From Granulibacter bethesdensis (GTDB taxonomy: Bacteria > Pseudomonadota > Alphaproteobacteria > Acetobacterales > Acetobacteraceae): a stretch of 64,000 nt of DNA. The translations under genes and the position numbers were made by a program. The notes under the pieces were generated by a model. That model made no database searches. It had not been told where the DNA came from and was given only the letters and a program-made list of their open reading frames with translations. Position 1 is the first letter of the stretch. Every line of letters starts with the position of its first letter. Positions 1-64,000 of the stretch are shown here, piece by piece. The stretch is from NCBI RefSeq assembly GCF_001889525.1, contig NZ_CP018192.1, forward strand, positions 1,152,501 to 1,216,500, written 5' to 3'.

Positions 1-781
1 CGGCGGTGTTGAATTTCTTGCCGAGCTCAAGGTCATTGGTGAGGATCATGCCGCCACGCGGGCCGCGCAGGGTCTTATGGGTGGTGGTGGTGACCACATG
101 CGCATGCGGCAGCGGGGACGGATAGATGCCGGCTGCGACCAGACCGGCAAAATGCGCCATGTCGACCATGAAATACGCGCCGACTTCATCTGCGACCTTA
201 CGGATGCGGGGGAAGTCGATGAAGCGCGGATAGGCAGAGCCACCCGCGATGATGATCTTCGGCTTGTGCTCACGGGCGAGGGCTTCCAGTTCCTCATAAT
301 CCAGCAGGCCGTCTTCCTTGCGGACGCCGTACTGTACTGCGTTGAACCACTTGCCGCTGACAGTGGGGGCCGCACCATGGGTCAGATGGCCGCCAGCGGC
401 GAGGCTCATGCCCAGAATGGTATCGCCCGGCTTGGCCAGGGCGAAGAACACCGCACCATTCGCCTGTGCGCCGGAATGCGGCTGCACATTGGCGAATTCG
501 CAGCCGAACAGCTGCTTGGCGCGGTCAATGGCGAGCTGCTCGGCGATGTCGACCGCCGCGCAACCACCGTAGTAGCGCTTGCCGGGATAACCCTCGGCAT
601 ATTTATTGGTCAGGACGGAACCCTGAGCTTCCAGAACCGCCGCAGAAACGATGTTTTCGCTGGCGATCAGTTCGATACCGTCTTCCTGACGGTGAAATTC
701 TTTTTCAAGGGCCGCGAACAGGTCGGGATCAGTATCGGCGAGGCGTGCGCCGAAAAAGGCATCAAGGGCGGATGCGGACAT
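1..781 (-). CDS. glyA: Serine hydroxymethyltransferase, C-terminal part missing at window edge
   Basis: PLP enzyme that interconverts serine and glycine and loads tetrahydrofolate with a one-carbon unit in the cytoplasm. The minus-strand frame is open from the window edge. It reads [10 protein letters not shown] near the N-terminus, [15 protein letters not shown] after that, and the PLP-lysine motif [14 protein letters not shown] with Lys at about residue 236; all are diagnostic of SHMT. I chose the ATG at 781 because an AAGG lies 8 nt upstream. An in-frame ATG at 790 is also possible but has no spaced ribosome site. The C-terminal third or so lies outside the window. Confidence 0.95.
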
Positions 782-999
782 TGTATTCATCCTTGGACGG
801 TCATGAGAGCAACTTGATTGCGTCAGCTAACACAATCGGGACGTGTTTGGAAACACCGACTATCCTTGCGCCCGATAGGCGCTGTCGATCACAGGAAGAC
901 AATTATAAAATTCCCTGGACAGGCTGCTCAGACATTTCCGACATGGAGAGGCGGTTCTGCATCCATAAGGCTTTATTTGTGCTGAGGAGTCCTCCCTCT

Positions 1000-2499
1000 A
1001 TGTCTTCTCCTGATGCTTCAATCACGGGCAGGCCTGCTCATAGCCTGTTTTCACGCAAGCCGATTACCGAAATTGATGAGCATAAGGGTGAGCTGAAGCG
1101 TGCCCTGAATGCCTGGCATATGATCGCATTGGGAATCGGTGTTATCATCGGTGCAGGGCTGTTTTCACTGACCGGGCTTGCCGCGGGTGATTATGCCGGC
1201 CCGGCAGTCGTGATCAGCTTCATGATCGCTGCCATCGGATGCGGGCTGGCCGGATGCTGTTACTCCGAACTGGCCAGCATGATCCCGGTCGCTGGAAGTG
1301 CCTACACCTATTCTTATGCCACATTGGGCGAACTGGTCGGCTGGATCATCGGCTGGGATCTGGTGCTGGAATATGCTGTGGGCGCCGCCACCGTTGCTTC
1401 CAGCTGGACCAGCTATTTCAAGGTGTTGCTTGCCCAGTTCGGGCTTGCCCTGCCGCCACGCTTGACCGCATCGCCTTTCAGCATCGTGGAACTGGCAGAT
1501 CATTCCCATGTGCATGGGCTGATCAACCTTCCCGCTTTTATCGTTGTCGTGGCGGTGTCGGTGGTACTGATGCGTGGCGTGACCGGGTCGGCATGGTTGA
1601 ATGCCGTCATCGTCATGCTGAAGCTCACCATCGTCGTGCTTGTGATCGTACTGGGCGCATCCTACGTGAACCCCGCGAATTACGTGCCTTTCATCCCAGA
1701 GAATACGGGGGAGTTCGGCCATTTCGGATTATCCGGCGTGATGCGGGGCGCGGCGGTGATTTTTTTCTCCTATGTCGGCTTTGATGCCGTTTCAACTGCG
1801 GCGCAGGAGGCTTATAATCCCCAGCGTGACGTGCCGCTTGGCATTCTTGGTTCTTTGGCGATCTGTGCCATTCTCTATGTCGGCTTCGGCCTGGTGTTGA
1901 CGGGGATCGTCAATTATCAGGAACTTGGCAGTATGGTGGACAAAATGGCGCCTATTTCGACCGCCATTTCCAGAACGCCTTATGCTTGGCTGAAATCCGC
2001 CATCTATGTCGGCATTCTATGCGGCTACACGACAGTGGTGCTGGTGCTGCTGATGGGGCAGAGCCGGGTTTTCTATTCCATGGCATCGGACGGATTATTG
2101 CCCGCTATTTTTGCGCGCGTTCATCCGCAATGGCGAACCCCGTGGCTTACCAATCTGCTTTTTATGATTTTCGCGGGCTTGATGGCTGCCTTTGTGCCCG
2201 GTTCGTGGCTGGGGGAGGCGACCTCCATCGGCACGCTGCTGGCGTTCATTCTGGTCTGCATCGGCGTGATGGTGTTGCGCAGGACTGATCCGGACCGTCC
2301 ACGTCGGTTCAGGACCCCTTTTGTCCCGCTTGTACCGTTGGTCGGAATCCTGTTCTGCGGCGCGATGATGCTATCGCTGGATATCTGGACATGGGTTCGT
2401 CTGATCGTATGGCTGATCATCGGACTGGTCGTGTTTTTCGGTTACAGCCGGAAACGGAGCTTGTTGGCGCGTCAGGCGGCCATGAATGAGGTGGGCTGA
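1000..2499 (+). CDS. APC-family amino acid permease
   Basis: Inner-membrane amino acid/polyamine transporter of the APC superfamily, cationic-amino-acid-transporter-like, 499 residues. The first helix carries the family signature GIGVIIGAGLFSLTG, and about twelve hydrophobic segments follow up to a short basic C-terminus. The open frame extends far upstream to 466, but the ATG at 1000 is preceded by GAGGAG and begins a normal hydrophilic N-terminus. The upstream part overlaps the glyA gene on the other strand and is spurious. Substrate cannot be read from sequence. The gene ends just before a bidirectional terminator shared with bamE. Confidence 0.88.
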   Translation: MSSPDASITGRPAHSLFSRKPITEIDEHKGELKRALNAWHMIALGIGVIIGAGLFSLTGLAAGDYAGPAVVISFMIAAIGCGLAGCCYSELASMIPVAGSAYTYSYATLGELVGWIIGWDLVLEYAVGAATVASSWTSYFKVLLAQFGLALPPRLTASPFSIVELADHSHVHGLINLPAFIVVVAVSVVLMRGVTGSAWLNAVIVMLKLTIVVLVIVLGASYVNPANYVPFIPENTGEFGHFGLSGVMRGAAVIFFSYVGFDAVSTAAQEAYNPQRDVPLGILGSLAICAILYVGFGLVLTGIVNYQELGSMVDKMAPISTAISRTPYAWLKSAIYVGILCGYTTVVLVLLMGQSRVFYSMASDGLLPAIFARVHPQWRTPWLTNLLFMIFAGLMAAFVPGSWLGEATSIGTLLAFILVCIGVMVLRRTDPDRPRRFRTPFVPLVPLVGILFCGAMMLSLDIWTWVRLIVWLIIGLVVFFGYSRKRSLLARQAAMNEVG

Positions 2500-2505
2500 T
2501 GTCAA

Positions 2506-2540
2506 TAAGGAAAAGGCCGGTGAAAACCGGCCTTTCTGAT
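2506..2540. terminator. Bidirectional rho-independent terminator
   Basis: An inverted repeat (AAAGGCCGGT, short A-rich loop, ACCGGCCTTT) lies between the converging permease and bamE genes. It is flanked by A residues on one side and T residues on the other, so it can stop transcription from both directions. A similar GGCCGGT-type terminator follows the tRNA-Pro gene. Confidence 0.8.
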
Positions 2541-2577
2541 ATTGGGATCGTCTGAAGAAAAAGCAGAGCGGGAATAA

Positions 2578-3087
2578 TCAGCGATCGCCGCCGAACCGTC
2601 CGCCTGGTGCATTGCCGGCACCACCGCCCATGCCGCCTGCATTGAAACGGCCGACATTGCCAAACAATTGCTGCATCCAGGATGCCTCGCTGCCCGGGGA
2701 AGGGGTTGCACGCCGGACCATACTGACGGGCGCCGCATCATCCTTGCCGTAGAGCTTGATGTTCTTCAGCACGCCGTTCTGATCGAACGAGACCGTGACC
2801 ACGCTCTGCTGGAGAATATCATTGGTCCCGGCAATCTGCATTTCGGTGGTCTGGGTGATATAGACCCACTGGTTATTATCGAACGTGGCTTTTGTCGTCG
2901 GGGAGCCGAGCAGGGAGGCGACATCCGCCTGGGTCGAGGTTCCGGGCGTCAGCTCCTTCAGCAGATCGACATCGACCTTATTGCCGCGAACGACTCTGTC
3001 CGGGGCGAAGAAGCTGCATCCGCCCAGCAGCGTGGCGCACAGCGTCAGCGCGGCAAGAGTGCGGGATATGGTGGCTGTGCGGCGCAA
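2578..3087 (-). CDS. bamE: Outer membrane protein assembly factor BamE (SmpA/OmlA family lipoprotein)
   Basis: Lipoprotein subunit of the BAM complex that inserts beta-barrel proteins in the outer membrane. Residues 1-24 form a lipoprotein signal with lipobox LGGC (Cys24). The SmpA/OmlA fold follows, with LTPGTSTQADVASLLGSPT (helix and hairpin) and the strand NNQWVYITQ. The C-terminus is a low-complexity Gly-rich tail (GGMGGGAGNAPGGRFGG) that is longer than in the enterobacterial protein. It converges on the permease gene and is divergent from the DUF177 gene. Confidence 0.85.
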   Translation of the reverse strand: MRRTATISRTLAALTLCATLLGGCSFFAPDRVVRGNKVDVDLLKELTPGTSTQADVASLLGSPTTKATFDNNQWVYITQTTEMQIAGTNDILQQSVVTVSFDQNGVLKNIKLYGKDDAAPVSMVRRATPSPGSEASWMQQLFGNVGRFNAGGMGGGAGNAPGGRFGGDR

Positions 3088-3329
3088 GACGTATCCTCAA
3101 TCGGAATCGGCGTTCAGCGGAGGTCTACAGACACATGATGGCCTGCCCCTTCGGGGTGTCATGCTTGGCCGTTTCTGTCAATCACACTGTTGCGCGAGCG
3201 ATCCTTCCCATAAGACACCAAGGCATTCAGCCCGTGTGGAAAGGGCTATGAAAAAATGGTGGCAGGGCCTGCTTTGCCGCCAGCTTCCGGTTATTCTGAC
3301 AGTGCTTTATCTCAGGAAGACGAATCGCG

Positions 3330-3872
3330 ATGCAGCCCGAATTTTCCAGACTGATCCAGCCTGATATCATTCCTGTGGGCGGCAGGACGGTCGATATCAA
3401 GGCGCGTGCCGAGGAATGCGCAGCTATTGCCAGCCGGCTGGGGCTGGAGGCGGTGGCCACGTTCTCCTGCGTCTTCGTTCTGGAACCGCAGCGCGGCGGC
3501 GTGATTCGTGCCCACGGCCGGATGGAGGCTGCTGTTACCCAGACATGCGTGGTCAGCCTTGAGCCTTTCAGGGCGAAGATCAAAGAGAGTTTTACCCTGC
3601 GTCTGACGCCAGAACACAAGCTTAATCCTGATTTCGATATCGAGGAGGAGGAAGACGAAGTTCCCTATACCGGGGATCAGATCGATCTCGGTGAAGTGGC
3701 AGTGGAGCAGCTGGCCCTCACCCTCGACCCTTACCCCCGCAAGCCCGGGGTCACTTTTGAATCAGGAGAAGACGAAGCAGCAGAAGATGAATCCGCAGAG
3801 CAGGCGGACTCAGCCAGGGAGAATCCGTTTTTGCGTCTCGCGGCGCTGAAAAAGCCGGTCAACGATCTTTAA
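3330..3872 (+). CDS. DUF177 / YceD family protein
   Basis: 180-residue cytoplasmic protein of the YceD (DUF177) family, found upstream of rpmF in most bacteria and linked to 23S rRNA/ribosome assembly; bacterial function is not firmly known. The sequence shows the conserved block VTQTCVVSLEPF followed by an acidic stretch (FDIEEEEDEVPY) and GDQIDLGEVAVEQLALTLDPYPRKPG, the family hallmark. The acidic C-terminus (EDEAAEDESAE) is unusually long. The gene opens the block DUF177-rpmF-plsX-fabH. Confidence 0.88.
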   Translation: MQPEFSRLIQPDIIPVGGRTVDIKARAEECAAIASRLGLEAVATFSCVFVLEPQRGGVIRAHGRMEAAVTQTCVVSLEPFRAKIKESFTLRLTPEHKLNPDFDIEEEEDEVPYTGDQIDLGEVAVEQLALTLDPYPRKPGVTFESGEDEAAEDESAEQADSARENPFLRLAALKKPVNDL

Positions 3873-4118
3873 AGAGGCCGATGAGCACAGATTCTGCGCA
3901 TTCACGTATTTGAATCGAACAGCGATCTCCGCTACAGAGCGCTCCATACAGTGTCTATGACCGGTCATGGCAGCCCGGTTCCGGACGCTGAGTGTTTTTC
4001 TTGCGGTGTCCGCCGGTCTCTGCTAGACGCCGCGCCTCACGACTTTGCCGAACTCTCAAGGGGTTTCGCCGCCAATGGGGCGGTCACACCCCGTTTGATA
4101 ATAAGAAGGGCCTGTTCC

Positions 4119-4331
4119 ATGGCTGTTCCGAAGAAGAAAACCTCGCCCTCACGGCGTGGCATGCGTCGCAGCCATCAGGCGCTGACGGGTGAAGCCTATA
4201 CCGAATGCTCGAATTGTGGCGAACTGAAGCGTCCCCATCATGTCTGCGGCCATTGCGGCCATTATGATGGCCGTGAAGTTGCTGCTGCCGGAAATTCCGG
4301 TCGTGGCCTGAAGGGCGTGGTGCGGGTCTGA
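4119..4331 (+). CDS. rpmF: 50S ribosomal protein L32
   Basis: Small 70-residue large-subunit protein. It begins [19 protein letters not shown], the canonical L32 start, and carries a four-Cys zinc site [18 protein letters not shown] (Cys32, Cys35, Cys45, Cys48). The start ATG follows AAGAAGGG. An upstream in-frame ATG at 3951 is not needed. The stop codon lies inside a perfect 20-bp palindrome that separates it from plsX. Confidence 0.95.
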
Positions 4332-4341
4332 TCAGACCCGC
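4322..4341. repeat. Perfect 20-bp palindrome over the rpmF stop codon
   Basis: The ten bases GCGGGTCTGA are followed at once by their reverse complement, with the rpmF TGA in the middle. There is no T-run, so it is not a classical terminator. A processing or attenuation element between rpmF and plsX is possible. Confidence 0.55.
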
Positions 4342-4401
4342 CTGCATCCGGCCATTCGGATATCCGGTTACAGTCAGTCAGGCAGTATAAGGGCATCAGA
4401 C

Positions 4402-5508
4402 GTGGCCTCCAAAACGGCGGCAGACCATTTCAATCGTGATTCTTTCGTTCTCGCAATTGATGCGATGGGGGGAGACCACGCGCCAGAGATCGTGGTCGAA
4501 GGCATGGCCATCGCCGCCGAACGCCATCCGGATGCGCGCTTTCTGCTGGTTGGGGATGAAACCCTGCTGGCCCCTCTGCTGGCACGCTGGCCGAGGGCTG
4601 CTTCCGTTTGTACCGTCCGGCACGCGCCTGTAAAAGTAACAGGCGAAATGAAGGCGGCCGCTGCATTGCGGCTCCGGGATTCGTCCATGCGGATCGCTAT
4701 CGACGCGGTAGCGCATGGCGAAGCATCCGGTGTCGTCTCAGCGGGCAATTCAGGCGCCTTGCTGGCGCTGGCCAAAATCATTCTCAAGACTTTGCCCGGA
4801 ATTGATCGTCCGGCGCTGGCGGCTATCATGCCATCGGCGCGGGGCGATATTCTGATGCTCGATCTCGGCGCGAATGTGCTGTGTGATCCTCGCAATCTGG
4901 TTGAATTCGCGATCATGGGGGATGTCTTTGCGCGCAGTGTGCTGGGCCTGACGGCGCCACGTATCGGGCTTCTCAATGTGGGTTCCGAGGAGCAGAAGGG
5001 CGACGACCGCATTCGGACCGCCGCCGAGATGTTGCGCACGAGCCATCTGGCACAGCAATTCCACGGCTTTGTCGAAGGCCACGATATTGCAGGCGGGACG
5101 ACCGACGTCGTGGTTGCAGATGGCTTCTCCGGCAATATCGCGCTCAAGACCGCCGAAGGCACAGCAAAGATGTTGGGTGGCCTTCTGAAGCAGATATTTA
5201 CCAGTACAATTCTTGCGCGTCTGGGCTATCTGCTGGCCCGCGGGGGGTTGGAGCGTCTGCGGGAATGGCTTGACCCACGGCGTTATAATGGCGCTGTTCT
5301 CGTCGGCCTGAATGGTGTCGTGGTCAAATCGCATGGCGGCACCGATGCGCAGGGGTTTGCACATGCGGTCGATGTGGGCATGGATATGGTATCCAATCGT
5401 TCCAGTGATCGCATCCGTGAAGGAATCGCGAAACTGGTCGAGCTTTCCGGAGCAGCTCATCCTGTCCGGGATAAGGATGGAACAGCACAATTGGCTGAAG
5501 CCCGCTAG
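4402..5508 (+). CDS. plsX: Phosphate acyltransferase PlsX
   Basis: Converts acyl-ACP and phosphate to acyl-phosphate for glycerolipid synthesis; peripheral membrane enzyme. The 368-residue protein has the family N-terminus LAIDAMGGDHAPEIVVEG, the block VSAGNSGALLALA, LDLGANVLCDP and VADGFSGNIALKTAEG. The start is a GTG at 4402, and I see no strong ribosome site. It is followed after 37 nt by fabH, the usual partner that primes fatty acid synthesis. Confidence 0.95.
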   Translation: MASKTAADHFNRDSFVLAIDAMGGDHAPEIVVEGMAIAAERHPDARFLLVGDETLLAPLLARWPRAASVCTVRHAPVKVTGEMKAAAALRLRDSSMRIAIDAVAHGEASGVVSAGNSGALLALAKIILKTLPGIDRPALAAIMPSARGDILMLDLGANVLCDPRNLVEFAIMGDVFARSVLGLTAPRIGLLNVGSEEQKGDDRIRTAAEMLRTSHLAQQFHGFVEGHDIAGGTTDVVVADGFSGNIALKTAEGTAKMLGGLLKQIFTSTILARLGYLLARGGLERLREWLDPRRYNGAVLVGLNGVVVKSHGGTDAQGFAHAVDVGMDMVSNRSSDRIREGIAKLVELSGAAHPVRDKDGTAQLAEAR

Positions 5509-5545
5509 ATTTTGCGGGTAGGAAACGGAAAAGAGAAACGCGACG

Positions 5546-6514
5546 ATGAAGCGTTCCATAATCGCCGGCGTCGGCGCGTATTTGCCCAGCACTGTGGTCA
5601 GCAACGATGAACTGGCAAAGCGTGTGGACACGTCTGATGCCTGGATCCGCGAGCGGACCGGAATAGAGCAGCGTTATCTTGCAACGGCTGATGAAAGCTG
5701 TGCCTTTATGGCGGCCCGTGCCGCTGAGCGTGCCCTTGCCCATGCCGGAATGACCGCGGATGACGTAGACACTATTCTGGTGGCAACCAGCACCCCCGAT
5801 CAGGTCTTTCCGGCTGTTGCCGTACGGGTGCAGGCTTTGCTGGGAACTAAAAAAGGATTTGGATTTGACCTTTCCGCCGCCTGCAGCGGCTTCGTGTATG
5901 GCCTTTCCATGGGAGATGCGCTGATCCGCAGTGGTCAGGCCAAGGGCGTGCTGGTGATCGGGGCGGAGGTTTTTTCCCGCCTGCTGGATTGGGATGACCG
6001 GCGTACCAATGTGCTGTTCGGAGATGGGGCCGGAGCGGTTTTTCTACGCGCATCCACGGATAATGATGATCCAGCACGAGGCATTCTGTCGACACATCTC
6101 CATTCGGAAGGAGAATTCGGCGATATTCTGTTCATTGATGGGGCTAATGGTGTCGCTGGTCATCCCGGCACCATTGTTATGAATGGCAGGGAAGTTTTCC
6201 GCCACGCTGTCGGTAAAATGGCGCAGGCGGTTGAGGAAGCAATGGCCGCCAATGATCTGACCCCGGCCGATATTGATTGGCTGGTGCCGCATCAGGCCAA
6301 TTTGCGCATCATTGAGGCGATGGGCAAAAAGCTGGATCTGCCGCCGGAAAAGGTGGTTGTGACCGTCAATCGGCATGCCAACACATCGGCCGCGTCTATT
6401 CCGCTGGCATTGAATGAGGCGGTCCAGGATGGGCGTATCAAGCCCGGCTCTGTCGTGCTGATGGAAGCGCTGGGTGGTGGCCTTACCTGGGGTTCCGCGA
6501 TTCTTCGCATGTAA
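5546..6514 (+). CDS. fabH: 3-oxoacyl-ACP synthase III (FabH)
   Basis: Condenses an acyl-CoA primer with malonyl-ACP to start type II fatty acid synthesis. The 322 residues carry the full Cys-His-Asn triad: Cys113 in DLSAACSGF, His249 in VPHQAN and Asn279 in NRHANTSAAS. The C-terminal GGGLTWGSAILR closes the active site as in E. coli FabH. The ATG at 5546 follows GAAACGCGACG. Operon with plsX. Confidence 0.95.
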   Translation: MKRSIIAGVGAYLPSTVVSNDELAKRVDTSDAWIRERTGIEQRYLATADESCAFMAARAAERALAHAGMTADDVDTILVATSTPDQVFPAVAVRVQALLGTKKGFGFDLSAACSGFVYGLSMGDALIRSGQAKGVLVIGAEVFSRLLDWDDRRTNVLFGDGAGAVFLRASTDNDDPARGILSTHLHSEGEFGDILFIDGANGVAGHPGTIVMNGREVFRHAVGKMAQAVEEAMAANDLTPADIDWLVPHQANLRIIEAMGKKLDLPPEKVVVTVNRHANTSAASIPLALNEAVQDGRIKPGSVVLMEALGGGLTWGSAILRM

Positions 6515-6633
6515 TTACAAAGCCTGTGCCATTTGCTTATCTGTTGCTGAGATGCAACAGGTAAGTGGTCATGCAAGTGTTTGATCCTCCGAGATTTGTT
6601 GACTGTTTGCATCGACCTCCGTAGCGTGTCTGC

Positions 6634-6957
6634 ATGCATACCGTGACCCGCGCGCATCTGGCTGAGACGATCTATACGCAGGTCGGTTTGTCGAGAAATG
6701 ACTCGGCACTCCTGCTTGAGACCGTGCTTGAGCGCATGTCATCCGCGCTTGAGGCTGGAGAATCGGTAAAAATCAGCGGGTTCGGGACATTTTCTGTCCG
6801 ACAGAAAGGTCGCCGGATTGGTCGTAATCCCAAGACGGGGATTGAAGTACCGATCATGCCACGCCGCGTTCTGGTCTTCCGGCCCAGTCAGGTTTTGAAA
6901 GCACTTGCAAACGGACTGACACCGCCGACCATCGCTGATACTGGGGATGACGAATGA
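6634..6957 (+). CDS. ihfA: Integration host factor subunit alpha
   Basis: DNA-bending HU/IHF-family protein; partners with IHF-beta, which is not in the window. The 107 residues include the conserved core [24 protein letters not shown] and the beta-arm tip around [15 protein letters not shown]. The C-terminal tail of about ten residues ([11 protein letters not shown]) is acidic. Its TGA overlaps the ATG of the MerR gene (ATGA), so the two are translationally coupled. Confidence 0.93.
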
Positions 6958-7616
6958 CCACTGCTGTGGACGGCTTCCCGGAGCAGGGGGGAAATGAGAC
7001 AGGGCCGGATTATGATCCGGCGGATGAAGCTTCCAGAGCGTCAAGACTGCGCAAGGCCCCCACCGCTTTTCGTACGATCAGCGAGGTGGCGGATGAGCTT
7101 CATATTCCTCAGCATGTGCTGCGTTTCTGGGAAACCAAATTTCCCCAGGTCAAACCGCTGAAGCGTGGTGGGGGACGCCGTTATTATCGTCCGGATGATA
7201 TTGCCCTTCTGCGCCGTATCTCGGATTTGCTGTATATTCAAGGCTATACCATCAAAGGTGTACAAAGGCTGCTCAGGGAAGGTGGCGGCCGGCTGTCGGA
7301 TAATATCCCACCCCCGCGTGCTGATGAACGCGCGGATATCGACGCTGGGGCCGGGCAGGGGGGATCATCCCTTTCCGTGTCCTCCGGGCGTTCGGTGCAG
7401 GGGGAGGCTTCTTCGACTTCTTCTGGCGAGCTTTCTCAGATTCAGACGTCTTCTGCATCTGAAGCGGCCATGGAGGCAGAGATCAAACGCCTCCGTGCCG
7501 CTCTTCAGCAAACTCATGCCGCTTTGCTCGAGGAACGCAGCAGGGCTGATCATCTCCGTTCCTTGCTGGAAGCATTAATCGATGAGCTGGGTGATATTCG
7601 TCAGGTTTTACCATAA
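6954..7616 (+). CDS. MerR family transcriptional regulator
   Basis: 220-residue DNA-binding protein. Residues about 40-105 form a MerR winged helix ([56 protein letters not shown]). A Ser/Gly-rich linker follows, then a C-terminal coiled coil ([33 protein letters not shown]) for dimerisation. No Cys-rich metal site is seen. The ihfA-merR-tRNA-Pro order is common in alphaproteobacteria; the target genes are not known. Confidence 0.88.
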
Positions 7617-7756
7617 GCAATAATGTGCACGGTTTTTGCCGTGCTGTGTGGTGTCCGTTGAGAACTGAAACCCTCTGAGCATTCTCGCAATGTATGTTTC
7701 TTGGGTTCGCTCTCTTGCGGAAGGAACGTCCCCCTGCTACACGGCACCCACATTGA

Positions 7757-7830
7757 CGGGCAGTAGCGCAGCCTGGTAGCGCATCAGTCTGGGGGACTGG
7801 GGGTCGTGGGTTCGAATCCCGCCTGCCCGA
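7757..7830 (+). tRNA. tRNA-Pro (anticodon GGG)
   Basis: Cloverleaf folds by eye: acceptor CGGGCAG/CTGCCCG, D-arm GCGC..GCGC, anticodon stem TCAGT/ACTGG with loop CTGGGGG (anticodon GGG) and T-arm GTGGG TTCGAAT CCCGC. Discriminator is A. CCA is not encoded (TAT follows). A strong terminator starts six bases later. Confidence 0.92.
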
Positions 7831-7833
7831 TAT

Positions 7834-7872
7834 GAAAAAGGCCGGTTCCTGAGGGAACCGGCCTTTTTCATT
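7834..7872. terminator. Bidirectional rho-independent terminator after tRNA-Pro
   Basis: AAAAAGGCCGGTTCC, a four-base loop, then GGAACCGGCCTTTTT forms a long perfect stem with A and T runs outside. It can terminate the tRNA on the plus strand and the lipoprotein gene on the minus strand. Confidence 0.88.
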
Positions 7873-7882
7873 GGATTATGCC

Positions 7883-8311
7883 TCAGTCGCGATGCCAGCT
7901 GACCGGGATCGGGGACGTGGCGGAATGATTCCAGACCTCGTGCCCACGATACTCGATGGTGCAGGCGGGCATTGTCAGTGTGGCAAGCAGGCGATTACCC
8001 GTGAATTGCCCCTGAAAGACATTGCTGCCTATTGTTTCCTTGAAAAAACCGTTCTCGTTGATCAGAGGCGTAAAAACCAGACCGGAAGAGTAGGCATAAG
8101 TGATGGAATGATCGCCGACGGTGAATATGCCTGCGTGGGGTGCCGTGCAGCCGGGCGAAGCTCCTGCGATGATACGGGCATGGGCCTTGTAACTGGCATC
8201 ATGCAAGCTGAGCGGGTAATAAACTGGCTTCCCGGCCCGCAAATCAGGATCAGGCTGGGAACAGGCGGATAGCCCGATCAGAAGGATTGCAATGGCGGCT
8301 GGCTTGTTCAT
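7883..8311 (-). CDS. Small putative lipoprotein, unknown function
   Basis: 142 residues from the ATG at 8311. The N-terminus MNKPAAIAILLIGLSAC is a lipoprotein signal with Cys at about 17, so the product should be anchored in the outer or inner membrane facing the periplasm. The mature part contains two later Cys (SPGCTAPHAG, MPACTIEYRG) and the motif EYRGHEVWNHS. The overall look is of a small membrane-associated beta-barrel-like domain; no family was named with confidence. The open frame continues upstream to 8560 over the start of cutA, but only the internal ATG gives an exported protein. Confidence 0.7.
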   Translation of the reverse strand: MNKPAAIAILLIGLSACSQPDPDLRAGKPVYYPLSLHDASYKAHARIIAGASPGCTAPHAGIFTVGDHSITYAYSSGLVFTPLINENGFFKETIGSNVFQGQFTGNRLLATLTMPACTIEYRGHEVWNHSATSPIPVSWHRD

Positions 8312-8440
8312 GGCAGTCTGTCCTCGGCTGACGGGCAGATAGGCGGCAGCATCCGGCAGCAGAGCCATGATTCTGACCGATCTTGTTGTTTCATTACCTC
8401 GGTGGAGGAAAGGCGGCAACGGCCTCACGAAGGGAAAGCC

Positions 8441-8770
8441 ATGACAGAAGAAAAGCCGGTTGTGGTTTATGCGACCTGCGCTGATGAGGAAGAGGCGTGC
8501 CGCATCGGACGGGCCTTGATTGAGGCTGGCCTGGCTGCCTGCGTGAACATGCGGCCCCATACAGCGATTTATCGCTGGAACGGCCAGATTGAGGAAGGAG
8601 CCGAATTTGGTCTTCTGATCAAGACGACCGCCTCACAACAGGAGGCTGCCATGGCCTTGATCAGGCAGATGCACAGCTATGAGCTGCCGGGTATTCTTTC
8701 TCTGCATGTAGCGGGAGGAGATCCCGCCTATTTGCAATGGATATGCGACAATGCAGGTGGTCAGCGGTGA
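8441..8770 (+). CDS. cutA: Divalent cation tolerance protein CutA
   Basis: 109-residue trimeric ferredoxin-like-fold protein. The family blocks are VVVYATCADEEEACRIGRAL, GLAACVNM, YRWNGQIEEGAEFGLLIKTT and HSYELPGILSLHVAGGDPAYLQWI. The ATG at 8441 follows AAGGGAAAGCC, so it is preferred over the upstream ATG at 8402. Linked to copper tolerance in E. coli, but its general biochemical role is unclear. Confidence 0.93.
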   Translation: MTEEKPVVVYATCADEEEACRIGRALIEAGLAACVNMRPHTAIYRWNGQIEEGAEFGLLIKTTASQQEAAMALIRQMHSYELPGILSLHVAGGDPAYLQWICDNAGGQR

Positions 8771-8781
8771 GGATGGCAATC

Positions 8782-9912
8782 TCAGGCCGGTATCATGATG
8801 ATCACGGCTGCCTGGGCGGCGATGCCCTCCTCACGCCCCGTGAAGCCAAGTTTCTCACTGGTTGTTGCCTTGACTGAAATCTTGTCGATGGAGACTCCCA
8901 GCAGCTCTGCCAGACGGGCGATCATAGCCGGCGCGTGAGGCGTAATTTTCGGCTTTTCGCAGATCAGCGTAAGATCGGCATTGGCCAGAAAACCGTCCCG
9001 TGCCGCGATGCGCTCAGCCGCATGACGCAGGAAGCGGGCGCTGTCCGCATCTTTCCAGCTTGCTTCGGTCGGCGGGAAATGCCGTCCAATATCTCCCTCA
9101 GCCAGCGCACCGTAAATGGCATCGCACAGCGCATGAATGCCGACATCAGCATCCGAATGTCCGGCCAGTCCCTGATGATGCGGAACGTCAATACCGCACA
9201 GAATCAGCTTCCGGCCTGTTTCGAAGGCATGCACATCGTAACCGGTGCCGATGCGCGGGATCATGGAGATGGACATGCTACGCTCCACTCGGGCCAGATC
9301 GGCCGGATAGGTGACTTTGATATTGTCTTCCGCCCCGGGGACCAGAGCTACGGAATGCCCGGCCTGATCCAGCAGGGCGGCGTCGTCGGTTGCACCCCCG
9401 GGATGGTCCCGGTGAAGTGCCAGCAGAACGGAAAATTTGAACGCCTGCGGCGTCTGGGCACGATACAGCCCCTCGCGAGGGAGGGTTGAGTCGATGATAT
9501 TGCCTGCCGCACGCTTTAATGTATCGGCGACGGGAACGGCAGGAATGGCACCGTCGTGGATTTGCAGAGCCTCGATCAGATCGTCAATGGTGTGATCGGG
9601 AAAATAGGGGCGTGCCGCATCGTGGATCAGAACGATATCGGGCGCATAAGGCACCAGCGCTTCCAAACCGGCGCGGACACTGTCCTGCCGTTCTTTTCCG
9701 CCATCAACAATCGGTAGATGGTCCAGACCATGCAGAAGGGGTGCGATATCGTCAGCACACCCGACCGGTTGCAGCAGATCGACCTTCGCCGACAGACGCT
9801 CAGCTCCATGCCTGATCAGGGGCTTTCCGCCCACCGGCAAGAATTGTTTGGGAATGTCGCTGCCGAAGCGCGAACCACTGCCGCCAGCCACAAGAATCGC
9901 TGCAATACGCAT
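8782..9912 (-). CDS. ispDF: Bifunctional IspD/IspF of the MEP isoprenoid pathway
   Basis: Fusion of 2-C-methyl-D-erythritol 4-phosphate cytidylyltransferase (residues about 1-215) and 2,4-cyclodiphosphate synthase (about 216-376). IspD signs: [21 protein letters not shown] (nucleotide-binding loop) and [11 protein letters not shown]. IspF signs: [21 protein letters not shown] (metal site DVH), [20 protein letters not shown] and the C-terminal [21 protein letters not shown]. IspDF fusions are typical of alphaproteobacteria. Convergent with cutA. Confidence 0.95.
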
Positions 9913-10150
9913 GCGCGGGGTGTGTTCCCGTGGAGGGTTTCTGTCAACCAGTGATGCGATCTCTGGCGATCAGTTGGAAAGTGGCAGCATGGATAAAGAT
10001 GAGCAGAGAAGCATGCGCGGTATTGCAATACTGATTATAACAATGATGTGCAGTTCCGGCATTACAGAGGTGATTGATTTTTTGAAAGATTTATCACGAT
10101 AGTGTTTGTTGTCTGTTATAGGAAAATATCTAGTATAAAGCATCCTATCA

Positions 10151-10576
10151 TTGTCCAGCTTGCGGCATTTTGGCCGTTCTGCTGACGTATTGTCTAAGGA
10201 TTATTTAATTATTTTGAAGTCTGCCACTTCTGTGTTGCTTGTTGAGGATGACGGTGGCGTACGTGACGTCATTCTTGCAGGGCTGTTGGGCCGTGGATTT
10301 GTGGTGGCAGCCGCTGAAAGTGGCGAGTCCGCTCTGGAAGTGCTCAGAGAACATGGTGGCTTTGATGTGGTGGTCAGTGACATCTGTATGCCGGGCATGT
10401 CGGGCTTTGATCTGCGCCAGAAAGTCATGGTGCTTTATCCAGACACGTATTTCATCCTGATTTCAGGTTATACTGACTGTGTGCCAGAGCCTGTTCCCAT
10501 CCTCCGCAAGCCATTCAGGCTTTCACAACTGGAGGACAGGATCAGATTGCGGCAGATGGGGAGTCAGCAGCAATAA
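10151..10576 (+). CDS. Single-domain response regulator (orphan receiver)
   Basis: About 120-141 residues and only a CheY-like receiver: acidic pocket in LLVEDDGGVRD (Glu32-Asp34), phosphoacceptor Asp77 in VVVSDICMPGMSG, and the conserved Lys in ILRKPFRLSQLE. There is no output domain and no neighbouring kinase, so it may act by protein contact or as a phosphate sink or shuttle. The start is uncertain: no ATG fits; TTG at 10151 or TTG near 10190 are candidates. The upstream 240 bp is AT-rich and holds no gene. Confidence 0.75.
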   Translation: MSSLRHFGRSADVLSKDYLIILKSATSVLLVEDDGGVRDVILAGLLGRGFVVAAAESGESALEVLREHGGFDVVVSDICMPGMSGFDLRQKVMVLYPDTYFILISGYTDCVPEPVPILRKPFRLSQLEDRIRLRQMGSQQQ

Positions 10577-10618
10577 CGTCCTGGGTCAGGCATTATTCCT
10601 TTCGCTGTACCGGATAGC

Positions 10619-10873
10619 CTAGCGGCGGCCCGTTATGACCCCCACCAGAAAGCCGATCCCTGCTGCAATGCCGAGTGCTGTCATGGGGTAATCAGCCGTG
10701 AAGCTTTTGACAGTATCACAGGTCTCAGCCAGTGCGCTTTGTGCCTCACCATATCTCTGTCGAGCCTTGCCGTGGATCTCGGTTTCAGTATCCCCGGTCA
10801 GCCGGCCGATTCCTTCCTGTACTTTGCCGGCCAGTTTTTCTGCCTTGCCTTCAAATTCTTCAGCTTGAGACAT
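10619..10873 (-). CDS. CsbD/DUF883-like stress protein
   Basis: 84 residues. The N-terminal two thirds follow the CsbD pattern (EFEGKAEKLAGKVQEGIGRLTGD) with further charged helical heptads. The end has one membrane helix and a short basic tail (TALGIAAGIGFLVGVITGRR), as in YqjD/DUF883 ribosome-tethering proteins. This mix suggests a small inner-membrane anchored stress protein; the exact role is unknown. Confidence 0.72.
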   Translation of the reverse strand: MSQAEEFEGKAEKLAGKVQEGIGRLTGDTETEIHGKARQRYGEAQSALAETCDTVKSFTADYPMTALGIAAGIGFLVGVITGRR

Positions 10874-11125
10874 TTATTTTGTTCTCTCTCTGTTCTGAGG
10901 GGCCGGTCCTGTCATCCTGACCGTATTCTGCTCTGGCAACGCCGGGCTTGTGGGCAGGTTGCGTGGCAAGACAATATGATAACCCCGATCATTGCCTGTC
11001 TCTATGGGGTGACAGAATGCCTTTCTCGTTGCATGCTGTCTGCGTAGTTGTCGGGCATTGATGTTCGGCGCGGGATAAACGTCACAATACAAACAGAGCA
11101 CTTTGTGCCAGCAGGGGACCGTACC

Positions 11126-12646
11126 ATGGCAGACAGTCCATTGAATGAAGTCGCACATCATATCGCGATTCGGCCACAATACGAAAATTTCATCGGTGGG
11201 CGTTGGGTTGCGCCGGTCAAAGGCCAGTATTTCGACAATATTTCTCCCATCAATGGTCAGGTGATCTGCAAGATCGCCCGCTCATCGGCTGAAGATATCG
11301 AACTGGCCCTGGACGCAGCCCACAAGGTGAGAGAAGGCTGGGGGCGTACGGCACCGGCTGAGCGTGCGCGTGTATTGCTGCGTATTGCCGACCGGATGGA
11401 AGAAAAGCTGGAGCGTCTGGCGCTGGCGGAGACCATTGATAACGGCAAGCCGATCAGGGAAACGACTGCCGCCGATATTCCTCTGGCAATCGACCATTTC
11501 CGCTACTTCGCGGGCGTGTTGCGGGCGCAGGAAGGCTCGATCAGCGAGATCGATCATGATACCGTCGCCTATCATTTCCATGAGCCGCTGGGTGTGGTCG
11601 GACAGATCATCCCGTGGAACTTCCCGCTGCTGATGGCTTGCTGGAAGCTGGCTCCGGCTCTGGCAGCCGGTAACTGTGTGGTGATGAAGCCTGCCGAGCA
11701 GACCCCTATGAGCATCATGGTGCTCATGGAGATCATCGGTGATCTTCTGCCGGAAGGCGTGCTGAATATCGTCAATGGTTTCGGCGTTGAGGCTGGCAAA
11801 CCGCTGGCCCAGAACAAGCGTATCGCCAAGATCGCCTTCACCGGTGAGACCACCACCGGCCGTCTGATCATGCAATATGCCTCTGAAAACCTGATCCCGG
11901 TGACGCTGGAACTGGGTGGCAAAAGCCCGAACATCTTCTTTGAGGATGTTGCGGCCGAGGATGATGATTTCTTCGACAAGGCGCTGGAAGGCTTTGCCCT
12001 GTTTGCGCTCAATCAGGGTGAGGTCTGTACCTGTCCCAGCCGCGCTCTGATCCATGAAAAAATCTATGATCGCTTCATGGAAGCTGCGACCCGGCGTGTG
12101 CAGGCGATCAAGCAGGGTAACCCGCTCGATTCCAGCACCATGATCGGTGCACAGGCCTCGAACGATCAGTTGGAGAAAATCCTGTCCTACATCGATATTG
12201 GGCAGCAGGAAGGTGCAAAGCTCCGCACCGGCGGTCAGCGCGTGAGGCCGGGTGGCGATCTGGATAACGGTTTCTATGTCGCGCCGACCATTTTGGAAGG
12301 CCACAACAAGATGCGCGTGTTCCAGGAAGAAATCTTCGGTCCGGTCGTGGCTGTCACCCGCTTCAAGGATGAAGCGGAGGCGCTTTCCATCGCCAATGAC
12401 ACGCTGTACGGCTTGGGCGCAGGCGTGTGGAGCCGTGCTGGCAACCGTGCCTATCGCATGGGTCGTGGTATTCAGGCCGGGCGAGTCTGGACCAACTGCT
12501 ACCACCTCTATCCGGCTCATGCGGCCTTCGGTGGCTATAAGCAATCAGGCATCGGGCGTGAAACCCACAAGATGATGCTGGATCACTATCAGCAGACCAA
12601 GAACCTGCTGGTCAGCTATAGCCCGAAGAAGCTTGGTTTCTTCTGA
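11126..12646 (+). CDS. NAD(P)-dependent aldehyde dehydrogenase
   Basis: 506 residues, oxidising aldehydes to carboxylates in the cytoplasm, of the ExaC/AcoD/AldA acetaldehyde-dehydrogenase type. Visible: substrate-binding [23 protein letters not shown] fold, general base Glu262 in [10 protein letters not shown] and catalytic Cys301 in [11 protein letters not shown] (a second Cys sits two residues on). The ATG at 11126 follows AGGGGACC; the frame opens earlier at 11048. In ethanol-oxidising bacteria such an enzyme fits acetaldehyde removal. A DUF779 gene follows, a known pairing. Confidence 0.93.
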
Positions 12647-12662
12647 TCCTGTCCGAACAGGC

Positions 12663-12690
12663 TCCGGGCCGGACGATCATCCGGCCCGGA
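12663..12690 (+). repeat. Perfect 11-bp-stem hairpin between aldehyde dehydrogenase and DUF779
   Basis: TCCGGGCCGGA, a six-base loop, then its exact complement. It lies in the 65-bp gap of the gene pair and has no T-run, so it may protect or attenuate the mRNA and not end it. Confidence 0.6.
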
Positions 12691-12711
12691 CAAGCAGGGA
12701 AGGGGGAGGCA

Positions 12712-13104
12712 ATGCCAATGGTTGATCGCGTCACAATCACCCCGGCCGCAGCTGAGGTAATCGACCGCCTGAGCGCTATCCATGGGGATCTGATTTTCCA
12801 TCAGTCCGGTGGCTGTTGTGATGGCAGCGCCCCCATGTGCTACCCACGAGGCGATTTCAGGGTCGGTCAGCAGGATGTTCTGCTGGGTCGTATCCATGGC
12901 TGTGATTTCTATATGGGAGCCGCCCAGTTTGATTACTGGCGTCATACCCAATTGCTCATTGATGTCGTTCCGGGACGAGGCTCCGGTTTTTCACTGGAAG
13001 CTCCGGAAGGGGTCCGCTTCCTGACCAGAAGCCGGGTTTTTACTGATGATGAGTGGCATATTCTGGAAGCGCAGGGTGATCCGCCGCGCGGAGCGTCCAG
13101 CTAA
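12712..13104 (+). CDS. DUF779 domain protein (aldehyde dehydrogenase partner)
   Basis: 130 residues of the DUF779 family, nearly always next to an acetaldehyde-type dehydrogenase, as here; biochemical role unknown. The family core is present: LIFHQSGGCCDGSAPMCYP with a Cys-Cys pair and a third Cys, then LLGRIHGCDFYMG and GRGSGFSLEAPEGVRFLTRSRVF. The conserved Cys cluster suggests metal binding or redox work, which is inference. Same strand and 65 bp downstream of the dehydrogenase. Confidence 0.88.
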   Translation: MPMVDRVTITPAAAEVIDRLSAIHGDLIFHQSGGCCDGSAPMCYPRGDFRVGQQDVLLGRIHGCDFYMGAAQFDYWRHTQLLIDVVPGRGSGFSLEAPEGVRFLTRSRVFTDDEWHILEAQGDPPRGASS

Positions 13105-13118
13105 CTGAGTTGCCAGAA

Positions 13119-13160
13119 ACGAAAAAAGCGCCCGGAACGTATCCGGGCGCTTTTTTTGCT
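13119..13160. terminator. Bidirectional rho-independent terminator
   Basis: AAAAAAGCGCCCGGA, short loop, TCCGGGCGCTTTTTTT between converging DUF779 and ferredoxin-NADP reductase genes. Strong stem with A and T tracts on both sides. Confidence 0.9.
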
Positions 13161-13170
13161 GAAAGCCGAC

Positions 13171-14019
13171 TTATTTCTCGGCGAAAGCTTTTTCGTAGAC
13201 GAAGGCACCGGGGGAGGAGTTGTTACCCTCATCCAGCCCCTCTTTTTCCAGCAAACTCTTGATATCGGCCAGCATCGCTTCACTGCCGCAGATCATGGCG
13301 CGGTCATGTTCGGGGTCCAGACGGGGCAGGCCCAGATCCTGATAGAGCTTGCCGTTTTCCATCAAGGTGGTCAGGCGTCCCTGATTACGGAATGGCTCCC
13401 GCGTGACGGTGGGATAGTACAGCAGCTTTTCCCGCGCCAGTTCACCGATGAATTCGTGTTCTTTCAGATCGTTTTCGAGCAGCTGGGCATAGGCGTGCTC
13501 GTCGGCGAAGCGGGTGCCATGGGTGATGATCACCTTCTCGAAACGCTCATAAGTTTCGGGATCGCGCACCAGGCTGAGGAACGGCGCCAGACCGGTTCCG
13601 GTCGAGAGCAGATACAGGTTGCGTCCGGGCCGCAGATTGTCCAGCAGCAGAGTGCCGGTAGGCTTGCGACCGACCAGAACCTCATCCCCGACCTGAATAT
13701 GTTGCAGGCGGGAGGTCAGCGGGCCATTCGGAACCTTGATGCTGAGGAATTCCAGATGTTCCTCGTAATTCGCACTGGCCACGCTGTAGGCGCGTAGCAG
13801 AGGCTTCGGCTTTTCGTCCTCTGTCATCAGCCCGATCATCACGAACTGGCCGTTCTCGAACCGGAAGCTCATGTCGCGGCTGAGGGTGAAGCTGAACAGC
13901 CGGTCCGTCCAGTGATGCACGCTCAGCACTTTCTGGGCGGCGAGGCTCGCAGGGATCGACGCCGGGTCGATCAGAGCCGGCGGCCGGGCAGCGTCGATCA
14001 CATCGGTCACAGCGTTCAT
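13171..14019 (-). CDS. fpr: Ferredoxin/flavodoxin--NADP+ reductase
   Basis: 282-residue FAD enzyme that moves electrons between NADPH and ferredoxin or flavodoxin. FAD site RAYSVASANYEE (RxYS motif), the NADP-binding block LLSTGTGLAPFLSLVRDPETYERF and the C-terminal GSEAMLADIKSLLEKEGLDEG ending EKAFAEK are all present. The protein has an N-terminal extension of about 25 residues relative to E. coli Fpr. The 215 bp upstream may hold its promoter; I see no clear operator there. Confidence 0.92.
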   Translation of the reverse strand: MNAVTDVIDAARPPALIDPASIPASLAAQKVLSVHHWTDRLFSFTLSRDMSFRFENGQFVMIGLMTEDEKPKPLLRAYSVASANYEEHLEFLSIKVPNGPLTSRLQHIQVGDEVLVGRKPTGTLLLDNLRPGRNLYLLSTGTGLAPFLSLVRDPETYERFEKVIITHGTRFADEHAYAQLLENDLKEHEFIGELAREKLLYYPTVTREPFRNQGRLTTLMENGKLYQDLGLPRLDPEHDRAMICGSEAMLADIKSLLEKEGLDEGNNSSPGAFVYEKAFAEK

Positions 14020-14234
14020 GGGGCCTCCCTGTTCATATCAGTCTTTCTCTCCCTGAACACAGAGAGAGCAGCCAATGGCATCTTCGCACCGGTCACAAAG
14101 CAAGATGCGAATCGTTCGCAAATACTGTACCGTGCAGGAAAAGACGGCAAGTAGCCATCCATCTCTATGACGACAAGAGGAATTTGCGCGGAATCTGTTC
14201 GTGCAGCCCTGCTATCCACAGAACGGAGGCGTTC

Positions 14235-14519
14235 TTAAAAGAATTCCCCGCGCAGGAAGCCCAATGCAGGCACCGGGCGCCATGCTTTCGGCAGATCAGC
14301 GCGCCGTATAGGGGCAACGGTATAGCTGGGCAGGGGCTGGCGGCAGGATTGCAGAAAACCGGTATAGGATCGCACCTGCTGTATTCTCCAGTCCCGGTCT
14401 TGAAGGGCGGCTTCGCGGCTGGGGAAGATCTCCGCGATCTTTCTGCGTCGCCCGACCGAGGCGATGACGGCCCAGAGCGTATCATCCCGGCTACGTGTAA
14501 TACTGATGACCTGACTCAA
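14235..14519 (-). CDS. Hypothetical protein, 94 residues
   Basis: No family recognised. The small basic protein starts MSQVISITRSRDDTLWAVIAS and contains SREAALQDRDWRIQQVRSYTGF. It has no signal peptide or membrane helix and only one Cys. Start ATG 14519. It could be a small cytoplasmic protein; coding status rests on its length and clear stop/start context only. Confidence 0.4.
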   Translation of the reverse strand: MSQVISITRSRDDTLWAVIASVGRRRKIAEIFPSREAALQDRDWRIQQVRSYTGFLQSCRQPLPSYTVAPIRRADLPKAWRPVPALGFLRGEFF

Positions 14520-14603
14520 GGAACCCCCTGAATGGGTGGCCGACGATAGAGCGGTTCATCATGAAGTCAGTCGATAGCTGGCTTCAAGCATAAAGCCGTG
14601 CCG

Positions 14604-14972
14604 CTATTCTTTATAATAGGCGGCTTGGGGGAATTCCTTGAGGTGGAGTGTTCCGGTGGAATCCACACTGAGATTGATCGTATCGAATGGCATCTGCTCA
14701 TCCGCAGTATCAGCAGGATCAGAGTCCAGGGTGATCGACTGCCCGTCAGCATGCCAGTCACCGATATTGCCGCGATGATAGGAACCATAAGACAGATCCC
14801 ACAGGAACCGTCCATCCGGCCGCAGCGTCAGATCAGAATGTGCCTGAGGAACACCGCGTAACACATAGCGTCCTGCAAAAGCCTCTTCCGTTTTGCCGGC
14901 AAGAGCAGTCTGGCTTGCTGAAATCATCAGAAAGACGGCGGCAATCAGGCAGGAGCGCATCTTGATCGTCAT
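14604..14972 (-). CDS. Hypothetical secreted protein, 122 residues
   Basis: Sec signal peptide at residues 1-25 (MTIKMRSCLIAAVFLMISASQTALA, cleavage likely after ALA). The mature part of about 97 residues looks beta-rich (GRYVLRGVPQAHSDLTLRPDGRFLWDLSYGS, SVDSTGTLHLKEFPQ), similar in style to small periplasmic lipocalin-like or copper-resistance NlpE-like folds, but no family is claimed. Probably periplasmic. Confidence 0.6.
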   Translation of the reverse strand: MTIKMRSCLIAAVFLMISASQTALAGKTEEAFAGRYVLRGVPQAHSDLTLRPDGRFLWDLSYGSYHRGNIGDWHADGQSITLDSDPADTADEQMPFDTINLSVDSTGTLHLKEFPQAAYYKE

Positions 14973-15059
14973 TATTGTCAGTCAGCGATCATCGCAGACT
15001 GAGCCACGTTGCGGGACGACAAAGGGATAAACAATAAAATGGGCATAGGAAGGGGAAAA

Positions 15060-15135
15060 TGGTGCCCAAGGGCGGAATCGAACCACCGACACTGCGATTT
15101 TCAGTCGCATGCTCTACCAACTGAGCTACTTGGGC
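15060..15135 (-). tRNA. tRNA-Phe (anticodon GAA)
   Basis: Read on the minus strand: acceptor GCCCAAG/CTTGGGC, D-arm GCTC..GAGC, anticodon stem GCGAC-loop TGAAAAT region giving GAA, T-arm GGTGG TTCGATT CCGCC, encoded CCA end. It lies just downstream of yacG on the same strand. Confidence 0.93.
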
Positions 15136-15211
15136 ACTGCCGCTACCGGCGGGGCAGGAGTTAGCGCAGCCCGAAGCCAGGATCAAGATGGGTGACGACA
15201 ATATGACGCTT

Positions 15212-15391
15212 TTATTCGTCCTCGGACGATTCTGGTTGCTCTGCCGGGGGACCGGGAATTCGATAATCTTCCTGTAACCAGCGGCCGAGATCCACATCTG
15301 CGCAGCGACGACTGCAAAATGGCGTATAGTTGCGATCAAACGTAGAATCGGAGCCGCGCTTGTTGCAGATCGGACAACGGGAGGCACTCAT
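15212..15391 (-). CDS. yacG: DNA gyrase inhibitor YacG (zinc protein)
   Basis: 59 residues from the ATG at 15391. The zinc knuckle is CPIC near the N-terminus and CSRRC after FDRNYTPF; the motif FCSRRCADVDLGRWLQEDYRIP is diagnostic of YacG, which binds GyrB and blocks DNA binding in E. coli. An upstream in-frame ATG at 15460 would add an unlikely 23-residue leader. It follows the RNase E/G-family gene with a 65-bp gap. Confidence 0.9.
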   Translation of the reverse strand: MSASRCPICNKRGSDSTFDRNYTPFCSRRCADVDLGRWLQEDYRIPGPPAEQPESSEDE

Positions 15392-15456
15392 TGCAAGATG
15401 ATCCTCAGAGTCGGGGGGGGAGGCTAATTGAACAGCCCATGGGATCGAAAATACGG

Positions 15457-16602
15457 TCAATCTGTTTCCGGACAGAGAGCCCGATCCCCTCGCAAAGCGG
15501 GATCAGAGATCAGAATCGGCAGCAGGCCGGTCTCGTGCCGGAATTCCTCCAGCGCGACGCTATCGCTGCTCAATGCCTCATGAACTGCGGGGGAAAGGCG
15601 CAGGGTCGGTTGCCTGCCGGGATTTCCGATGCTCCAGCGCCATCCCTGTCGCAAAACGGCCAGAGCCGCCGCATGCGGGCCATGCAGCATTTCATGCAAA
15701 GGTGGGCGGCGGCGCTGGCGTGAGATTTCGGCGAAACCGAGCGCGGTGAATCCGTGCAGACGGGGGTGCAGGGGGTCTTGGGCCAGCGCATCTGTCAGAG
15801 GGGCGGCAAAACTCGGCCTTTTGCGGGCCTGCACGCCGGCCAGATCCAGCAGAATGGCACCTGACAGGTTTCGCAATCTTATCTGCCTGGCAATAGAGGG
15901 CAGAATCGCGTGATTGATCTGCATCTGGGCGCGATTTTTGGAGTCTCGTGCGGCAGTGGCCGAACCCGCATCGACATCCAGCGCCACCAGCGCTGCTGTG
16001 GGCTGGACATGAAGAATGGCACCACCGGGCAGCAGGGCATCCGGGGTAGCAAGGGCTGCGATATCGGCTTGCAAAGCCTCATCCCACACGGGCTCTACGG
16101 CCATCCTCACACGCTCCCCATAAATCGGGCGCAGGGAGGCGAATACGGCCCGATTATCGACGAGGATCGTGGCATCAGGACAGGCGGCGGCCAGATCATC
16201 AAGCCCGGTCGGGCCGCGATGGAGCAGCAGGGGGCAGGCCCCTTCCGGCATGTCATGCGCCGGGTCCGGTATGGTGGCCAGCCTCGGCCCTTTTCCACCT
16301 GATGCGGATCTGGTCACCTGGACAAAAACAGATTCCCCTGGCTTAGGCAGAGAGGCATGGCATGCGCTGTCAGGCAGAAACCCTTCCGCACCCTCAGGCA
16401 GAGCCACGAATGCGCCCGCCATGGCGGAAACCCGCGCTATGACCCGGCCACGGTACATATCCCCGAATCCATCGGGCCGACCGGGCCGGTCGATCATGAA
16501 ATCAAGCAACTGGTCATCCCGGGTCAGCGCAACCCGACGCTCGCCGGGCGAGCAGCAGACTCGAAGGAAAAGGGAGAGCGGCGATTCGGATGAGCCGCTC
16601 AT
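15457..16602 (-). CDS. Ribonuclease E/G family protein
   Basis: 381 residues, shorter than E. coli RNase G (about 490). The N-terminal S1-like region reads GFGDMYRGRVIARVSAMAGAFVALPEGAEGFLP; later LRNLSGAILLDLAGVQARKRP corresponds to the catalytic DNase I-like part with an aspartate. It lacks the Zn-link and large C-terminus of RNase E. The group is common between maf and yacG in alphaproteobacteria; endonuclease activity is expected but not certain in this short form. The start at 16602 is one base after the maf stop. Confidence 0.82.
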   Translation of the reverse strand: MSGSSESPLSLFLRVCCSPGERRVALTRDDQLLDFMIDRPGRPDGFGDMYRGRVIARVSAMAGAFVALPEGAEGFLPDSACHASLPKPGESVFVQVTRSASGGKGPRLATIPDPAHDMPEGACPLLLHRGPTGLDDLAAACPDATILVDNRAVFASLRPIYGERVRMAVEPVWDEALQADIAALATPDALLPGGAILHVQPTAALVALDVDAGSATAARDSKNRAQMQINHAILPSIARQIRLRNLSGAILLDLAGVQARKRPSFAAPLTDALAQDPLHPRLHGFTALGFAEISRQRRRPPLHEMLHGPHAAALAVLRQGWRWSIGNPGRQPTLRLSPAVHEALSSDSVALEEFRHETGLLPILISDPALRGDRALCPETD

Positions 16603-16603
16603 C

Positions 16604-17227
16604 TCAGAGCGAACGAAAGCCCAGCCCACGCAGAAGCTGGGCGGTCTCGAACAACGGCAGCCCGACGACATTGCTGTAGCTGCCGGACAGGAAACGGATA
16701 TAAGCGGCGGCCAAACCCTGAATGGCATAACCGCCGGCCTTGCCGCGCCATTCGCCGGAAGCGATGTAGGCTTCCTGTTGGAAGTCGGTCATCCGGTTGA
16801 AGGTTACTGCGCTTTCGACGATTCGCTCGGCCCGTTTGCCGTCGGGGGCGATCACGACCACCGTAGTCCAGACATGATGACGCCGACCGGAGAGCAGCGT
16901 GAGGCATTGCCTGGCCTCGACCTCTGTTTCGGCTTTCGGGAGCGCACGACGGCCGACCGCAACGACGGTATCTGCCGCGAGGATAAACGGGGCGGAGAGG
17001 GGGGCGTGAGACTGTTCCTTGAGCGCAAGCATCGCCGCGCCCGCCTTGCCTTGGGCAAGGCGGCGGGAGAGAAGGCGTGGAACCTCCCCTTTAAGGGGCC
17101 TTTCGTCGATGTCGGTGGCAAGGGTCAGGGCCGGTATGACCCCAATCTGGGCCAGCAGGGCCGCCCGGCGAGGGCTGGCGGAGGCCAGTACAAGCGGGTA
17201 CGCGGTGGCCGGTTGGTCCGGCATCAC
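16604..17227 (-). CDS. maf: Maf family nucleotide pyrophosphatase
   Basis: 207 residues. LVLASASPRRAALLAQIGV is the Maf signature; FILAADTVVAVGRRALPKAET and the C-terminal GYAIQGLAAAYIRFLSGSYSNVVGLPL complete the nucleotide pocket. Maf proteins hydrolyse dTTP/UTP or modified nucleotides as house-cleaning enzymes. The gene sits 17 bp after infA and abuts the RNase gene, an operon order typical for the class. Confidence 0.94.
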   Translation of the reverse strand: MMPDQPATAYPLVLASASPRRAALLAQIGVIPALTLATDIDERPLKGEVPRLLSRRLAQGKAGAAMLALKEQSHAPLSAPFILAADTVVAVGRRALPKAETEVEARQCLTLLSGRRHHVWTTVVVIAPDGKRAERIVESAVTFNRMTDFQQEAYIASGEWRGKAGGYAIQGLAAAYIRFLSGSYSNVVGLPLFETAQLLRGLGFRSL

Positions 17228-17244
17228 GTCAGGAACCCGCCCGC

Positions 17245-17463
17245 TTATTTGAAGCGGAAGGTGATGCGGCCTTTGGTCAGGTCATAGGGCGTCATTTCGA
17301 CGTTGACCCGGTCACCTGCCAGCACGCGGATACGGTTCTTCCGCATCTTGCCGCTGGTATGAGCCAGAATAGAATGCTCATTGTCCAGCTTGACGCGAAA
17401 CATCGCGTTGGGGAGCAGCTCCATGACGGTGCCGCTGAACTCGATCATGTCCTCTTTAGACAT
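17245..17463 (-). CDS. infA: Translation initiation factor IF-1
   Basis: 72-residue OB-fold protein that blocks the ribosomal A site during initiation. Reads [72 protein letters not shown] in essence; length and every conserved residue match the family. Start ATG 17463. Confidence 0.97.
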
Positions 17464-17599
17464 CAGAACTCTTCAATTGTGTCGATTGCGGGCGGAACAT
17501 GGGGCGCGGCGGCCTCCACGTCAAGGAAACCATGCGGGGGGCAGGTCCGCGTCGGATGCCTGATGGCAGAAAAGCAACAGCAAACAAGCGTGGCAGGGA

Positions 17600-18889
17600 T
17601 CACTGCCCCAGTCGCAGGGCGATGCTTCTGGCATGGGCCTGCAAACCCTCGGCCTCGGCCAATGTCACAGCGGCGGGGCCAATGCGCTGCAATCCGCTTT
17701 CCTCGGCGGCGATCCAGGTGGTCCGCTTCAGAAAATCGAACACCGACAGGCCGGAGGCAAAGCGGGCCGTCCGGTTGGTTGGCAGAACGTGATTGGGGCC
17801 TGCAACATAATCCCCCAGCGCTTCCGGGCAGAAACTGCCGAGGAAGGCTGCGCCGGCATGGCGGATACGGGCAAACAGGCCGGCAGGATCATCCGTCATG
17901 ATCTGAAGATGCTCCGGAGCCAGACGATCAGTCAGCCGGGCTGCTTCATCCCAGTCCCGTGCCAGAATGATCGCGCCGTGATCGCGCCAACTGGCCTCGG
18001 CAATGGCGGCGCGGGGCAGGGAGGGAATTTCCTGTTCCACCGCTGCCGCCACGGCGTCGGCAAAGGCCGGGTCGATGGTGATCAGAATGGATTGCGCAGC
18101 TTCGTCATGCTCGGCTTGTGCCAGCAGATCGACAGCAACCCGGCGCGGAGACTGGGCCGCATCGGCCAGCACCACGACTTCTGATGGACCGGCGATGCTG
18201 TCGATTCCCACCCGGCCGAATACCTGCCGCTTGGCTTCGGCAACATACGCATTGCCGGGACCGACCACGCGATCCACCCGCCCGATCGTAGCGGTACCAT
18301 AAGCGAAGGCTCCCACCGCCTGAGCGCCGCCGACCCGGTAGATTTCAGAGACACCGGACAGGCGTGCCGCCGCCAGCACCAGAGGATTCAGCACCCCGTC
18401 CGGCGCGGGAACGCACATCGCGATGCGCTCCACCCCTGCCACGCGAGCCGGGATTGCATTCATCAGCACGGAGGACGGATAGGCCGCCTTGCCACCCGGC
18501 ACATACAGCCCGACCGCATCCAGCGCGTTCCAGCGCATGCCGAGCGTGATGCCATCCTCATCATCCAGCAGCAGATCGCGCGGCATCTGGGCGCGATGAA
18601 ACCGCTCGATGCGCTTTGCCGCCAGTGACAGAGCTTCGGTCTGGTCGGAGGGGACGCGGGCAATGGCGGTGTCTATTTCCGCCTCCTGCACCCGCATTGT
18701 CTCTACTGTCAGGGTAAGGCGGTCGAAACGGGCTGTGTAGTCCAGCACGGCTTCGTCACCGCGTGTGGCGACATCGGCCAGAATTGCGGCCACTGTCTGA
18801 TCGACGGTGGCGCCGCTTTCACGGGGAGAATTCAGAAACGCTGCAAAACGGGCCTCGAAATCCGTGGCGCGCGTATCAAAACGCTGCAT
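17600..18889 (-). CDS. hisD: Histidinol dehydrogenase
   Basis: 429-residue Zn/NAD enzyme for the last two steps of histidine synthesis. Visible: GLYVPGGKAAYPSSVLMNAIPA, VGGAQAVGAFAYGT, VDRVVGPGNAYVAEAKR, GPSEVVVLAD (metal ligands nearby) and LAPEHLQI..GAAFLGSFCPEALGDYVAGPNHVLPT. Two genes, hisG then hisD, are separated by 13 bp, so they are one transcript. Confidence 0.97.
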   Translation of the reverse strand: MQRFDTRATDFEARFAAFLNSPRESGATVDQTVAAILADVATRGDEAVLDYTARFDRLTLTVETMRVQEAEIDTAIARVPSDQTEALSLAAKRIERFHRAQMPRDLLLDDEDGITLGMRWNALDAVGLYVPGGKAAYPSSVLMNAIPARVAGVERIAMCVPAPDGVLNPLVLAAARLSGVSEIYRVGGAQAVGAFAYGTATIGRVDRVVGPGNAYVAEAKRQVFGRVGIDSIAGPSEVVVLADAAQSPRRVAVDLLAQAEHDEAAQSILITIDPAFADAVAAAVEQEIPSLPRAAIAEASWRDHGAIILARDWDEAARLTDRLAPEHLQIMTDDPAGLFARIRHAGAAFLGSFCPEALGDYVAGPNHVLPTNRTARFASGLSVFDFLKRTTWIAAEESGLQRIGPAAVTLAEAEGLQAHARSIALRLGQ

Positions 18890-18902
18890 TCTGGCTCTCC
18901 GC

Positions 18903-19652
18903 TCAGGCGTTCAGGGCGGCACGGAAGCGGGCAATCCAGTTGCCGATTGCCTCCGGGCGGGTTTTCAGGGCGGTGCGGTTGACGATCAACCGACTGGTGA
19001 CATCGGCGATGACCTGCGTTTCCACCAACCCATTGGCTTTCAGGGTGGAGCCGGTCTGGACCAGATCCACAATCACCCGCGACAGGCCCAGGCTCGGGGC
19101 CAGTTCCATCGCACCATTCAGGTGAACGATTTCGGCCTGCACACCGCTGGCGGCAAAATGTCTGCGTGCAATGTTGGGGTATTTGGAGGCAACCCGCACC
19201 CGCGACCATGTGCTCGGATTGTCCTGCCCGGCTGTTGCCACCGGCTCTGCCACGCTGATGCGGCAGGCACCGATTTTCAGATCGAGTGGCGCGTAGATTT
19301 CCGGATAGTCGAATTCCATCAGCACATCGGCACCGCAAATGCCAATTTGCGCACCACCGAAGGCGACGAAAGTGGCTACATCGAATGGACGTACCCGCAC
19401 CACGTCCAATGCCGGATCATGAGTCGGAAAGCGCAGGCGGCGGCTGCTTTCATCCGCATAATCGGCCGCGGGATGAATCCCGACCTTATCCAGCAGAGGC
19501 TGGCATTCGGCGAGAATACGGCCTTTCGGCAGGGCCAGCACCAGCGGTGCATCCAGCATGGCGGTGCTATCCCCGCCCCCTGCCGACACGGCGGTACCCG
19601 GAGAATGGAAAGAGGTGCCGGGAGCGTCACCGGCTGTCAGCGGAACGGTCAT
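18903..19652 (-). CDS. hisG: ATP phosphoribosyltransferase
   Basis: First enzyme of histidine synthesis. LVLALPKGRILAEC, RPFDVATFVAFGGAQIGICGADVLME and LIVDLVQTGSTLKANGLVE are HisG hallmarks; the short form (no C-terminal regulatory domain) would need HisZ elsewhere. The frame opens 31 residues before LDAPLVLALPKG; the second ATG at 19559 may be the true start. Stop 13 bp before hisD. Confidence 0.95.
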   Translation of the reverse strand: MTVPLTAGDAPGTSFHSPGTAVSAGGGDSTAMLDAPLVLALPKGRILAECQPLLDKVGIHPAADYADESSRRLRFPTHDPALDVVRVRPFDVATFVAFGGAQIGICGADVLMEFDYPEIYAPLDLKIGACRISVAEPVATAGQDNPSTWSRVRVASKYPNIARRHFAASGVQAEIVHLNGAMELAPSLGLSRVIVDLVQTGSTLKANGLVETQVIADVTSRLIVNRTALKTRPEAIGNWIARFRAALNA

Positions 19653-19798
19653 GCGCGCCGTCTACACCGGCAGACGCGGCGGGAAAAGGCCGCATGACAC
19701 CTGATTGCGGGCTATCAGGCGCAATACAGCCATCCGGTCGCCTCTGGCCTGATGGAGAGAGCGGGTTTATCCCATCCTGAACCAGGGCGGAGACAGCA

Positions 19799-20278
19799 AT
19801 GACCAGTCTTTATGATTTTGAGGCGACCATGCTGGATGGACAGGTCGTACCGCTGTCGCGCTGGCGTGGGCAGGTGGCGCTGGTCGTCAATACGGCCAGC
19901 CGTTGTGGCTTTACCCCGCAATATCAGGGGCTGGAAGCGCTCTACCAGCGTTGTGCTGCTTCCGGCTTCGTGGTGCTGGGTTTCCCATGCAATCAGTTCG
20001 GCGCGCAGGAGCCGGGCAGCAGTGAGGAGATCAGGGCTTTTTGTGATACGCACTATGGCGTCAGTTTCCCGATGTTTGCGCGGGTGGAGGTCAATGGCAC
20101 CAATGCCCATCCGCTGTTCGACTATCTGACCCGTCAATGCCGTGGCCTGCTTGGGACACGGCGCATCAAGTGGAATTTCACCAAATTCCTGATTGGACGG
20201 GACGGCGTGCCAGTGGCCCGCTATGCCCCGTCCTGCAAGCCGGAAAAGTTGGAAAAAGCGGTCTCCCGGCTGCTCTGA
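19799..20278 (+). CDS. Glutathione peroxidase-family thiol peroxidase
   Basis: 159 residues. Catalytic block NTASRCGFTPQYQGLEALYQ with Cys in place of selenocysteine, GFPCNQFGAQEPGS, and the Trp of KWNFTKFLIGRDG. Removes peroxides, often with thioredoxin as donor in bacteria. Start ATG follows GGAGACAGCA. Convergent with the TonB receptor gene. Confidence 0.92.
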   Translation: MTSLYDFEATMLDGQVVPLSRWRGQVALVVNTASRCGFTPQYQGLEALYQRCAASGFVVLGFPCNQFGAQEPGSSEEIRAFCDTHYGVSFPMFARVEVNGTNAHPLFDYLTRQCRGLLGTRRIKWNFTKFLIGRDGVPVARYAPSCKPEKLEKAVSRLL

Positions 20279-20282
20279 GGGA

Positions 20283-22505
20283 TCAGAACTTCACATTGGC
20301 CGCGAATGTGATCGTGCGCGGCAGCCCCAATATCCATTGCTGGCTGCCATAGGTGGTGACGGCATAGGCGGTGTCGAACAGATTGGAGACCCGTGCCGCA
20401 AGACTCAACTGATCGACCGGCTGCCAGTTCAGACCCAGATCGACCACGGTATAGGCCGGGCGCGCATTGGCATTGGCGTTGTCGGCAAACGCCCTCCCGA
20501 CAAAGCGCAGTCCGGCCTGGGCCTGCCAGCGTGGTGCGAATGCCCATTCCGTCCAGAGATTGGCGGTTTGCAGGGGGACATTGGGTGGCGTGTTGCCATT
20601 GCGTGAGACCGGCACACCGCCGGATGTTTCCGTAAAATCGTCAAACCGCGCCTGAAGAATGCTGCCATTGGCATTGACGCTCCAGCGGGGGGTGATGGAG
20701 GCGCTGACATTCAGCTCCAGCCCACGCGAGGATTGCTGCCCGATCTGTTGGATGATGCCGGGATTATTCGGATCAGCCGAAAGCAGATTATCCCGCGTGA
20801 TGTCATAGGCGGCGAGGGTCCATTGCAGCCTGCCATCGGCCAGAGCCTGCTTGATCCCGATCTCCCCCTGACGGCCATGCGACAGGGCAAAGGCGGAATT
20901 GGCGAGGTTGGTGGTGATCAGCGTGCTGGTGGGGGGCAGAACGCTGGTCGAATACTGTCCGTAGAGAGACAGAGTCTGCACGGGTTGATAGACCACCCCA
21001 ACGCGCCATGTCGGAGCATCATAGGTTTTATCGAATGGCTTTCCGGTGGTGGGCATCGCGTTATGCAGGTCCAGATGATCGAACCGCACCCCGGCCAGAA
21101 TGGAGATCTGGCGCGTGATCTGAAGCCTGTCTTCCAGAAACGGAGCGACCTGCCATGTGGTGGTCTGAATATCCTTCCGGTTTCCGGCCAGATTGATAAA
21201 GAAACCGGGATTGATATTGTCGAGCGGAACCTGTGACAGCCCACCGAAGGGCGCGTTACTGAACCGGCTGAAACTGATGTAGTTTACCTCCATCCCGGCA
21301 CCGAGCGTATTGCCGAGACCGAACAGCGTATGGCGCAAGGTGCCATCCAGCCGGTCGCCATATTGTTCCTGCTGGTGCGTCAGATCGAGGTAACCATCCC
21401 GCTGCACCATGTTGCTGGCAGGCAGATAGCGATAATTCTCCGCATTCACCCAATGCCGGTTTGTGGAGAGGCGGTAGGCGATGTTGCGCAGGGTCAGGCT
21501 GGCGGTTGGTGTCCATTCGGCATGCAGATTGGTCCAGTCATCCTCATAATGCAGGATGCTGTTCTGGACGTTATAGTTCTGGTCGCGCAGGGAACGGTCC
21601 AGCGATCCACGCACCAGCGGAATGCCGTAATACCGCATCGGGTCCTGCATGGCGTGATCATGAGAGACCGTCACAGTGAAATCCTGACTGGGCCGGTAGC
21701 GAAGTGCGCCCTTCAGATCCAGACTGTCCGAATTGCCACGCTGGACATAGCCGCTGGACATCTGCCCGGCGATATCCAGCCGGTAGCTGAGGGTTCGGCT
21801 CAGCGATCCACCACTATCCAGCGCCAGACGGCGGGTGAGGTTGGTATCCACCAGCGCTGCGACCTCGTTGCGGATTTTTCCCTCGAAAGGCTGGCGGGAG
21901 ACGACGTTGACCACTGCTCCCACCGCGCCCTCGCCGTAGATGACGGAGGCCGGGCCGTGCAGCACTTCCAGCCGCTCGGTGCTCCATGTGTCGAAGGGAA
22001 AGGTCACGGTGCCGGCACCGGGATAGAGCCTGACGCCGTCGAAAAGCTGCATCACCGCGGCCTGACCGGTGAAACCGCGAGCGCTCAGCGCGGTGCCGCC
22101 ATTGCCCGGTGTGCCGATCATGGTGATGCCTGCCTCCCGGCTGACGGCGGCATCGACGCGCAGATCGCCACGGGTGCGGATCGTGTCGCCCTCCAGCGTA
22201 TCGACGCTGGCCGGGGTCTCCATGGGCGTGAGACCCAGGCGGCTTCCGGTGGTGTTGGTCTGGTTCAGGGAGAGTGTGCCGGTGGCTTCACTCGTCACGG
22301 CCTGCCCTTGCACTGACAGGGCAGGCAGAGAGTCACCCTCATTCGCCGCCGCCGCAAAAGCCGCAGGCGATGGCAGCAGGCAAGGTGTTGCAAAAGCAAG
22401 CGGCAACAGGCTGGACAATCTGGTTCTGGTGATATTGCGGCCGGCATGCGCGTAGCCTGCCGCTCCGGAACGCTCTGCGCGTCGGAACTGGTCTTTCGTC
22501 ATCAT
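20283..22505 (-). CDS. TonB-dependent outer membrane receptor under cobalamin riboswitch control
   Basis: About 740 residues. A long basic leader and hydrophobic segment (LSSLLPLAFATPCLLPSPAAFAA) precede the plug domain (RGDLRVDAAVSREAGITMIG, LEVLHGPASVIYGEGAVGAVVNVVSRQP) and a 22-strand barrel ending in the aromatic-type terminus ITFAANVKF. This looks like a siderophore/ferric-complex receptor by sequence, but the upstream cobalamin riboswitch argues for corrinoid uptake. The ATG at 22505 (or 22502) has GGAGATGGGGG upstream; the frame runs up to 22634 inside the riboswitch and should not be used. Confidence 0.88.
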   Translation of the reverse strand: MMTKDQFRRAERSGAAGYAHAGRNITRTRLSSLLPLAFATPCLLPSPAAFAAAANEGDSLPALSVQGQAVTSEATGTLSLNQTNTTGSRLGLTPMETPASVDTLEGDTIRTRGDLRVDAAVSREAGITMIGTPGNGGTALSARGFTGQAAVMQLFDGVRLYPGAGTVTFPFDTWSTERLEVLHGPASVIYGEGAVGAVVNVVSRQPFEGKIRNEVAALVDTNLTRRLALDSGGSLSRTLSYRLDIAGQMSSGYVQRGNSDSLDLKGALRYRPSQDFTVTVSHDHAMQDPMRYYGIPLVRGSLDRSLRDQNYNVQNSILHYEDDWTNLHAEWTPTASLTLRNIAYRLSTNRHWVNAENYRYLPASNMVQRDGYLDLTHQQEQYGDRLDGTLRHTLFGLGNTLGAGMEVNYISFSRFSNAPFGGLSQVPLDNINPGFFINLAGNRKDIQTTTWQVAPFLEDRLQITRQISILAGVRFDHLDLHNAMPTTGKPFDKTYDAPTWRVGVVYQPVQTLSLYGQYSTSVLPPTSTLITTNLANSAFALSHGRQGEIGIKQALADGRLQWTLAAYDITRDNLLSADPNNPGIIQQIGQQSSRGLELNVSASITPRWSVNANGSILQARFDDFTETSGGVPVSRNGNTPPNVPLQTANLWTEWAFAPRWQAQAGLRFVGRAFADNANANARPAYTVVDLGLNWQPVDQLSLAARVSNLFDTAYAVTTYGSQQWILGLPRTITFAANVKF

Positions 22506-22552
22506 GTCCCCCATCTCCGGGACACCCCGCCCGGATGGTTGTGATCCATTGA

Positions 22553-22740
22553 CGACGGCAGGTCTCCTGGCTCGCGATGTGAAAGCGGTATGGCTCCAGC
22601 CTTCCCGGATCATTCCGATCCAGTGGCAGCCCATCCCGGCTGGAAACCGGAGAGGGGCATGGAGAACACCTCATCGCTGACAGTTGCGGGGGCAGCTGCC
22701 GACTTGCTACCCGAAGGCAGCGCACGGCATTCCCTTTCTC
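22553..22740 (-). promoter_or_regulatory. Cobalamin (AdoCbl) riboswitch
   Basis: On the minus strand the conserved blocks occur in order: GGGAATGCCGTGC near 22735, the B12 box core GCCCCCGCAACTGT near 22690, GCCACTGG near 22630 and the 3' helix GCGAGCCAGGAGACCTGCCGTC near 22555-22580. This is the class I cobalamin riboswitch pattern, about 50 bases before the TonB receptor start, so B12 should lower its expression. Confidence 0.9.
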
Positions 22741-22827
22741 GCCCGCTCGCGCGGGACCGTCGCGAACGGTTCTTTAGCGGAATGTTACGGGAAAGACAGC
22801 AGCAAAATTCCGCTGGCCCAAAGAGTG

Positions 22828-23667
22828 TCAGGCAGCGGCTGGCTTGCGCAGAAGTATGACGATCTGATCGGTGATCAGAACATCGCGATGATAAATTTCC
22901 AGCAGATGAGGCGGGACTTCCAGATCGGTCGTTGTGCGATAGTCCCGGATCACCTCGAAACCTGTTGCTTCAGCAATACTACGTAGTTGAGGGGCTGTCA
23001 GACGATTAAGAGTTTCATAAGTTTCCAAGAGTGCTGCGCGTTCGGTTGCTTTATCCGCGTCCAGAGGAATGTAAACAGCCCACTCATTTCTGACCTTTGC
23101 TGAGGTATGTGGTGCATTCAGCAGGCGACGCCGGAACTCATCGGACTGGAGTGTCAGATGCAACCATGGCTCAACAAGCCATGGGGTCAAATGTGAACCA
23201 TGTGCCGAGTAATAAAGCGGATCAATTTGTATGAACAGATGCCCCCCAGGCTTAAGAACATTAAACACTGAACGCATGACGGAAGGAAAAATGTCCTGGG
23301 CAATGTGTTCAAACACAGACCAGCTGTACACGACATCGAATGTTCCATATATGCTCAGATCGGCACCTGGAAGAATCTTGCAGAGATGTAAATCAGAAGG
23401 TAGCTCCGAGATACCCAATTGAGCTTGTGCCATAGGCAGGCACTGCTCAAATACATCAAGGACTTCAACTCCGACAACGCGCTTGGCTTTTTTGCGAAGC
23501 ATCATGCCAAGTGCCATCGTTCCTTCGCCGCAGCCGATCTCAAGAACGTCTTTTCCGCTTAAACCGCTACTTTCAGACAGCCAATCCGAAATAATATCCG
23601 GTATAGTGACGAATTTTGCTTGATATAACTGATCCGTTATATTCTCGATTAGCTTTTCGATCTGCAT
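22828..23667 (-). CDS. Class I SAM-dependent methyltransferase
   Basis: 279 residues. Motif I is VLEIGCGEGTMALGMMLRK, followed by VVGVEVLD (motif II) and the DVVYSWSVFEHIAQDIFPSVMRSVFNVLKPGGHLFIQ block (motifs IV-VI), typical of Methyltransf_11/UbiE-like enzymes. Substrate unknown. The coding strand is visibly more AT-rich than its neighbours, and the gene sits alone between the riboswitch leader and murA, which suggests transfer. Target may be a small molecule or sugar. Confidence 0.82.
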   Translation of the reverse strand: MQIEKLIENITDQLYQAKFVTIPDIISDWLSESSGLSGKDVLEIGCGEGTMALGMMLRKKAKRVVGVEVLDVFEQCLPMAQAQLGISELPSDLHLCKILPGADLSIYGTFDVVYSWSVFEHIAQDIFPSVMRSVFNVLKPGGHLFIQIDPLYYSAHGSHLTPWLVEPWLHLTLQSDEFRRRLLNAPHTSAKVRNEWAVYIPLDADKATERAALLETYETLNRLTAPQLRSIAEATGFEVIRDYRTTTDLEVPPHLLEIYHRDVLITDQIVILLRKPAAA

Positions 23668-23721
23668 GGTATCTTACCAACAATAAAAATTTGCTCATGA
23701 TCAGAAAATCTAGCTTGATGT

Positions 23722-24984
23722 CTACCCGCTGATCCGTTCGATATTAGCCCCACAGGCGGAAAGTTTTTCAGCCACGCTCTCATACCCGCGGTCGAGATGA
23801 TAGACGCGGTTGACGATAGTTTCCCCCTCCGCGGCCAGCCCGGCGAGGATCAGTGACAGGGAGGCGCGGAGATCGGTTGCCATGACCGGAGCGCCCGAGA
23901 GTTGGGATACTCCGCGGACGATGGCGGAGGCCCCGTGGACGTTGATGCGGGCACCCATCCGGTTCAGTTCCGGCACATGCATGAAGCGGTTTTCGAAAAT
24001 CGTTTCAGTGACCATGGAGGCACCTTCCGCCACCGACATCAGCACCATGTACTGGGCCTGCATATCGGTCGGAAAGCCGGGATACGGCTCGGTCATCACA
24101 TCGACGCCATGCAGGCCGTTGCGGCGGCTGACCAGCAGGCCGGAGTCCTGTTCCTCGATCTCGACCCCGGCCTCCCGCAGAGTGCGGGCGACTGCACCCA
24201 GATGATCCAGCCTGGCATTGCGCAGCAGCAGGCGGCCGCCGGTAATGGCCGCAGCGCAGGCATAGCTGCCGGTTTCGATCCGGTCCGGAATGATACTGTG
24301 TTCAGCGCCATGCAGGTGCTTCACGCCCTCGATCCGCAATTCTCCGGTGCCGATCCCTTCGATTTTGGCACCCATGGAAATCAGGCAGTGGGCGAGATCC
24401 TCTATCTCCGGCTCCCGTGCGGCATTGCGCAGGGTGGTGATGCCGTCCGCGAGACTCGCCGCCATCAGCAGGTTTTCCGTGGCCCCGACCGAGGGCATCG
24501 GCAGCACGATATCCGCCCCGTGCAGGCGGCCCTGAACCCGGGCGTCGATATAGCCGCTTTCCAGTGTGATGGTGGCCCCCATCTGCTCCAGCCCCTTGAG
24601 GTGCATGTCCACCGGACGTGTGCCGATGGCGCAGCCGCCGGGCAGAGAGACGCGGGCTTCTCCACAACGAGCCAGCAACGGCCCGAGTACCAGCACCGAG
24701 GCGCGCATTTTCCGCACAATGTCGTAGGGAGCCTCGGTATTGGTGATCTGGCCGCCAAGGGAAAGGATGCGCCCCAGCGGATCGAGCCGTTCCACAGTGA
24801 TACCGTGTTGCTCGATCAATGCTTTCATGGTGCCGATATCGGCAAGGCGTGGAACATTGTTCAGGACCAGCCTGTCATCCGTCAGCAGACCGCAGGCCAT
24901 GACCGGAAGAGCGGCATTTTTCGCGCCTCCAATAGCAATTTCCCCGGCCAGCGGATGCCCGCCGCGAATCCTGATCCGATCCAT
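23722..24984 (-). CDS. murA: UDP-N-acetylglucosamine 1-carboxyvinyltransferase
   Basis: First committed step of peptidoglycan precursor synthesis (enolpyruvyl transfer). 420 residues; N-terminal [17 protein letters not shown] with the catalytic Lys-Asn, the loop Cys in [20 protein letters not shown] (fosfomycin target) and C-terminal [23 protein letters not shown]. Standalone in this window. Confidence 0.97.
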
Positions 24985-25064
24985 ATTCTTCAGCCAGCTC
25001 CGTTCATGACGCGATTATTCCTGCCGGGATGGCAGATGAGAGTGCCGTGCGAGAATAGAGCACC

Positions 25065-25619
25065 TTACATACGGGGCAGGGAGACGCCCCGTTGTCCCAT
25101 ATATTTGCCTGCCTTGTCGGCATAGCTGGTCTCGCAGTCGCTGTCGCCGCGTAGAAACAGGAACTGGCAAATGCCTTCGCCTGCGTAAATACGGGCGGGC
25201 AGGGGAGTGGTGTTGCTGATCTCAATCGTGACCTGCCCCTCCCATTCCGGCTCCAGCGGTGTAACATTCACGATGATGCCGCAGCGTGCATAAGTGGATT
25301 TACCCAGACAGATCACCAGAACGTCTCGCGGAATTCTGAAATATTCTACGGTGTGGGCTAGCGCAAAGCTGTTGGGGGGGATGATGCAGACCGGGCCTTT
25401 CCGATCCACGAAGCTTGCCGGGCTGAACGCCTTGGGATCAACGACTGCTGAATCCACATTGGTGAAGATTTTGAATTCATCGGCTACGCGGGCATCATAA
25501 CCGTAGCTGGACAGGCCGTAGCTGATCACACCGTCCCGCTTCTGCGTTTCGACGAATGGCTCGATCATGCCGTGACCGGTCGCCATCTGACGAATCCAGT
25601 GATCGGGCATTATGGACAT
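25065..25619 (-). CDS. dcd: dCTP deaminase
   Basis: 184 residues. Starts [12 protein letters not shown], with [20 protein letters not shown], the catalytic-Glu block [38 protein letters not shown], and the C-terminal [13 protein letters not shown]. Makes dUTP for dTMP synthesis. Confidence 0.96.
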
Positions 25620-25656
25620 GGCGATGAACTCCCCGCACGTATTGTCGGGGTCTATC

Positions 25657-25887
25657 TCACCCGCGTGGCGGGGACAACAGGGGGCTTTCTTCGGACGTCT
25701 CGCTGGCCGCCGTTACAGCAGTCATGGGGGAGGGGGAAGCAGCCTGACGGGCGCGTTGCTGGGCCTTGCGGCGCAGAAGGTTGGCACGAAGAGCCTCTGC
25801 CTCCCGCGCGCGTCTTTTGGCAGAGGGGTCGGGTGGGCGTGCGAAATCGCCTTCACGGTCATCCGGGTGATGCTCACGCTCGGTCAT
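25657..25887 (-). CDS. Hypothetical protein, 76 residues
   Basis: Charged small protein beginning [25 protein letters not shown] and containing a basic helix [25 protein letters not shown]. The same frame could start at a TTG (25923) that overlaps the stop of the upstream secreted protein, but the ATG at 25887 is more natural. No family recognised. Confidence 0.5.
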
Positions 25888-25919
25888 AGCGGGTTTTTTG
25901 CGCAGCGTTCTGGCAGAAA

Positions 25920-26258
25920 TCAAGGAGTCCAGTCGTCGATATTCGGGATGGTATCGGAGAGCAGGGCATCCTGTGATGTCATGGCACTCCCCTGATAAGT
26001 CTGGAACGAGGTGTTCTGATATGGCTTGGCTACGGGCGAGGAAATGCGTACCGGCACCCCGAAGATGCTGAAATCCGGTTCATCATCATCTGTAACGGGG
26101 CTTTGCTGGGTGGAGGGAATGTTCATCCCTTGCCCTTTTCCATCTGCTGAAATGGATGTGCTGTGTTTTGCGCGTGCCTGTGCATCAGGCGCTGTGGAAA
26201 CACCACAGGCCAGAAAGGTCAGGGCTGCCAGCGCGATGGAAAGACGATGTGCCACCAT
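25920..26258 (-). CDS. Hypothetical secreted protein, 112 residues
   Basis: Signal peptide MVAHRLSIALAALTFLACGVSTAPDAQA with possible cleavage after ADAQA region (a Cys at 18 might also make it a lipoprotein, but the lipobox is poor). The mature part is short, acidic and hydrophilic (DDDEPDFSIFGVPVRISSP) and ends NIDDWTP. No family recognised. In line with a small charged gene that follows it. Confidence 0.55.
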   Translation of the reverse strand: MVAHRLSIALAALTFLACGVSTAPDAQARAKHSTSISADGKGQGMNIPSTQQSPVTDDDEPDFSIFGVPVRISSPVAKPYQNTSFQTYQGSAMTSQDALLSDTIPNIDDWTP

Positions 26259-26500
26259 GAGGGGCCTCCAGGGGTGTCGAGCTATGTCTGAGTCTTAAAT
26301 AGTACTGTGGCAACTACGTTGCCAATTAAAGGCGCGTAAAACCATAAAAATATATTTTGTTAAAATATGTCAGGTGTTGGCATGACGCTTCACGTCAGGC
26401 TTCGGCCATGCAGAAGGAAAGGAAATTATACAGAATAAAACTGTGCCGTTGTCGGAGGATTAATGCCATCCTGCACAAAACATTCCGGAGCATTCTGTCG

Positions 26501-27082
26501 ATGAGCGGTTCCTTTCCTCCTTCACCTTCTTCCGGCCCGGTTTTTTCAGGGCTGTCGCGTGCCGGCTCAGGCATTCTTACTCTGGAAGGTATCCTGTTGC
26601 TCATTCTCGGCATCGGAGCCTTGCTGGTGCCGGTTCTGGCTGGGATATTCACAGCCGGCATGATCGGATGGCTTCTGTTCATCATCGGCGTGATGGGACT
26701 GATCAGCACGCTCGCCAGCCGTCCTCATCTGCATCTGGCAGGGGGGCTTCTGTCCTCACTGGCTGCGATTCTGGTCGGATTGGTCGTGGTGCTGTTTCCC
26801 GCCGGGATGGCTGTAGCCCTGTCCTGGCTGATCGCGGCATGGCTTATGATGGACGGCGTATCCTCAATCATGATCGCCACGACCGCGCGCCAGATCAACG
26901 CCGGACGGTGGTGGTGGCTGGTTATCTCCGGTATTGTCGACTGGGTGCTGGCTCTGATGATTGCTTTCAGTAGTGCAACAACCGGTATTGCACTGGTGGG
27001 CACTTTGATCGGGATCGATCTGCTGATCGGTGGTGTAGCGATGCTGGGTCTGGCCCATAATCTGCGCGCCGGAACACGCTGA
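26501..27082 (+). CDS. HdeD/DUF308 family membrane protein
   Basis: 193 residues with six hydrophobic helices, HdeD-like: GILTLEGILLLILGIGALLVPVLAG, GWLLFIIGVMGLIS, LAAILVGLVVVLFPAGMAVALSWLIAAW, WWLVISGIVDWVLALMIAF, GTLIGIDLLIGGVAMLGLA. Acid-resistance membrane protein family in E. coli; role here is inferred. ATG at 26501 follows CCGGAG; the frame opens at 26357. Confidence 0.82.
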   Translation: MSGSFPPSPSSGPVFSGLSRAGSGILTLEGILLLILGIGALLVPVLAGIFTAGMIGWLLFIIGVMGLISTLASRPHLHLAGGLLSSLAAILVGLVVVLFPAGMAVALSWLIAAWLMMDGVSSIMIATTARQINAGRWWWLVISGIVDWVLALMIAFSSATTGIALVGTLIGIDLLIGGVAMLGLAHNLRAGTR

Positions 27083-27099
27083 CGGTCAATGGAGACGGT

Positions 27100-28566
27100 T
27101 TATGCCGCGAGCGTATTCTTGTAAAAACGACCGTCTTTCATAATAATTTTGAAATTCCTGTCTGGATTGGCAATCAGCGTAATGTCTGTAAGCGGATTGC
27201 CATCCACCAGCAGAAGATCGGCATAGGCTCCTTTTTCCAGCACGCCGATTTTACCCGGATAAGGGCTGCGTGGGCCGCATAATTGCAGCAATGTGCCATT
27301 AGTACCGGTTGCCATGCGCAGAATGTCTGCATTGTCGTACCAGCGAGACAGCGTGGTCAGAATAGCACCCTGATTTTTGGTCATGGTCGGATTGAACAGG
27401 ATATCTGTACCCCAAGCGGTCTTGATTTTATAGTGCCGGGCCAGTTGATATGCGCGATCCGTGCCAGCAAACATGGCAAGCTGCTTGGCGCGATTTTTTG
27501 ATCCTTCCGGGTGGGGATTGGCAAATTGATTGTCGAGGAAAGCCTGCAGGCAGAGCCAGACATCTTTTTCCGCCAGCAGTCTTGCAGTTGTTTCATCCAT
27601 CAACTGACCATGCTCGACGCAGCGTACGCCGCTATGCACCGCGGTCTGGATCGCACGGGAGGTGTAGGCATGGACGGTTACATACGTATTCCAGTTCTCG
27701 GCGCAGGCAACGGCAGCCCTGAATTCGGCTTCGGTATACTGGCTGACATCAAGCGGATCATAATGTGATGTCACGCCGCCGCCTGCTGCCAGTTTGACCT
27801 GACTGGCACCGAGCATCAACTGCTCCCGAACCCGCTTGAGCACCTGATCGACACCATCAGAGATCATATCGGCGCCCAGCGTTTCGCTGTGGGAGAGGGG
27901 GGCTGCCGGCGGGGATGGTATTTCGTATGGAAAACGGAAATCACCATGGCCGGAGGTCTGTGAAATCATCGCACCGGATGGCCAGATCCGAGGGCCTGCA
28001 TTCAGCCCGCTATCAATGGCCCGTTTGAGTGCAAAGCTTGGACCGGCCATATCCCTGATGCTGGTGAAGCCTCGCAACAGGGTTCTGTGCGCTTCCTCCG
28101 CTGCGATCAGAGTGATGTAGCCGATATCGGCTGTCATCAACTCGTTCATGGGTAAGGCTGCCATCATGGCGTGCCAATGTGCGTCGATCAGACCCGGCAT
28201 CAGTGTTCCGCCGTGACCGTCGATAAGAATGGCCTCGTCCGGTATGGGCGTGCCATTCGGCTCGATCGCGTCGATCAGAGTACCTTTGACGACAAGTTGC
28301 CGCCCTGATTGTAGCGTTTTGGAAACACCATCGAAAAGCTGGATATTCCTGAACACGACCGGAGCTGCGGGAGGGGCGGGAATCGCGGCTGAGGCTTCTG
28401 TCAGGTACAGAGAAGCTCCGCCCAGCATGGCGGATGCACCGGCCAGAAAAGAGCGGCGGGAGAACTTCGCTTCAACCAGCGCATTGAGCCTGGCAAATCC
28501 CGGGCTGTGACAAAGACATGGCCCGGTTTCTGCTGGTTCGACAGTGTCACATCGACGCATGGCCAT
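27100..28566 (-). CDS. Tat-exported amidohydrolase family protein
   Basis: 488 residues. The N-terminus has a twin-arginine signal, SRRSFLAGASAMLGG (residues about 36-50), so the enzyme is probably folded before export to the periplasm. The amidohydrolase metal site is seen in GLIDAHWHAMM (HxH), KLAAGGGVTS, YVTVHAYTS, CVEHGQLMDE and the final Asp in AWGTDILF. Similar to imidazolonepropionase/prolidase-like amidohydrolases; substrate unknown. It ends 17 bp from hdeD. Confidence 0.85.
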   Translation of the reverse strand: MAMRRCDTVEPAETGPCLCHSPGFARLNALVEAKFSRRSFLAGASAMLGGASLYLTEASAAIPAPPAAPVVFRNIQLFDGVSKTLQSGRQLVVKGTLIDAIEPNGTPIPDEAILIDGHGGTLMPGLIDAHWHAMMAALPMNELMTADIGYITLIAAEEAHRTLLRGFTSIRDMAGPSFALKRAIDSGLNAGPRIWPSGAMISQTSGHGDFRFPYEIPSPPAAPLSHSETLGADMISDGVDQVLKRVREQLMLGASQVKLAAGGGVTSHYDPLDVSQYTEAEFRAAVACAENWNTYVTVHAYTSRAIQTAVHSGVRCVEHGQLMDETTARLLAEKDVWLCLQAFLDNQFANPHPEGSKNRAKQLAMFAGTDRAYQLARHYKIKTAWGTDILFNPTMTKNQGAILTTLSRWYDNADILRMATGTNGTLLQLCGPRSPYPGKIGVLEKGAYADLLLVDGNPLTDITLIANPDRNFKIIMKDGRFYKNTLAA

Positions 28567-28701
28567 CTCCGGGCTGAAGTTGTCGGCATGAGTCTCCAGT
28601 CAATCCTTAGAACAAAGGGGAACATATAGTTCCCCTCCGCCAAATAGTCAGAACGACAGACGCATTGTCTGCAGAAAGTCGGGGGTTGTCCCTGTTTCAA
28701 C

Positions 28702-28725
28702 CGGGTGCGCAGCAGCACGCACCCG
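28702..28725. terminator. Possible hairpin terminator after fumC
   Basis: CGGGTGCG, eight-base loop, then CGCACCCG, 21 bp past the fumC stop on the minus strand. The stem is strong, but no T-run follows in the fumC direction, so a rho-independent role is only possible. Confidence 0.4.
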
Positions 28726-28746
28726 ACCGAATCGAGGATATCAGCT

Positions 28747-30222
28747 TCAGGCGCCTGCGACGCCTTCACCGACCAGCTTCTGCGGATCGACCACCCGATT
28801 GAACGTTGCCTCGTCCACTTTGCCGGATTTGAGCGCTGCTTCCCGGAGCGTTGAACCATCAGCATTCGCCGCTTCGGCGATATGGGCCGCATTGTCGTAG
28901 CCGATGACCGGAGACAGGGCAGTGACCAGCATCAGGGACTGATCAACGCTCGCGTCGATGCGTGCGCGGTTCAGTTCCGTGCCTTCAATCGAGTAAACGC
29001 GCATCTTTTCGCACATATCGCCGAGGATACGCGCGGAATGCAGCACATTATTGATGATGATCGGGCGCATGGCATTCAGTTCAAAATTACCCTGACTGCC
29101 TGCGAACGCGACCGCATTGTCTTCGCCGATCACCTGGATGCAGACCATGACCATGGCTTCACACTGGGTCGGATTGACCTTACCGGGCATGATGGAGGAA
29201 CCCGGCTCGTTCTGCGGCAACAGCAATTCACCCAATCCGCAGCGTGGGCCGGAGGCAAGCCAGCGAATATCGTTAGCGATCTTCATCAGCGCGACCGCCA
29301 GTCCACGCAGGGCAGCCGAGGTAGCCACCATTGCGTCGAGCGAGCCCTGAGCCGAGAACTTGTTCGGCGCGGTGATGAAGGGTTTGCCCGTCAGTTCAGC
29401 AATTGTCTGAGCAATATCATGCCCGAAGCCCTTCGGCGCATTCAGGCCGGTTCCCACGGCGGTACCACCGGCAGCCAGCTTGTACAGACCCGCTTTGGAG
29501 GCGACGACATTGGCAATGGCATCCCGTACCTGTTGGGCGTAGCCGGACCATTCCTGACCAACGGTCAGCGGTACGGCATCCTGAAGGTGGGTGCGACCTG
29601 TCTTGACCACGTTCATCCACTGGCTCGCCTTGGCTTCAAGCGAAGCCGCGAAGGCTTCAGCCTGCGGCAGCAGGACGGTATCCAGTTCCAGTACGGTTGC
29701 AATATGCATTGCAGTCGGGAACGTGTCGTTGGACGACTGGCCCATATTCACGTGATCGTTAGGGTGAACCGGAGCCTGCGCACCCAGCGTACCCCCCAGA
29801 AGCTGGATCGCACGGTTGGACAGGACTTCATTGACGTTCATGTTTGACTGGGTGCCGGAGCCCGTCTGCCAGACATAAAGCGGAAAATTGTCATCCAGCT
29901 TGCCGGCAATGGTTTCCTCGGCCGCCTGAATGATGACCTTGGCGCGCCAGTCTGCAAGCCGTCCGGCCTTGGTATTCACGATGGCGGCTGCTTTCTTGAC
30001 GTAACCGTAAGCGTGATAAACTTCTTTCGGCATTTTATCGTTGCCGATGGAGAAGTGCTTCAGCGACCTCTGTGTTTGTGCACCCCAGTAGCGATTTGCC
30101 GGGACCATCACGGTACCCATGGAATCAAATTCCTGGCGCTCGCCGGGGGCATCAAGGCCGATCGGGACGTCTTTGTAGACAGGATTCTGGTCAGTATCAG
30201 ACGAGGAGGGGGGATTGCTCAT
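28747..30222 (-). CDS. fumC: Class II fumarase
   Basis: 491 residues from the ATG at 30222 (a GTG at 30240 is an alternative). Interconverts fumarate and malate in the TCA cycle without an Fe-S cluster. Signature GSSIMPGKVNPTQCE is intact; also VWQTGSGTQSNMNVNEVLSNRA, HPNDHVNMGQSSNDTFPTA and TGRTHLQDAVPLTVGQEWSGY. The N-terminus has a 30-residue Ser/Asp-rich extension. Its malate product is a substrate of the mqo gene 2 kb away. Confidence 0.95.
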   Translation of the reverse strand: MSNPPSSSDTDQNPVYKDVPIGLDAPGERQEFDSMGTVMVPANRYWGAQTQRSLKHFSIGNDKMPKEVYHAYGYVKKAAAIVNTKAGRLADWRAKVIIQAAEETIAGKLDDNFPLYVWQTGSGTQSNMNVNEVLSNRAIQLLGGTLGAQAPVHPNDHVNMGQSSNDTFPTAMHIATVLELDTVLLPQAEAFAASLEAKASQWMNVVKTGRTHLQDAVPLTVGQEWSGYAQQVRDAIANVVASKAGLYKLAAGGTAVGTGLNAPKGFGHDIAQTIAELTGKPFITAPNKFSAQGSLDAMVATSAALRGLAVALMKIANDIRWLASGPRCGLGELLLPQNEPGSSIMPGKVNPTQCEAMVMVCIQVIGEDNAVAFAGSQGNFELNAMRPIIINNVLHSARILGDMCEKMRVYSIEGTELNRARIDASVDQSLMLVTALSPVIGYDNAAHIAEAANADGSTLREAALKSGKVDEATFNRVVDPQKLVGEGVAGA

Positions 30223-30423
30223 GTCGGTATTTTTTCCCACTGGAAATTAGCGGCCTATGGAGGATGCCATGAGGCTATAGTAGCGTAAATTGCTGCATAT
30301 TCACGGCTTTCTAAAAAGAAAAATTTATAAAATTAAGCACTCCCTTATCGTCGTACAGGCTTTCCGTGTGGCACTATAGGTAAAGTCAGGCTCCAATTTA
30401 TTGTTAACAAAAACTTACAGGAT

Positions 30424-31722
30424 ATGCTGGTGGCTGCTGACTTTATCTGGAGGAAGAATAATATTCTGGATGATGGAAATGCGGATGTCACAGGATTGGT
30501 CGCTGATATTGCGACCATTGTGCATACAAATGGTCAGGAAAGCGAAGAGACGATCCAGCTGGTAGCCCGCCTTGGTGCCAGTCTCGGTCAGGCGATGTCA
30601 GTCATCCCTCAATGGGGATTTCTGTTGCTGCGCAATTCATCCGCTATAGACAATTTTCATCCGCATATTCTGCCTGCCACGCCTGATGCCGTTGTAATCG
30701 ACCGGGTTGCTGCAACCAGCCATGTGGCCGAGGCCCTGATTGATGGGCAGCTTGATCCTGAAACCGCGAGGGGACAGCTTGCCAAAGCCAGAAACCTGCC
30801 AGTTTCTCCAGATCATTTTTTTGCGTTTGCCTGTGCTATTGGGGCAGCCGCGCTTTCCGTTACATTCGGTATCTCTCATTTCTTTTCTGTTATCCTGACG
30901 GGCTGCAGCGCAGGGACAGGGGCTTATCTACGCCGTTTTATTGCCCGTGCAGGGGGAAATGGGCTGGTGCAGAGTTTTTGCGCCGCTTTGCTGGCAGGCG
31001 TGATCGGTGCTGTTGCAACGCGACTGAATCTGAGTTCAGAATTGCGGCTGATCGCGGTATGTCCGTGTATGGTGCTGGTTCCCGGACCGTTTCTTCTCAA
31101 TGGAACCCTCGACCTGCTGGGTAACCGGATGCCACTTGGCATAGCGAGGCTGAGCTTTGCCGGGATGATTCTGCTGGCCATCAGTGCCGGGCTGCTGACG
31201 GGATTGTTCCTGTGTGGCGTCACCTTGCCGCCCATGCCTGCCGGTCGGGAGGTTGCCCTGTGGATAACCGCTTTGGCCGGAGGAGTCGCAGCGGCCTGCT
31301 ATAGTGTATTTTTCTCAATGCCTCTTCGTCTGCTTGGCTGGCCTGTTGTTACGGCCATTGCGGCAGACACTGCCCGCTGGATCGCAATGGCCCTGTTCGG
31401 GGCCGGGCCAGTCATTGGCGCCAGCGTTGCGGGATTTGTTGCCTCCATTGTGTTGATGCCGGTTGCCAGACGCCATCATATTCCGTTCGCTGGAATTGGT
31501 TTTGCATCGGTGGTGTCACTTATGCCGGGTGTTTTTGTGTTCCGTATGTTTGCAGGGCTTTTGGCTTTGCAGCATGCTTCTTCCGCAGACGTGACCACTC
31601 TGCTGGAGGGAACGCTCACGGATGGGCTGACCGCGCTTCTGGTGGTTGCTGCGATGACCGTTGCAATCGTGGTGCCGAAACACACCTATGACGCATACAG
31701 GGCACGGCACATTGCGAGATGA
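30424..31722 (+). CDS. ThrE-type threonine/serine exporter family protein
   Basis: 432 residues combining a cytosolic N-terminal DUF1212-like part (VADIATIVHTNGQESEETIQLVARLGASLGQ) and a DUF3815-like C-terminal part in a single chain, as in ThrE. About ten membrane helices follow from residue 140 (DHFFAFACAIGAAALSVTFGIS..., LLAGVIGAVATRLNLSSELRLIAVCPCMVLVPGPFLLNG...). Start ATG at 30424 has only a weak AGGAT upstream. Substrate in this organism is not known. Confidence 0.82.
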   Translation: MLVAADFIWRKNNILDDGNADVTGLVADIATIVHTNGQESEETIQLVARLGASLGQAMSVIPQWGFLLLRNSSAIDNFHPHILPATPDAVVIDRVAATSHVAEALIDGQLDPETARGQLAKARNLPVSPDHFFAFACAIGAAALSVTFGISHFFSVILTGCSAGTGAYLRRFIARAGGNGLVQSFCAALLAGVIGAVATRLNLSSELRLIAVCPCMVLVPGPFLLNGTLDLLGNRMPLGIARLSFAGMILLAISAGLLTGLFLCGVTLPPMPAGREVALWITALAGGVAAACYSVFFSMPLRLLGWPVVTAIAADTARWIAMALFGAGPVIGASVAGFVASIVLMPVARRHHIPFAGIGFASVVSLMPGVFVFRMFAGLLALQHASSADVTTLLEGTLTDGLTALLVVAAMTVAIVVPKHTYDAYRARHIAR

Positions 31723-31803
31723 CTGACCGCGTTTTTATTCAAATGTCGTGTCGTACGACTTTGATTTTGATGATTTTGTAAGCAGTTTAAGTGAGGCAGC
31801 GAT

Positions 31804-32208
31804 ATGATCCGATGCGTCAGAATGTGGACCGGTCCGGATGGCAATTCACTCTTCGAGGAAGGAGTCATCACCCTCAAGGAGGGCGCGCGCGGTGACTTTG
31901 TGGGGCTTCCGATCAAGACTCAATATATCTCCTTTCAGGAGACAAAGTCCGGTGGATCCTATGAATGGCATCAGGATCCGGTGCCGCGTTTCGTGATCAC
32001 TCTTTCCGGGACGCTTGAATTTGAAACCAAATCCGGTGCGACCTTCACCATACGCCCGGGCGATATTCTGCTGGCACAGGATAACAGCGGCTCAGGCCAT
32101 AAATGGCGGCTGATCGGAGATGATCCCTGGCGCCGGGCTTATGTGGTTTATGAAGAATCCGAAGATCTCCGTTTCACTCCCGTGCCTCACAAGGAATCTG
32201 CTGAATGA
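31804..32208 (+). CDS. Small cupin-domain protein
   Basis: 134 residues. A single cupin barrel: YEWHQDPVPRFVITLSGTLEFETKSGATFTIRPGDILLAQDNSGSGHKWRLIG, with His residues at the two metal motifs. No enzyme class can be assigned; it could be a sensor or an isomerase-like sugar/acid-binding protein. The stop overlaps the mqo start (ATGA), so the two proteins are produced together. Confidence 0.8.
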   Translation: MIRCVRMWTGPDGNSLFEEGVITLKEGARGDFVGLPIKTQYISFQETKSGGSYEWHQDPVPRFVITLSGTLEFETKSGATFTIRPGDILLAQDNSGSGHKWRLIGDDPWRRAYVVYEESEDLRFTPVPHKESAE

Positions 32209-33701
32209 CCAGCCCTGCCAATGTACGTCCTGATATTGTCCTGATCGGCGCCGGTATCATGGGTGCAACCTTTGGCACCCTGCTGAAGGAACTCAACCCG
32301 TCCTACAGCATGATGATGTTCGAGCGCCTCAGTGATTGCGGGCAGGAAAGCTCGCAATCATGGAACAATGCAGGTACGGGGCATGCAGCCAATTGCGAGC
32401 TGAATTATACGCCTCAGCGTCCTGATGGTACGGTGGAAATTACCCAGGCGCTCAAGGTCAATACAGAGTTCGATCTGTCGCGCCAGCTTTGGTCCTATCT
32501 GGTGACGAAGGGGGCCATTCCTGATCCACAGGCCTTTATCCATCCCTGCCCGCATATGAGCATGGTGTGGGGCGCTGAAAACGTCGCTTTTCTCAAGGCG
32601 CGTTTTCAGGCGATGTCTGCCCACCATTGCTATCATGGCATGGAGTATACGGAGGATGGGGCGCAGATCGAAAAATGGGCGCCCCTGACCATGGAGGGGC
32701 GTGATCCCGCCAGGCCTGTTGCGGCAACGCGTATTATTACCGGCACCGATGTGGATTACGGCTCCCTGACTCATCTGCTTGTGGCTCATCTCAAGGCGCA
32801 GCCTGACTTCGACCTTCATTATAATACCGAGGTAGAGGGACTGGATCGGGAGCCGGATGGCCGCTGGCGTGTCACCTTCAAGGATGTCAATAGCGGCGAA
32901 CGTCATTCTGTTTCCGCCGGCTTCGTCTTTATCGGTGCTGGGGGGGCTTCGATCGATCTGCTGCAAAAGTCGAATATTCCCGAAGGAAAGGGATATGGAG
33001 GCTTCCCGGTCAGCGGGATCTGGCTGCGTTGCGATGTGGACGCGGTCACGCAGCGTCATCATGCCAAAGTGTATGGCAAGGCTTCCAGCGGTTCTCCGCC
33101 CATGTCGGTGCCGCATCTGGATACACGCGTGATCGACGGCAAGACGTCTCTGCTGTTCGGGCCTTATGCGGGTTTCTCGACGAAGTTCCTGAAGCATGGA
33201 TCGCTGACCGATCTGTTCGGCTCGATTACCCTTCATAATATCGGGCCTTTGCTCGATGTTGGCCGACATAACATGGAGCTGACCGAGTATTTGATTGCGC
33301 AGGTTCTGCAGACGCACCATCACCAGTTTGAAATGCTCAAGGCCTTCTTCCCGAATGCGAAACGGGCGGACTGGAAAGAGGCCGTCGCCGGACAGCGTGT
33401 GCAGGTGATCAAGCCTTATCCGGATGGCGGTGGCTTTCTGGAGTTCGGCACCGAAATCGTGCCTGCGGCGGATCATTCATTGGTGGCTCTGTTGGGAGCG
33501 TCTCCTGGTGCCTCCACGGCGGCGGCTATTGCGCTGGAGGTGCTGGAAGCCTGCTTTGCGGATCGCCTGACCGATGATGCGTGGCTACCGGCCCTCAAGC
33601 GGATTATTCCGACCTACGGGATCGACCTGCGTGAGGATGCTGAAGCCTGTCGTGCCAGCCGGGCTGCAACGGCTTCTATTCTGAATATCGATAATATCTG
33701 A
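32205..33701 (+). CDS. mqo: Malate:quinone oxidoreductase
   Basis: 498-residue FAD enzyme that oxidises malate and feeds electrons to the quinone pool. N-terminal Rossmann motif DIVLIGAGIMGATFGTLL, family block QSWNNAGTGHAANCELNYTPQ and C-terminal VAGQRVQVIKPYPDGGGFLEFGTEIV are all MQO-specific. Membrane-peripheral. Acetic acid bacteria commonly use MQO as the malate-oxidising enzyme. It is coupled to the cupin gene and ends at the left flank of the island. Confidence 0.96.
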   Translation: MTSPANVRPDIVLIGAGIMGATFGTLLKELNPSYSMMMFERLSDCGQESSQSWNNAGTGHAANCELNYTPQRPDGTVEITQALKVNTEFDLSRQLWSYLVTKGAIPDPQAFIHPCPHMSMVWGAENVAFLKARFQAMSAHHCYHGMEYTEDGAQIEKWAPLTMEGRDPARPVAATRIITGTDVDYGSLTHLLVAHLKAQPDFDLHYNTEVEGLDREPDGRWRVTFKDVNSGERHSVSAGFVFIGAGGASIDLLQKSNIPEGKGYGGFPVSGIWLRCDVDAVTQRHHAKVYGKASSGSPPMSVPHLDTRVIDGKTSLLFGPYAGFSTKFLKHGSLTDLFGSITLHNIGPLLDVGRHNMELTEYLIAQVLQTHHHQFEMLKAFFPNAKRADWKEAVAGQRVQVIKPYPDGGGFLEFGTEIVPAADHSLVALLGASPGASTAAAIALEVLEACFADRLTDDAWLPALKRIIPTYGIDLREDAEACRASRAATASILNIDNI

Positions 33702-34149
33702 TATGGCTGCCCCGGATAAACCAATTCCCGTTTGTCCGGGGTATGTCTGTTGGATTGCGGCCAATCGCGCTGATCGAGATGGTGCGGCCAGCAAATCCTT
33801 TGCGCGCTGATACGCCCAAATCCCTGACCGGTTCCTTTGTGCCTGCAAAGTCCACATAAAACGGTGTGTAGACATCTGGCACGAACGTCGTGCAACCCAG
33901 GAAGCGATGGCGGGCCGCGCCAGACCCGGATGAGCACTATGTCTACACCATAGCCCTCTAAATCCCGATTTCGAAACATTCCTGCCGGTCAGCGCCGCGA
34001 TTGGACCGTCCGTTACGCCGACACCAGCCATTCGCGTCTCCACTTAAGTCCCCGTCGTATACTCGGGCCTACGGGCGAACGGAACGCCGGCTTTGAGATC
34101 ATAATCTAACTAAGAGGCCGTCGTTCAGCGGATATCAGGCGCTATTCGG
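33702..34149. other. 448-bp gap at the left border of the island
   Basis: No recognised gene. A minus-strand open frame of 68 codons at 33676-33882 starts from a GTG but matches no family I know. A perfect 10-bp inverted repeat, GTGTAGACAT at 33866-33875 and its complement at 33939-33948, sits inside. I looked for a copy of the tRNA-Ser 3' end here and did not find one. The host-to-island switch is somewhere in this gap. Confidence 0.55.
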
Positions 34150-36063
34150 TCATGCGACGTGAACCTGAGTCAGTCGCTGAAAATGCCCTCCCTGCAAACC
34201 CTCAAACGATGCGCCCGTGATGATGATCTGCGCTCCGTCGAAAGCGTCGGTGGCGAGGAGATCGATGAACGGCTGAACAATGAAGTTCTCCTTGTCGCCG
34301 ATCGCTTCGCCCAGAAAATCGCCGGGCACATCGACGATCGTGAGGCCGGGGTAATGACAGCTAGGAGCGGGCGACAATGTCAGCAGTCCATAGTGATACG
34401 CCATCAGAAAATAGAGCGAGTCGGTGCCTCCGAGCGCCTTGGCCCAGGGGCGCCGACCGACAAGAATGCGGATCTGGCGCCCGGAGAGTTCAATGCGGAC
34501 GCTATTGTGCCGCCACGTTCCCGGCTGAAGCCCGTTCAGGGCCGTAAGATACGCGTTCATGCCATCTTCGAGCAGGCCAGCCGCCGCATCGAAATCTAAG
34601 GCGCGGATTGCGTTGCCGACACGCTCCTCGATCGGCTCGATCTTCTTTTGCAGCTTGGCAATCTGGTTGGTCAGGTCCGCGCCGACCGCAAGCGCCGCGT
34701 CCACTCGGTAGAGCTGTCGATAGCGTTCATCAAGCTGGCCGAGCGCCATATCGAGGGCAGTGATCCCGTCCTGAACCAGTGCCCCCATGACGGTGCGGGT
34801 CGGTATCAGCTCCCGTTCGATCGCCTGTAGCTCAGACTCTGCCCTAGCCAGAAGAGCGGACTGTTTATCCTGTTCACGGGCAAGTACCGTCAGCAGCTGA
34901 TCGGCCTCGGCGAGTTCCGCCGCGAGGCGGTCACGCTCGAACCGGAGCCGGGCTGCGCCCAGTCCCTCGATTTCAGGTTCCGGTGGCAGGTGCTGATGAC
35001 AGAGGAAGCAATCGTCGCTGTGCCCAAGTGCGGGCTGTACGACTTGGTCGCATGCCGGACAGTGGGTGATCCGCAGATCTGCGAGTACCGCACCCGCGTC
35101 TGCGGCGCGATCCATACGTTCGATCTCCTCCACCAGATCGGCACGGTACCGCTTCAGCTCTACCCCGCGCTCCGTGGTTGCCTGATGGGCCTTCGCGGCG
35201 GATTCGAGTCGCGCGGCCGCGTCCGCGCGAAGATGTCCCAGCTCGCCGATGCGACTGCGCTGATCCTCAGCGATCGCTATGTCCGCGGCATTGGACAATA
35301 GAACTTCCCGCTCGCGGTGCAGGCGAGTCAAATGCTGATCGAGCCGTTGGCGCGCCGAGGCGATGGTAGCGGTGCTGACGCCGAGCTGGATATCGTCCTC
35401 GTCCAGGAGGTCGCGGGTTAGCTCGTTCAACGTCATGATGTAATGCTCACGCCGCACAGCTAGGCGTTCGGCCTGCATCTTCAAGTTAATCAGCTGACCG
35501 TAATCCTCGCTGAAGACATGTTCGGCGAGTCCAAGGAACTGGAGGAGGCTGGCAAGTTGTTCGCTTTCAGGCTGGCGGTCGGCGATGTCCGACCATAGGC
35601 TCTGGCGCCGGTAGATATGGCGAAGCAACATGCGAAAGCTGAGTTCGGGCCAGGTCTGGCCCGACATAGGATTGCCCTTTGGAAAATTGAGGAGCGGAAT
35701 GCCGAGCCTTTCCAGCAGCCAGTGCTGGAAGTCACGAGCCATCATCGGCTCCTGGTCGACGAAGATCTTCCCACGGTTGCCTGGTTCGGTCCACCGCCGC
35801 GAAATCCAGATTTCGTCGTCGCCGATCCGGATCTGCGCAGCCGCGGCGTCGTATTTGGTCGAGAGCCCTTCGCCTTCGGCCTCTTCGAACGGATTGGCGC
35901 CTGGGTCACCGAGCAGGAAATCCAGGGTCTCAAGCCATTTGGTCTTGCCGGTGTTTGGGCGCCCGACGAGCAGGTTCACCCCCGGAGTGAAGCTCAGGCT
36001 CTCCTTGCCACCGCCGGCGAGGCGGCGATTGAGCGAGAGGATCGAGAGGAAGGGAGCAGTCAT
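34150..36063 (-). CDS. DUF3732-like SMC/Rad50-type ATPase of an ABC-3C-like system
   Basis: 637-residue ATPase that should power a tripartite defence complex. N-terminal Walker A GRPNTGKT (34-41) is followed by a long coiled-coil region. Its hinge is a four-Cys zinc site CPAC..CFLC (Cys335, 338, 352, 355). The C-terminal lobe has signature-like LGGTDS (544-549) and a Walker B-like strand LTIVDVPGDF (Asp578), where the usual catalytic Glu after Asp is not seen. Start overlaps the stop of the middle-component gene (ATGA). Homology to DUF3732/ABC-3C is my reading of fold and context, not a search. Confidence 0.72.
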   Translation of the reverse strand: MTAPFLSILSLNRRLAGGGKESLSFTPGVNLLVGRPNTGKTKWLETLDFLLGDPGANPFEEAEGEGLSTKYDAAAAQIRIGDDEIWISRRWTEPGNRGKIFVDQEPMMARDFQHWLLERLGIPLLNFPKGNPMSGQTWPELSFRMLLRHIYRRQSLWSDIADRQPESEQLASLLQFLGLAEHVFSEDYGQLINLKMQAERLAVRREHYIMTLNELTRDLLDEDDIQLGVSTATIASARQRLDQHLTRLHREREVLLSNAADIAIAEDQRSRIGELGHLRADAAARLESAAKAHQATTERGVELKRYRADLVEEIERMDRAADAGAVLADLRITHCPACDQVVQPALGHSDDCFLCHQHLPPEPEIEGLGAARLRFERDRLAAELAEADQLLTVLAREQDKQSALLARAESELQAIERELIPTRTVMGALVQDGITALDMALGQLDERYRQLYRVDAALAVGADLTNQIAKLQKKIEPIEERVGNAIRALDFDAAAGLLEDGMNAYLTALNGLQPGTWRHNSVRIELSGRQIRILVGRRPWAKALGGTDSLYFLMAYHYGLLTLSPAPSCHYPGLTIVDVPGDFLGEAIGDKENFIVQPFIDLLATDAFDGAQIIITGASFEGLQGGHFQRLTQVHVA

Positions 36064-36635
36064 CGGCGAATTACCTTGCCCATTTCACGACGCCCAACCT
36101 CCGCGTCGAACAGCCGATAGATTAGGTCTTTGAGAAAGGTTCCGGAGCGTGAACCGAAGACGGTTTTCACCTCGCGCAGCCGCTGGACAAGCGGGGTGAA
36201 TGAGGGACGTTCAACAAGCAGCTTCGCGCGGTTCTTCCCCAAGGCCGTCAGGCTGATCTGATAGGACTTCTTCTGCTTCTCGACGTGGATGAGTTGCTTG
36301 GCCTCCAGATGCGCGAGCACATGGTAATAACGCTTATCCCACGGGCCGTAGTGGTGTCGCACCATTGAAGCCTCCACCGCATCACCGTCTGATTGAGCCG
36401 CCTCTCCCTCAGGCACTTCCGGCGCTTTGCCAACCGCTGCTCGGGCAACTTCGAAGAAGTCGGGGTAGCGCGTGAAGAAATCCAGCTTCGCCATCTTGGT
36501 GAGGCCGTCGATGCGCCCGGCCGTTCCGCAGATATGCATCAGCAAAAGCAAGCGCGCGGCATGAAACTCTAGGATGTCGTCGGCAGCGAGCGGCAAACTC
36601 GCAGGTTGAGCGCCGAGGCGGTTGAGCGACTTCAT
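36060..36635 (-). CDS. Winged-helix middle component of an ABC-3C-like system
   Basis: 191 residues. The N-terminal part has the family-like phrase IDGLTKMAKLDFFTRYPDFFEVA, then an acidic spacer and a winged-helix stretch MVRHHYGPWDKRYYHVLAHLEAKQLIHVEKQKKSYQISLTALG. Such middle components link the effector to the ATPase in ABC-3C systems. It overlaps both neighbours by 4 bp (ATGA at each end), so the three proteins are made together. No enzymatic motif. Confidence 0.7.
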   Translation of the reverse strand: MKSLNRLGAQPASLPLAADDILEFHAARLLLLMHICGTAGRIDGLTKMAKLDFFTRYPDFFEVARAAVGKAPEVPEGEAAQSDGDAVEASMVRHHYGPWDKRYYHVLAHLEAKQLIHVEKQKKSYQISLTALGKNRAKLLVERPSFTPLVQRLREVKTVFGSRSGTFLKDLIYRLFDAEVGRREMGKVIRR

Positions 36636-37810
36636 GCCGAAGGCGGCTCGAAGCGAAGCAGGCAGCGGTCTGCGATGTCGTACAGGCAGCCTTTCAGAAA
36701 TGCCGACTGGTCTTCGAGGCCCTTCGGACGGGACGCGTTGATCGCGTCCATCCGCTCGACGCAGAGGGCATGAAATACAGGCCCGGTCGCCTCCAAAGCG
36801 CCGGAGACCAACCGCGTGCGCAGGGTCAGCGCGTCGGACTTCACACGGCGCTGTAGCTGTCCGACTTCTTCGCTTTCCTGATAACGGGGTGTCCGGACGG
36901 CCGCGGCATAGTCGAGGCGAAGGTCCAGTGCCAAGGCAATGATCTCCGCAGGCAACGATGCTGCCTCCAGCTTCTCGGCCAGCCTTCCGCCGGACACACG
37001 CCGGGCACCCTCAGCAAGCTCTTCAAGCTTGGCAGCCCACCAGGCGGTGACCCGGCCTCGAGTAATGATCTTTTTTGCCCGGTCGGGCTTCCATTTCGCA
37101 TCGCCGGCTACCTTTGCCATTTGGCGAAGATCCTCCAGCAACGTGTCGAGCTGGTCGAGCAGCAAGACCGAACATCCGGCCGCTACGGCAAGGGTCATCA
37201 GCCTCCGCCGATTCTCGTTTACAACCGCCTGATACTCATTGCGGACGTCCCATCGACAGTGTTGCAACCAATAGCCGCAATCATTACCCTTGGCCGATTT
37301 TACGTTGGGAAACCGCTTTTCGATCTCTGCTCGAAGTGCGACCATCTCCTCTGCCTTCAGGACTCGGGCTTCGGTCTTGAACGGATAGGTCAGGGGCTTC
37401 AGCGCCTTTGCCGGCTGGCGCAGAGTGACAATTCGAAAGTGCGCAATTTCACTATGCTTGTCACGGCCAAGTGACGTTTCGAACAACGACGATCCGGGCG
37501 TCTTTTTCTTCTCGCACAACAACGCCACTGTCCAAAGCTGGTCTGGCTCCTCGGCCTTAACTTGCGCATACTCTGCAATTAGTGCTTCAGAGGTCGCATC
37601 CTGACGGATGACAATCGCATCTTCATGTGTTTCGCAGTGGACCTTGAGAACGGTGACGTCTTCGAGCATTTCGATAAGGAAGCCGACGACAATCTCGTCC
37701 TGATAGGTGAAGCCGGTCCGCGCGCTCGGACCTCCTTCTTCGGTCGGACATAGGTCGTCGACAGAAGGCCAGATTTGCTTTGGCCCAGCGTCACCAACTG
37801 CTTCAGACAT
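36632..37810 (-). CDS. Cap4/DUF4297-like nuclease effector of an ABC-3C-like system
   Basis: 392 residues. N-terminal GFTYQDEIVVGFLIEML and the PD-(D/E)xK-like core ETHEDAIVI (Glu63-Asp64) with AEYAQVK (Gln83-Val-Lys85) resemble the double-strand DNA endonuclease domain of Cap4/DUF4297 proteins. The remainder (residues about 150-392) is alpha-helical and may bind the partner. First gene of the three-gene operon. The nuclease role is inferred from motif and position; alternative is a non-catalytic DUF4297 member. Confidence 0.68.
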   Translation of the reverse strand: MSEAVGDAGPKQIWPSVDDLCPTEEGGPSARTGFTYQDEIVVGFLIEMLEDVTVLKVHCETHEDAIVIRQDATSEALIAEYAQVKAEEPDQLWTVALLCEKKKTPGSSLFETSLGRDKHSEIAHFRIVTLRQPAKALKPLTYPFKTEARVLKAEEMVALRAEIEKRFPNVKSAKGNDCGYWLQHCRWDVRNEYQAVVNENRRRLMTLAVAAGCSVLLLDQLDTLLEDLRQMAKVAGDAKWKPDRAKKIITRGRVTAWWAAKLEELAEGARRVSGGRLAEKLEAASLPAEIIALALDLRLDYAAAVRTPRYQESEEVGQLQRRVKSDALTLRTRLVSGALEATGPVFHALCVERMDAINASRPKGLEDQSAFLKGCLYDIADRCLLRFEPPSA

Positions 37811-38104
37811 GCGACGCGCTTATTAGCACCGAACCTGATGGGATCCGGCATGAACGCGTCGGACACAATGCGATGGATATCCCCACGACCTCCCCTCCCT
37901 GTAGGCTTATGGACATGCCGAGACTGGAACCTCAAGCACGATTGCGGCCAGCATAACGTAATTGCGTTCTCCGGCTGAATCGTTTGACCATAGAAGCGGT
38001 CAGCTCAAAGATCGAAGAAGGCTGAGCATCAATGACGCTCCAAAGCGCAATTCCTTCGTTGCAGGAGCGCCAGTATCGACACTGTCGCGATGGGGCCGGT
38101 CATG

Positions 38105-39502
38105 TCACAAGTCGTCGTCCCACCCGTCGACCCATGCTCCATCCGCCTGCATTGTCGCCATCAGGCGCCGGATTGTCAGAACGATCTCGGCCAAGCGCAG
38201 TCCGTCGATCGGACGGGCGTGCATCGTCGGGCGCCTGTGTGCATTGAGGCGCTGCAGATCGACCTTTAGCCCGTCGCGATCGCCGAACACCGCTCCGAAC
38301 ACCTCCTCCCAATTCTGTCGGGTGGAGATTACGGCGATCAGATCACCAAGATTGGTGAAGTTGATGAGCGGCTGGCGATCCTCGCCCGCCTTGTAGGCAT
38401 CGCGCCGCGTCCGTTTGGCTTCGCCGACGATATTCCCTGGTACGCGTGCGGTGAACCACTTGGTGGCGTCTTCGCCTTTGGCTGCCAGATGTGCCTCCAG
38501 CTTCGCCGCGATATAGGCGCGTAACACCACCTCAAACGCGTCGATCGCGCAAAAGGCATCATGCCGGGCGCAGCCGGTGGTTATCGACATCCGCAGCGGG
38601 CCGATCTCGACTACGGCCTTGACCCCGGTTCGCGTTCGCTTGCCCTCAACGACGCCGCTGTCGACCAGTACCTCCACGACCGCGGCGCTGTCGGCATCCA
38701 CCAGTCCAGGATCGACATCGGCGTCACGGTAGAGGCGTTCCCGCGTCGGTCGGTCGCGCCAAAAGGCCGCCGGAAGATCGGGGTGGGTATGCCATGTGCC
38801 AAGAAGTGCATCGAACGCAGCCTGACCCAGCGACGCGCGTGGACCGAAGGTGTCGAGCGCACCAGCAAAGGCGGACATCCGCAGTGTCGTGGCGTCCCGG
38901 ATGGCAGACAATTCGATCCCGCGGCTCGCCCGCGCAGTCAGATCGCTCACATTGGCGCTGCCTGTCGCCATCCGCTGGAGCCTGGCCATTTCCTCAGTCG
39001 CGGTGTCGGACGCTTTCAGGATGCTGGACAACGCAGCCTCGTCACGCGCCAGCAGCCCGGACGACCAGTTCGTAGCGCGGGTGATGGCACTGATTTCGGC
39101 GCGTTGCGCGATAGCCGAGGCGGTCAGATCCTGTCGCAGCGTATCCGAGAAGCCGCCGCCAAGATAATCCCGCTGAATTCGGTCGTTCAGCGTACCAATT
39201 TGGTCGCCATACTGTCTAGCCAGTGCGGTGGCAGTTGTAGCCGCGTCGCGTCCGACCAGAAACTCACTGGAGAGGCGGGTGCTGAAGCTCTGCTTTTCGC
39301 GCAAATAGGCGCCCACGCTACCCAAGGCGTTGTCTCGCAAGCCCAGAGCGACTTCCTCTAGTCCCGACCGAGGTCGATTGCCGAACAGGCCACCTAGCGG
39401 CTGCATAGCCCGATGCGCCTCCGCGATAGCTGATGCGGTTTGATCGATTCCCATCAGTTCTTTGAGCCGGCGCTGTTCCCGGAAGTAGTCGTCGATCGAC
39501 AT
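38105..39502 (-). CDS. Swt1-type HEPN domain protein
   Basis: 465 residues, no membrane segment. Residues 1-300 are helical, rich in Ala and Arg, and not recognised. The C-terminal 130 residues (AFCAIDAFEVVLRAYIAAKLEAHL ... NWEEVFGAVFGDRDGLKVDLQRLNAHRRPTMHARPIDG) fit a Swt1-like HEPN domain with an Rx4H-type pair in RRPTMH, the RNase motif of active HEPNs. It lies 294 bp upstream of the ABC-3C-like operon on the same strand and divergent from the toxin-antitoxin pair. A defence or RNA-cutting role is inferred from family and place. Confidence 0.62.
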   Translation of the reverse strand: MSIDDYFREQRRLKELMGIDQTASAIAEAHRAMQPLGGLFGNRPRSGLEEVALGLRDNALGSVGAYLREKQSFSTRLSSEFLVGRDAATTATALARQYGDQIGTLNDRIQRDYLGGGFSDTLRQDLTASAIAQRAEISAITRATNWSSGLLARDEAALSSILKASDTATEEMARLQRMATGSANVSDLTARASRGIELSAIRDATTLRMSAFAGALDTFGPRASLGQAAFDALLGTWHTHPDLPAAFWRDRPTRERLYRDADVDPGLVDADSAAVVEVLVDSGVVEGKRTRTGVKAVVEIGPLRMSITTGCARHDAFCAIDAFEVVLRAYIAAKLEAHLAAKGEDATKWFTARVPGNIVGEAKRTRRDAYKAGEDRQPLINFTNLGDLIAVISTRQNWEEVFGAVFGDRDGLKVDLQRLNAHRRPTMHARPIDGLRLAEIVLTIRRLMATMQADGAWVDGWDDDL

Positions 39503-39649
39503 CGTGTTCGGTGCCCCGGCTTTGCTGCCTTTTAGGTAGGAAGCGGCGTGCCGATCTTCTACCGTCCAGCGGCCTCACGCCGACGATCGCAGGGAAGGAC
39601 CGTAGGAGCCAAGGCACGCCGCGCGGCCGTTGTTTGAACGGCTGTTCTA

Positions 39650-39661
39650 GGATATATATCC
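39650..39661. promoter_or_regulatory. Palindrome upstream of the toxin-antitoxin genes
   Basis: Perfect 12-bp palindrome GGATATATATCC, 24 bp before the antitoxin start and within the divergent HEPN/antitoxin gap. AT-rich centre and position fit an operator for antitoxin autoregulation, which is inference. Confidence 0.45.
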
Positions 39662-39684
39662 AGCCATATGATTGGAGGCTGGCG

Positions 39685-39987
39685 ATGAGCAATGCCGCAC
39701 AAAAGCGAGCGATCCGCAATTATCGGTCACGTCAGGCCCAGCGGGGTATCGCGCGTTTCGAGGTTCAGGCGCTTGACGCAGACCGCGAACTGATCCGCGC
39801 GCTCGCTCGTCGGCTTGCCGATGACGGCCCGGAGGCGACGCACGCACGCACGATCGTCCAACAGATCGTGTCCGGAGAACCGCCGCATCAGGGCGGCATC
39901 CTTCAGGCGTTGCGCCGCTCGCCGCTCGTTGGCGCCGATCTCGACCTCGGCCGCGCCCACGAGGAAGGGCGCAGGGTCGATCTGTGA
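39685..39987 (+). CDS. Antitoxin of a VapBC-like pair
   Basis: 100 residues, ATG at 39685 after TTGGAGG. The N-terminus MSNAAQKRAIRNYRSRQAQRGIARFEVQALDADRELIRALARRLA resembles the ribbon-helix-helix/DNA-binding part of alphaproteobacterial antitoxins; the C-terminus should wrap the toxin. Its stop overlaps the GTG start of the PIN toxin (GTGA), the normal antitoxin-toxin coupling. Confidence 0.72.
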   Translation: MSNAAQKRAIRNYRSRQAQRGIARFEVQALDADRELIRALARRLADDGPEATHARTIVQQIVSGEPPHQGGILQALRRSPLVGADLDLGRAHEEGRRVDL

Positions 39988-40415
39988 CGCGATACCTGCT
40001 CGACACCAACATCATCAGCAACATCGTCAAGCCGACGCCTTCCGCCCACCTGCTCGACTGGATGGCGGAGCAGCGCGACGATGCGCTATTCATTGCGTCA
40101 TTGACGGTCGCGGAAATCCGGCGTGGCGTTCTGGAAAAGCCGGCCGGCAGGAAGCGCGAGGCGCTTGATGCATGGTTTGCCGGTCCCGAAGGACCGCAGG
40201 CTTTGTTCGCGGGGCGCATCCTGCCGTTCGACGACCGGGCCGGGCTGATCTGGGCGCGGCTGATGGCGGACGGGAAGATTGCCGGCCGCCCACGCAGCGG
40301 CCTCGACATGATCGTCGCGGCAGTCGCCGATGCCAACAATTGCGTAGTCGTTACCGACAACGAGAAGGACTTCGCCGGGCTTCAATTCATCAATCCATTG
40401 CGTGGAGCAGCCTGA
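39984..40415 (+). CDS. VapC-type PIN ribonuclease toxin
   Basis: 143-residue PIN protein. The acidic catalytic set is present: Asp7 in YLLDTN, Glu44 in TVAEIRRG, Asp108 in SGLDMIVAAVA, and Asp125/Asp129 in VVTDNEKDF. It should cut RNA, typically tRNA or rRNA, when not bound by the upstream antitoxin. GTG start. Confidence 0.85.
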   Translation: MTRYLLDTNIISNIVKPTPSAHLLDWMAEQRDDALFIASLTVAEIRRGVLEKPAGRKREALDAWFAGPEGPQALFAGRILPFDDRAGLIWARLMADGKIAGRPRSGLDMIVAAVADANNCVVVTDNEKDFAGLQFINPLRGAA

Positions 40416-40451
40416 TGTCGAACGCCGTCTGGCATTACTCGGGAGGGCGGC

Positions 40452-41234
40452 ATGGCTGAAACCCAGATCGAGTGGACCGACTCCACTTGGAATCCCGTCG
40501 CGGGATGTTCGATCGTCACCGCCGGCTGCACGCATTGCTATGCGATGGAGATGGCTAAGCGACTCGAAGCGATGGGCGTCGACAAATATGCCGGGCTGAC
40601 CCGAAAGACCGGCAAGCGGACCGTCTGGAACGGCGTAGTGCGCGAAGACCGCGACGCGCTGTCGATCCCGCATAGCTGGCGTAAGCCCCGAAAAATCTTT
40701 GTCAACTCGATGAGCGACCTGTTCCATGAACGGGTGAGCGACGCCTTCATCCTCGACGTCTGGCAGGTAATGCGCGACACGCCGCGGCACAATTATCAGA
40801 TTCTCACCAAGCGACCCGAACGCATGGCAGAACTTGTTGCCAGCCAGATCGGGGAAGTCCTGCCAAATGTCTGGCTCGGCACCAGCATCGAGGACGCCGA
40901 TGTCGTGGATCGCATCGAGCATCTGCGCAAAGCGCCTGCCGCGATCCGCTTCATCTCGTTCGAGCCGCTGATCGGCGGGGTTGGTGCGGTCGATCTCACC
41001 GGCATTCATTGGGCGATTGTCGGCGGCGAAAGCGGCAAGTCCGCCCGTCCGATCCGCGAGGAATGGATCGACGAAATCCACGCTCGATGCCTCTCGGCCG
41101 GCACCGCATTCTTCTTCAAGCAATGGGGGACATGGGGCAAGGACAACAAGAAACGGTCGAAGAAGGCGAACGGCCGCGAGTATCGTGGGCAGACCTGGGA
41201 TGAGATGCCGACTGTGACACACGCTGTCGCATAA
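40452..41234 (+). CDS. DUF5131 (Gp37/Gp68) three-Cys-motif protein
   Basis: 260 residues, phage Gp37/Gp68 family. N-terminal EWTDSTWNPVAGCSIVTAGCTHCYA carries Cys19, Cys26 and Cys29 (CX6CX2C), reminiscent of the radical-SAM CX3CX2C cluster. Other family blocks: FVNSMSDLFHE, QILTKRPERM, NVWLGTSIEDADVVDRI and ISFEPLIGGV. Enzymatic function is not known. The downstream gene is its constant partner TcmP (26 bp away), so the two form a module. Confidence 0.85.
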   Translation: MAETQIEWTDSTWNPVAGCSIVTAGCTHCYAMEMAKRLEAMGVDKYAGLTRKTGKRTVWNGVVREDRDALSIPHSWRKPRKIFVNSMSDLFHERVSDAFILDVWQVMRDTPRHNYQILTKRPERMAELVASQIGEVLPNVWLGTSIEDADVVDRIEHLRKAPAAIRFISFEPLIGGVGAVDLTGIHWAIVGGESGKSARPIREEWIDEIHARCLSAGTAFFFKQWGTWGKDNKKRSKKANGREYRGQTWDEMPTVTHAVA

Positions 41235-41259
41235 CAGGGCTGAGTACAGGGGAGGCGGT

Positions 41260-42516
41260 GTGGTCGAGAAGCGATATGAGTGGGCAGACGGCGCAGTTCT
41301 CGAAGAACATTCGCGCCGGAAGCACAAAATCCTTCGCGAATATGTGTTCGACTATCTCACCGTCCGCTGCAAGTTGCCGCAGCAGGAGCGTTTCCGGCTC
41401 GCCATCGTCGATGGCTTTGCCGGTGGCGGGCGATATCAGTGTGGCGCGGCCGGCTCGCCACTGATCTTCGTTGAGGAGCTGAAGCGGGCGGTTGAAGCGG
41501 TGAACACGCAGCGGGTCGTTCAGGGACTTGGCGCGATCGAGGTCGAGTGCTTGCTCGTCTTCAACGACGCCAGCCGCGACGCGATCGAGCTACTGAAAAC
41601 GCATGTCGCCCCAATGCAAGCCGACATCGCGCTGACCTGCCCCAAGCTTCACTTAAAGGTGGAGTATCTGAACGACTTCTTCGAGATCGCTTATCCGAAG
41701 ATCAAGGCGCTGCTGGGACAGGGCCGCTACCGGAGCGTGATCTTTAACCTCGACCAGTGTGGCCATAGCCATGTCGAACGCGGCACGATTCTCGACATCA
41801 TGCATTCCTGGCCCGCAGCCGAAATCTTTTACACCTTCGTCATCACATCTTTGCTGGCGTTTCTCCAGAAGGACGAACCCGAGCGCCTGCGCTCGCAGCT
41901 CGACCACCTCGGTATTCCGGCCAACGACATGCAGGCGCTCGACGGGCTGATGAGCCGGAAGGACTGGCTCGGCACGGCCGAGAAGATCGTCTTCGACGCC
42001 TTCCGCCTATGCGCTCCGTATGTCAGCCCGTTCTCGATCAACAATCCCGGCGGATGGCGATACTGGCTGATCCACTTCGCCAATGCGTATCGGGCGCGGC
42101 AGGTCTACAATAACATCCTCCACGACAATGCGAGCTTGCAGGCACACGTCGGCAGGCCCGGCCTCAATATGCTGTCCTACGATCCTCGGCATGACGAGAG
42201 GATGCTCTATCTCTTCGACGATAGGGGACGGGCGTCAGCGAAGACCCAATTGCTGGACGACATCCCCCGTCTCGTGACCGAGGCAGGCGATGCGATATCC
42301 GTGATGGAGTTCTACGAAAGCATCTACAACGTTACCCCGGCGCACGCGGACGACGTTCACGCGGCGATCATCGAGAACCCGGACCTTGAGGTAATTACAC
42401 CGTTTGGCGGCGAGCGCCGCAAGGCCAATACGATCGCCGTGAACGACATCATCAAGCTGAAGAACCAACGCAGCTTCTTCCCGATGTTCCTGAATGCGGC
42501 AACGAAGACCAAATAG
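41260..42516 (+). CDS. tcmP: Three-Cys-motif partner protein TcmP
   Basis: 418 residues; GTG at 41260 after GGGGAGG. The TcmP family is named because it accompanies DUF5131. The N-terminal half looks like a class I methyltransferase fold: IVDGFAGGGRYQCGAAGSPL (glycine-rich loop, residues 49-68), LLVFNDASRDAIELLKTHV (possible motif II) and VIFNLDQCGHSHVERG (possible motif IV). SAM binding is an inference from these signs. It converges on the helicase gene, 55 bp away. Confidence 0.8.
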   Translation: MVEKRYEWADGAVLEEHSRRKHKILREYVFDYLTVRCKLPQQERFRLAIVDGFAGGGRYQCGAAGSPLIFVEELKRAVEAVNTQRVVQGLGAIEVECLLVFNDASRDAIELLKTHVAPMQADIALTCPKLHLKVEYLNDFFEIAYPKIKALLGQGRYRSVIFNLDQCGHSHVERGTILDIMHSWPAAEIFYTFVITSLLAFLQKDEPERLRSQLDHLGIPANDMQALDGLMSRKDWLGTAEKIVFDAFRLCAPYVSPFSINNPGGWRYWLIHFANAYRARQVYNNILHDNASLQAHVGRPGLNMLSYDPRHDERMLYLFDDRGRASAKTQLLDDIPRLVTEAGDAISVMEFYESIYNVTPAHADDVHAAIIENPDLEVITPFGGERRKANTIAVNDIIKLKNQRSFFPMFLNAATKTK

Positions 42517-42571
42517 GGATTGCGCGTCGAAGAATTGGGTCACGATCCCTGATCGACCGTGACCCGAACGA

Positions 42572-45166
42572 TCACTTTCCGACGAATTCCATCGCATCGG
42601 CTGCCTTTTTCAACCGTTCGACAATTGTGGATTGGGTCAGACCATCCTTGTGCAGGCGCTTCTTCGCATCATCCTTCCAGAGCAGATTGCCGTGCGGCGG
42701 CAGCTTCGCTTTCAATTCCCTCACGGTCTGAATGGCCTTCTTTGCCCATTTCTGGAAATCATCGACCGACCAATAGAGTACTTTCTTCAGGGCCGGTTTC
42801 GCGCCGATCCCGGCCTTGGTGCACGGCGTGACGAGAATTGCGGTCAGGCTCAGATCACCGGCGCCCGGCACATTTTCCTTGATCCAGTCGGGGTGCATCG
42901 CGGCCTGCTTCGCTTTTTCCGCGCCGAACACCGTCGTGGCGCTGCCATTAGCATGATCCTCAAAAACGATGCCCTTGGTTTCTCCGAGCCACCACGGATC
43001 GGGCGCGGCATCGGACTCCCCGTTTCCGGCGGTGAACCCAAGCAGCTCGCCCAACTCGCGCTGGCCTTCCTCGAACGTCTCCGGCTTGACGAGGTTCTTG
43101 AGGATACGCTTGGCCTTCTTCTCGAACGCGCGGTCGTTCGCCGTACCCATCGCAAGCAGCGTCGCTTCGAGACGTTCGACTTGGACGATGGCATCCTCGT
43201 CAACGATCTCGGACTCGGCTGCCTCATCCGTCGACTGCGCCTTCGCCAGGCGCGCCAGCCAGCCTACACCCGGCGCGGCCTTCATTGCCTCGCCGAACTG
43301 TTCGCGCGCCGTCTGCTGGTGCGCGTCGTTGGCGGCCTTTGACATGGACCAGGCGACGGCCCCCGCCAGATAATGCCACAGCGCACGATAGCCGCGAAGT
43401 TCTGGCGCGGTCAGCTTTGCCGTGATCGCCCGGGCTTCGACGAGTGCGGTATCGGCGTCTCCCATCCATAGCGCTTTCGAATAGCGCACTTCGTGGGCGA
43501 CGACGTTTTCGAGAATGTCCATCGCCGGATAGGGCGTCTGGGTGTAGTCGTTCGCATTGTCGAGGATTTCAGCGTTGGCCTCGGCCCAGTCGTTCTTATT
43601 GGCGAGAAAGCTCTTGAAATTGCCGATGAGATCATCGGTCTCGACATCCTTCGACTGCTCGACCCCGAATGCGAGTTCGGCCTGAAGCTCCGGATGGAAA
43701 TGCGCCCAGTTACGATCATCGGCCAGATATTCGAGCAACTCGTGCCCGGTGACGAACACCGCAGAACGATCCTGAAGGGCACGGGTGCAGCGCCCTGCCG
43801 CTTGCAACACGCGCGTCTGGAGCCGTTCGTTGAACAGCGCCATCGCGCCCATCTTGGTCATCAGGAACCGTTCCTGGGCGTTGGTCGCCTTCGGCAGTCC
43901 GTCGAGGCATAGGAGGTGACATTCGTCATTAGGAAAGTCGATGCCGTCGAAGCGGCCAGCCATGATGGCAGCCGCCTTATCGGCACCGACGAAGTCCTCC
44001 TTCGAATCTTCGATGTCAGCAGCGTTGAAAATCTCGAATCCATCGAGTTCCTCCACCTGCGCGCGGATGGTCGCTGCCGCAGCCTCGTTCGGCGTCAGGA
44101 CGACAGACCGCCCGGCAAGCTTCTGCATTTTCAGCCGCAGCTTCTCGCACTCGGCCGGTTCGAGCGACAGGCCTGGAAAGATGAAGAAGCGTCGCCCGAC
44201 GCCTGCCGAGCGGAATCCTTCGGGAGCAGGTAGTCGCCGGATCGCCGACGTGCCGGTCAGTCGTTCCAGATCACCGCCGGCGCCCAATGTCGCCGACATA
44301 AAGATGCGCTGCTTGGCGTTGGCGAACGGAGCATGATCCCAGACCGGCGGTATCAACGGGCGGATAAGGATTTCACGCGACGCAAGATAGACGTGACATG
44401 ACGACAGATGGTCGCGCAGCAATTGCCAGTGGAATGTAACATCGTCGCTGGCATCGGAATTGGCGTCGATGATGTCGGTGAGTTTCGGCGCAATTTCTTG
44501 AAGGACCGTCGATGGCAGCTTGTCCACCCATGTTGCGTCCGACGGGTCTTTCCAGTCGCCGGTGAGGCGGGCGTGGGATTGGCCGGTCAGATAGGGGCGC
44601 AGGAGGTCGCTGACTGCCGCATGGAGCGCGGCATGGTCCTCGTCGCCAGCCGGTATCTCCAGCGACCACATTTTGGCGATGTAGTTTTCGGCAGCGTGGG
44701 CGTCGTCGATGATGACGACATCTGGATTGCTAAAAAAGGGGCGGACGTTGAACAGGCTGGAATAGGTGGTAACAGCGACCTTGGCTCCAGTAGTGTAATC
44801 CGACTTGGACGCCGCAGAATAATTCTTCTTCGCGCTGGTAAAGCCGACAGCATCGATCCCGTAGCGGTTTTGCGCCTGATCGACAGTTTGGTTGACGAGC
44901 TGTCGCGTCGGGCAAAGATAGACGACGCGTTCCTTGAACTTGCGCCGGCGCTATTCCGCAATCAACAGACCGACCAACGTCTTGCCGCTTCCTGTCGGCA
45001 GTTGAAGGGCAACATCCTTTTCATTGACCATCTGCTCGCCGTAGGCGCGGAGCATGTCGCGCTGGTGCGTCATGACATCGGGCAGCTTCCGCCGGGTCAG
45101 GGTCTGAAAAAGCTTTGCCGGCGAGTCCGGCGCGCTCAGGGTCGCGGTGTTCTTTTTGAATGCCAT
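42572..45166 (-). pseudogene. DinG/XPD-like superfamily 2 helicase split by an in-frame amber codon
   Basis: One open frame of 865 codons if the TAG at 44951-44953 (codon 72) is read through. Upstream part: HQRDML (Q motif-like) and Walker A LPTGSGKT (57-63). After the stop the same frame continues without any shift: motif Ia-like CPTRQLVNQ, DEAH-like VVIIDDAHAAEN, and near residue 400-480 the HELICc2 block with QAAGRCTR (motif VI). Only one base (TGG to TAG) would restore the frame. The second part has its own ATG at 44671, but that product would lack Walker A. The C-terminus is not recognised. It may be a fresh null allele or may need suppression. Confidence 0.8.
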
Positions 45167-45553
45167 AGATCGGGGCTGCTTCCGAGATTCGTTAGTCCGT
45201 TGTCGATGCCACTCATTCCAAAAAAGCTACCCAGGGTCGAGCGTTACCGACGAGCCGCCGGTAGGAGAGTGGCTCAATATAGCTTCTGCGCTTTTTGATG
45301 AGGCTGCTAGGGGCGCTGCCCCACGCGCGGGTCAAGGGATCGCTGTCGCTCGTCGGGGCCGGTATCCCCGGCCTTCCTCCACGTCGTTCCTCCGTTCCGT
45401 GCAGGCCGGGTGATACCCCTCCGGCCCGGACGCCCTTGCCCCTTGCTACCCCCGCTCTCGCCGAGGGGCAGGAGGTCAGACGCGGCGCTGTGCTGCGCTG
45501 ACCTCCAGACCGAAGGACAAGGCCATGACCGACACCGCCAATGCCCCCGCAAC
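45167..45553. other. 387-bp gap between helicase and methyltransferase
   Basis: No gene recognised. The plus-strand frame of the methyltransferase opens within it at 45410 but the first credible start is 45554. GC-rich stretch with a TGCCCCT/AGGGGCA inverted repeat at about 45432-45471. The tail (GAGGTCAGACGCGG and AAGGCCATG) looks like the leader of an alphaproteobacterial plasmid/ICE core, an impression not tested. Confidence 0.4.
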
Positions 45554-46192
45554 ATGATCTTCAATGGCGATTGCATCGACGTGATGCAGGCGTTCGATAC
45601 CGGATCGGTGGACATGATCCTGACCGACCCACCCTATGTCACCAACTACCGCGATCGGCAGGGACGCAGCGTCGCCAACGACGATAACGGGCGCTGGCTC
45701 AAGCCGGCGTTCGCCGAAATGCACCGGGTGTTGAAGGACGGCGTGTTCGAAGTCAGCTTCTACGGCTGGAACAAGGTCGACCTGTTCATGGAGGCGTGGC
45801 GCGCGGCGGGTTTCCGCATCGTCGGGCATCTGGGGTTCCGCAAGCGGTATGCGTCGTCGTCGTGGTTCCTGCGCTACGAGCACGAACAGGCGTATCTTCT
45901 TGCCAAGGGCAATCCGAAAGTGCCGGCCCGCGTCATCCCCGACGTGATCGACTTTCCGTACAGCAGAAACAGGCTCCACCCGACGCAGAAGCCGGTCGAG
46001 GCACTGCGCCCGCTGATCGAGGCGTTCAGCCGGCCGGGCGAACTGGTGCTGGACCCGTTCAGCGGATCGGGATCGACGCTGGCGGCGGCACAGGCGCTGG
46101 GACGCGATTGGGTCGGGATCGAACTGGACAACGGCCACTATCACACCGCCACCCGCCGGCTGGTGGAGGCGAACCGCAGCGCAGCCGCATAG
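45554..46192 (+). CDS. Site-specific DNA methyltransferase (orphan)
   Basis: 212 residues from the ATG at 45554, beginning MIFNGDCIDVMQAF. Catalytic motif IV DPPY (25-28) comes before motif X/I block LDPFSGSGSTLAAAQAL (167-182), the beta-type order used by N6-adenine or N4-cytosine methyltransferases. The internal region (RKRYASSSWFLRYEHEQAYLLAKG) may hold the target recognition part. No restriction enzyme gene is next to it, so it is likely an orphan or an anti-restriction/replication-control enzyme of the plasmid-like module. Confidence 0.88.
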   Translation: MIFNGDCIDVMQAFDTGSVDMILTDPPYVTNYRDRQGRSVANDDNGRWLKPAFAEMHRVLKDGVFEVSFYGWNKVDLFMEAWRAAGFRIVGHLGFRKRYASSSWFLRYEHEQAYLLAKGNPKVPARVIPDVIDFPYSRNRLHPTQKPVEALRPLIEAFSRPGELVLDPFSGSGSTLAAAQALGRDWVGIELDNGHYHTATRRLVEANRSAAA

Positions 46193-46466
46193 GCTGCCCC
46201 ACCATCGCGAGCATCGCCCGCCGGCCACCCCCCGGCGGGCGGCCATGCCTCCCAAAGGTCGGCATGGCCGCAAGTGACGCGCTCGCCGGGCTGCGTCCGG
46301 CTCGCCAAGACTTGATTAAATACATCCAATATGGAAGAACTTGTTTACCAATATCGATCGCGCAACGCGATCTACATATCTGCAAATACCATCTGCAAAT
46401 CTCGACCCAAGTAAATGACGCTTCCTCTTTCCAGCGATGCTGCGCTGGCAGTAAAGGGGGGACGCC

Positions 46467-47259
46467 ATGCCGAATACCGATTGGCGCACGCCGGCCACCT
46501 ACGCCTATGCTCGAAACATCTCGACCGCCGGGTTCGCATGGGAGTTCCTTCGCCGCGATCCCGACTATCGTCGCGACTTCCGGCGAGTGAAGGCGTCGCC
46601 TCGCGGGGCGGTCGAGGCGCAGGCGGCGTTCACCGATCGATGGGGGTTGCGATTTCGCGGCGGACCCGAACCGGCGCGCCGACGAGGCACCGCCGTTCTG
46701 GTGGCCCGCGCTGCTGCCTGACGCCTTCGAGCTGCGACGCGCCGTCCTGCCGCTGGACGATCCCGCCGCGATGCCGATCTGCCTGTCCGAGTTGCCCAGC
46801 CTCGACGTGCGCGTCTCCCTAGACGGAACGTGGCATGGCGTCTGGCGCACGATCGGCGCCGACCATCGCTTCCACCTCGCCATCCCGCCGCCAGGCGAAG
46901 CTGCACCGTACATCGTCGTCCTGCCGCTGGACCGACTGCTCGAATTGCGCGCGGACGCGGTGGTGCGCTTCTGGCTCGCCCTGCGAGGCCGCCCGCCCCG
47001 TAACCGGCGGCACGACCTGCCACCGCAGACCCGCGCCCGCCTGATCCTCGTCCTGCGCGCGCTGGACGGCCGGCTGACCGGCGCCAGCTACCGCGACATC
47101 GCGAAGGTGCTGCTCGGTTTCCGCGGCGGCAAAGCCGATTGGGACAGCGATCCGCGCAAGAACCAGGTGCGCCGCCTCGTTGCCGATGGCCTGCGCTTCC
47201 TGCACGGCGGCTATCGCGACCTGCTCGTCTATCCCGTCCGGCTGCCAAACCGTCGCTGA
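46467..47259 (+). pseudogene. DUF6499-DUF2285 protein, broken by a +1 frameshift
   Basis: Plasmid/ICE-type regulator with N-terminal DUF6499 (TDWRTPATYAYARNISTAGFAWEFLRRDPDYRRDFR) and C-terminal DUF2285 (about 46771-47259; ends RRLVADGLRFLHGGYRDLLVY). The two parts are in different frames: near 46655, in GATTTCGCGGCGG, one extra base shifts the frame. Reading frame 1 up to WGLRF and frame 2 from AADPNRRADEAPPFWWPALLP gives one sensible protein of about 263 residues. ATG follows AAAGGGGGG. DUF2285 half could be made from internal ATG 46771. Confidence 0.75.
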
Positions 47260-47283
47260 CCCTTCAACTGCCCCCGCGCCCGG

Positions 47284-47660
47284 GTGCCGGAATTGCACCC
47301 TGCCGATTCCGGCACGCTACACGCCGCCGGTTCTCCGCCACGGTTCGCCATAGCCCGCTGCCGCCCACCGGCAGGCCGCCATGCACCGCCGGAGATCGAT
47401 CCCAAGACGGGGTTGCCACCCCGCTATCTGCGTGCGCCCGATGCCGCGCGCTTCCTCGGCATCTCGATCCGCACGCTGGAGAAGCACCGGACCTCGGCAC
47501 CAGGCCGACTTATCGTAAGGTCGGCGGGCTCGTCCTCTATTCAGTCGAAGACCTCCAGGCATGGACCGCTATCGGCGCGCGCAGGTCGGCCTCCGAGCAG
47601 ACAGCGACCCGCGTCTTCCCGGCGCGCCCGCTGACCGCGGCCGAGAAGGCGTCGATCTGA
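47284..47660 (+). pseudogene. Helix-turn-helix (excisionase-like) protein, broken by a -1 frameshift
   Basis: The ICE-type HTH protein that normally sits between DUF2285 and RepA genes. First part, from a GTG at 47284: PPRYLRAPDAARFLGISIRTLEKHRT. One base is missing near 47498, in ACCTCGGCACC. In the next frame the protein goes on as RPTYRKVGGLVLYSVEDLQAWTAIGARRSASE and ends ...TAAEKASI at 47660. Together a typical ~110-120-residue MerR/excisionase-like winged helix. The stop TGA abuts the RepA ATG. Confidence 0.72.
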
Positions 47661-48602
47661 ATGTCGGGCGATGCCACCCGGAGCGAGCGCCGGCAGCTCG
47701 ACCCGTTCGTCGTCGCGATCGGCGACGCCGCGCCACGCGACCAGCGCGACCTGATGGAGCGGCCGTTCTTCTCGCTCGCCCAGGCGAAGCGCACCGCGCC
47801 GATCCTCTACGAGGCCGGCGGCCAGCGCGTGGAGGTCCACGCCATGCCTGAGCACGGCATGGCGACGATCTGGGATGCCGACGTGCTGATCTGGGCGGCG
47901 AGCCAGATCGTCGACGCCGCCAATCACGGCCTGCGTACCTCGCGCTTCCTGCGCTTCACGCCCTACCAGATGCTGCTCGCGATCGACCGCGCCACCGGCG
48001 CGCGCGAATACCGGCTGTTGAAGGGCGCGCTCGCCCGCCTGCAATCGACCGTGATCCGCACTACCATCCGCCACGGTGAGCATTGGCGGCGGCACCAGTT
48101 CTCCTGGATCAACGAGTGGGAGGAGCTGACCACCCGCGACGGCCGCGTCGAGGGCATGGAGTTCGTCCTGCCCGACTGGTTCTATCGCGGTGTCGTCGAC
48201 CGCTCGCTCGTCCTGACGATCGACCCGGCCTATTTCCAGCTGACCGGCGGGATCGAGCGCTGGCTCTACCGTGTTGCCCGCAAGCACGCCGGCCACCAGC
48301 CGCACGGCTGGGTGTTCGAGGTCGCGCACCTGCACAGCAAGTCCGGCAGCCTCGCGCGCGTCTCCGACTTCGCGCTCGACCTGCGCCGCATCGTCCAGCG
48401 CCAGCCGCTGCCCGGCTACCGGCTCGACATGGGGCGCGACGGGCGGCGCGAACTCCTCCGCATCCGCCCCATTTCGCCGTCCAAAGTGCCTGTTGACGGA
48501 CCTGTGGAAACGCTCGTGACTTCGGGCGCAAACGGTATCAGGATTTCGGGCGCACGAACCGCAGCTAAGTCTCTGGCCGAGAACGCCGAATCCAGCTCGT
48601 AA
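47661..48602 (+). CDS. repA: RepA-type plasmid replication initiator
   Basis: 313 residues. The pattern RFLRFTPYQMLLAIDRATGAREYRLLKGALARLQSTVIRTTIR is typical of the RepA (RPA) initiator of alphaproteobacterial plasmids and ICEs; GIERWLYRVARKHAG and the basic HSKSGSLARVSDFALDLRRIVQRQ (winged helix) follow. Intact, unlike the two upstream genes. No parA follows, as would be usual; a PP-loop fragment and a tRNA come next. Whether it still functions is unknown. Confidence 0.82.
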   Translation: MSGDATRSERRQLDPFVVAIGDAAPRDQRDLMERPFFSLAQAKRTAPILYEAGGQRVEVHAMPEHGMATIWDADVLIWAASQIVDAANHGLRTSRFLRFTPYQMLLAIDRATGAREYRLLKGALARLQSTVIRTTIRHGEHWRRHQFSWINEWEELTTRDGRVEGMEFVLPDWFYRGVVDRSLVLTIDPAYFQLTGGIERWLYRVARKHAGHQPHGWVFEVAHLHSKSGSLARVSDFALDLRRIVQRQPLPGYRLDMGRDGRRELLRIRPISPSKVPVDGPVETLVTSGANGIRISGARTAAKSLAENAESSS

Positions 48603-48689
48603 CTTAGAGTCTAACAAAGAATCTAACTCTATTGCTGTCGCGCGTACGCGAGCCGGGCACGGTGCCGGTGCCACCCGCCGGGGTGCGCC

Positions 48690-48872
48690 GTGATCGTCGC
48701 GCAGCACTTCGGCAGCATCTCAGGCGGCAAGGACAGCCAAACCGTCCTGTGCCTGATGGTCGAGCGGATTGAGCGGAACATCATGGGATCGAAGAGCGAC
48801 CTACTCAGGACGCTGGTCGCAGCAGAAGGAGGAAAATCGGCGGCTATCGGCGTGCCCAGCCGGGGACCGAAG
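48690..48872 (+). pseudogene. PP-loop ATPase (PAPS-reductase-like) N-terminal fragment
   Basis: From the GTG at 48690 the frame reads VIVAQHFGSISGGKDSQTVLCLMVERIER, with the SGGKDS loop of N-type ATP pyrophosphatases/PAPS reductases. After about 30 residues the likeness ends and the frame runs straight into the tRNA-Ser gene. So only the 5' end is present, cut at or near the island border. Confidence 0.5.
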
Positions 48873-48962
<90 letters not shown>

Positions 48963-49185
48963 GTTGAGGCTCTCCTATCACAGGGTTGGGTCGTGGCAAA
49001 GGGTGGAACGATGCTGAATTGCATCATATTGGTTGAAACCGTCATTCCGTCTCTTTCCCATGCAACGAAGGATGGGCAGAATACGCTTCGGACTGTTATC
49101 TGCGTGATTTCATGGCCTGAACCCGTCATCCCCCCAAAGGCAGACGGTCAGGGCGTCTGGGCCTGAATAGTTTGAGGAAGATGGA

Positions 49186-50196
49186 ATGACCGGTTGCACC
49201 AGAAGCGTGTGGGCGACAGTGGCTGTGGCAGGTGCGCTGGCAATGCCCGCCTTGTTCGGTGCTTCCACCGCTCAGGCTACGCCGAAGCCGGATAATAGCT
49301 GGATCGTCAATGTCGACATAGAAAACGATGCCGTTGCTGGGACTGATCGCTACTATACTGCCGGTCAGCGGGTCAGCGTGGTGATGCCGAGTGATCTGAC
49401 CCCCAAATGGGCATCCCGCGTTGGCCGCGCCCTGTGGGGCGACGGTATGCAGCGCATTGCCGTGGGCATTGACCAGTCGATCTTCACCCCGTCCAACACC
49501 CAGGTAACTAACCCGGACCCGCATGATCGGCCCTATGCTGCGACGCTGACCGCGAATTTCAACCTGATTCAGGACAAGGATAACAATCGCAGCATCCTTG
49601 GCCTTGCGCTGGGTGTGGCGGGGCCGTCGGCATTGGGGCGGCAGGTGCAGAACGGCTTCCATGACCTGATCGGTGATACCGAGAACAAGGGCTGGGGCTA
49701 CCAGATCCGCGATGAGCCGATTATCCAGTTCACCTCCGAGCGGACCTATCGTCTGGCGATGTATAAATTCTGGGGGCTGGAGACGGATGCCCTGCCATCC
49801 CTGACCTTCGGTGTCGGCAATCTGCGTGTGTACGGCCAGACCGGTGTGCTGTTCCGCATCGGGCAGGGGCTTCAGAGCGATTTCGGTCCCAACCGGATCA
49901 GACCGGGCCTGACGGGTGGGGATGCCTACACCCCGACCGGACGCTTCGCCTGGTATGTCTTTGCCGGTGGGGACGGTCAGGCCGTGGCTCATGACATGAC
50001 ACTGGATGGCAATACCTGGCGCGACAGCCGCCATGTTTCCCGCCAGCCTTTTGTTGGTGAACTGGAAGCCGGGCTGGCAATCATCGCCTATGGTATGAAG
50101 GTCAGCTACACCCATGTCGTCCAGACACAGGAATTCCATGGGCAGCATGGTGGCCTGTTTCAGTTCGGCGTCTTCAATCTCTCAACGCGGTTCTGA
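49186..50196 (+). CDS. LpxR-like lipid A deacylase (DUF2219 family)
   Basis: 336 residues. Signal peptide MTGCTRSVWATVAVAGALAMPALFGASTAQA. Outer membrane beta-barrel of the LpxR type, which removes the 3'-acyloxyacyl chain of lipid A. Family blocks: SWIVNVDIENDAVAGTDRYYTAGQRVSVV (Asn/Asp near the active site), DRPYAATLTANFNL, GWGYQIRDEPIIQF and the closing aromatic QFGVFNLSTRF. ATG at 49186 after GAGGAAGATGGA. First host gene after the island. Confidence 0.82.
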   Translation: MTGCTRSVWATVAVAGALAMPALFGASTAQATPKPDNSWIVNVDIENDAVAGTDRYYTAGQRVSVVMPSDLTPKWASRVGRALWGDGMQRIAVGIDQSIFTPSNTQVTNPDPHDRPYAATLTANFNLIQDKDNNRSILGLALGVAGPSALGRQVQNGFHDLIGDTENKGWGYQIRDEPIIQFTSERTYRLAMYKFWGLETDALPSLTFGVGNLRVYGQTGVLFRIGQGLQSDFGPNRIRPGLTGGDAYTPTGRFAWYVFAGGDGQAVAHDMTLDGNTWRDSRHVSRQPFVGELEAGLAIIAYGMKVSYTHVVQTQEFHGQHGGLFQFGVFNLSTRF

Positions 50197-50282
50197 CGTC
50201 TGATTTTAATCTTTGTCTTTGCTTCTCACTCTGGTGGCGAGGCAAAGGCGATGCTCTGCCTCCGTCCTGTGAGAGGGCCAGT

Positions 50283-51278
50283 ATGATGTCTATTCCCCGG
50301 CGCTCTTTTCTGTCTGCTCTCCCGGCTGCGGCGTGTCTCGGTGCAGCCGGGGTGGCTTTCTCTTCAAACAGGGCTGAAGCACAGGATTTCCGCGGTTTTA
50401 TTGCCGGGGTGAGGGCAGAGGGCAGACGGGCAGGCATCTCCGATACGATTCTGGCACAGGCGCTGAATAATCTTTCTCCCAACACGCGTGTGATTGAGCT
50501 GGACCGCAAACAGCCCGAATTCACCATGACCTGGGAACGCTATCGCAGCACGCGCCTGTCGGAAAAACGCATCGCTGCCGGGCGGGAGCAGGCTGCCCGG
50601 AATGCGCAGCTATTGGTGCAGGTGGAGAACGCATACGGCGTGGATCGCGGCGTTATCCTCGGCATCTGGGGGCTGGAGACCAATTACGGCGGCTTTCAGG
50701 GAGGCTTCAACGTCATTGAGGCAACAGCCACGCTCGCATGGGAGGGCCGCCGCGCTTCTTTTTTCCGGGCGGAGCTGATGGCGGCGCTGAAAATCCTGAA
50801 CCATGGCGACATCACGATGCCACGCATGCAGGGAAGCTATGCCGGGGCCATGGGACAGCCGCAATTCATGCCGACCTCCTTCAACCGATACGCGGTTGAT
50901 TTCGATGGTGATGGCCGTCGCAATATCTGGGACAGCGTGCCGGATGTGTTGGCCTCGATTGCTAATTACCTGCTCAAATCCGGCTGGCATCAGGGGCAAC
51001 CCTGGGGGACGCAGGCTATTGCCCCGGCTGCGATCGATCCTTCTCTGGCTGGCCGCGAAAACAGATTGAGCCTTGCCGAGTGGGCACGGCTTGGTGTGAC
51101 GCTTGGTAACGGGCAGAGGCTTCCGGCGTCTCCCCTCCCGGCCTCCCTGATTTTGCCGGATGGGCCGGGTGGCGAGGCTTTCCTTGCTTATCCGAATTTT
51201 AACGTGATTCGGCGCTATAATCCTTCCGACTTCTATGCCATTGCCGTGGGCATGATCGGGGATATGGTGATGGCGTGA
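50283..51278 (+). CDS. MltB-like lytic murein transglycosylase
   Basis: 331 residues, Tat/Sec-type leader MMSIPRRSFLSALPAAACLGAAG. Catalytic Glu in GIWGLETNYGGFQGGFNVIEATATLA and the SLT fold block GSYAGAMGQPQFMPTSFNRYAVDFDGDGRRNIWDS are typical of family 3 (MltB). Periplasmic, cuts glycan strands. Its stop overlaps the GTG of the RlpA-like gene (GTGA). Confidence 0.9.
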   Translation: MMSIPRRSFLSALPAAACLGAAGVAFSSNRAEAQDFRGFIAGVRAEGRRAGISDTILAQALNNLSPNTRVIELDRKQPEFTMTWERYRSTRLSEKRIAAGREQAARNAQLLVQVENAYGVDRGVILGIWGLETNYGGFQGGFNVIEATATLAWEGRRASFFRAELMAALKILNHGDITMPRMQGSYAGAMGQPQFMPTSFNRYAVDFDGDGRRNIWDSVPDVLASIANYLLKSGWHQGQPWGTQAIAPAAIDPSLAGRENRLSLAEWARLGVTLGNGQRLPASPLPASLILPDGPGGEAFLAYPNFNVIRRYNPSDFYAIAVGMIGDMVMA

Positions 51279-52222
51279 CGATACGGTCGGATCTGGAAAA
51301 AATAGGTAAGGCTGCACTCTGGCGGAAGCTGTGCGTGTTCGGGAGTGTCGTGGGGCTCGCCGGTTGCGTGCGTGGTCATGCCCCGCTGCCAACGCCGCAT
51401 CTGACAGTTGGGCCACCCTATCAGGTCGGGGATGTCTGGTACTATCCGGCCGAGCAGGTCAGACTGACCCAGACCGGTCTGGCGACGGTGGATACAGATA
51501 CTTCCTCGCGTCTGACAGCGGATAGTGAGCGCTATGATCCGCAGGCTCTGGCGGCAGCGCATCAGACGCTGCAATTGCCTGCCATCGTACGGATCACCAA
51601 TCTGGAAAATGGGCGGAGCCTGCGTCTGCGCGTCAATGACCGAGGACCGGCCTCGCCATCACGCCTGGTGTCGTTGACGCCGCGGGCCGCTGGATTGCTG
51701 GGTATTCAGAGGCCGACAAAAATTCGGCTGGATGTTGATGAAGCAGCCTCAACCCAGTTGCTCGATCATTTCCGCTCCCCTGCGGATGGGGTGAAGATGC
51801 AGGCCGCGCCACGGCAGGATGTTGCGCAGGAAAGCCTTGCTCCGCCATCAGGAGCATCCGGCTCTGCCGGTATCCAGTCCGCGCCTGCTCTGACTATTCA
51901 GGATCAGGCAGAGACCGCCACTTCTGATATTGGCCCGCTGCCGGAACAGGTGGAGCAGGGGATTCCAAGCCCCGGCACTCTGTATATCAAAGCAGGGGTT
52001 TTTGGTGGCATGCGGGCTGCCTCGATTCAGGCTTCCCGGCTGGGAGCGATGGGGGCGAGGGTTGAACGTGCCAGGGTGAACGGGCAGGAACGTAATACGG
52101 TTCTGATGGGGCCGTTCGCCACCATTGCCGAGGCGGATACAGCGTTGGACCGTGCTCTGGCGGCAGGCGTGCCAGATGCCCGCATTGTTGTTGCCACCGA
52201 TAGCCGTCAGTTGATCGACTAG
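51275..52222 (+). CDS. RlpA-like septal ring protein with SPOR domain
   Basis: 315 residues. Lipoprotein-type leader (SVVGLAGC, Cys about 31). Double-psi-beta-barrel region: LAAAHQTLQLPAIVRITNLENGRSLRLRVNDRGPA, then SRLVSLTPRAAGLLGIQ where the usual IDLS reads VSLT. C-terminal SPOR domain (GTLYIKAGVFGGMRAASIQASRLGAMGARVERARV) binds denuded septal glycans. Translationally coupled to the MltB-like gene and followed by a D,D-carboxypeptidase, so the three make a wall-remodelling operon. Confidence 0.84.
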   Translation: MTIRSDLEKIGKAALWRKLCVFGSVVGLAGCVRGHAPLPTPHLTVGPPYQVGDVWYYPAEQVRLTQTGLATVDTDTSSRLTADSERYDPQALAAAHQTLQLPAIVRITNLENGRSLRLRVNDRGPASPSRLVSLTPRAAGLLGIQRPTKIRLDVDEAASTQLLDHFRSPADGVKMQAAPRQDVAQESLAPPSGASGSAGIQSAPALTIQDQAETATSDIGPLPEQVEQGIPSPGTLYIKAGVFGGMRAASIQASRLGAMGARVERARVNGQERNTVLMGPFATIAEADTALDRALAAGVPDARIVVATDSRQLID

Positions 52223-52235
52223 GAGTTTGCCAGAC

Positions 52236-53486
52236 GTGTCCAGCTATCCTGATCTATCCCGCCGCGCGATATTGGGTGGTTTTGCCGGTGCCGCCATGAT
52301 GGCAGGTAGCGTATCCGAGGGGTGGGCACGCGGTAAGGCAGGGGCGTCTCATCGTAAAAAAGACGCGGCCAAGGCGGCAGAGGCTGCGGCGGAACCTCAG
52401 GGATCACCTGCGAACACGCCGTTCGGCCCTTATGACACGGTGGCGAAATGGGCCGTTGTGATCGATTTCAATACGGGCGCGACCCTGCTGGATAAGGAGG
52501 CGGATGTGCAGATGCCGCCGTCCTCCATGACCAAGCTGATGACCGCCTATATCGTCTATGGCGAGTTGAAGGCCGGGAAGCTGCAAATGGATCAGATGCT
52601 TCCTGTCAGTGAAAAGGCATGGCGTCTGCAAGGTTCGAAAATGTTTGTGCCTTATCCAGGCAGCGTGAAGGTCGAGGATCTGATCCGCGGCATGATCGTG
52701 GATTCCGGTAATGATGCCTGCATCGTTCTGGCAGAGGGTATTGCCGGATCGGAACAGCAATTCGTCGATCTGATGAACCAGAAAGCCAAGGTGCTGGGGC
52801 TGACCAACAGCAATTTCGAAAACTGCACTGGCATGCCTTCCGCCAACCACCATATGTCGGTGCGTGATATTGCGACGCTGGCCCGGCGTATCATTCAGGA
52901 TTTCCCTGAATATTATCACTTTGATTCGGAAAAGACCTTTAAATACAATAATATCGAGCAGCAGAACCGGAATCCGCTGGTTCAGAAAGGCATCGCTGAC
53001 GGGTTGAAAACCGGTCATACCGATGCTGGTGGCTATGGCGTTTGTGCCAGTGCCGAGCGCAACAAACGCCGCGTGATTCTGGTGGTGAATGGTCTGACAA
53101 CCTCCCATCAGCGGGCGTCAGAGAGCGAACGCCTTCTGGAATGGGCTTTCAGCCAGTTCGAGAATGTGACGCTGTTCACCGCAGGGGACACCATCGACAG
53201 CGCCCCGGTTTATCTTGGCACCAGCAAGACCGTGCCGCTGGTGGGGGGCAAGGATCTGGTGGTGACGATGCCGCGCCAGTGGCAGAAAAAGGCCAAAATC
53301 TCCATTTCCTATGATGCGCCGGTGCGTGCGCCGGTGACAAAGGGGGCCGCGCTCGGAACCCTGACCGTCAGTGGAGACGGTGTGCCAAATCTGACCGTAC
53401 CTCTTCTGGCAGGTGCTGATGTGCCGCGTCTGGCTCTTCCGTCCCGTGCGATGGCGGTGCTGACCCATTATGTCACCGGGAGCTGA
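52236..53486 (+). CDS. D-alanyl-D-alanine carboxypeptidase (PBP5/DacF family)
   Basis: 416 residues from the GTG at 52236, ten bases after AGGAG; a TTG at 52227 is too close to it. A twin-arginine-like leader SRRAILGGFAGAAMMAG is followed by the penicillin-binding set: SMTK (active Ser), SGN in VDSGNDACIVLAEG and KTG in GLKTGHTDAGGYG. C-terminal beta-rich PBP5-C domain. Trims pentapeptides in the periplasm. Confidence 0.92.
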   Translation: MSSYPDLSRRAILGGFAGAAMMAGSVSEGWARGKAGASHRKKDAAKAAEAAAEPQGSPANTPFGPYDTVAKWAVVIDFNTGATLLDKEADVQMPPSSMTKLMTAYIVYGELKAGKLQMDQMLPVSEKAWRLQGSKMFVPYPGSVKVEDLIRGMIVDSGNDACIVLAEGIAGSEQQFVDLMNQKAKVLGLTNSNFENCTGMPSANHHMSVRDIATLARRIIQDFPEYYHFDSEKTFKYNNIEQQNRNPLVQKGIADGLKTGHTDAGGYGVCASAERNKRRVILVVNGLTTSHQRASESERLLEWAFSQFENVTLFTAGDTIDSAPVYLGTSKTVPLVGGKDLVVTMPRQWQKKAKISISYDAPVRAPVTKGAALGTLTVSGDGVPNLTVPLLAGADVPRLALPSRAMAVLTHYVTGS

Positions 53487-53528
53487 TTTTTCCGCAGGCA
53501 TGCCTGTATTCGAGCGTGTCGGGCCGAG

Positions 53529-54152
53529 ATGAGAGCGTATCATCACGGTAACCTGCGGGAGGCGCTGGTCAGCGTCGGGCTTGAGTTGATCGCCGAGCGC
53601 GGCAATACCGGCTTTACCAATGCCGAAATTGCTCGTGCCGTTGGAGTCAGCCCGGCGGCGCCCTATCGCCATTTCCGGGACCGGAATGAGCTGATCGCCG
53701 AAATTGGCCGCCGTGGCTATGCCCTGTTCGAGGAAGCGTTGATCACAGCCTGGGATGGTGGCCGACCGGACCCGGTCAGCGCCATAGAACAGTGCGGGCG
53801 GGCTTATCTATCTTTCGCGCGTGAACACCGGGCTTACTATACCGCTATGTTTGAGCCGGGTTTTGCGTTGGAAGAAGTACCAGCCCTGCTGACGGCCGCC
53901 GAAAGAGCTTTCGGCGTGATCCGTATGGCGACAGAGCACGCCTGCTCCACATTGCCGCGTGAAAAGCGGCCTCCGGCTTTGATGGTGGCGCTGCATATCT
54001 GGTCAATGGCGCATGGCATAGCGTCGCTTTTTGTGGGCAGACAAGACCATACGCGCCGGAAGCTGCCGATGACGCCGGAGGAGCTTTTGGAAGCGGGGTT
54101 GCTGATCTATTTCCAGTCGCTGGGTTTGCAGAATAGTGGAGACGTCTCTTGA
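53529..54152 (+). CDS. TetR family regulator with WHG-type C-terminal domain
   Basis: 207 residues. HTH in YHHGNLREALVSVGLELIAERGNTGFTNAEIARAVGVSPAAPYRHFRDRNELIAEIGR, then a ligand domain of the WHG type (HIWSMAHGIASLF). Ligand unknown. A 31-bp palindrome lies 20 bp after it, in front of the next gene. Confidence 0.88.
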   Translation: MRAYHHGNLREALVSVGLELIAERGNTGFTNAEIARAVGVSPAAPYRHFRDRNELIAEIGRRGYALFEEALITAWDGGRPDPVSAIEQCGRAYLSFAREHRAYYTAMFEPGFALEEVPALLTAAERAFGVIRMATEHACSTLPREKRPPALMVALHIWSMAHGIASLFVGRQDHTRRKLPMTPEELLEAGLLIYFQSLGLQNSGDVS

Positions 54153-54172
54153 AATGCGGTTTCCCTTGCCCA

Positions 54173-54203
54173 TCTATGTGAATGTGACTAACATTTACAT
54201 AGA
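54173..54203. promoter_or_regulatory. 31-bp operator-like palindrome before the DUF2852 gene
   Basis: Arms TCTATGTGAATGT (54173-54185) and ACATTTACATAGA (54191-54203) are complementary at 12 of 13 positions, with a 5-bp spacer, ending 18 bp before the DUF2852 start. Size and symmetry fit a TetR-family dimer site; the nearby tetR is the obvious candidate, though autoregulation is not supported because the site lies downstream of tetR. Confidence 0.6.
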
Positions 54204-54221
54204 GAGTGTCAGATAAGGGCC

Positions 54222-54740
54222 ATGTCCATGTGGGCGGAACGGATTGACGTTTTCGGAAAGGCAGGCTGGCTTGCCGTGATGATTTTGGGGTTCATGCTGT
54301 GGTGGCCGTTGGGATTATTGGCATTGGGGTTCCTGGGCACGAGCGGTCGTCTCCATGCTTGGAAAACGGCCCGGGCTGAAGGGGGTGGATGTGGTTGGGG
54401 TGGCCCATTCGCATACGGCTGTGCCAGCCAGCCAACCGGAGAAGGCGTGAAAGAATTTTTCTCCCGTGCATGGACGCAAAGGGGTGCGGGCCGAGGGAGT
54501 GCCCGTCGGGCTGACAGTAGCGGCAATGAAGCGTTCGATGCCTATCGGCAGGAGACACTCCGCCGGCTGGAGGAAGAACAGCGCGAATTTCAGGACTATC
54601 TGCACCGCCTGCGTCAGGCTCGGGACAAACAGGAATTTGACCAGTTCATGGCCGAGCAGCGTAACCGCCGTCAAACGAGCCATACTCAGGGCGACGAAAC
54701 GCAGTCAGCAGACATCATTGAGCATCCGCCTGCACCGTAA
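54222..54740 (+). CDS. DUF2852 family membrane protein
   Basis: 172 residues. N-terminal membrane helix (AGWLAVMILGFMLWWPLGLLALGFLG), a Gly/Cys-rich spacer and the conserved C-terminal coiled-coil DUF2852 stretch NEAFDAYRQETLRRLEEEQREFQDYLHRLRQARDKQEFDQFM. Function unknown; common in alphaproteobacteria. Starts behind the 31-bp palindrome. Confidence 0.82.
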   Translation: MSMWAERIDVFGKAGWLAVMILGFMLWWPLGLLALGFLGTSGRLHAWKTARAEGGGCGWGGPFAYGCASQPTGEGVKEFFSRAWTQRGAGRGSARRADSSGNEAFDAYRQETLRRLEEEQREFQDYLHRLRQARDKQEFDQFMAEQRNRRQTSHTQGDETQSADIIEHPPAP

Positions 54741-54782
54741 TCTGTTGCTATCTGGCGAATGCCATATGGCGCATGAATGACG

Positions 54783-54818
54783 AACGGGTAGTCCTTGACC
54801 GGACTGCCCGTTTTGATT
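54783..54818 (+). terminator. Rho-independent terminator after DUF2852
   Basis: AACGGGTAGTCC, short loop, GGACTGCCCGTTTT: a 12-bp stem with one G-T pair and a T-run. It separates DUF2852 from tmk and argues against the upstream tmk start at 54795. Confidence 0.8.
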
Positions 54819-54857
54819 CTGCTTTCATGCGGACGGCTGCCAGTGCATATCAGGCCC

Positions 54858-55550
54858 ATGCCGAGCACAGACGCCCTGAATCGATTTTCATCCTCTTCCG
54901 GCCGCTTCATCACTCTTGAGGGCGGTGAGGGGGCGGGCAAATCCACCCAGACCCGCGCCATTGCCGAGGCGCTGGAGAGTTTGGGCATCAGAACCCTGGT
55001 CACCAGAGAACCCGGCGGTACGGAGGGGGCGGAGCAGCTTCGCTCCCTGCTGCTGTATGGCCCGGACTGGGATGGTCTGGCCGAGACCCTGCTGCATTTT
55101 GCGGCCAGGGCGCAGCACGTCGCCAGAACCATCCGGCCTGCATTGGAACAGGGTATCTGGGTTCTGTGCGACCGGTATTATGATTCGACCATGGCCTATC
55201 AGGGGTATTGTCAGGGGGCGGACAGGCAGCGGATTGCGGCGTTATCGGCATGGCTGGGACTGGACCCGGAGGTAACATTAGTGCTCGATGCGCCGGTCGA
55301 GGCATCGGTAGAGCGGCTGGCCACACGCTCCGGCACCCTGACCGTGGCTGACCGGTACGAGCGTCTCGGGAAGCCATTTTTTGAGCAGGTGCGGGCGGCT
55401 TTTCTGGATATTGCCGCGTCCAGCCCGCAGCGTTGCGTTGTACTGGACGGGATACGCCCCCCTGCCGAGGTTACCCGTATGGCGCTGGCCGCATTGGCGG
55501 AGAAGCTGGGTGATCCGCGTTTGGCCTTTGCGGCGGCGGGGGTTGCATGA
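54858..55550 (+). CDS. tmk: Thymidylate kinase
   Basis: Phosphorylates dTMP to dTDP. From the ATG at 54858: P-loop GGEGAGKST (22-30), DR(Y/H)-type block VLCDRYYDSTMAYQGY, and the LID region with VADRYERLGKPFFEQV. 230 residues. The open frame begins at 54795 inside a terminator, so the later ATG is chosen. Its stop overlaps the holB ATG (ATGA). Confidence 0.94.
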   Translation: MPSTDALNRFSSSSGRFITLEGGEGAGKSTQTRAIAEALESLGIRTLVTREPGGTEGAEQLRSLLLYGPDWDGLAETLLHFAARAQHVARTIRPALEQGIWVLCDRYYDSTMAYQGYCQGADRQRIAALSAWLGLDPEVTLVLDAPVEASVERLATRSGTLTVADRYERLGKPFFEQVRAAFLDIAASSPQRCVVLDGIRPPAEVTRMALAALAEKLGDPRLAFAAAGVA

Positions 55551-56575
55551 CAGAGGAAACGCCTCGTCAGACATCGCGGCTGTATGGCCATGAGGCGGTA
55601 GAAGCGACACTTGCTTCCAGTGTTCGTTCAGGGCGGCTGCATCATGCCTGGCTGCTGACCGGCCCCGCCGGGATTGGCAAGGCGACGCTGGCTTACCGAT
55701 TTGCCCGTTGGCTGCTGGCTGGAGCCCCGGAGGGGGAAAGCTCACAACAGGAGAAGAAGGCGGACAGCCTGTTATGGCTGTCGCCGGAACATCCTGTTTT
55801 CAGGCGTGTGGCTGCCGACACCCATGCCGATCTCTTGAGCATTGAGGCTGGCTGGGATGAGCGCCGCAAGCGCCAGCGCACCGAAATTGTCGTTGATGAC
55901 GTGCGGGAGATCGCCTCTTTCCTGCATCTGACACCGGCGGAAGGCGGCTGGCGTGTCGTGATCGTCGATGGAGCCGATACGCTGAACCGTCATGCTGCCA
56001 ATGCCCTGTTGAAAGTGTTGGAGGAGCCTCCGCCAAGGGCGATCCTGCTACTGAGTTGTTCTTCTCCCGGCAGGCTTTTGCCGACGATCCGCTCTCGCTG
56101 CCGTATGCTGCGGCTTCAGGCGCTGGAAGCTGCGCCCATGAAGGATGTGCTGGCCACCCTGCTGCCTGATCTGGCGGCGTCTGAGCGCGATCTGTTGGCC
56201 GGGCTGTCGGAGGGTGCGCCGGGCCGGGCGCTGCAACTGGCGAAGGAGGACGGGCTGGCCCTGTCCCGTCTGGCAGAGGATATTCTGCGCGCCCCTCCAT
56301 CAGCCAGCCAGCGGCATGATCTGGCTGATATGCTGACGAAAGGGGACACGGCTTTTTCGACCTTCATGCTGCTGCTGCGGGCCATATTGGTCAGAATGGT
56401 GCGGCAGGCGGCGCGCTCCGGCAGTGGGGCGGATGAATTCCTTTGCCGTCGCCCACTTGATGGATGGAGCGACGTGTGGCACGCGCTGGGACGTCTTCAG
56501 GATGAGACCGAGCGTTTCCACCTGGATAAAAGGCAGGCGATATTCGCCGGCCTCAGCCTTCTGGACCCGTCATGA
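55547..56575 (+). CDS. holB: DNA polymerase III delta-prime subunit
   Basis: 342-residue clamp-loader subunit. P-loop region GPAGIGKATLAYRFARWLL, DEAD-box-like IVDGADTLNRHAANALLKVLEEPPP and sensor 1 motif SRC in IRSRCRMLRL match the AAA+ delta-prime family. Overlaps both neighbours by 4 bp. Confidence 0.93.
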   Translation: MTEETPRQTSRLYGHEAVEATLASSVRSGRLHHAWLLTGPAGIGKATLAYRFARWLLAGAPEGESSQQEKKADSLLWLSPEHPVFRRVAADTHADLLSIEAGWDERRKRQRTEIVVDDVREIASFLHLTPAEGGWRVVIVDGADTLNRHAANALLKVLEEPPPRAILLLSCSSPGRLLPTIRSRCRMLRLQALEAAPMKDVLATLLPDLAASERDLLAGLSEGAPGRALQLAKEDGLALSRLAEDILRAPPSASQRHDLADMLTKGDTAFSTFMLLLRAILVRMVRQAARSGSGADEFLCRRPLDGWSDVWHALGRLQDETERFHLDKRQAIFAGLSLLDPS

Positions 56576-58116
56576 ACACCCGTTACTATTGCACGACCCC
56601 GATCTATTACGTGAACGGTGCCCCCCATATCGGGCACGCCTATACCTGTGTTGCCACCGACGTTCTGGCCCGCTGGAAGCGTCTGGAGGGCAGGGATGTG
56701 TTCTTTCTGACCGGCACAGACGAGCATGGCCAGAAGGTCGAGAAAGCTGCTGCCGATGCCGGGGTCGATCCCCAGACTTTCATCGACGGTATGGCCGATG
56801 GTTTCCGCGCCATGGCGGAGAAAATGAACACCTCTCATGACCGGTTTATCCGCACCACCGAACCTGAGCACAAGAAAGCAGTGGCCGCCCTGTGGTCCAG
56901 GTTGGAGGAACGTGGAGAAATTTATCTCGGCAGTTATGAGGGCTGGTACGCGGTCCGTGATGAGGCTTTCTATGGCGAGGACGAGCTCACGCTGAAGCCT
57001 GACGGCAAGCGCTATGCACCGACCGGTGCGCCGGTGGAGCGGGTGACGGAGCCGAGCTATTTCTTCCGTCTGTCCCGCTGGGGGGATGCACTGCTCAAGC
57101 TTTATGAGGATCAGGCCGATTTCATTGCACCGCAGGCCCGCCGGAACGAGGTGATCAGCTTCGTTAAACAGGGGCTGACCGATCTTTCCATCAGCCGCAC
57201 CAGCTTCTCCTGGGGGGTGCCGGTGCCGGGTGATGCAAACCATGTTGTCTATGTCTGGCTGGATGCGCTGACCAATTATCTGACGGCTGTGGGTTATCCT
57301 GACGAAACTTCACCCGCCTGGCCGTTCTGGCCGGCCGATCTGCATATGGTCGGCAAGGACATCCTGCGTTTCCACGCGATTTTCTGGCCAGCCTTCCTGA
57401 TGGCTGCGGGCCTGCCGCTGCCGCGACGCGTGTTCGCGCATGGCTGGTGGACGGTCGAGGGCGAGAAAATGAGCAAGTCGCTCGGCAATACGATCGAGCC
57501 GGGTGCGCTGGTGGATGAGTTCGGCCTCGATCCGGTCCGGTTTTTCCTGCTGCGGGAAGTGCCGTTCGGAAATGATGGCGATTTCAGCCGTCGCGCCATG
57601 ATCGGGCGGATGAATACCGAGTTGGCCAATGATCTCGGTAATCTGGCGCAGCGAACCCTGTCCCTGATCGCCCGTAACTGTGATGGTGCGTTGCCTGCGC
57701 GTGGGGCGGAGACCGAGGATGACGCCACCTTGCTACGTGATGCGGCCTCCCTACCGGTGAAAATGGGCGCGCAGATCGAGCGCCAGGCGTTTCATGAAGC
57801 GTTGGAGGAGGCATGGAAAGTCATCCGAGCCGCCAATGGCTATATCGACCGTCAGGCGCCCTGGGCGCTGAAGAAAACCGATCCAGACCGGATGCGGGAT
57901 GTATTGCGTGTTCTGGCTGATGTGCTGCGGATTATCGCCACGGTGATGCAGCCTTTCGTCCCTGACAGCGCTGCCCGTATGCTGGTGCAGCTCGGCGTGC
58001 CGGAAGCAGCCGGTGAGCAGATTCCGTTTGATGCGTTGGAGACGCATCTGGCGGAGGGCACTCGCCTGCCAGCCCCTCAGGGTATCTTCCCCCGTTTTGT
58101 TGATGAGGCTGCTTGA
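56572..58116 (+). CDS. metG: Methionyl-tRNA synthetase
   Basis: 514 residues. HIGH motif PHIGHAYTCVA (19-22) and KMSKS at residue about 299 in EGEKMSKSLGNTI. No C-terminal dimerisation/tRNA-binding Trbp111 domain, as in short class members. Coupled to holB. Confidence 0.97.
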   Translation: MNTRYYCTTPIYYVNGAPHIGHAYTCVATDVLARWKRLEGRDVFFLTGTDEHGQKVEKAAADAGVDPQTFIDGMADGFRAMAEKMNTSHDRFIRTTEPEHKKAVAALWSRLEERGEIYLGSYEGWYAVRDEAFYGEDELTLKPDGKRYAPTGAPVERVTEPSYFFRLSRWGDALLKLYEDQADFIAPQARRNEVISFVKQGLTDLSISRTSFSWGVPVPGDANHVVYVWLDALTNYLTAVGYPDETSPAWPFWPADLHMVGKDILRFHAIFWPAFLMAAGLPLPRRVFAHGWWTVEGEKMSKSLGNTIEPGALVDEFGLDPVRFFLLREVPFGNDGDFSRRAMIGRMNTELANDLGNLAQRTLSLIARNCDGALPARGAETEDDATLLRDAASLPVKMGAQIERQAFHEALEEAWKVIRAANGYIDRQAPWALKKTDPDRMRDVLRVLADVLRIIATVMQPFVPDSAARMLVQLGVPEAAGEQIPFDALETHLAEGTRLPAPQGIFPRFVDEAA

Positions 58117-58122
58117 GCCATT

Positions 58123-58890
58123 ATGCTGATCGATAGTCATTGTCATCTGGATTACTTCGAGGCCGAGCTGTCCGATCTGCTGAGCCGTGCGCAAGCAGCC
58201 GGGGTCGAGGAGATGGTGACAATTTCCGTGCGCCTGTCACAGACACCATGGTTGATCGCCTGTGCGGAAGCGCATCCCGGGGTCTGGTGCACCATTGGTG
58301 TTCATCCCCAGCATGCTCATGAGGAGGCCATGCCGGAGGTTGCCGATCTGGTAGCCCTGACCCGTCATCCGAAAGTGGTAGGGATTGGTGAATCCGGCCT
58401 TGATTACTTCTACGATCGGGCTTCGGTGGATGTGCAGAAGGAAAGCTTCCGTCGGCATATCCATGCGGCGAGGGAAACCGGCCTGCCGCTTTGTATTCAT
58501 GCGCGGGATGCGGACGACGATATTGCCGGTTTGCTGGAGGAAGAACACCGGAATGGGGCTTTCCCTTTTCTGCTGCATTGTTTCAGTTCCGGGCGTGGGC
58601 TGGCGGAACGGGCGGCTGCGATCGGTGGCTATTTCAGCCTGTCGGGTATCCTGACTTTTCCCAAATCGACCGAATTGCGTGCGATTGTTGCCGATCTGCC
58701 TTCTGATCGGCTGCTGCTGGAGACAGACTCTCCCTATCTTGCTCCGGTACCGCATCGCGGCAAGCGCAATGAGCCTGCCCATATGGCACGCACGGCGGAA
58801 ACACTGGCTTCGGTGCGCGGCATGTCTGTGGAGGAGATCGCAGCGCTGACCACGGCCAATTTCCGCCGTCTGTTCACAAGAACAACATGA
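58123..58890 (+). CDS. tatD: TatD family deoxyribonuclease
   Basis: 255 residues. Metal ligands His6 and His8 in IDSHCHLD, Glu in GIGESGLDYFY, His in LCIHARDADDD and LLHCFSSG, and Asp in LLLETDSPYLAP. 3'-5' exonuclease of the amidohydrolase fold. Stop overlaps the next ATG (ATGATG). Confidence 0.93.
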   Translation: MLIDSHCHLDYFEAELSDLLSRAQAAGVEEMVTISVRLSQTPWLIACAEAHPGVWCTIGVHPQHAHEEAMPEVADLVALTRHPKVVGIGESGLDYFYDRASVDVQKESFRRHIHAARETGLPLCIHARDADDDIAGLLEEEHRNGAFPFLLHCFSSGRGLAERAAAIGGYFSLSGILTFPKSTELRAIVADLPSDRLLLETDSPYLAPVPHRGKRNEPAHMARTAETLASVRGMSVEEIAALTTANFRRLFTRTT

Positions 58891-59678
58891 TGCGCGTCGT
58901 CATTCTCGGCTGTGGAGGTTCTGCCGGGGTTCCCCAGCTCGGTGGTGAGGATGGCAGAGGGGATTGGGGAGCCTGCGACCCATCCGAACCCAGAAACCAG
59001 CGTACACGCTCGTCCATCGTGATCGAGCAGGATGGACGACGCCTGCTGATCGATACTGGTCCTGATCTACGGGCACAATTGCTGGCAACCGGTATCGCGG
59101 GCATTGATGCGGTGCTGTTTACCCATGCCCATGCCGACCACATTACCGGACTGGATGATGTCCGCATCCTGAACCGCCTGACAGGGAAGCCCATTGACGC
59201 TTACGGCAGCCCAAAAACGATTGAGGAGCTGACGCTTCGCTTCGATTATGCGTTCCGTCCATGGAAACCTCCGGGATTTTACCGCCCCGTACTGGTGCCG
59301 CATCAGGTGGAGGCCGGGCAGGACCTCACCATCGCCGGGTTCCCGGTGACGCTGCTCGATCAGGATCACGGCTATGTGCGTTCGCTGGGGGTTCGGATAG
59401 GCCGATTTGCATACTCGACGGATGTCGTAGCCATGGATCCGGAGGTGCTGGATCTGTTGAAAGGCATCGACACCTGGGTTGTCGGATGCTTTCAGCGACA
59501 GAAGCACGCAACGCATGCCCATATTACTCTGGTCGCTCAATGGGCGGCGAGGATCGGGGTCAGGCGTACCGTGCTGACCCATATGGGCTATGATCTCGAC
59601 TGGGCATGGATGCAGGCCAATCTTCCCCCGGGTCTTGAACCAGGTTTCGACGGGATGGAGATTCATCCCGCCTCCTGA
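58887..59678 (+). CDS. MBL-fold hydrolase (PhnP-like phosphodiesterase)
   Basis: 263 residues. Metallo-beta-lactamase metal motif FTHAHADHITGLDD, GCGGSAGVPQLGG near the start, SSIVIEQDGRRLLIDTGPDLRAQLL and the LTHMGYDLDW end resemble PhnP (phosphoribosyl 1,2-cyclic phosphate phosphodiesterase). Substrate not proven. Last gene of the tmk-holB-metG-tatD-MBL operon. Confidence 0.85.
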   Translation: MMRVVILGCGGSAGVPQLGGEDGRGDWGACDPSEPRNQRTRSSIVIEQDGRRLLIDTGPDLRAQLLATGIAGIDAVLFTHAHADHITGLDDVRILNRLTGKPIDAYGSPKTIEELTLRFDYAFRPWKPPGFYRPVLVPHQVEAGQDLTIAGFPVTLLDQDHGYVRSLGVRIGRFAYSTDVVAMDPEVLDLLKGIDTWVVGCFQRQKHATHAHITLVAQWAARIGVRRTVLTHMGYDLDWAWMQANLPPGLEPGFDGMEIHPAS

Positions 59679-59695
59679 ACCCTGTCGGCAGTGGC

Positions 59696-60379
59696 TTAAC
59701 CGAACCGGCGCTGCCAGGCGCGGGGGATCAGCACCGATGTCGTGGTCAGGATCAGGGATACGGCGAAGCATGCCCAAAGACCATGGCGTCCGTAATGTTC
59801 CTGAAGGGCGGCGCCGATGGTGGCACCGACCACCAGCCCCCCCCATGGGACGATCTGCGCCAACCAGTCCAGATTGCGATCGCCCATCATGAAGCGCCCC
59901 AGCCCACGCCCGAATTTCGACAATGCGCCGCTGACATAGGTCAGCGCCAGAGCGACTCCTTCGACATTATCAACCACGTTGTTGAGTGCGCCCATCGCAA
60001 TGACCGCGCAAACCAGAGAAGGTGTACCCATCTCATCACCCGGCCAGCCCGCGGCGATGCACAGCAGGGTGCTTATGAACAGCATCAGTACTGGAATCCG
60101 TAGTCGGCGCGTGGAGTAGCTCAGCATCATACCGAGAGCGTTACCGACTACAAACATGGCGATGACCAGCGCAAGTCGCTCGAACCGCTCAATATTTTCC
60201 AGACTGAGCGCCACCCCCATCCGTGTGGTATTGCCGCTCATGAACGACATGAATTCATCGACCGACAGAAAGCCGATTGCATCCGTCATGCCCGCAAGCA
60301 TGGAGAGGCTGAAGACAAGTATAAAACCGACTGTGGCACGCATGATGCGCACGACGCGTGGCGTAAGAGCGAACGGCAT
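59696..60379 (-). CDS. DUF1275 (YoaK) family membrane protein
   Basis: 227 residues with six or seven helices; the GMTDAIGFLSVDEFMSFMSGNTTRMGVAL block is the family signature, and GALNNVVDNVEGVALALTYVSGALSKFGRGL follows. Function unknown. Convergent with the MBL gene (17-bp gap). Confidence 0.86.
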   Translation of the reverse strand: MPFALTPRVVRIMRATVGFILVFSLSMLAGMTDAIGFLSVDEFMSFMSGNTTRMGVALSLENIERFERLALVIAMFVVGNALGMMLSYSTRRLRIPVLMLFISTLLCIAAGWPGDEMGTPSLVCAVIAMGALNNVVDNVEGVALALTYVSGALSKFGRGLGRFMMGDRNLDWLAQIVPWGGLVVGATIGAALQEHYGRHGLWACFAVSLILTTTSVLIPRAWQRRFG

Positions 60380-60522
60380 AAAAATGGCTCCGAAAGGCGT
60401 TGATCCGTGGTTTCAGACAGTCTTCCTGCCATTGAACGGCCGGGATATACGGGTAACGCCTGACGAAAGAATGGCGCTCACGTAACAAAATATGTCGCAC
60501 CGCGTTTTTTTGCCTGACCGGG

Positions 60523-61575
60523 TCAGCGATCCGTCAGACGCAATTCGATCCGCCGGTTTTTTGCCAGATCAGCTTCGCTATCTCCCTGGGAGACGGGCTG
60601 ATAATCCGCGAAGGCGTCAGCCGAGACATGGTTGCCGGGGACACCCTGTTCGATCAGTAGCCGGGCCACATTAATGGCGCGTTGAGCCGATAGCTCCCAG
60701 TTGGAAGCGAATTTGCCATTGACCATTTTCTGCCGATCGGCATGTCCATCGACCCGCAGCAGCCAGTTGACGTTGGGCGGAAATTTTTTCGACAGCTGGA
60801 TCAGCGCGGCGGCGATATCCTTCACCTGCTGGCGCCCTTGTTCGGTCAGATCGGCATTGCCGGATGGAAACAGCACATCACTCTGAAACACGAAGCGATC
60901 ACCCACCACCTGAATCCCAGGTCGCCCGGCGAGGACTTCCCGCAACTTGCCGAAGAACTCGCTGCGATATTTTTTCAGCTCCTCGACTTTCTCGGCCAGT
61001 GCGACGTTCAGGCGCATACCGAGATCGGCGATGGTGCGGTCTTTGGATTGGGCCTCTTTCTCCGATGCATCCAGTGCCGATTGCACGGCGGCAAGTTGGC
61101 GGCGAATGGCTTCCAGATCGTCATGCAGCCTGTCCAGAGCGGTATCCTTGCTGTGGATGGTCTGGTCCAGTTCAGCAAGCTTTGCCTCGGCGTGTTTTAC
61201 ATCCTGATCACGACCGGCAAGCTGGCTTTCCAGACGGGATTTCTGCTCGGCCAGTACGCCGGTCTGTGTCCTCAGACGGGCCATATCGGCTTCTTTCGCG
61301 GCCGCTTCATTGCGTAACCGTTCAAGAGAGTGCGCAAGTTGCCTGCTGTGTTGTTGCTCCAGCGCGAATTGACGAGAAATGATGGCCAGCTGCCGGTTCA
61401 GCTCATCAAGCCTGTGCTCTTTACCGGCCAGCGTGTAGGACAGAAAAGCCTGTGCCAGCACAAAGACCAGCAGCACAAAGATGATAACCATCAGCAGGGT
61501 AGACAGGGCATCTACATAGCCAGGCCAGACATGAAGGTTTTCGCCGCTGGTGTTGCGCCGCCGGGAAAGCGCCAT
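60523..61575 (-). CDS. MotB-like OmpA-domain protein with long coiled coil
   Basis: 350 residues. One N-terminal helix carries the proton-path Asp (GYVDALSTLLMVIIFVLLVFVL, Asp22). Residues about 50-210 form a long coiled coil, far longer than in flagellar MotB. The C-terminal OmpA peptidoglycan-binding domain is DVLFPSGNADLTEQGRQQVKDIA and DGHADRQKM...NWELSAQRAINVARLL. No flagellar genes in the window. Pairs with the MotA-like gene one base upstream. Confidence 0.85.
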   Translation of the reverse strand: MALSRRRNTSGENLHVWPGYVDALSTLLMVIIFVLLVFVLAQAFLSYTLAGKEHRLDELNRQLAIISRQFALEQQHSRQLAHSLERLRNEAAAKEADMARLRTQTGVLAEQKSRLESQLAGRDQDVKHAEAKLAELDQTIHSKDTALDRLHDDLEAIRRQLAAVQSALDASEKEAQSKDRTIADLGMRLNVALAEKVEELKKYRSEFFGKLREVLAGRPGIQVVGDRFVFQSDVLFPSGNADLTEQGRQQVKDIAAALIQLSKKFPPNVNWLLRVDGHADRQKMVNGKFASNWELSAQRAINVARLLIEQGVPGNHVSADAFADYQPVSQGDSEADLAKNRRIELRLTDR

Positions 61576-61576
61576 C

Positions 61577-62776
61577 TCAGCCCTGCGCGTCGTCTGCCAG
61601 CGCGCCGACCGTGCGGGTCAGGATGCGCAGATCGTTGCGGAGTTCGGCAGTGGATTGAATGCGGCCCTGTTCGGCCTCGGTCATCTGACGCTGCAACAGT
61701 GCTTCGACGGCGCGCATATGGGTTTGCAGCAGTTCCGACAGGCTGCGCTCTTCATCGTATCGTTCGTTCAGAGCGCGCAGGACCGGGGTAAGCTGATTCT
61801 GGGCCTCCGCAATTTTGACCATCACCTGCTGGCCGGTACGCACTGTGTCGGAAAGTGATCCGATCCGCTCGGTCAATGCAAGCAGTGCCTGATGAGAGGC
61901 CTGACGGTTTTCCTCTCCCCGAGCGAGAGTCTGTTGAAGCCGTTCCATGTTTTCGGCGGTCTGTTCCAGCAGGGCTTGTATATAGACCGGCACGCTGCCT
62001 TCACCATCCGCCCCGAGCGCGCCGGAGGAAAGACGGGTCAACCCGGCCAGCCACTCTTCAAGCTCATTGAAGAAGCGATTCTGTGCCTGTCCGGCGGTCA
62101 GATCCAGAAAGCCCAGCACCAATGCGCCGGACAGACCGAACATGCTGGCGGAGAATGCGGTGCCCATTCCGGCGATCGGGCGGGCCAGTCCGGATTTCAG
62201 CTGCTCGAACATCATGTTCACATCACCGGATCCGTTGACCGACATCCCGGAGATGACGTCACTGACCCCGCCAATGGTGCGTAACAGCCCCCAGAATGTG
62301 CCCAGCAAGCCCAGGAAAATCAGCAATCCGGTCATATAGCGGGACAGTTCCCGGCTTTCATCCAGACGGCTGGCAATCGTATCGAGCACCGATCGCATCG
62401 CCGAGGCCGAGAGGGTAAAGCGTTTTTCTCCCGGCCGTGTGGTGCTGGCGGCCCTGGTCACCAGCATGCTGGCCATGGGGGCGAGCAGGCGGGGTTGACT
62501 GCCGCTGTCGGGTGCCTGATCCCGCCGGAAGGAGGTCAGCCAGCGTACTTCCGGTTCCAGCCTGGTCACCTGCCGGAGGTTCCAGATAATGCCGAGCAGA
62601 AGGATCAGCAGGATCAGCCCGTTCAGGTACGGATTATGCAGAAAGATCGGCTTCAGCGCCGGTTCCAGCGCAACTGCAATTCCCCCGACAGCAGCAAGAA
62701 ACGCAAGCATCCGGAGAAGATACGCAACCGGCTTGACCATATTGGGAGCACGTGTCGAGCTGGTCGCGAGGCTCAT
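61577..62776 (-). CDS. MotA/TolQ/ExbB-like proton channel protein
   Basis: 399 residues with four membrane helices: PVAYLLRMLAFLAAVGGIAV, NGLILLILLLGIIWNL, TGLLIFLGLLGTFWGLLRTIGGV (the MotA-type Gly/Pro/Thr signature) and MGTAFSASMFGLSGALVLGFLDL. A long cytoplasmic coiled region follows. Stator-like partner of the MotB-like protein. Start overlaps the stop of the OmpA-like gene (TAATG). Confidence 0.85.
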   Translation of the reverse strand: MSLATSSTRAPNMVKPVAYLLRMLAFLAAVGGIAVALEPALKPIFLHNPYLNGLILLILLLGIIWNLRQVTRLEPEVRWLTSFRRDQAPDSGSQPRLLAPMASMLVTRAASTTRPGEKRFTLSASAMRSVLDTIASRLDESRELSRYMTGLLIFLGLLGTFWGLLRTIGGVSDVISGMSVNGSGDVNMMFEQLKSGLARPIAGMGTAFSASMFGLSGALVLGFLDLTAGQAQNRFFNELEEWLAGLTRLSSGALGADGEGSVPVYIQALLEQTAENMERLQQTLARGEENRQASHQALLALTERIGSLSDTVRTGQQVMVKIAEAQNQLTPVLRALNERYDEERSLSELLQTHMRAVEALLQRQMTEAEQGRIQSTAELRNDLRILTRTVGALADDAQG

Positions 62777-63606
62777 TACGGGTGTCCTTGCGCCTGAGGA
62801 GGCTGTTCTGGCGGCTTATTGTCAGGTTTGGCGTCAGCTTGGGGCGGAGCCTTGCTCGGCTGTGTTCGAATAATATCGGCTCTGTCCGCAGGCCCGTTGC
62901 CGATATTGCTACCGAGAGCGCGGACAAAAATTTTGGTTGAGGGCATGCCCGCCGCAATCAGGGCGCTTCTGATGGTCAGGGCGCGGGACAGGGACAGGCG
63001 GCGTGCGGTGGAGGGGTCGTCAGCGGTGCCGGGAGCATAAGCGAGGATGGTAACACTCTCATTCGACAGCTTACTGACTTCCCGGGTGGCTTCCCGCAAC
63101 GCGTCATTGGTGGCGGGGCTGATGTCGGAACGACCTGAGCCGAACATAACCCTCAATCCTTCACCGGTTGTGGACAGCCCCCCCGGTGCATCCGCAGCCA
63201 CGACAGGTGGCGGCACGGGCGGAGAGGTATGGTCGGGTGCTGAAGGCAGGGGCGGCGCAATAACAGGTGCAACAGGGGGCGTTGAGGGCATTTTCACCGG
63301 CGGTGCTGGCGGTGTCGCCGGTTTTTTAGCATTCTCTTCTTTCGAAAAAGTCTTCTTACTGGATACAGCTTTGTGTTTCTTGCTGTTTTTGGTGGGTGAC
63401 GGATGCTTGGGCACTGCTTCGTCGGTCTGCTGTCCCGTCACCGGGTTGCCGTCCAACTGATCCAGGGCACGCGTATCAACTTGTGCTTCGGCATGCGCTT
63501 CATGCAATGGCACAGGCGCACTCATTGCGAGCATGACCGTCAGCATGGTGCGGGAGAAGCCGGAGAAAAAGGAATACGGCATCATGCGCTTCATGGCGGT
63601 ATTCAT
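62776..63606 (-). CDS. Secreted OmpA-like protein with Lys/Pro-rich linker
   Basis: 276 residues. Signal peptide ending near PLHEAHA, then a low-complexity Lys and Pro linker (NSKKHKAVSSKKTF, TPPAPPVKMPSTPPVAPVIAPPLPS), then a C-terminal OmpA-like fold (LRVMFGSGRSDISPATNDALREATREV, SRALTIRSALIAAGM). Several canonical peptidoglycan-binding residues are not obvious. First gene of the unit with the MotA-like and MotB-like genes. Confidence 0.75.
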   Translation of the reverse strand: MNTAMKRMMPYSFFSGFSRTMLTVMLAMSAPVPLHEAHAEAQVDTRALDQLDGNPVTGQQTDEAVPKHPSPTKNSKKHKAVSSKKTFSKEENAKKPATPPAPPVKMPSTPPVAPVIAPPLPSAPDHTSPPVPPPVVAADAPGGLSTTGEGLRVMFGSGRSDISPATNDALREATREVSKLSNESVTILAYAPGTADDPSTARRLSLSRALTIRSALIAAGMPSTKIFVRALGSNIGNGPADRADIIRTQPSKAPPQADAKPDNKPPEQPPQAQGHP

Positions 63607-63650
63607 ATCCTGCCCTCCAGACCAGACTCAATCCATGGAACAGCGATGAA

Positions 63651-64000
63651 TCAACTTGTGCGGGATGCAGCTACCCCATCCTGCACGATATCAAGCAGTT
63701 TGGTATGCAGATGGCCGTTGCTGGCGACGACATCCCCGGTATAGAGCGGATCGGCACCGGCTGGATCGACAGCATAGCCCCCTGCCTCCCGTACCAGCAG
63801 CAGCCCGGCGGCAACGTCCCAAGGTTTCAGCCCAAGTTCCCAGAATCCATCATAGCGCCCTGCCGCAACCCAGGCGAGATCAAGCGCGGCTGAGCCGAAG
63901 CGGCGGATACCGGCCACCTGCGGCATCAAGGTACCGAGTGTGCGGGCAAAAGCCAGACGGCGCGGGGCGCTGACGGCTGCAAAAGGAATGCCGGTGGCAA
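63651..64000 (-). CDS. Inositol monophosphatase family protein, N-terminal part missing at window edge
   Basis: C-terminal 116 residues or so of an IMPase/HisN/SuhB-like phosphatase. Reads [22 protein letters not shown] up to [43 protein letters not shown], the second metal motif WDVAAG being diagnostic. Could be histidinol-phosphatase (hisN) or suhB; not resolvable here. Confidence 0.88.

Follow-up and report, generated by a model that had tools for sequence, protein, structure and literature searches.

A three-gene Lamassu/ABC-3C-type operon of Granulibacter bethesdensis appears to represent a separate clade with an AbpA-like Cap4 nuclease

INTRODUCTION

In the Lamassu systems that have been tested, LmuB is the likely sensor and LmuA the effector, the outcome is abortive, and LmuA is liberated as a tetramer, according to excerpts of PMC10586767, PMC12904381, and PMC12409362. 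The excerpted text of PMC10586767 also describes loss of the catalytic Glu as general in LmuB and the Cap4 nuclease domain as serving CBASS and many Lamassu systems alike. A Cap4 domain stands at the front of AbpAB, a proposed variant of Hachiman (PMC12278908, in part), and both Gln58 and Lys60 of AbpA are required for defense against T4 (PMC10732053, in part).

Here we examine a three-gene operon in a 64,000-nucleotide stretch of the Granulibacter bethesdensis genome (NZ_CP018192.1), referred to below as the window, and document directly its gene structure, conservation, family matches, active-site residue conservation, and mobile setting. The operon appears to be a separate clade within the known Lamassu/ABC-three-component (ABC-3C) kind, apparently without earlier experimental study.

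RESULTS

Three overlapping genes encode proteins whose distances covary

The operon is encoded on the reverse strand, and all of its reading frames are intact:

36632..37810, reverse strand, nuclease gene, LmuA-like effector (392 aa, frame intact)
36632..36635, reverse strand, ATGA overlap of nuclease and middle genes (read from the sequence)
36060..36635, reverse strand, middle gene, LmuC-like (191 aa, frame intact)
36060..36063, reverse strand, ATGA overlap of middle gene and ATPase gene (read from the sequence)
34150..36063, reverse strand, ATPase gene, LmuB-like, SMC/Rad50-type (637 aa, frame intact)

An initial annotation, made from the sequence alone, had described three genes with ATGA at both junctions, and both overlaps were confirmed, at 36632-36635 and 36060-36063. 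Counting the window, the nuclease-middle junction is an RTGA overlap in 11 of 14 operons and the middle-ATPase junction is ATGA in 10 of 15; four of the five remaining middle-ATPase junctions have a 1-bp TAATG overlap. We looked for co-occurring homologues of the three genes in other genomes, as that annotation would lead one to expect, and found them: the order effector-middle-ATPase is kept in the intact relatives examined, whether chromosomal, plasmid-borne, or on a viral contig. One relative, Ancylobacter amanitiformis, shows 68% identity, and its locus (L002) is truncated within the nuclease gene. Protein distances covary across the three proteins of the operon (Mantel r of 0.97 to 0.98 for 16 operons, values that 0 of 5000 shuffles reached), with r values of 0.65 to 0.86 among the 8 closest operons (2 to 20 of 5000 shuffles as high). 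A fourth conserved operon gene was considered and rejected; all-against-all comparison of the neighbors gave pairwise sharing only, for example of L003 with L013.

The operon lies in a variable segment and occurs sporadically

The operon sits in a variable segment adjoining tRNA-Ser, and this segment differs in two congeners that have the same flanks, which bears out the island of the earlier description as a variable one. A duplicated tRNA-Ser end that might have served as a second attachment site was rejected; no match was found near 33.7-34.1 kb. The island also contains a RovC_DNA-bd gene (Pfam), which we take to be of a DNA-binding kind found in integrative elements. Occurrence is sporadic: among 59 relatives, no full-length copy was found other than that of the window's own genome, and the single occurrence in 398 is again this genome. 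Operons of relatives are carried on plasmids and viral contigs. Copies on phage contigs, from more distant kin, include L072 and L074-L076; L074 and L076 are flanked by terminase and portal genes, and L072 adjoins a tape-measure-like gene. A search of viral contigs with the ATPase profile recovered no phage-contig copy from the window's own narrow clade (133 stretches with the pattern, none a relative), and INPHARED phage records returned none with either the window ATPase or a viral-contig ATPase as the query.

These locations raise the question of who benefits from the operon. It could be a weapon that its mobile carrier, whether integrative element, plasmid, or prophage, turns on rival phages and plasmids, in which case the machine would be the same and only the beneficiary would differ. 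Plasmid copies among the relatives, the phage-contig kin within these gene clusters, and the RovC_DNA-bd gene all point in this direction, but other copies are chromosomal and the viral-contig search gave no copy from the narrow clade; we consider this explanation rather unlikely.

The effector carries an AbpA-type Cap4 nuclease domain

The following effector features were delimited:

residues 20-270 (approximately) of the effector, Cap4/AbpA-type nuclease domain (Pfam Cap4_nuclease, 5.6e-18)
37619..37633, reverse strand, E60...D64, predicted nuclease active site (invariant in 16/16 operons)
37556..37564, reverse strand, Q83-V84-K85, predicted nuclease active site (Q and K invariant in 16/16 operons)

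Cap4_nuclease (PF14130) matched the N-terminal side of the effector in all 8 clade members in Pfam, so the Cap4-like nuclease of the initial annotation stands. The only strong solved relative was AbpA (PDB 8zue), at 2.1e-6 with the single protein and 4.5e-24 with the profile. Counted along this alignment, D64 corresponds to AbpA Asp45, and Q83 and K85 align with Gln58 and Lys60 (AbpA residues as given in the excerpted PMC10732053).

In PADLOC, the effector matched HamA1 at 3.2e-58 versus 8.8e-9 for LmuA, and HamA models gave the best E values in 8/8 clade effectors. The operon might on these grounds be a derivative of Hachiman/AbpAB, with a nuclease of the HamA/AbpA line, the same logic, and an ATPase in place of the helicase. 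However, the HamA1 match spans only profile positions 5-250 of 539 and is confined to the Cap4 half, which AbpA-like proteins carry in front, leaving the effector domain as the sole common element. The HamA domain itself (PF08878) had no match in the window effector or in any of the 8 clade effectors, whereas the control L068 had both PF08878 and a Cap4 domain, and L067 and L068 adjoin a helicase; the partners in the window are instead LmuB- and LmuC-like. With the HamA domain and helicase missing and the strong PADLOC match limited to Cap4, a Hachiman/AbpAB derivative is largely refuted and in our estimation very unlikely. By sequence, the nuclease half resembles the Cap4 domain of AbpA more than any LmuA model.

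No Pfam CTD docking family was detected in the C-terminal domain of 8/8 clade effectors (approximately residues 270-392 in the window effector); one of two other-clade effectors used as controls did match (L018, CTD6), and the other, L040, whose frame is cut by the locus end, matched none. K280 and C383 in this tail are invariant in 16/16 operons, suggesting that the C-terminal domain is conserved. A 115-aa nuclease-like protein on Sinorhizobium medicae plasmids was rejected as a functional short form of the effector; its match ends before the QxK motif.

The middle protein has two invariant motifs

Two motifs mark the middle protein:

36462..36497, reverse strand, KxAKLDFxxRYP (K47, A49, K50, L51, D52, F53, R56, Y57, and P58 invariant in 16/16 operons)
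36336..36350, reverse strand, YGPWD (invariant in 16/16 operons)

PADLOC LmuC models matched all 10 members, with 6e-12 for the window and 3.1e-18 at best. The winged-helix fold proposed earlier drew a weak Pfam match only, to DUF6293_C in the C-terminal half and below the cutoff. None of the 10 members matched the Pfam ABC-3C MC families at an E value of ≤0.01, while three of four other-clade middle proteins did so (MC2, MC3, and MC5; L042 did not). The missing match is a gap in the Pfam catalogue; Lamassu itself is not defined by such a match. Profile alignment gave a match to the L042/L046 middle protein only (97.1%), and none to those of the DUF3732-type, S/T-type, and L029-type groups (0.3-0.7%). 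A PDB search returned one chance match, at 0.65, with the single protein and none with the profile. Beyond the window's own genome, there were two weak middle-protein matches (L070 and L071), and their short loci contained no nuclease match.

The ATPase is LmuB-like and lacks the catalytic Glu

Motifs of the ATPase were located as follows:

35941..35964, reverse strand, Walker A, GRPNTGKT (K40 invariant in 16/16 operons)
35050..35061, reverse strand, first hinge CxxC, C335 and C338, CPAC (15/15 clade members)
34999..35010, reverse strand, second hinge CxxC, C352 and C355, CFLC (15/15 clade members)
34327..34332, reverse strand, Walker B Asp578 followed by Val579, Glu replaced (V in 11, F in 3, and N in 1 of 15; E or Q never)

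The SMC-like character of this protein was upheld by a PADLOC LmuB match of 9.7e-28 over residues 14-615. Since all 10 members matched LmuB and all 10 matched LmuC, the operon belongs to the Lamassu/ABC-3C superfamily, in agreement with the ABC-3C-like assignment made from the sequence. The label "DUF3732-like" was correct only indirectly. Profile-profile alignment (hhalign) with DUF3732-type LmuB, a type that includes PDB chains 9hqu, 9ny5, and 9uxl, titled "DUF3732 domain-containing protein," gave 99.3% over 525 columns, but Pfam DUF3732 (PF12532) did not match the window ATPase at an E value of ≤1 or any of 10 members at ≤0.01. The control L040 matched this family at 1.1e-49; among more distant operons, the L064 ATPase was just above the cutoff (25.5 versus 25 bits), and L061 and L063 had no match. 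Of the HMM searches suggested at the outset, that for Cap4 was thus positive (8/8), and those for DUF3732 and the Pfam ABC-3C middle families were negative (0/10 each). In a tree of 42 rows, the ATPase forms its own clade (support, 100/98).

The four-Cys hinge (CPAC...CFLC) and the lack of the catalytic Glu, whose place after the Asp is taken by Val, were both confirmed, but their reading as marks of a divergent subtype was not borne out. Neither feature alone marks a subtype, because each recurs widely among the sampled LmuB rows: the Walker B Glu position holds Q, S, T, N, G, V, or F, with Glu only in L026-L028, and L029-L032, L041, L042, and L046 likewise have a double CxxC. An H-loop-like His, found in 7/7 DUF3732-type rows, is absent from the window clade. 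At the level of sequence, the clade is distinguished by a hydrophobic residue (V/F) at the Glu position, by a Cap4 domain near that of AbpA, and by a middle protein and an effector tail that both fall outside the Pfam ABC-3C families.

In PDB searches, the window ATPase alone had no match at an E value of ≤1, and its profile gave weak matches to the heads and coiled coils of SMC/Rad50 proteins, the best at 0.018. Despite this weak Rad50/SMC similarity, a complex for DNA repair or chromosome maintenance (SbcCD/Rad50-Mre11-like) rather than immunity is highly improbable given the sporadic occurrence, the carriage on plasmids and phage contigs, the Cap4 effector, and the missing catalytic Glu.

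DISCUSSION

We consider the operon to be, probably, a three-component Lamassu (ABC-3C) immune operon in which an LmuB sensor would restrain a Cap4 nuclease until an invader appears. By analogy with tested Lamassu systems, the SMC/Rad50-like LmuB would form a dimer and sense DNA, and a zinc knuckle of four Cys residues is predicted to hold the tip of its coiled coil. Docking of the effector onto LmuB would fall to the LmuC-like middle protein together with the effector C-terminal domain; the effector, a putative AbpA-type Cap4 DNA endonuclease, would stay silent inside the complex. As in tested Lamassu, abnormal DNA from an invading phage or plasmid (ends, hairpins, or stalled forks) may be the trigger, upon which the complex would change shape and the nuclease would be released or oligomerize; the freed nuclease would then cut DNA, and the invader or the infected cell would be destroyed. 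ATP is probably bound by LmuB and hydrolyzed poorly or not at all. Several findings count against the Lamassu reading: the modest E values of the middle protein with LmuC models and its negative profile alignments with three of the other middle-protein groups; the strongest PADLOC label of the effector being HamA rather than LmuA, although that match covers only the Cap4 half; the effector tail without a catalogued docking-domain match; and the two weak middle-protein matches (L070 and L071) whose loci gave no nuclease match.

More tentatively, the operon could represent a separate, undescribed Lamassu subtype, an idea that we regard as possible but speculative. Its sensor would be single-shot: if ATP is bound and never hydrolyzed (V/F for Glu, no canonical signature Ser, and no switch His), activation would therefore be irreversible. 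The uncatalogued YGPWD middle protein would join the sensor to the AbpA-type nuclease, and the wider family, carried by plasmids and as cargo within phage morphogenesis clusters, would serve mobile elements as a weapon against one another.

With this clade comes an SMC-based operon in which the Cap4 domain lies closer to its counterpart in AbpAB, a helicase-based system, than to LmuA models. The clade offers a compact test of a Lamassu sensor working without hydrolysis residues. It also suits a test of the role of the middle protein, because two motifs of that protein are unchanged across 16 operons. The copies within phage gene clusters would allow a Lamassu-type system to be tested as an inter-phage weapon.

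Among known systems, Wadjet likewise combines an SMC-type sensor with a nuclease (PMC10586767, in part), but no Jet family was among the PADLOC matches of the three proteins at an E value of ≤1. CBASS Cap4 belongs to the same nuclease family (PF14130), and its structure gave a weak match (PDB 6vm6; E value, 0.01); unlike in CBASS, the nuclease had no SAVED match (Pfam, E value of ≤1) and has an SMC-like partner instead, and no nucleotide cyclase, a mark of CBASS, was found among 15 window proteins scanned with Pfam. AbpAB also has a nuclease domain of Cap4 type, in which the D...QxK residues are the same, whereas the window operon has neither the HamA domain nor the helicase and uses a different sensor, the SMC-like ATPase. 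From DUF3732-type Lamassu, it differs in an ATPase outside Pfam DUF3732, in V/F rather than Q after the Walker B Asp, in the second CxxC, and in lacking the H-loop-like His; its middle protein and its effector tail also fall outside the Pfam MC/CTD families. With Lamassu type II/ABC-3C (for example, DdmABC and DUF3732-type LmuACB), it has in common an effector, a middle protein, and an SMC-like ATPase in one operon, a Cap4 effector, a substituted catalytic Glu, and a hinge zinc motif, which many homologues carry according to excerpts of PMC10586767 and PMC12409362.

An intact operon of a known kind

The three genes that the initial annotation had read as an ABC three-component (ABC-3C)-like system were located as reading frames in the window at the coordinates it had proposed, and they are ordered nuclease, middle protein, ATPase on the minus strand:

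36632-37810, minus strand, nuclease gene (392 aa)
36060-36635, minus strand, middle-protein gene (191 aa)
34150-36063, minus strand, ATPase gene (637 aa)

The window sequence also bore out the claimed ATGA overlap at both junctions, between the nuclease and middle genes and between the middle and ATPase genes. The operon is real, intact, conserved, and of a known kind. In PADLOC, the ATPase matched the LmuB model of Lamassu (9.7e-28, residues 14 to 615) and the middle protein matched LmuC (6e-12), while for the nuclease HamA1 (3.2e-58) outranked LmuA (8.8e-9). Aligned relatives behaved similarly: LmuB matched 10 of 10 ATPases, LmuC matched 10 of 10 middle proteins, and the HamA and LmuA models both matched 8 of 8 nucleases, HamA much more strongly.

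In Pfam, the nuclease matched Cap4_nuclease (5.6e-18), in line with the proposed Cap4-type assignment. The middle protein, proposed to hold a winged helix, gave winged-helix matches below threshold and no others; the ATPase gave AAA/SMC matches, likewise sub-threshold, and no others. In NCBIfam, the ATPase resembled an archaeal SMC-related protein (6.1e-13), far under the cutoff (48 versus 300 bits). The Pfam ABC-3C middle-component (MC) families matched none of the 10 middle proteins of the clade, i.e., the window operon and its close relatives, and the C-terminal-domain (CTD) families matched none of its 8 effectors, which showed Cap4 alone plus a weak DUF5983 match in one member. Among controls from other clades, 3 of 4 middle proteins matched an MC family (L018, MC2; L029, MC5; L040, MC3; L042, none) and 1 of 2 effectors matched a CTD family (L018, CTD6; L040, whose frame is cut by the locus end, none). 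The nearest MC match was a sub-threshold one to MC4 in the distant locus L063 (17.2 versus 28.1 bits). Still, the middle-protein family is not foreign to every library, because PADLOC has LmuC models that match it; by profile-profile alignment, its closest profile among the other groups was the L042/L046 middle protein (97.1%). The KxAKLDFxxRYP and YGPWD motifs of the middle protein and effector residues K280 and C383 were invariant in 16 of 16 operons.

Co-occurrence and distribution of the three genes

Homologues that do not co-occur were one of the outcomes named in the initial annotation as refuting its reading. When one genome was scanned for each species, 9 of 26 pattern matches proved to be ATPase relatives; the middle gene lay directly upstream of the ATPase in all nine, and the nuclease was present in all eight whose contig extends far enough (L004 starts at the middle gene; L002 ends inside the nuclease). 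Pairwise distances of the three proteins correlated across 16 operons (r, 0.97 to 0.98) and across the 8 closest (0.65 to 0.86), and therefore the three genes travel together.

The ATPase query matched seven plasmid records. Five of the six examined (L012 to L016) carried all three genes, with the ATPase frame of L014 broken near its start, and L017 carried an ATPase remnant alone. The middle-protein query matched 27 plasmid records, of which 11 were examined, 6 of them additional: L061, L063, L064, and L065 carried nuclease, middle gene, and ATPase, L060 had the nuclease and middle gene with an ATPase of 228 aa, and the L062 operon was broken up by insertion sequences. Viral contigs gave five loci from nine pattern matches, and all three proteins matched in each. 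These loci (L072 to L076) are members of the middle-protein family at large and fall outside the narrow clade of the window. In L074, the three genes (2548-6333) have on one side a terminase large subunit, which matches terminases of phage WO at 57.6% across 93% of its length, and on the other a portal protein (45.8%, 92% covered). L076 is arranged as L074 is, its terminase and portal protein being 97.5% and 96.3% identical to those of L074. In both contigs, the three genes ride as cargo in a phage morphogenesis cluster. In L072, an adjacent protein is weakly like tail tape-measure proteins (25 to 27% over part).

Across 398 genomes of the phylum sample, the ATPase profile matched the own genome alone, and the middle-protein profile matched three, the own genome and two weak matches, in whose short loci a nuclease was sought and none was found. 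A single-protein ATPase search of the own genome and 59 relatives gave one other match, weak and partial.

Two side observations concern related loci. A 115-aa protein (L066, 4483-4830), encoded close to AbiE-type genes, matches nuclease residues 1 to 70 alone, at 51% identity, and lacks the QxK motif; it occurs in six Sinorhizobium medicae plasmid records (L066, the one examined, and five more) and is apparently a remnant of the clade's nuclease. After the operons of L003 (8063-13908) and L013 (8057-13911) lie the same genes, 71 to 86% identical, encoding a 176-aa protein, a 1,072-aa helicase-related protein, and a large third protein, perhaps a second defence module travelling with the operon.

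The ATPase within the LmuB superfamily

PADLOC model PDLC03863 matched 40 of 299 genomes, the own genome included, and 30 loci were fetched. A maximum-likelihood tree of 42 ATPase rows, which settles the groups but not their joining order, set the clade apart by a well-supported branch (100/98) and did the same for the DUF3732-type and S/T-type groups. The initial annotation had called the ATPase DUF3732-like: the Pfam DUF3732 family recognized none of 10 clade ATPases, but profile-profile alignment joined the clade to the DUF3732-type group at 99.3% over 525 columns, and to the S/T-type group at 99.7% over 546 columns. DUF3732-type chains in the PDB (9hqu, 9ny5, and 9uxl) are titled "DUF3732 domain-containing protein," and we infer that these are Lamassu complexes.

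The four-cysteine hinge and missing catalytic Glu singled out by the initial annotation are both present, but neither is confined to the clade. All 15 members have the four cysteines, and two CxxC motifs also occur in L029 to L032, L041, L042, and L046 and in L061 and L063 to L065. At the Glu position, the clade has Val (11), Phe (3), or Asn (1), the DUF3732-type rows have Gln, the S/T-type rows Ser or Thr, and others Gly, Asn, Ser, or Thr; among other rows sampled, L026 to L028 alone have Glu. A review states that LmuB generally has Gln here and that ATP hydrolysis may be little or none (PMC10586767). Loss of the Glu is thus ordinary, since both the other rows and the review show replacement; a hydrophobic replacement was found in this clade alone among the rows sampled. 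We infer from sequence that the clade's ATPase would bind ATP and hardly hydrolyse it. By eye, in a low-identity alignment, the DUF3732-type rows tentatively have an H-loop-like His (7 of 7), whereas the clade, like other groups, does not, and the clade's aligned region seems to have no canonical signature Ser.

Genomic setting at tRNA-Ser

The proposed island setting held up in that the segment is variable: between common flanks, it differs in both congeners searched. The flanks are kept at 92 to 95% identity; the left extends to window position 33722 or 33960, and the right picks up at 48870 or 48779, adjoining tRNA-Ser. Between them the congeners have about 2.0 and 21.9 kb, matching the island at its edges only. 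The tRNA-Ser site is an integration hotspot. The congener G002, another species of the genus (L057-L058), has about 22 kb of different cargo there, including a frame near the tRNA end that by eye resembles a serine recombinase. Beside the operon, the island contains the following, with tRNA-Ser listed last at the right flank:

38105-39502, minus strand, 465-aa protein (Swt1-like HEPN, sub-threshold, 0.0032; PADLOC PDC-M34B, 4.4e-10)
in 39511-40415, plus strand, 158-aa frame without a good family match, ahead of the PIN gene and overlapping it by 4 bases
39984-40415, plus strand, PIN-domain (VapC-like) gene (Pfam)
40452-42516, plus strand, DUF5131 protein (2.3e-101; PADLOC PDC-M41B, 1.6e-100), then a GMT-like winged-helix protein (sub-threshold)
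in 42572-44671, helicase C-terminal domain
46771-47259, RovC_DNA-bd protein (1.8e-29)
48873-48962, tRNA-Ser

The 465-aa protein is a candidate separate defence gene, the frames at 39511-40415 are a possible toxin-antitoxin pair, and the pair at 40452-42516 is a candidate second defence module. Further frames in 42572-48900, adjoining tRNA-Ser, resemble plasmid or integrative-element genes by eye; this stretch may be what is left of an integrative element.

Comparison with Lamassu and AbpAB

The kind of system is known; the clade may be undescribed, no description of it having been found in the literature searched. In Lamassu, LmuB is the likely sensor and LmuA the effector, the triggers being stem-loops, DNA ends, or stalled replication (PMC10586767, PMC12904381, PMC12409362), and the liberated LmuA is a tetramer according to preprints cited in PMC12409362. 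This scheme most likely applies here: an SMC-like dimer and the middle protein would keep the nuclease silent, and DNA of an invader would set it free.

The sole strong solved relative of the nuclease in a PDB search with its profile was AbpA (8zue, 4.5e-24), a two-domain Cap4 and HamA protein (PMC10732053, PMC12278908). AbpA Asp45, Gln58, and Lys60 sit in the Cap4 active site, and with Q58A or K60A T4 grows normally (PMC10732053). Counted along the pairwise alignment, these correspond to D64, Q83, and K85 of the nuclease, which, with E60, are invariant in the nucleases of 16 of 16 operons. The HamA1 match of the nuclease covers profile positions 5 to 250 of 539, and the two other HamA1 matches in a 249-genome sample, the window's own left out, cover the opposite half (277 to 537). 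An L068 protein has Cap4 at residues 14 to 176 and HamA at 298 to 521, with a DEAD/DEAH helicase adjacent, and a helicase also adjoins the 541-aa protein annotated HamA in L067. Because the HamA1 match is to the Cap4 half alone and two-domain HamA proteins adjoin helicases, the operon shares the effector domain of AbpA but not its system.
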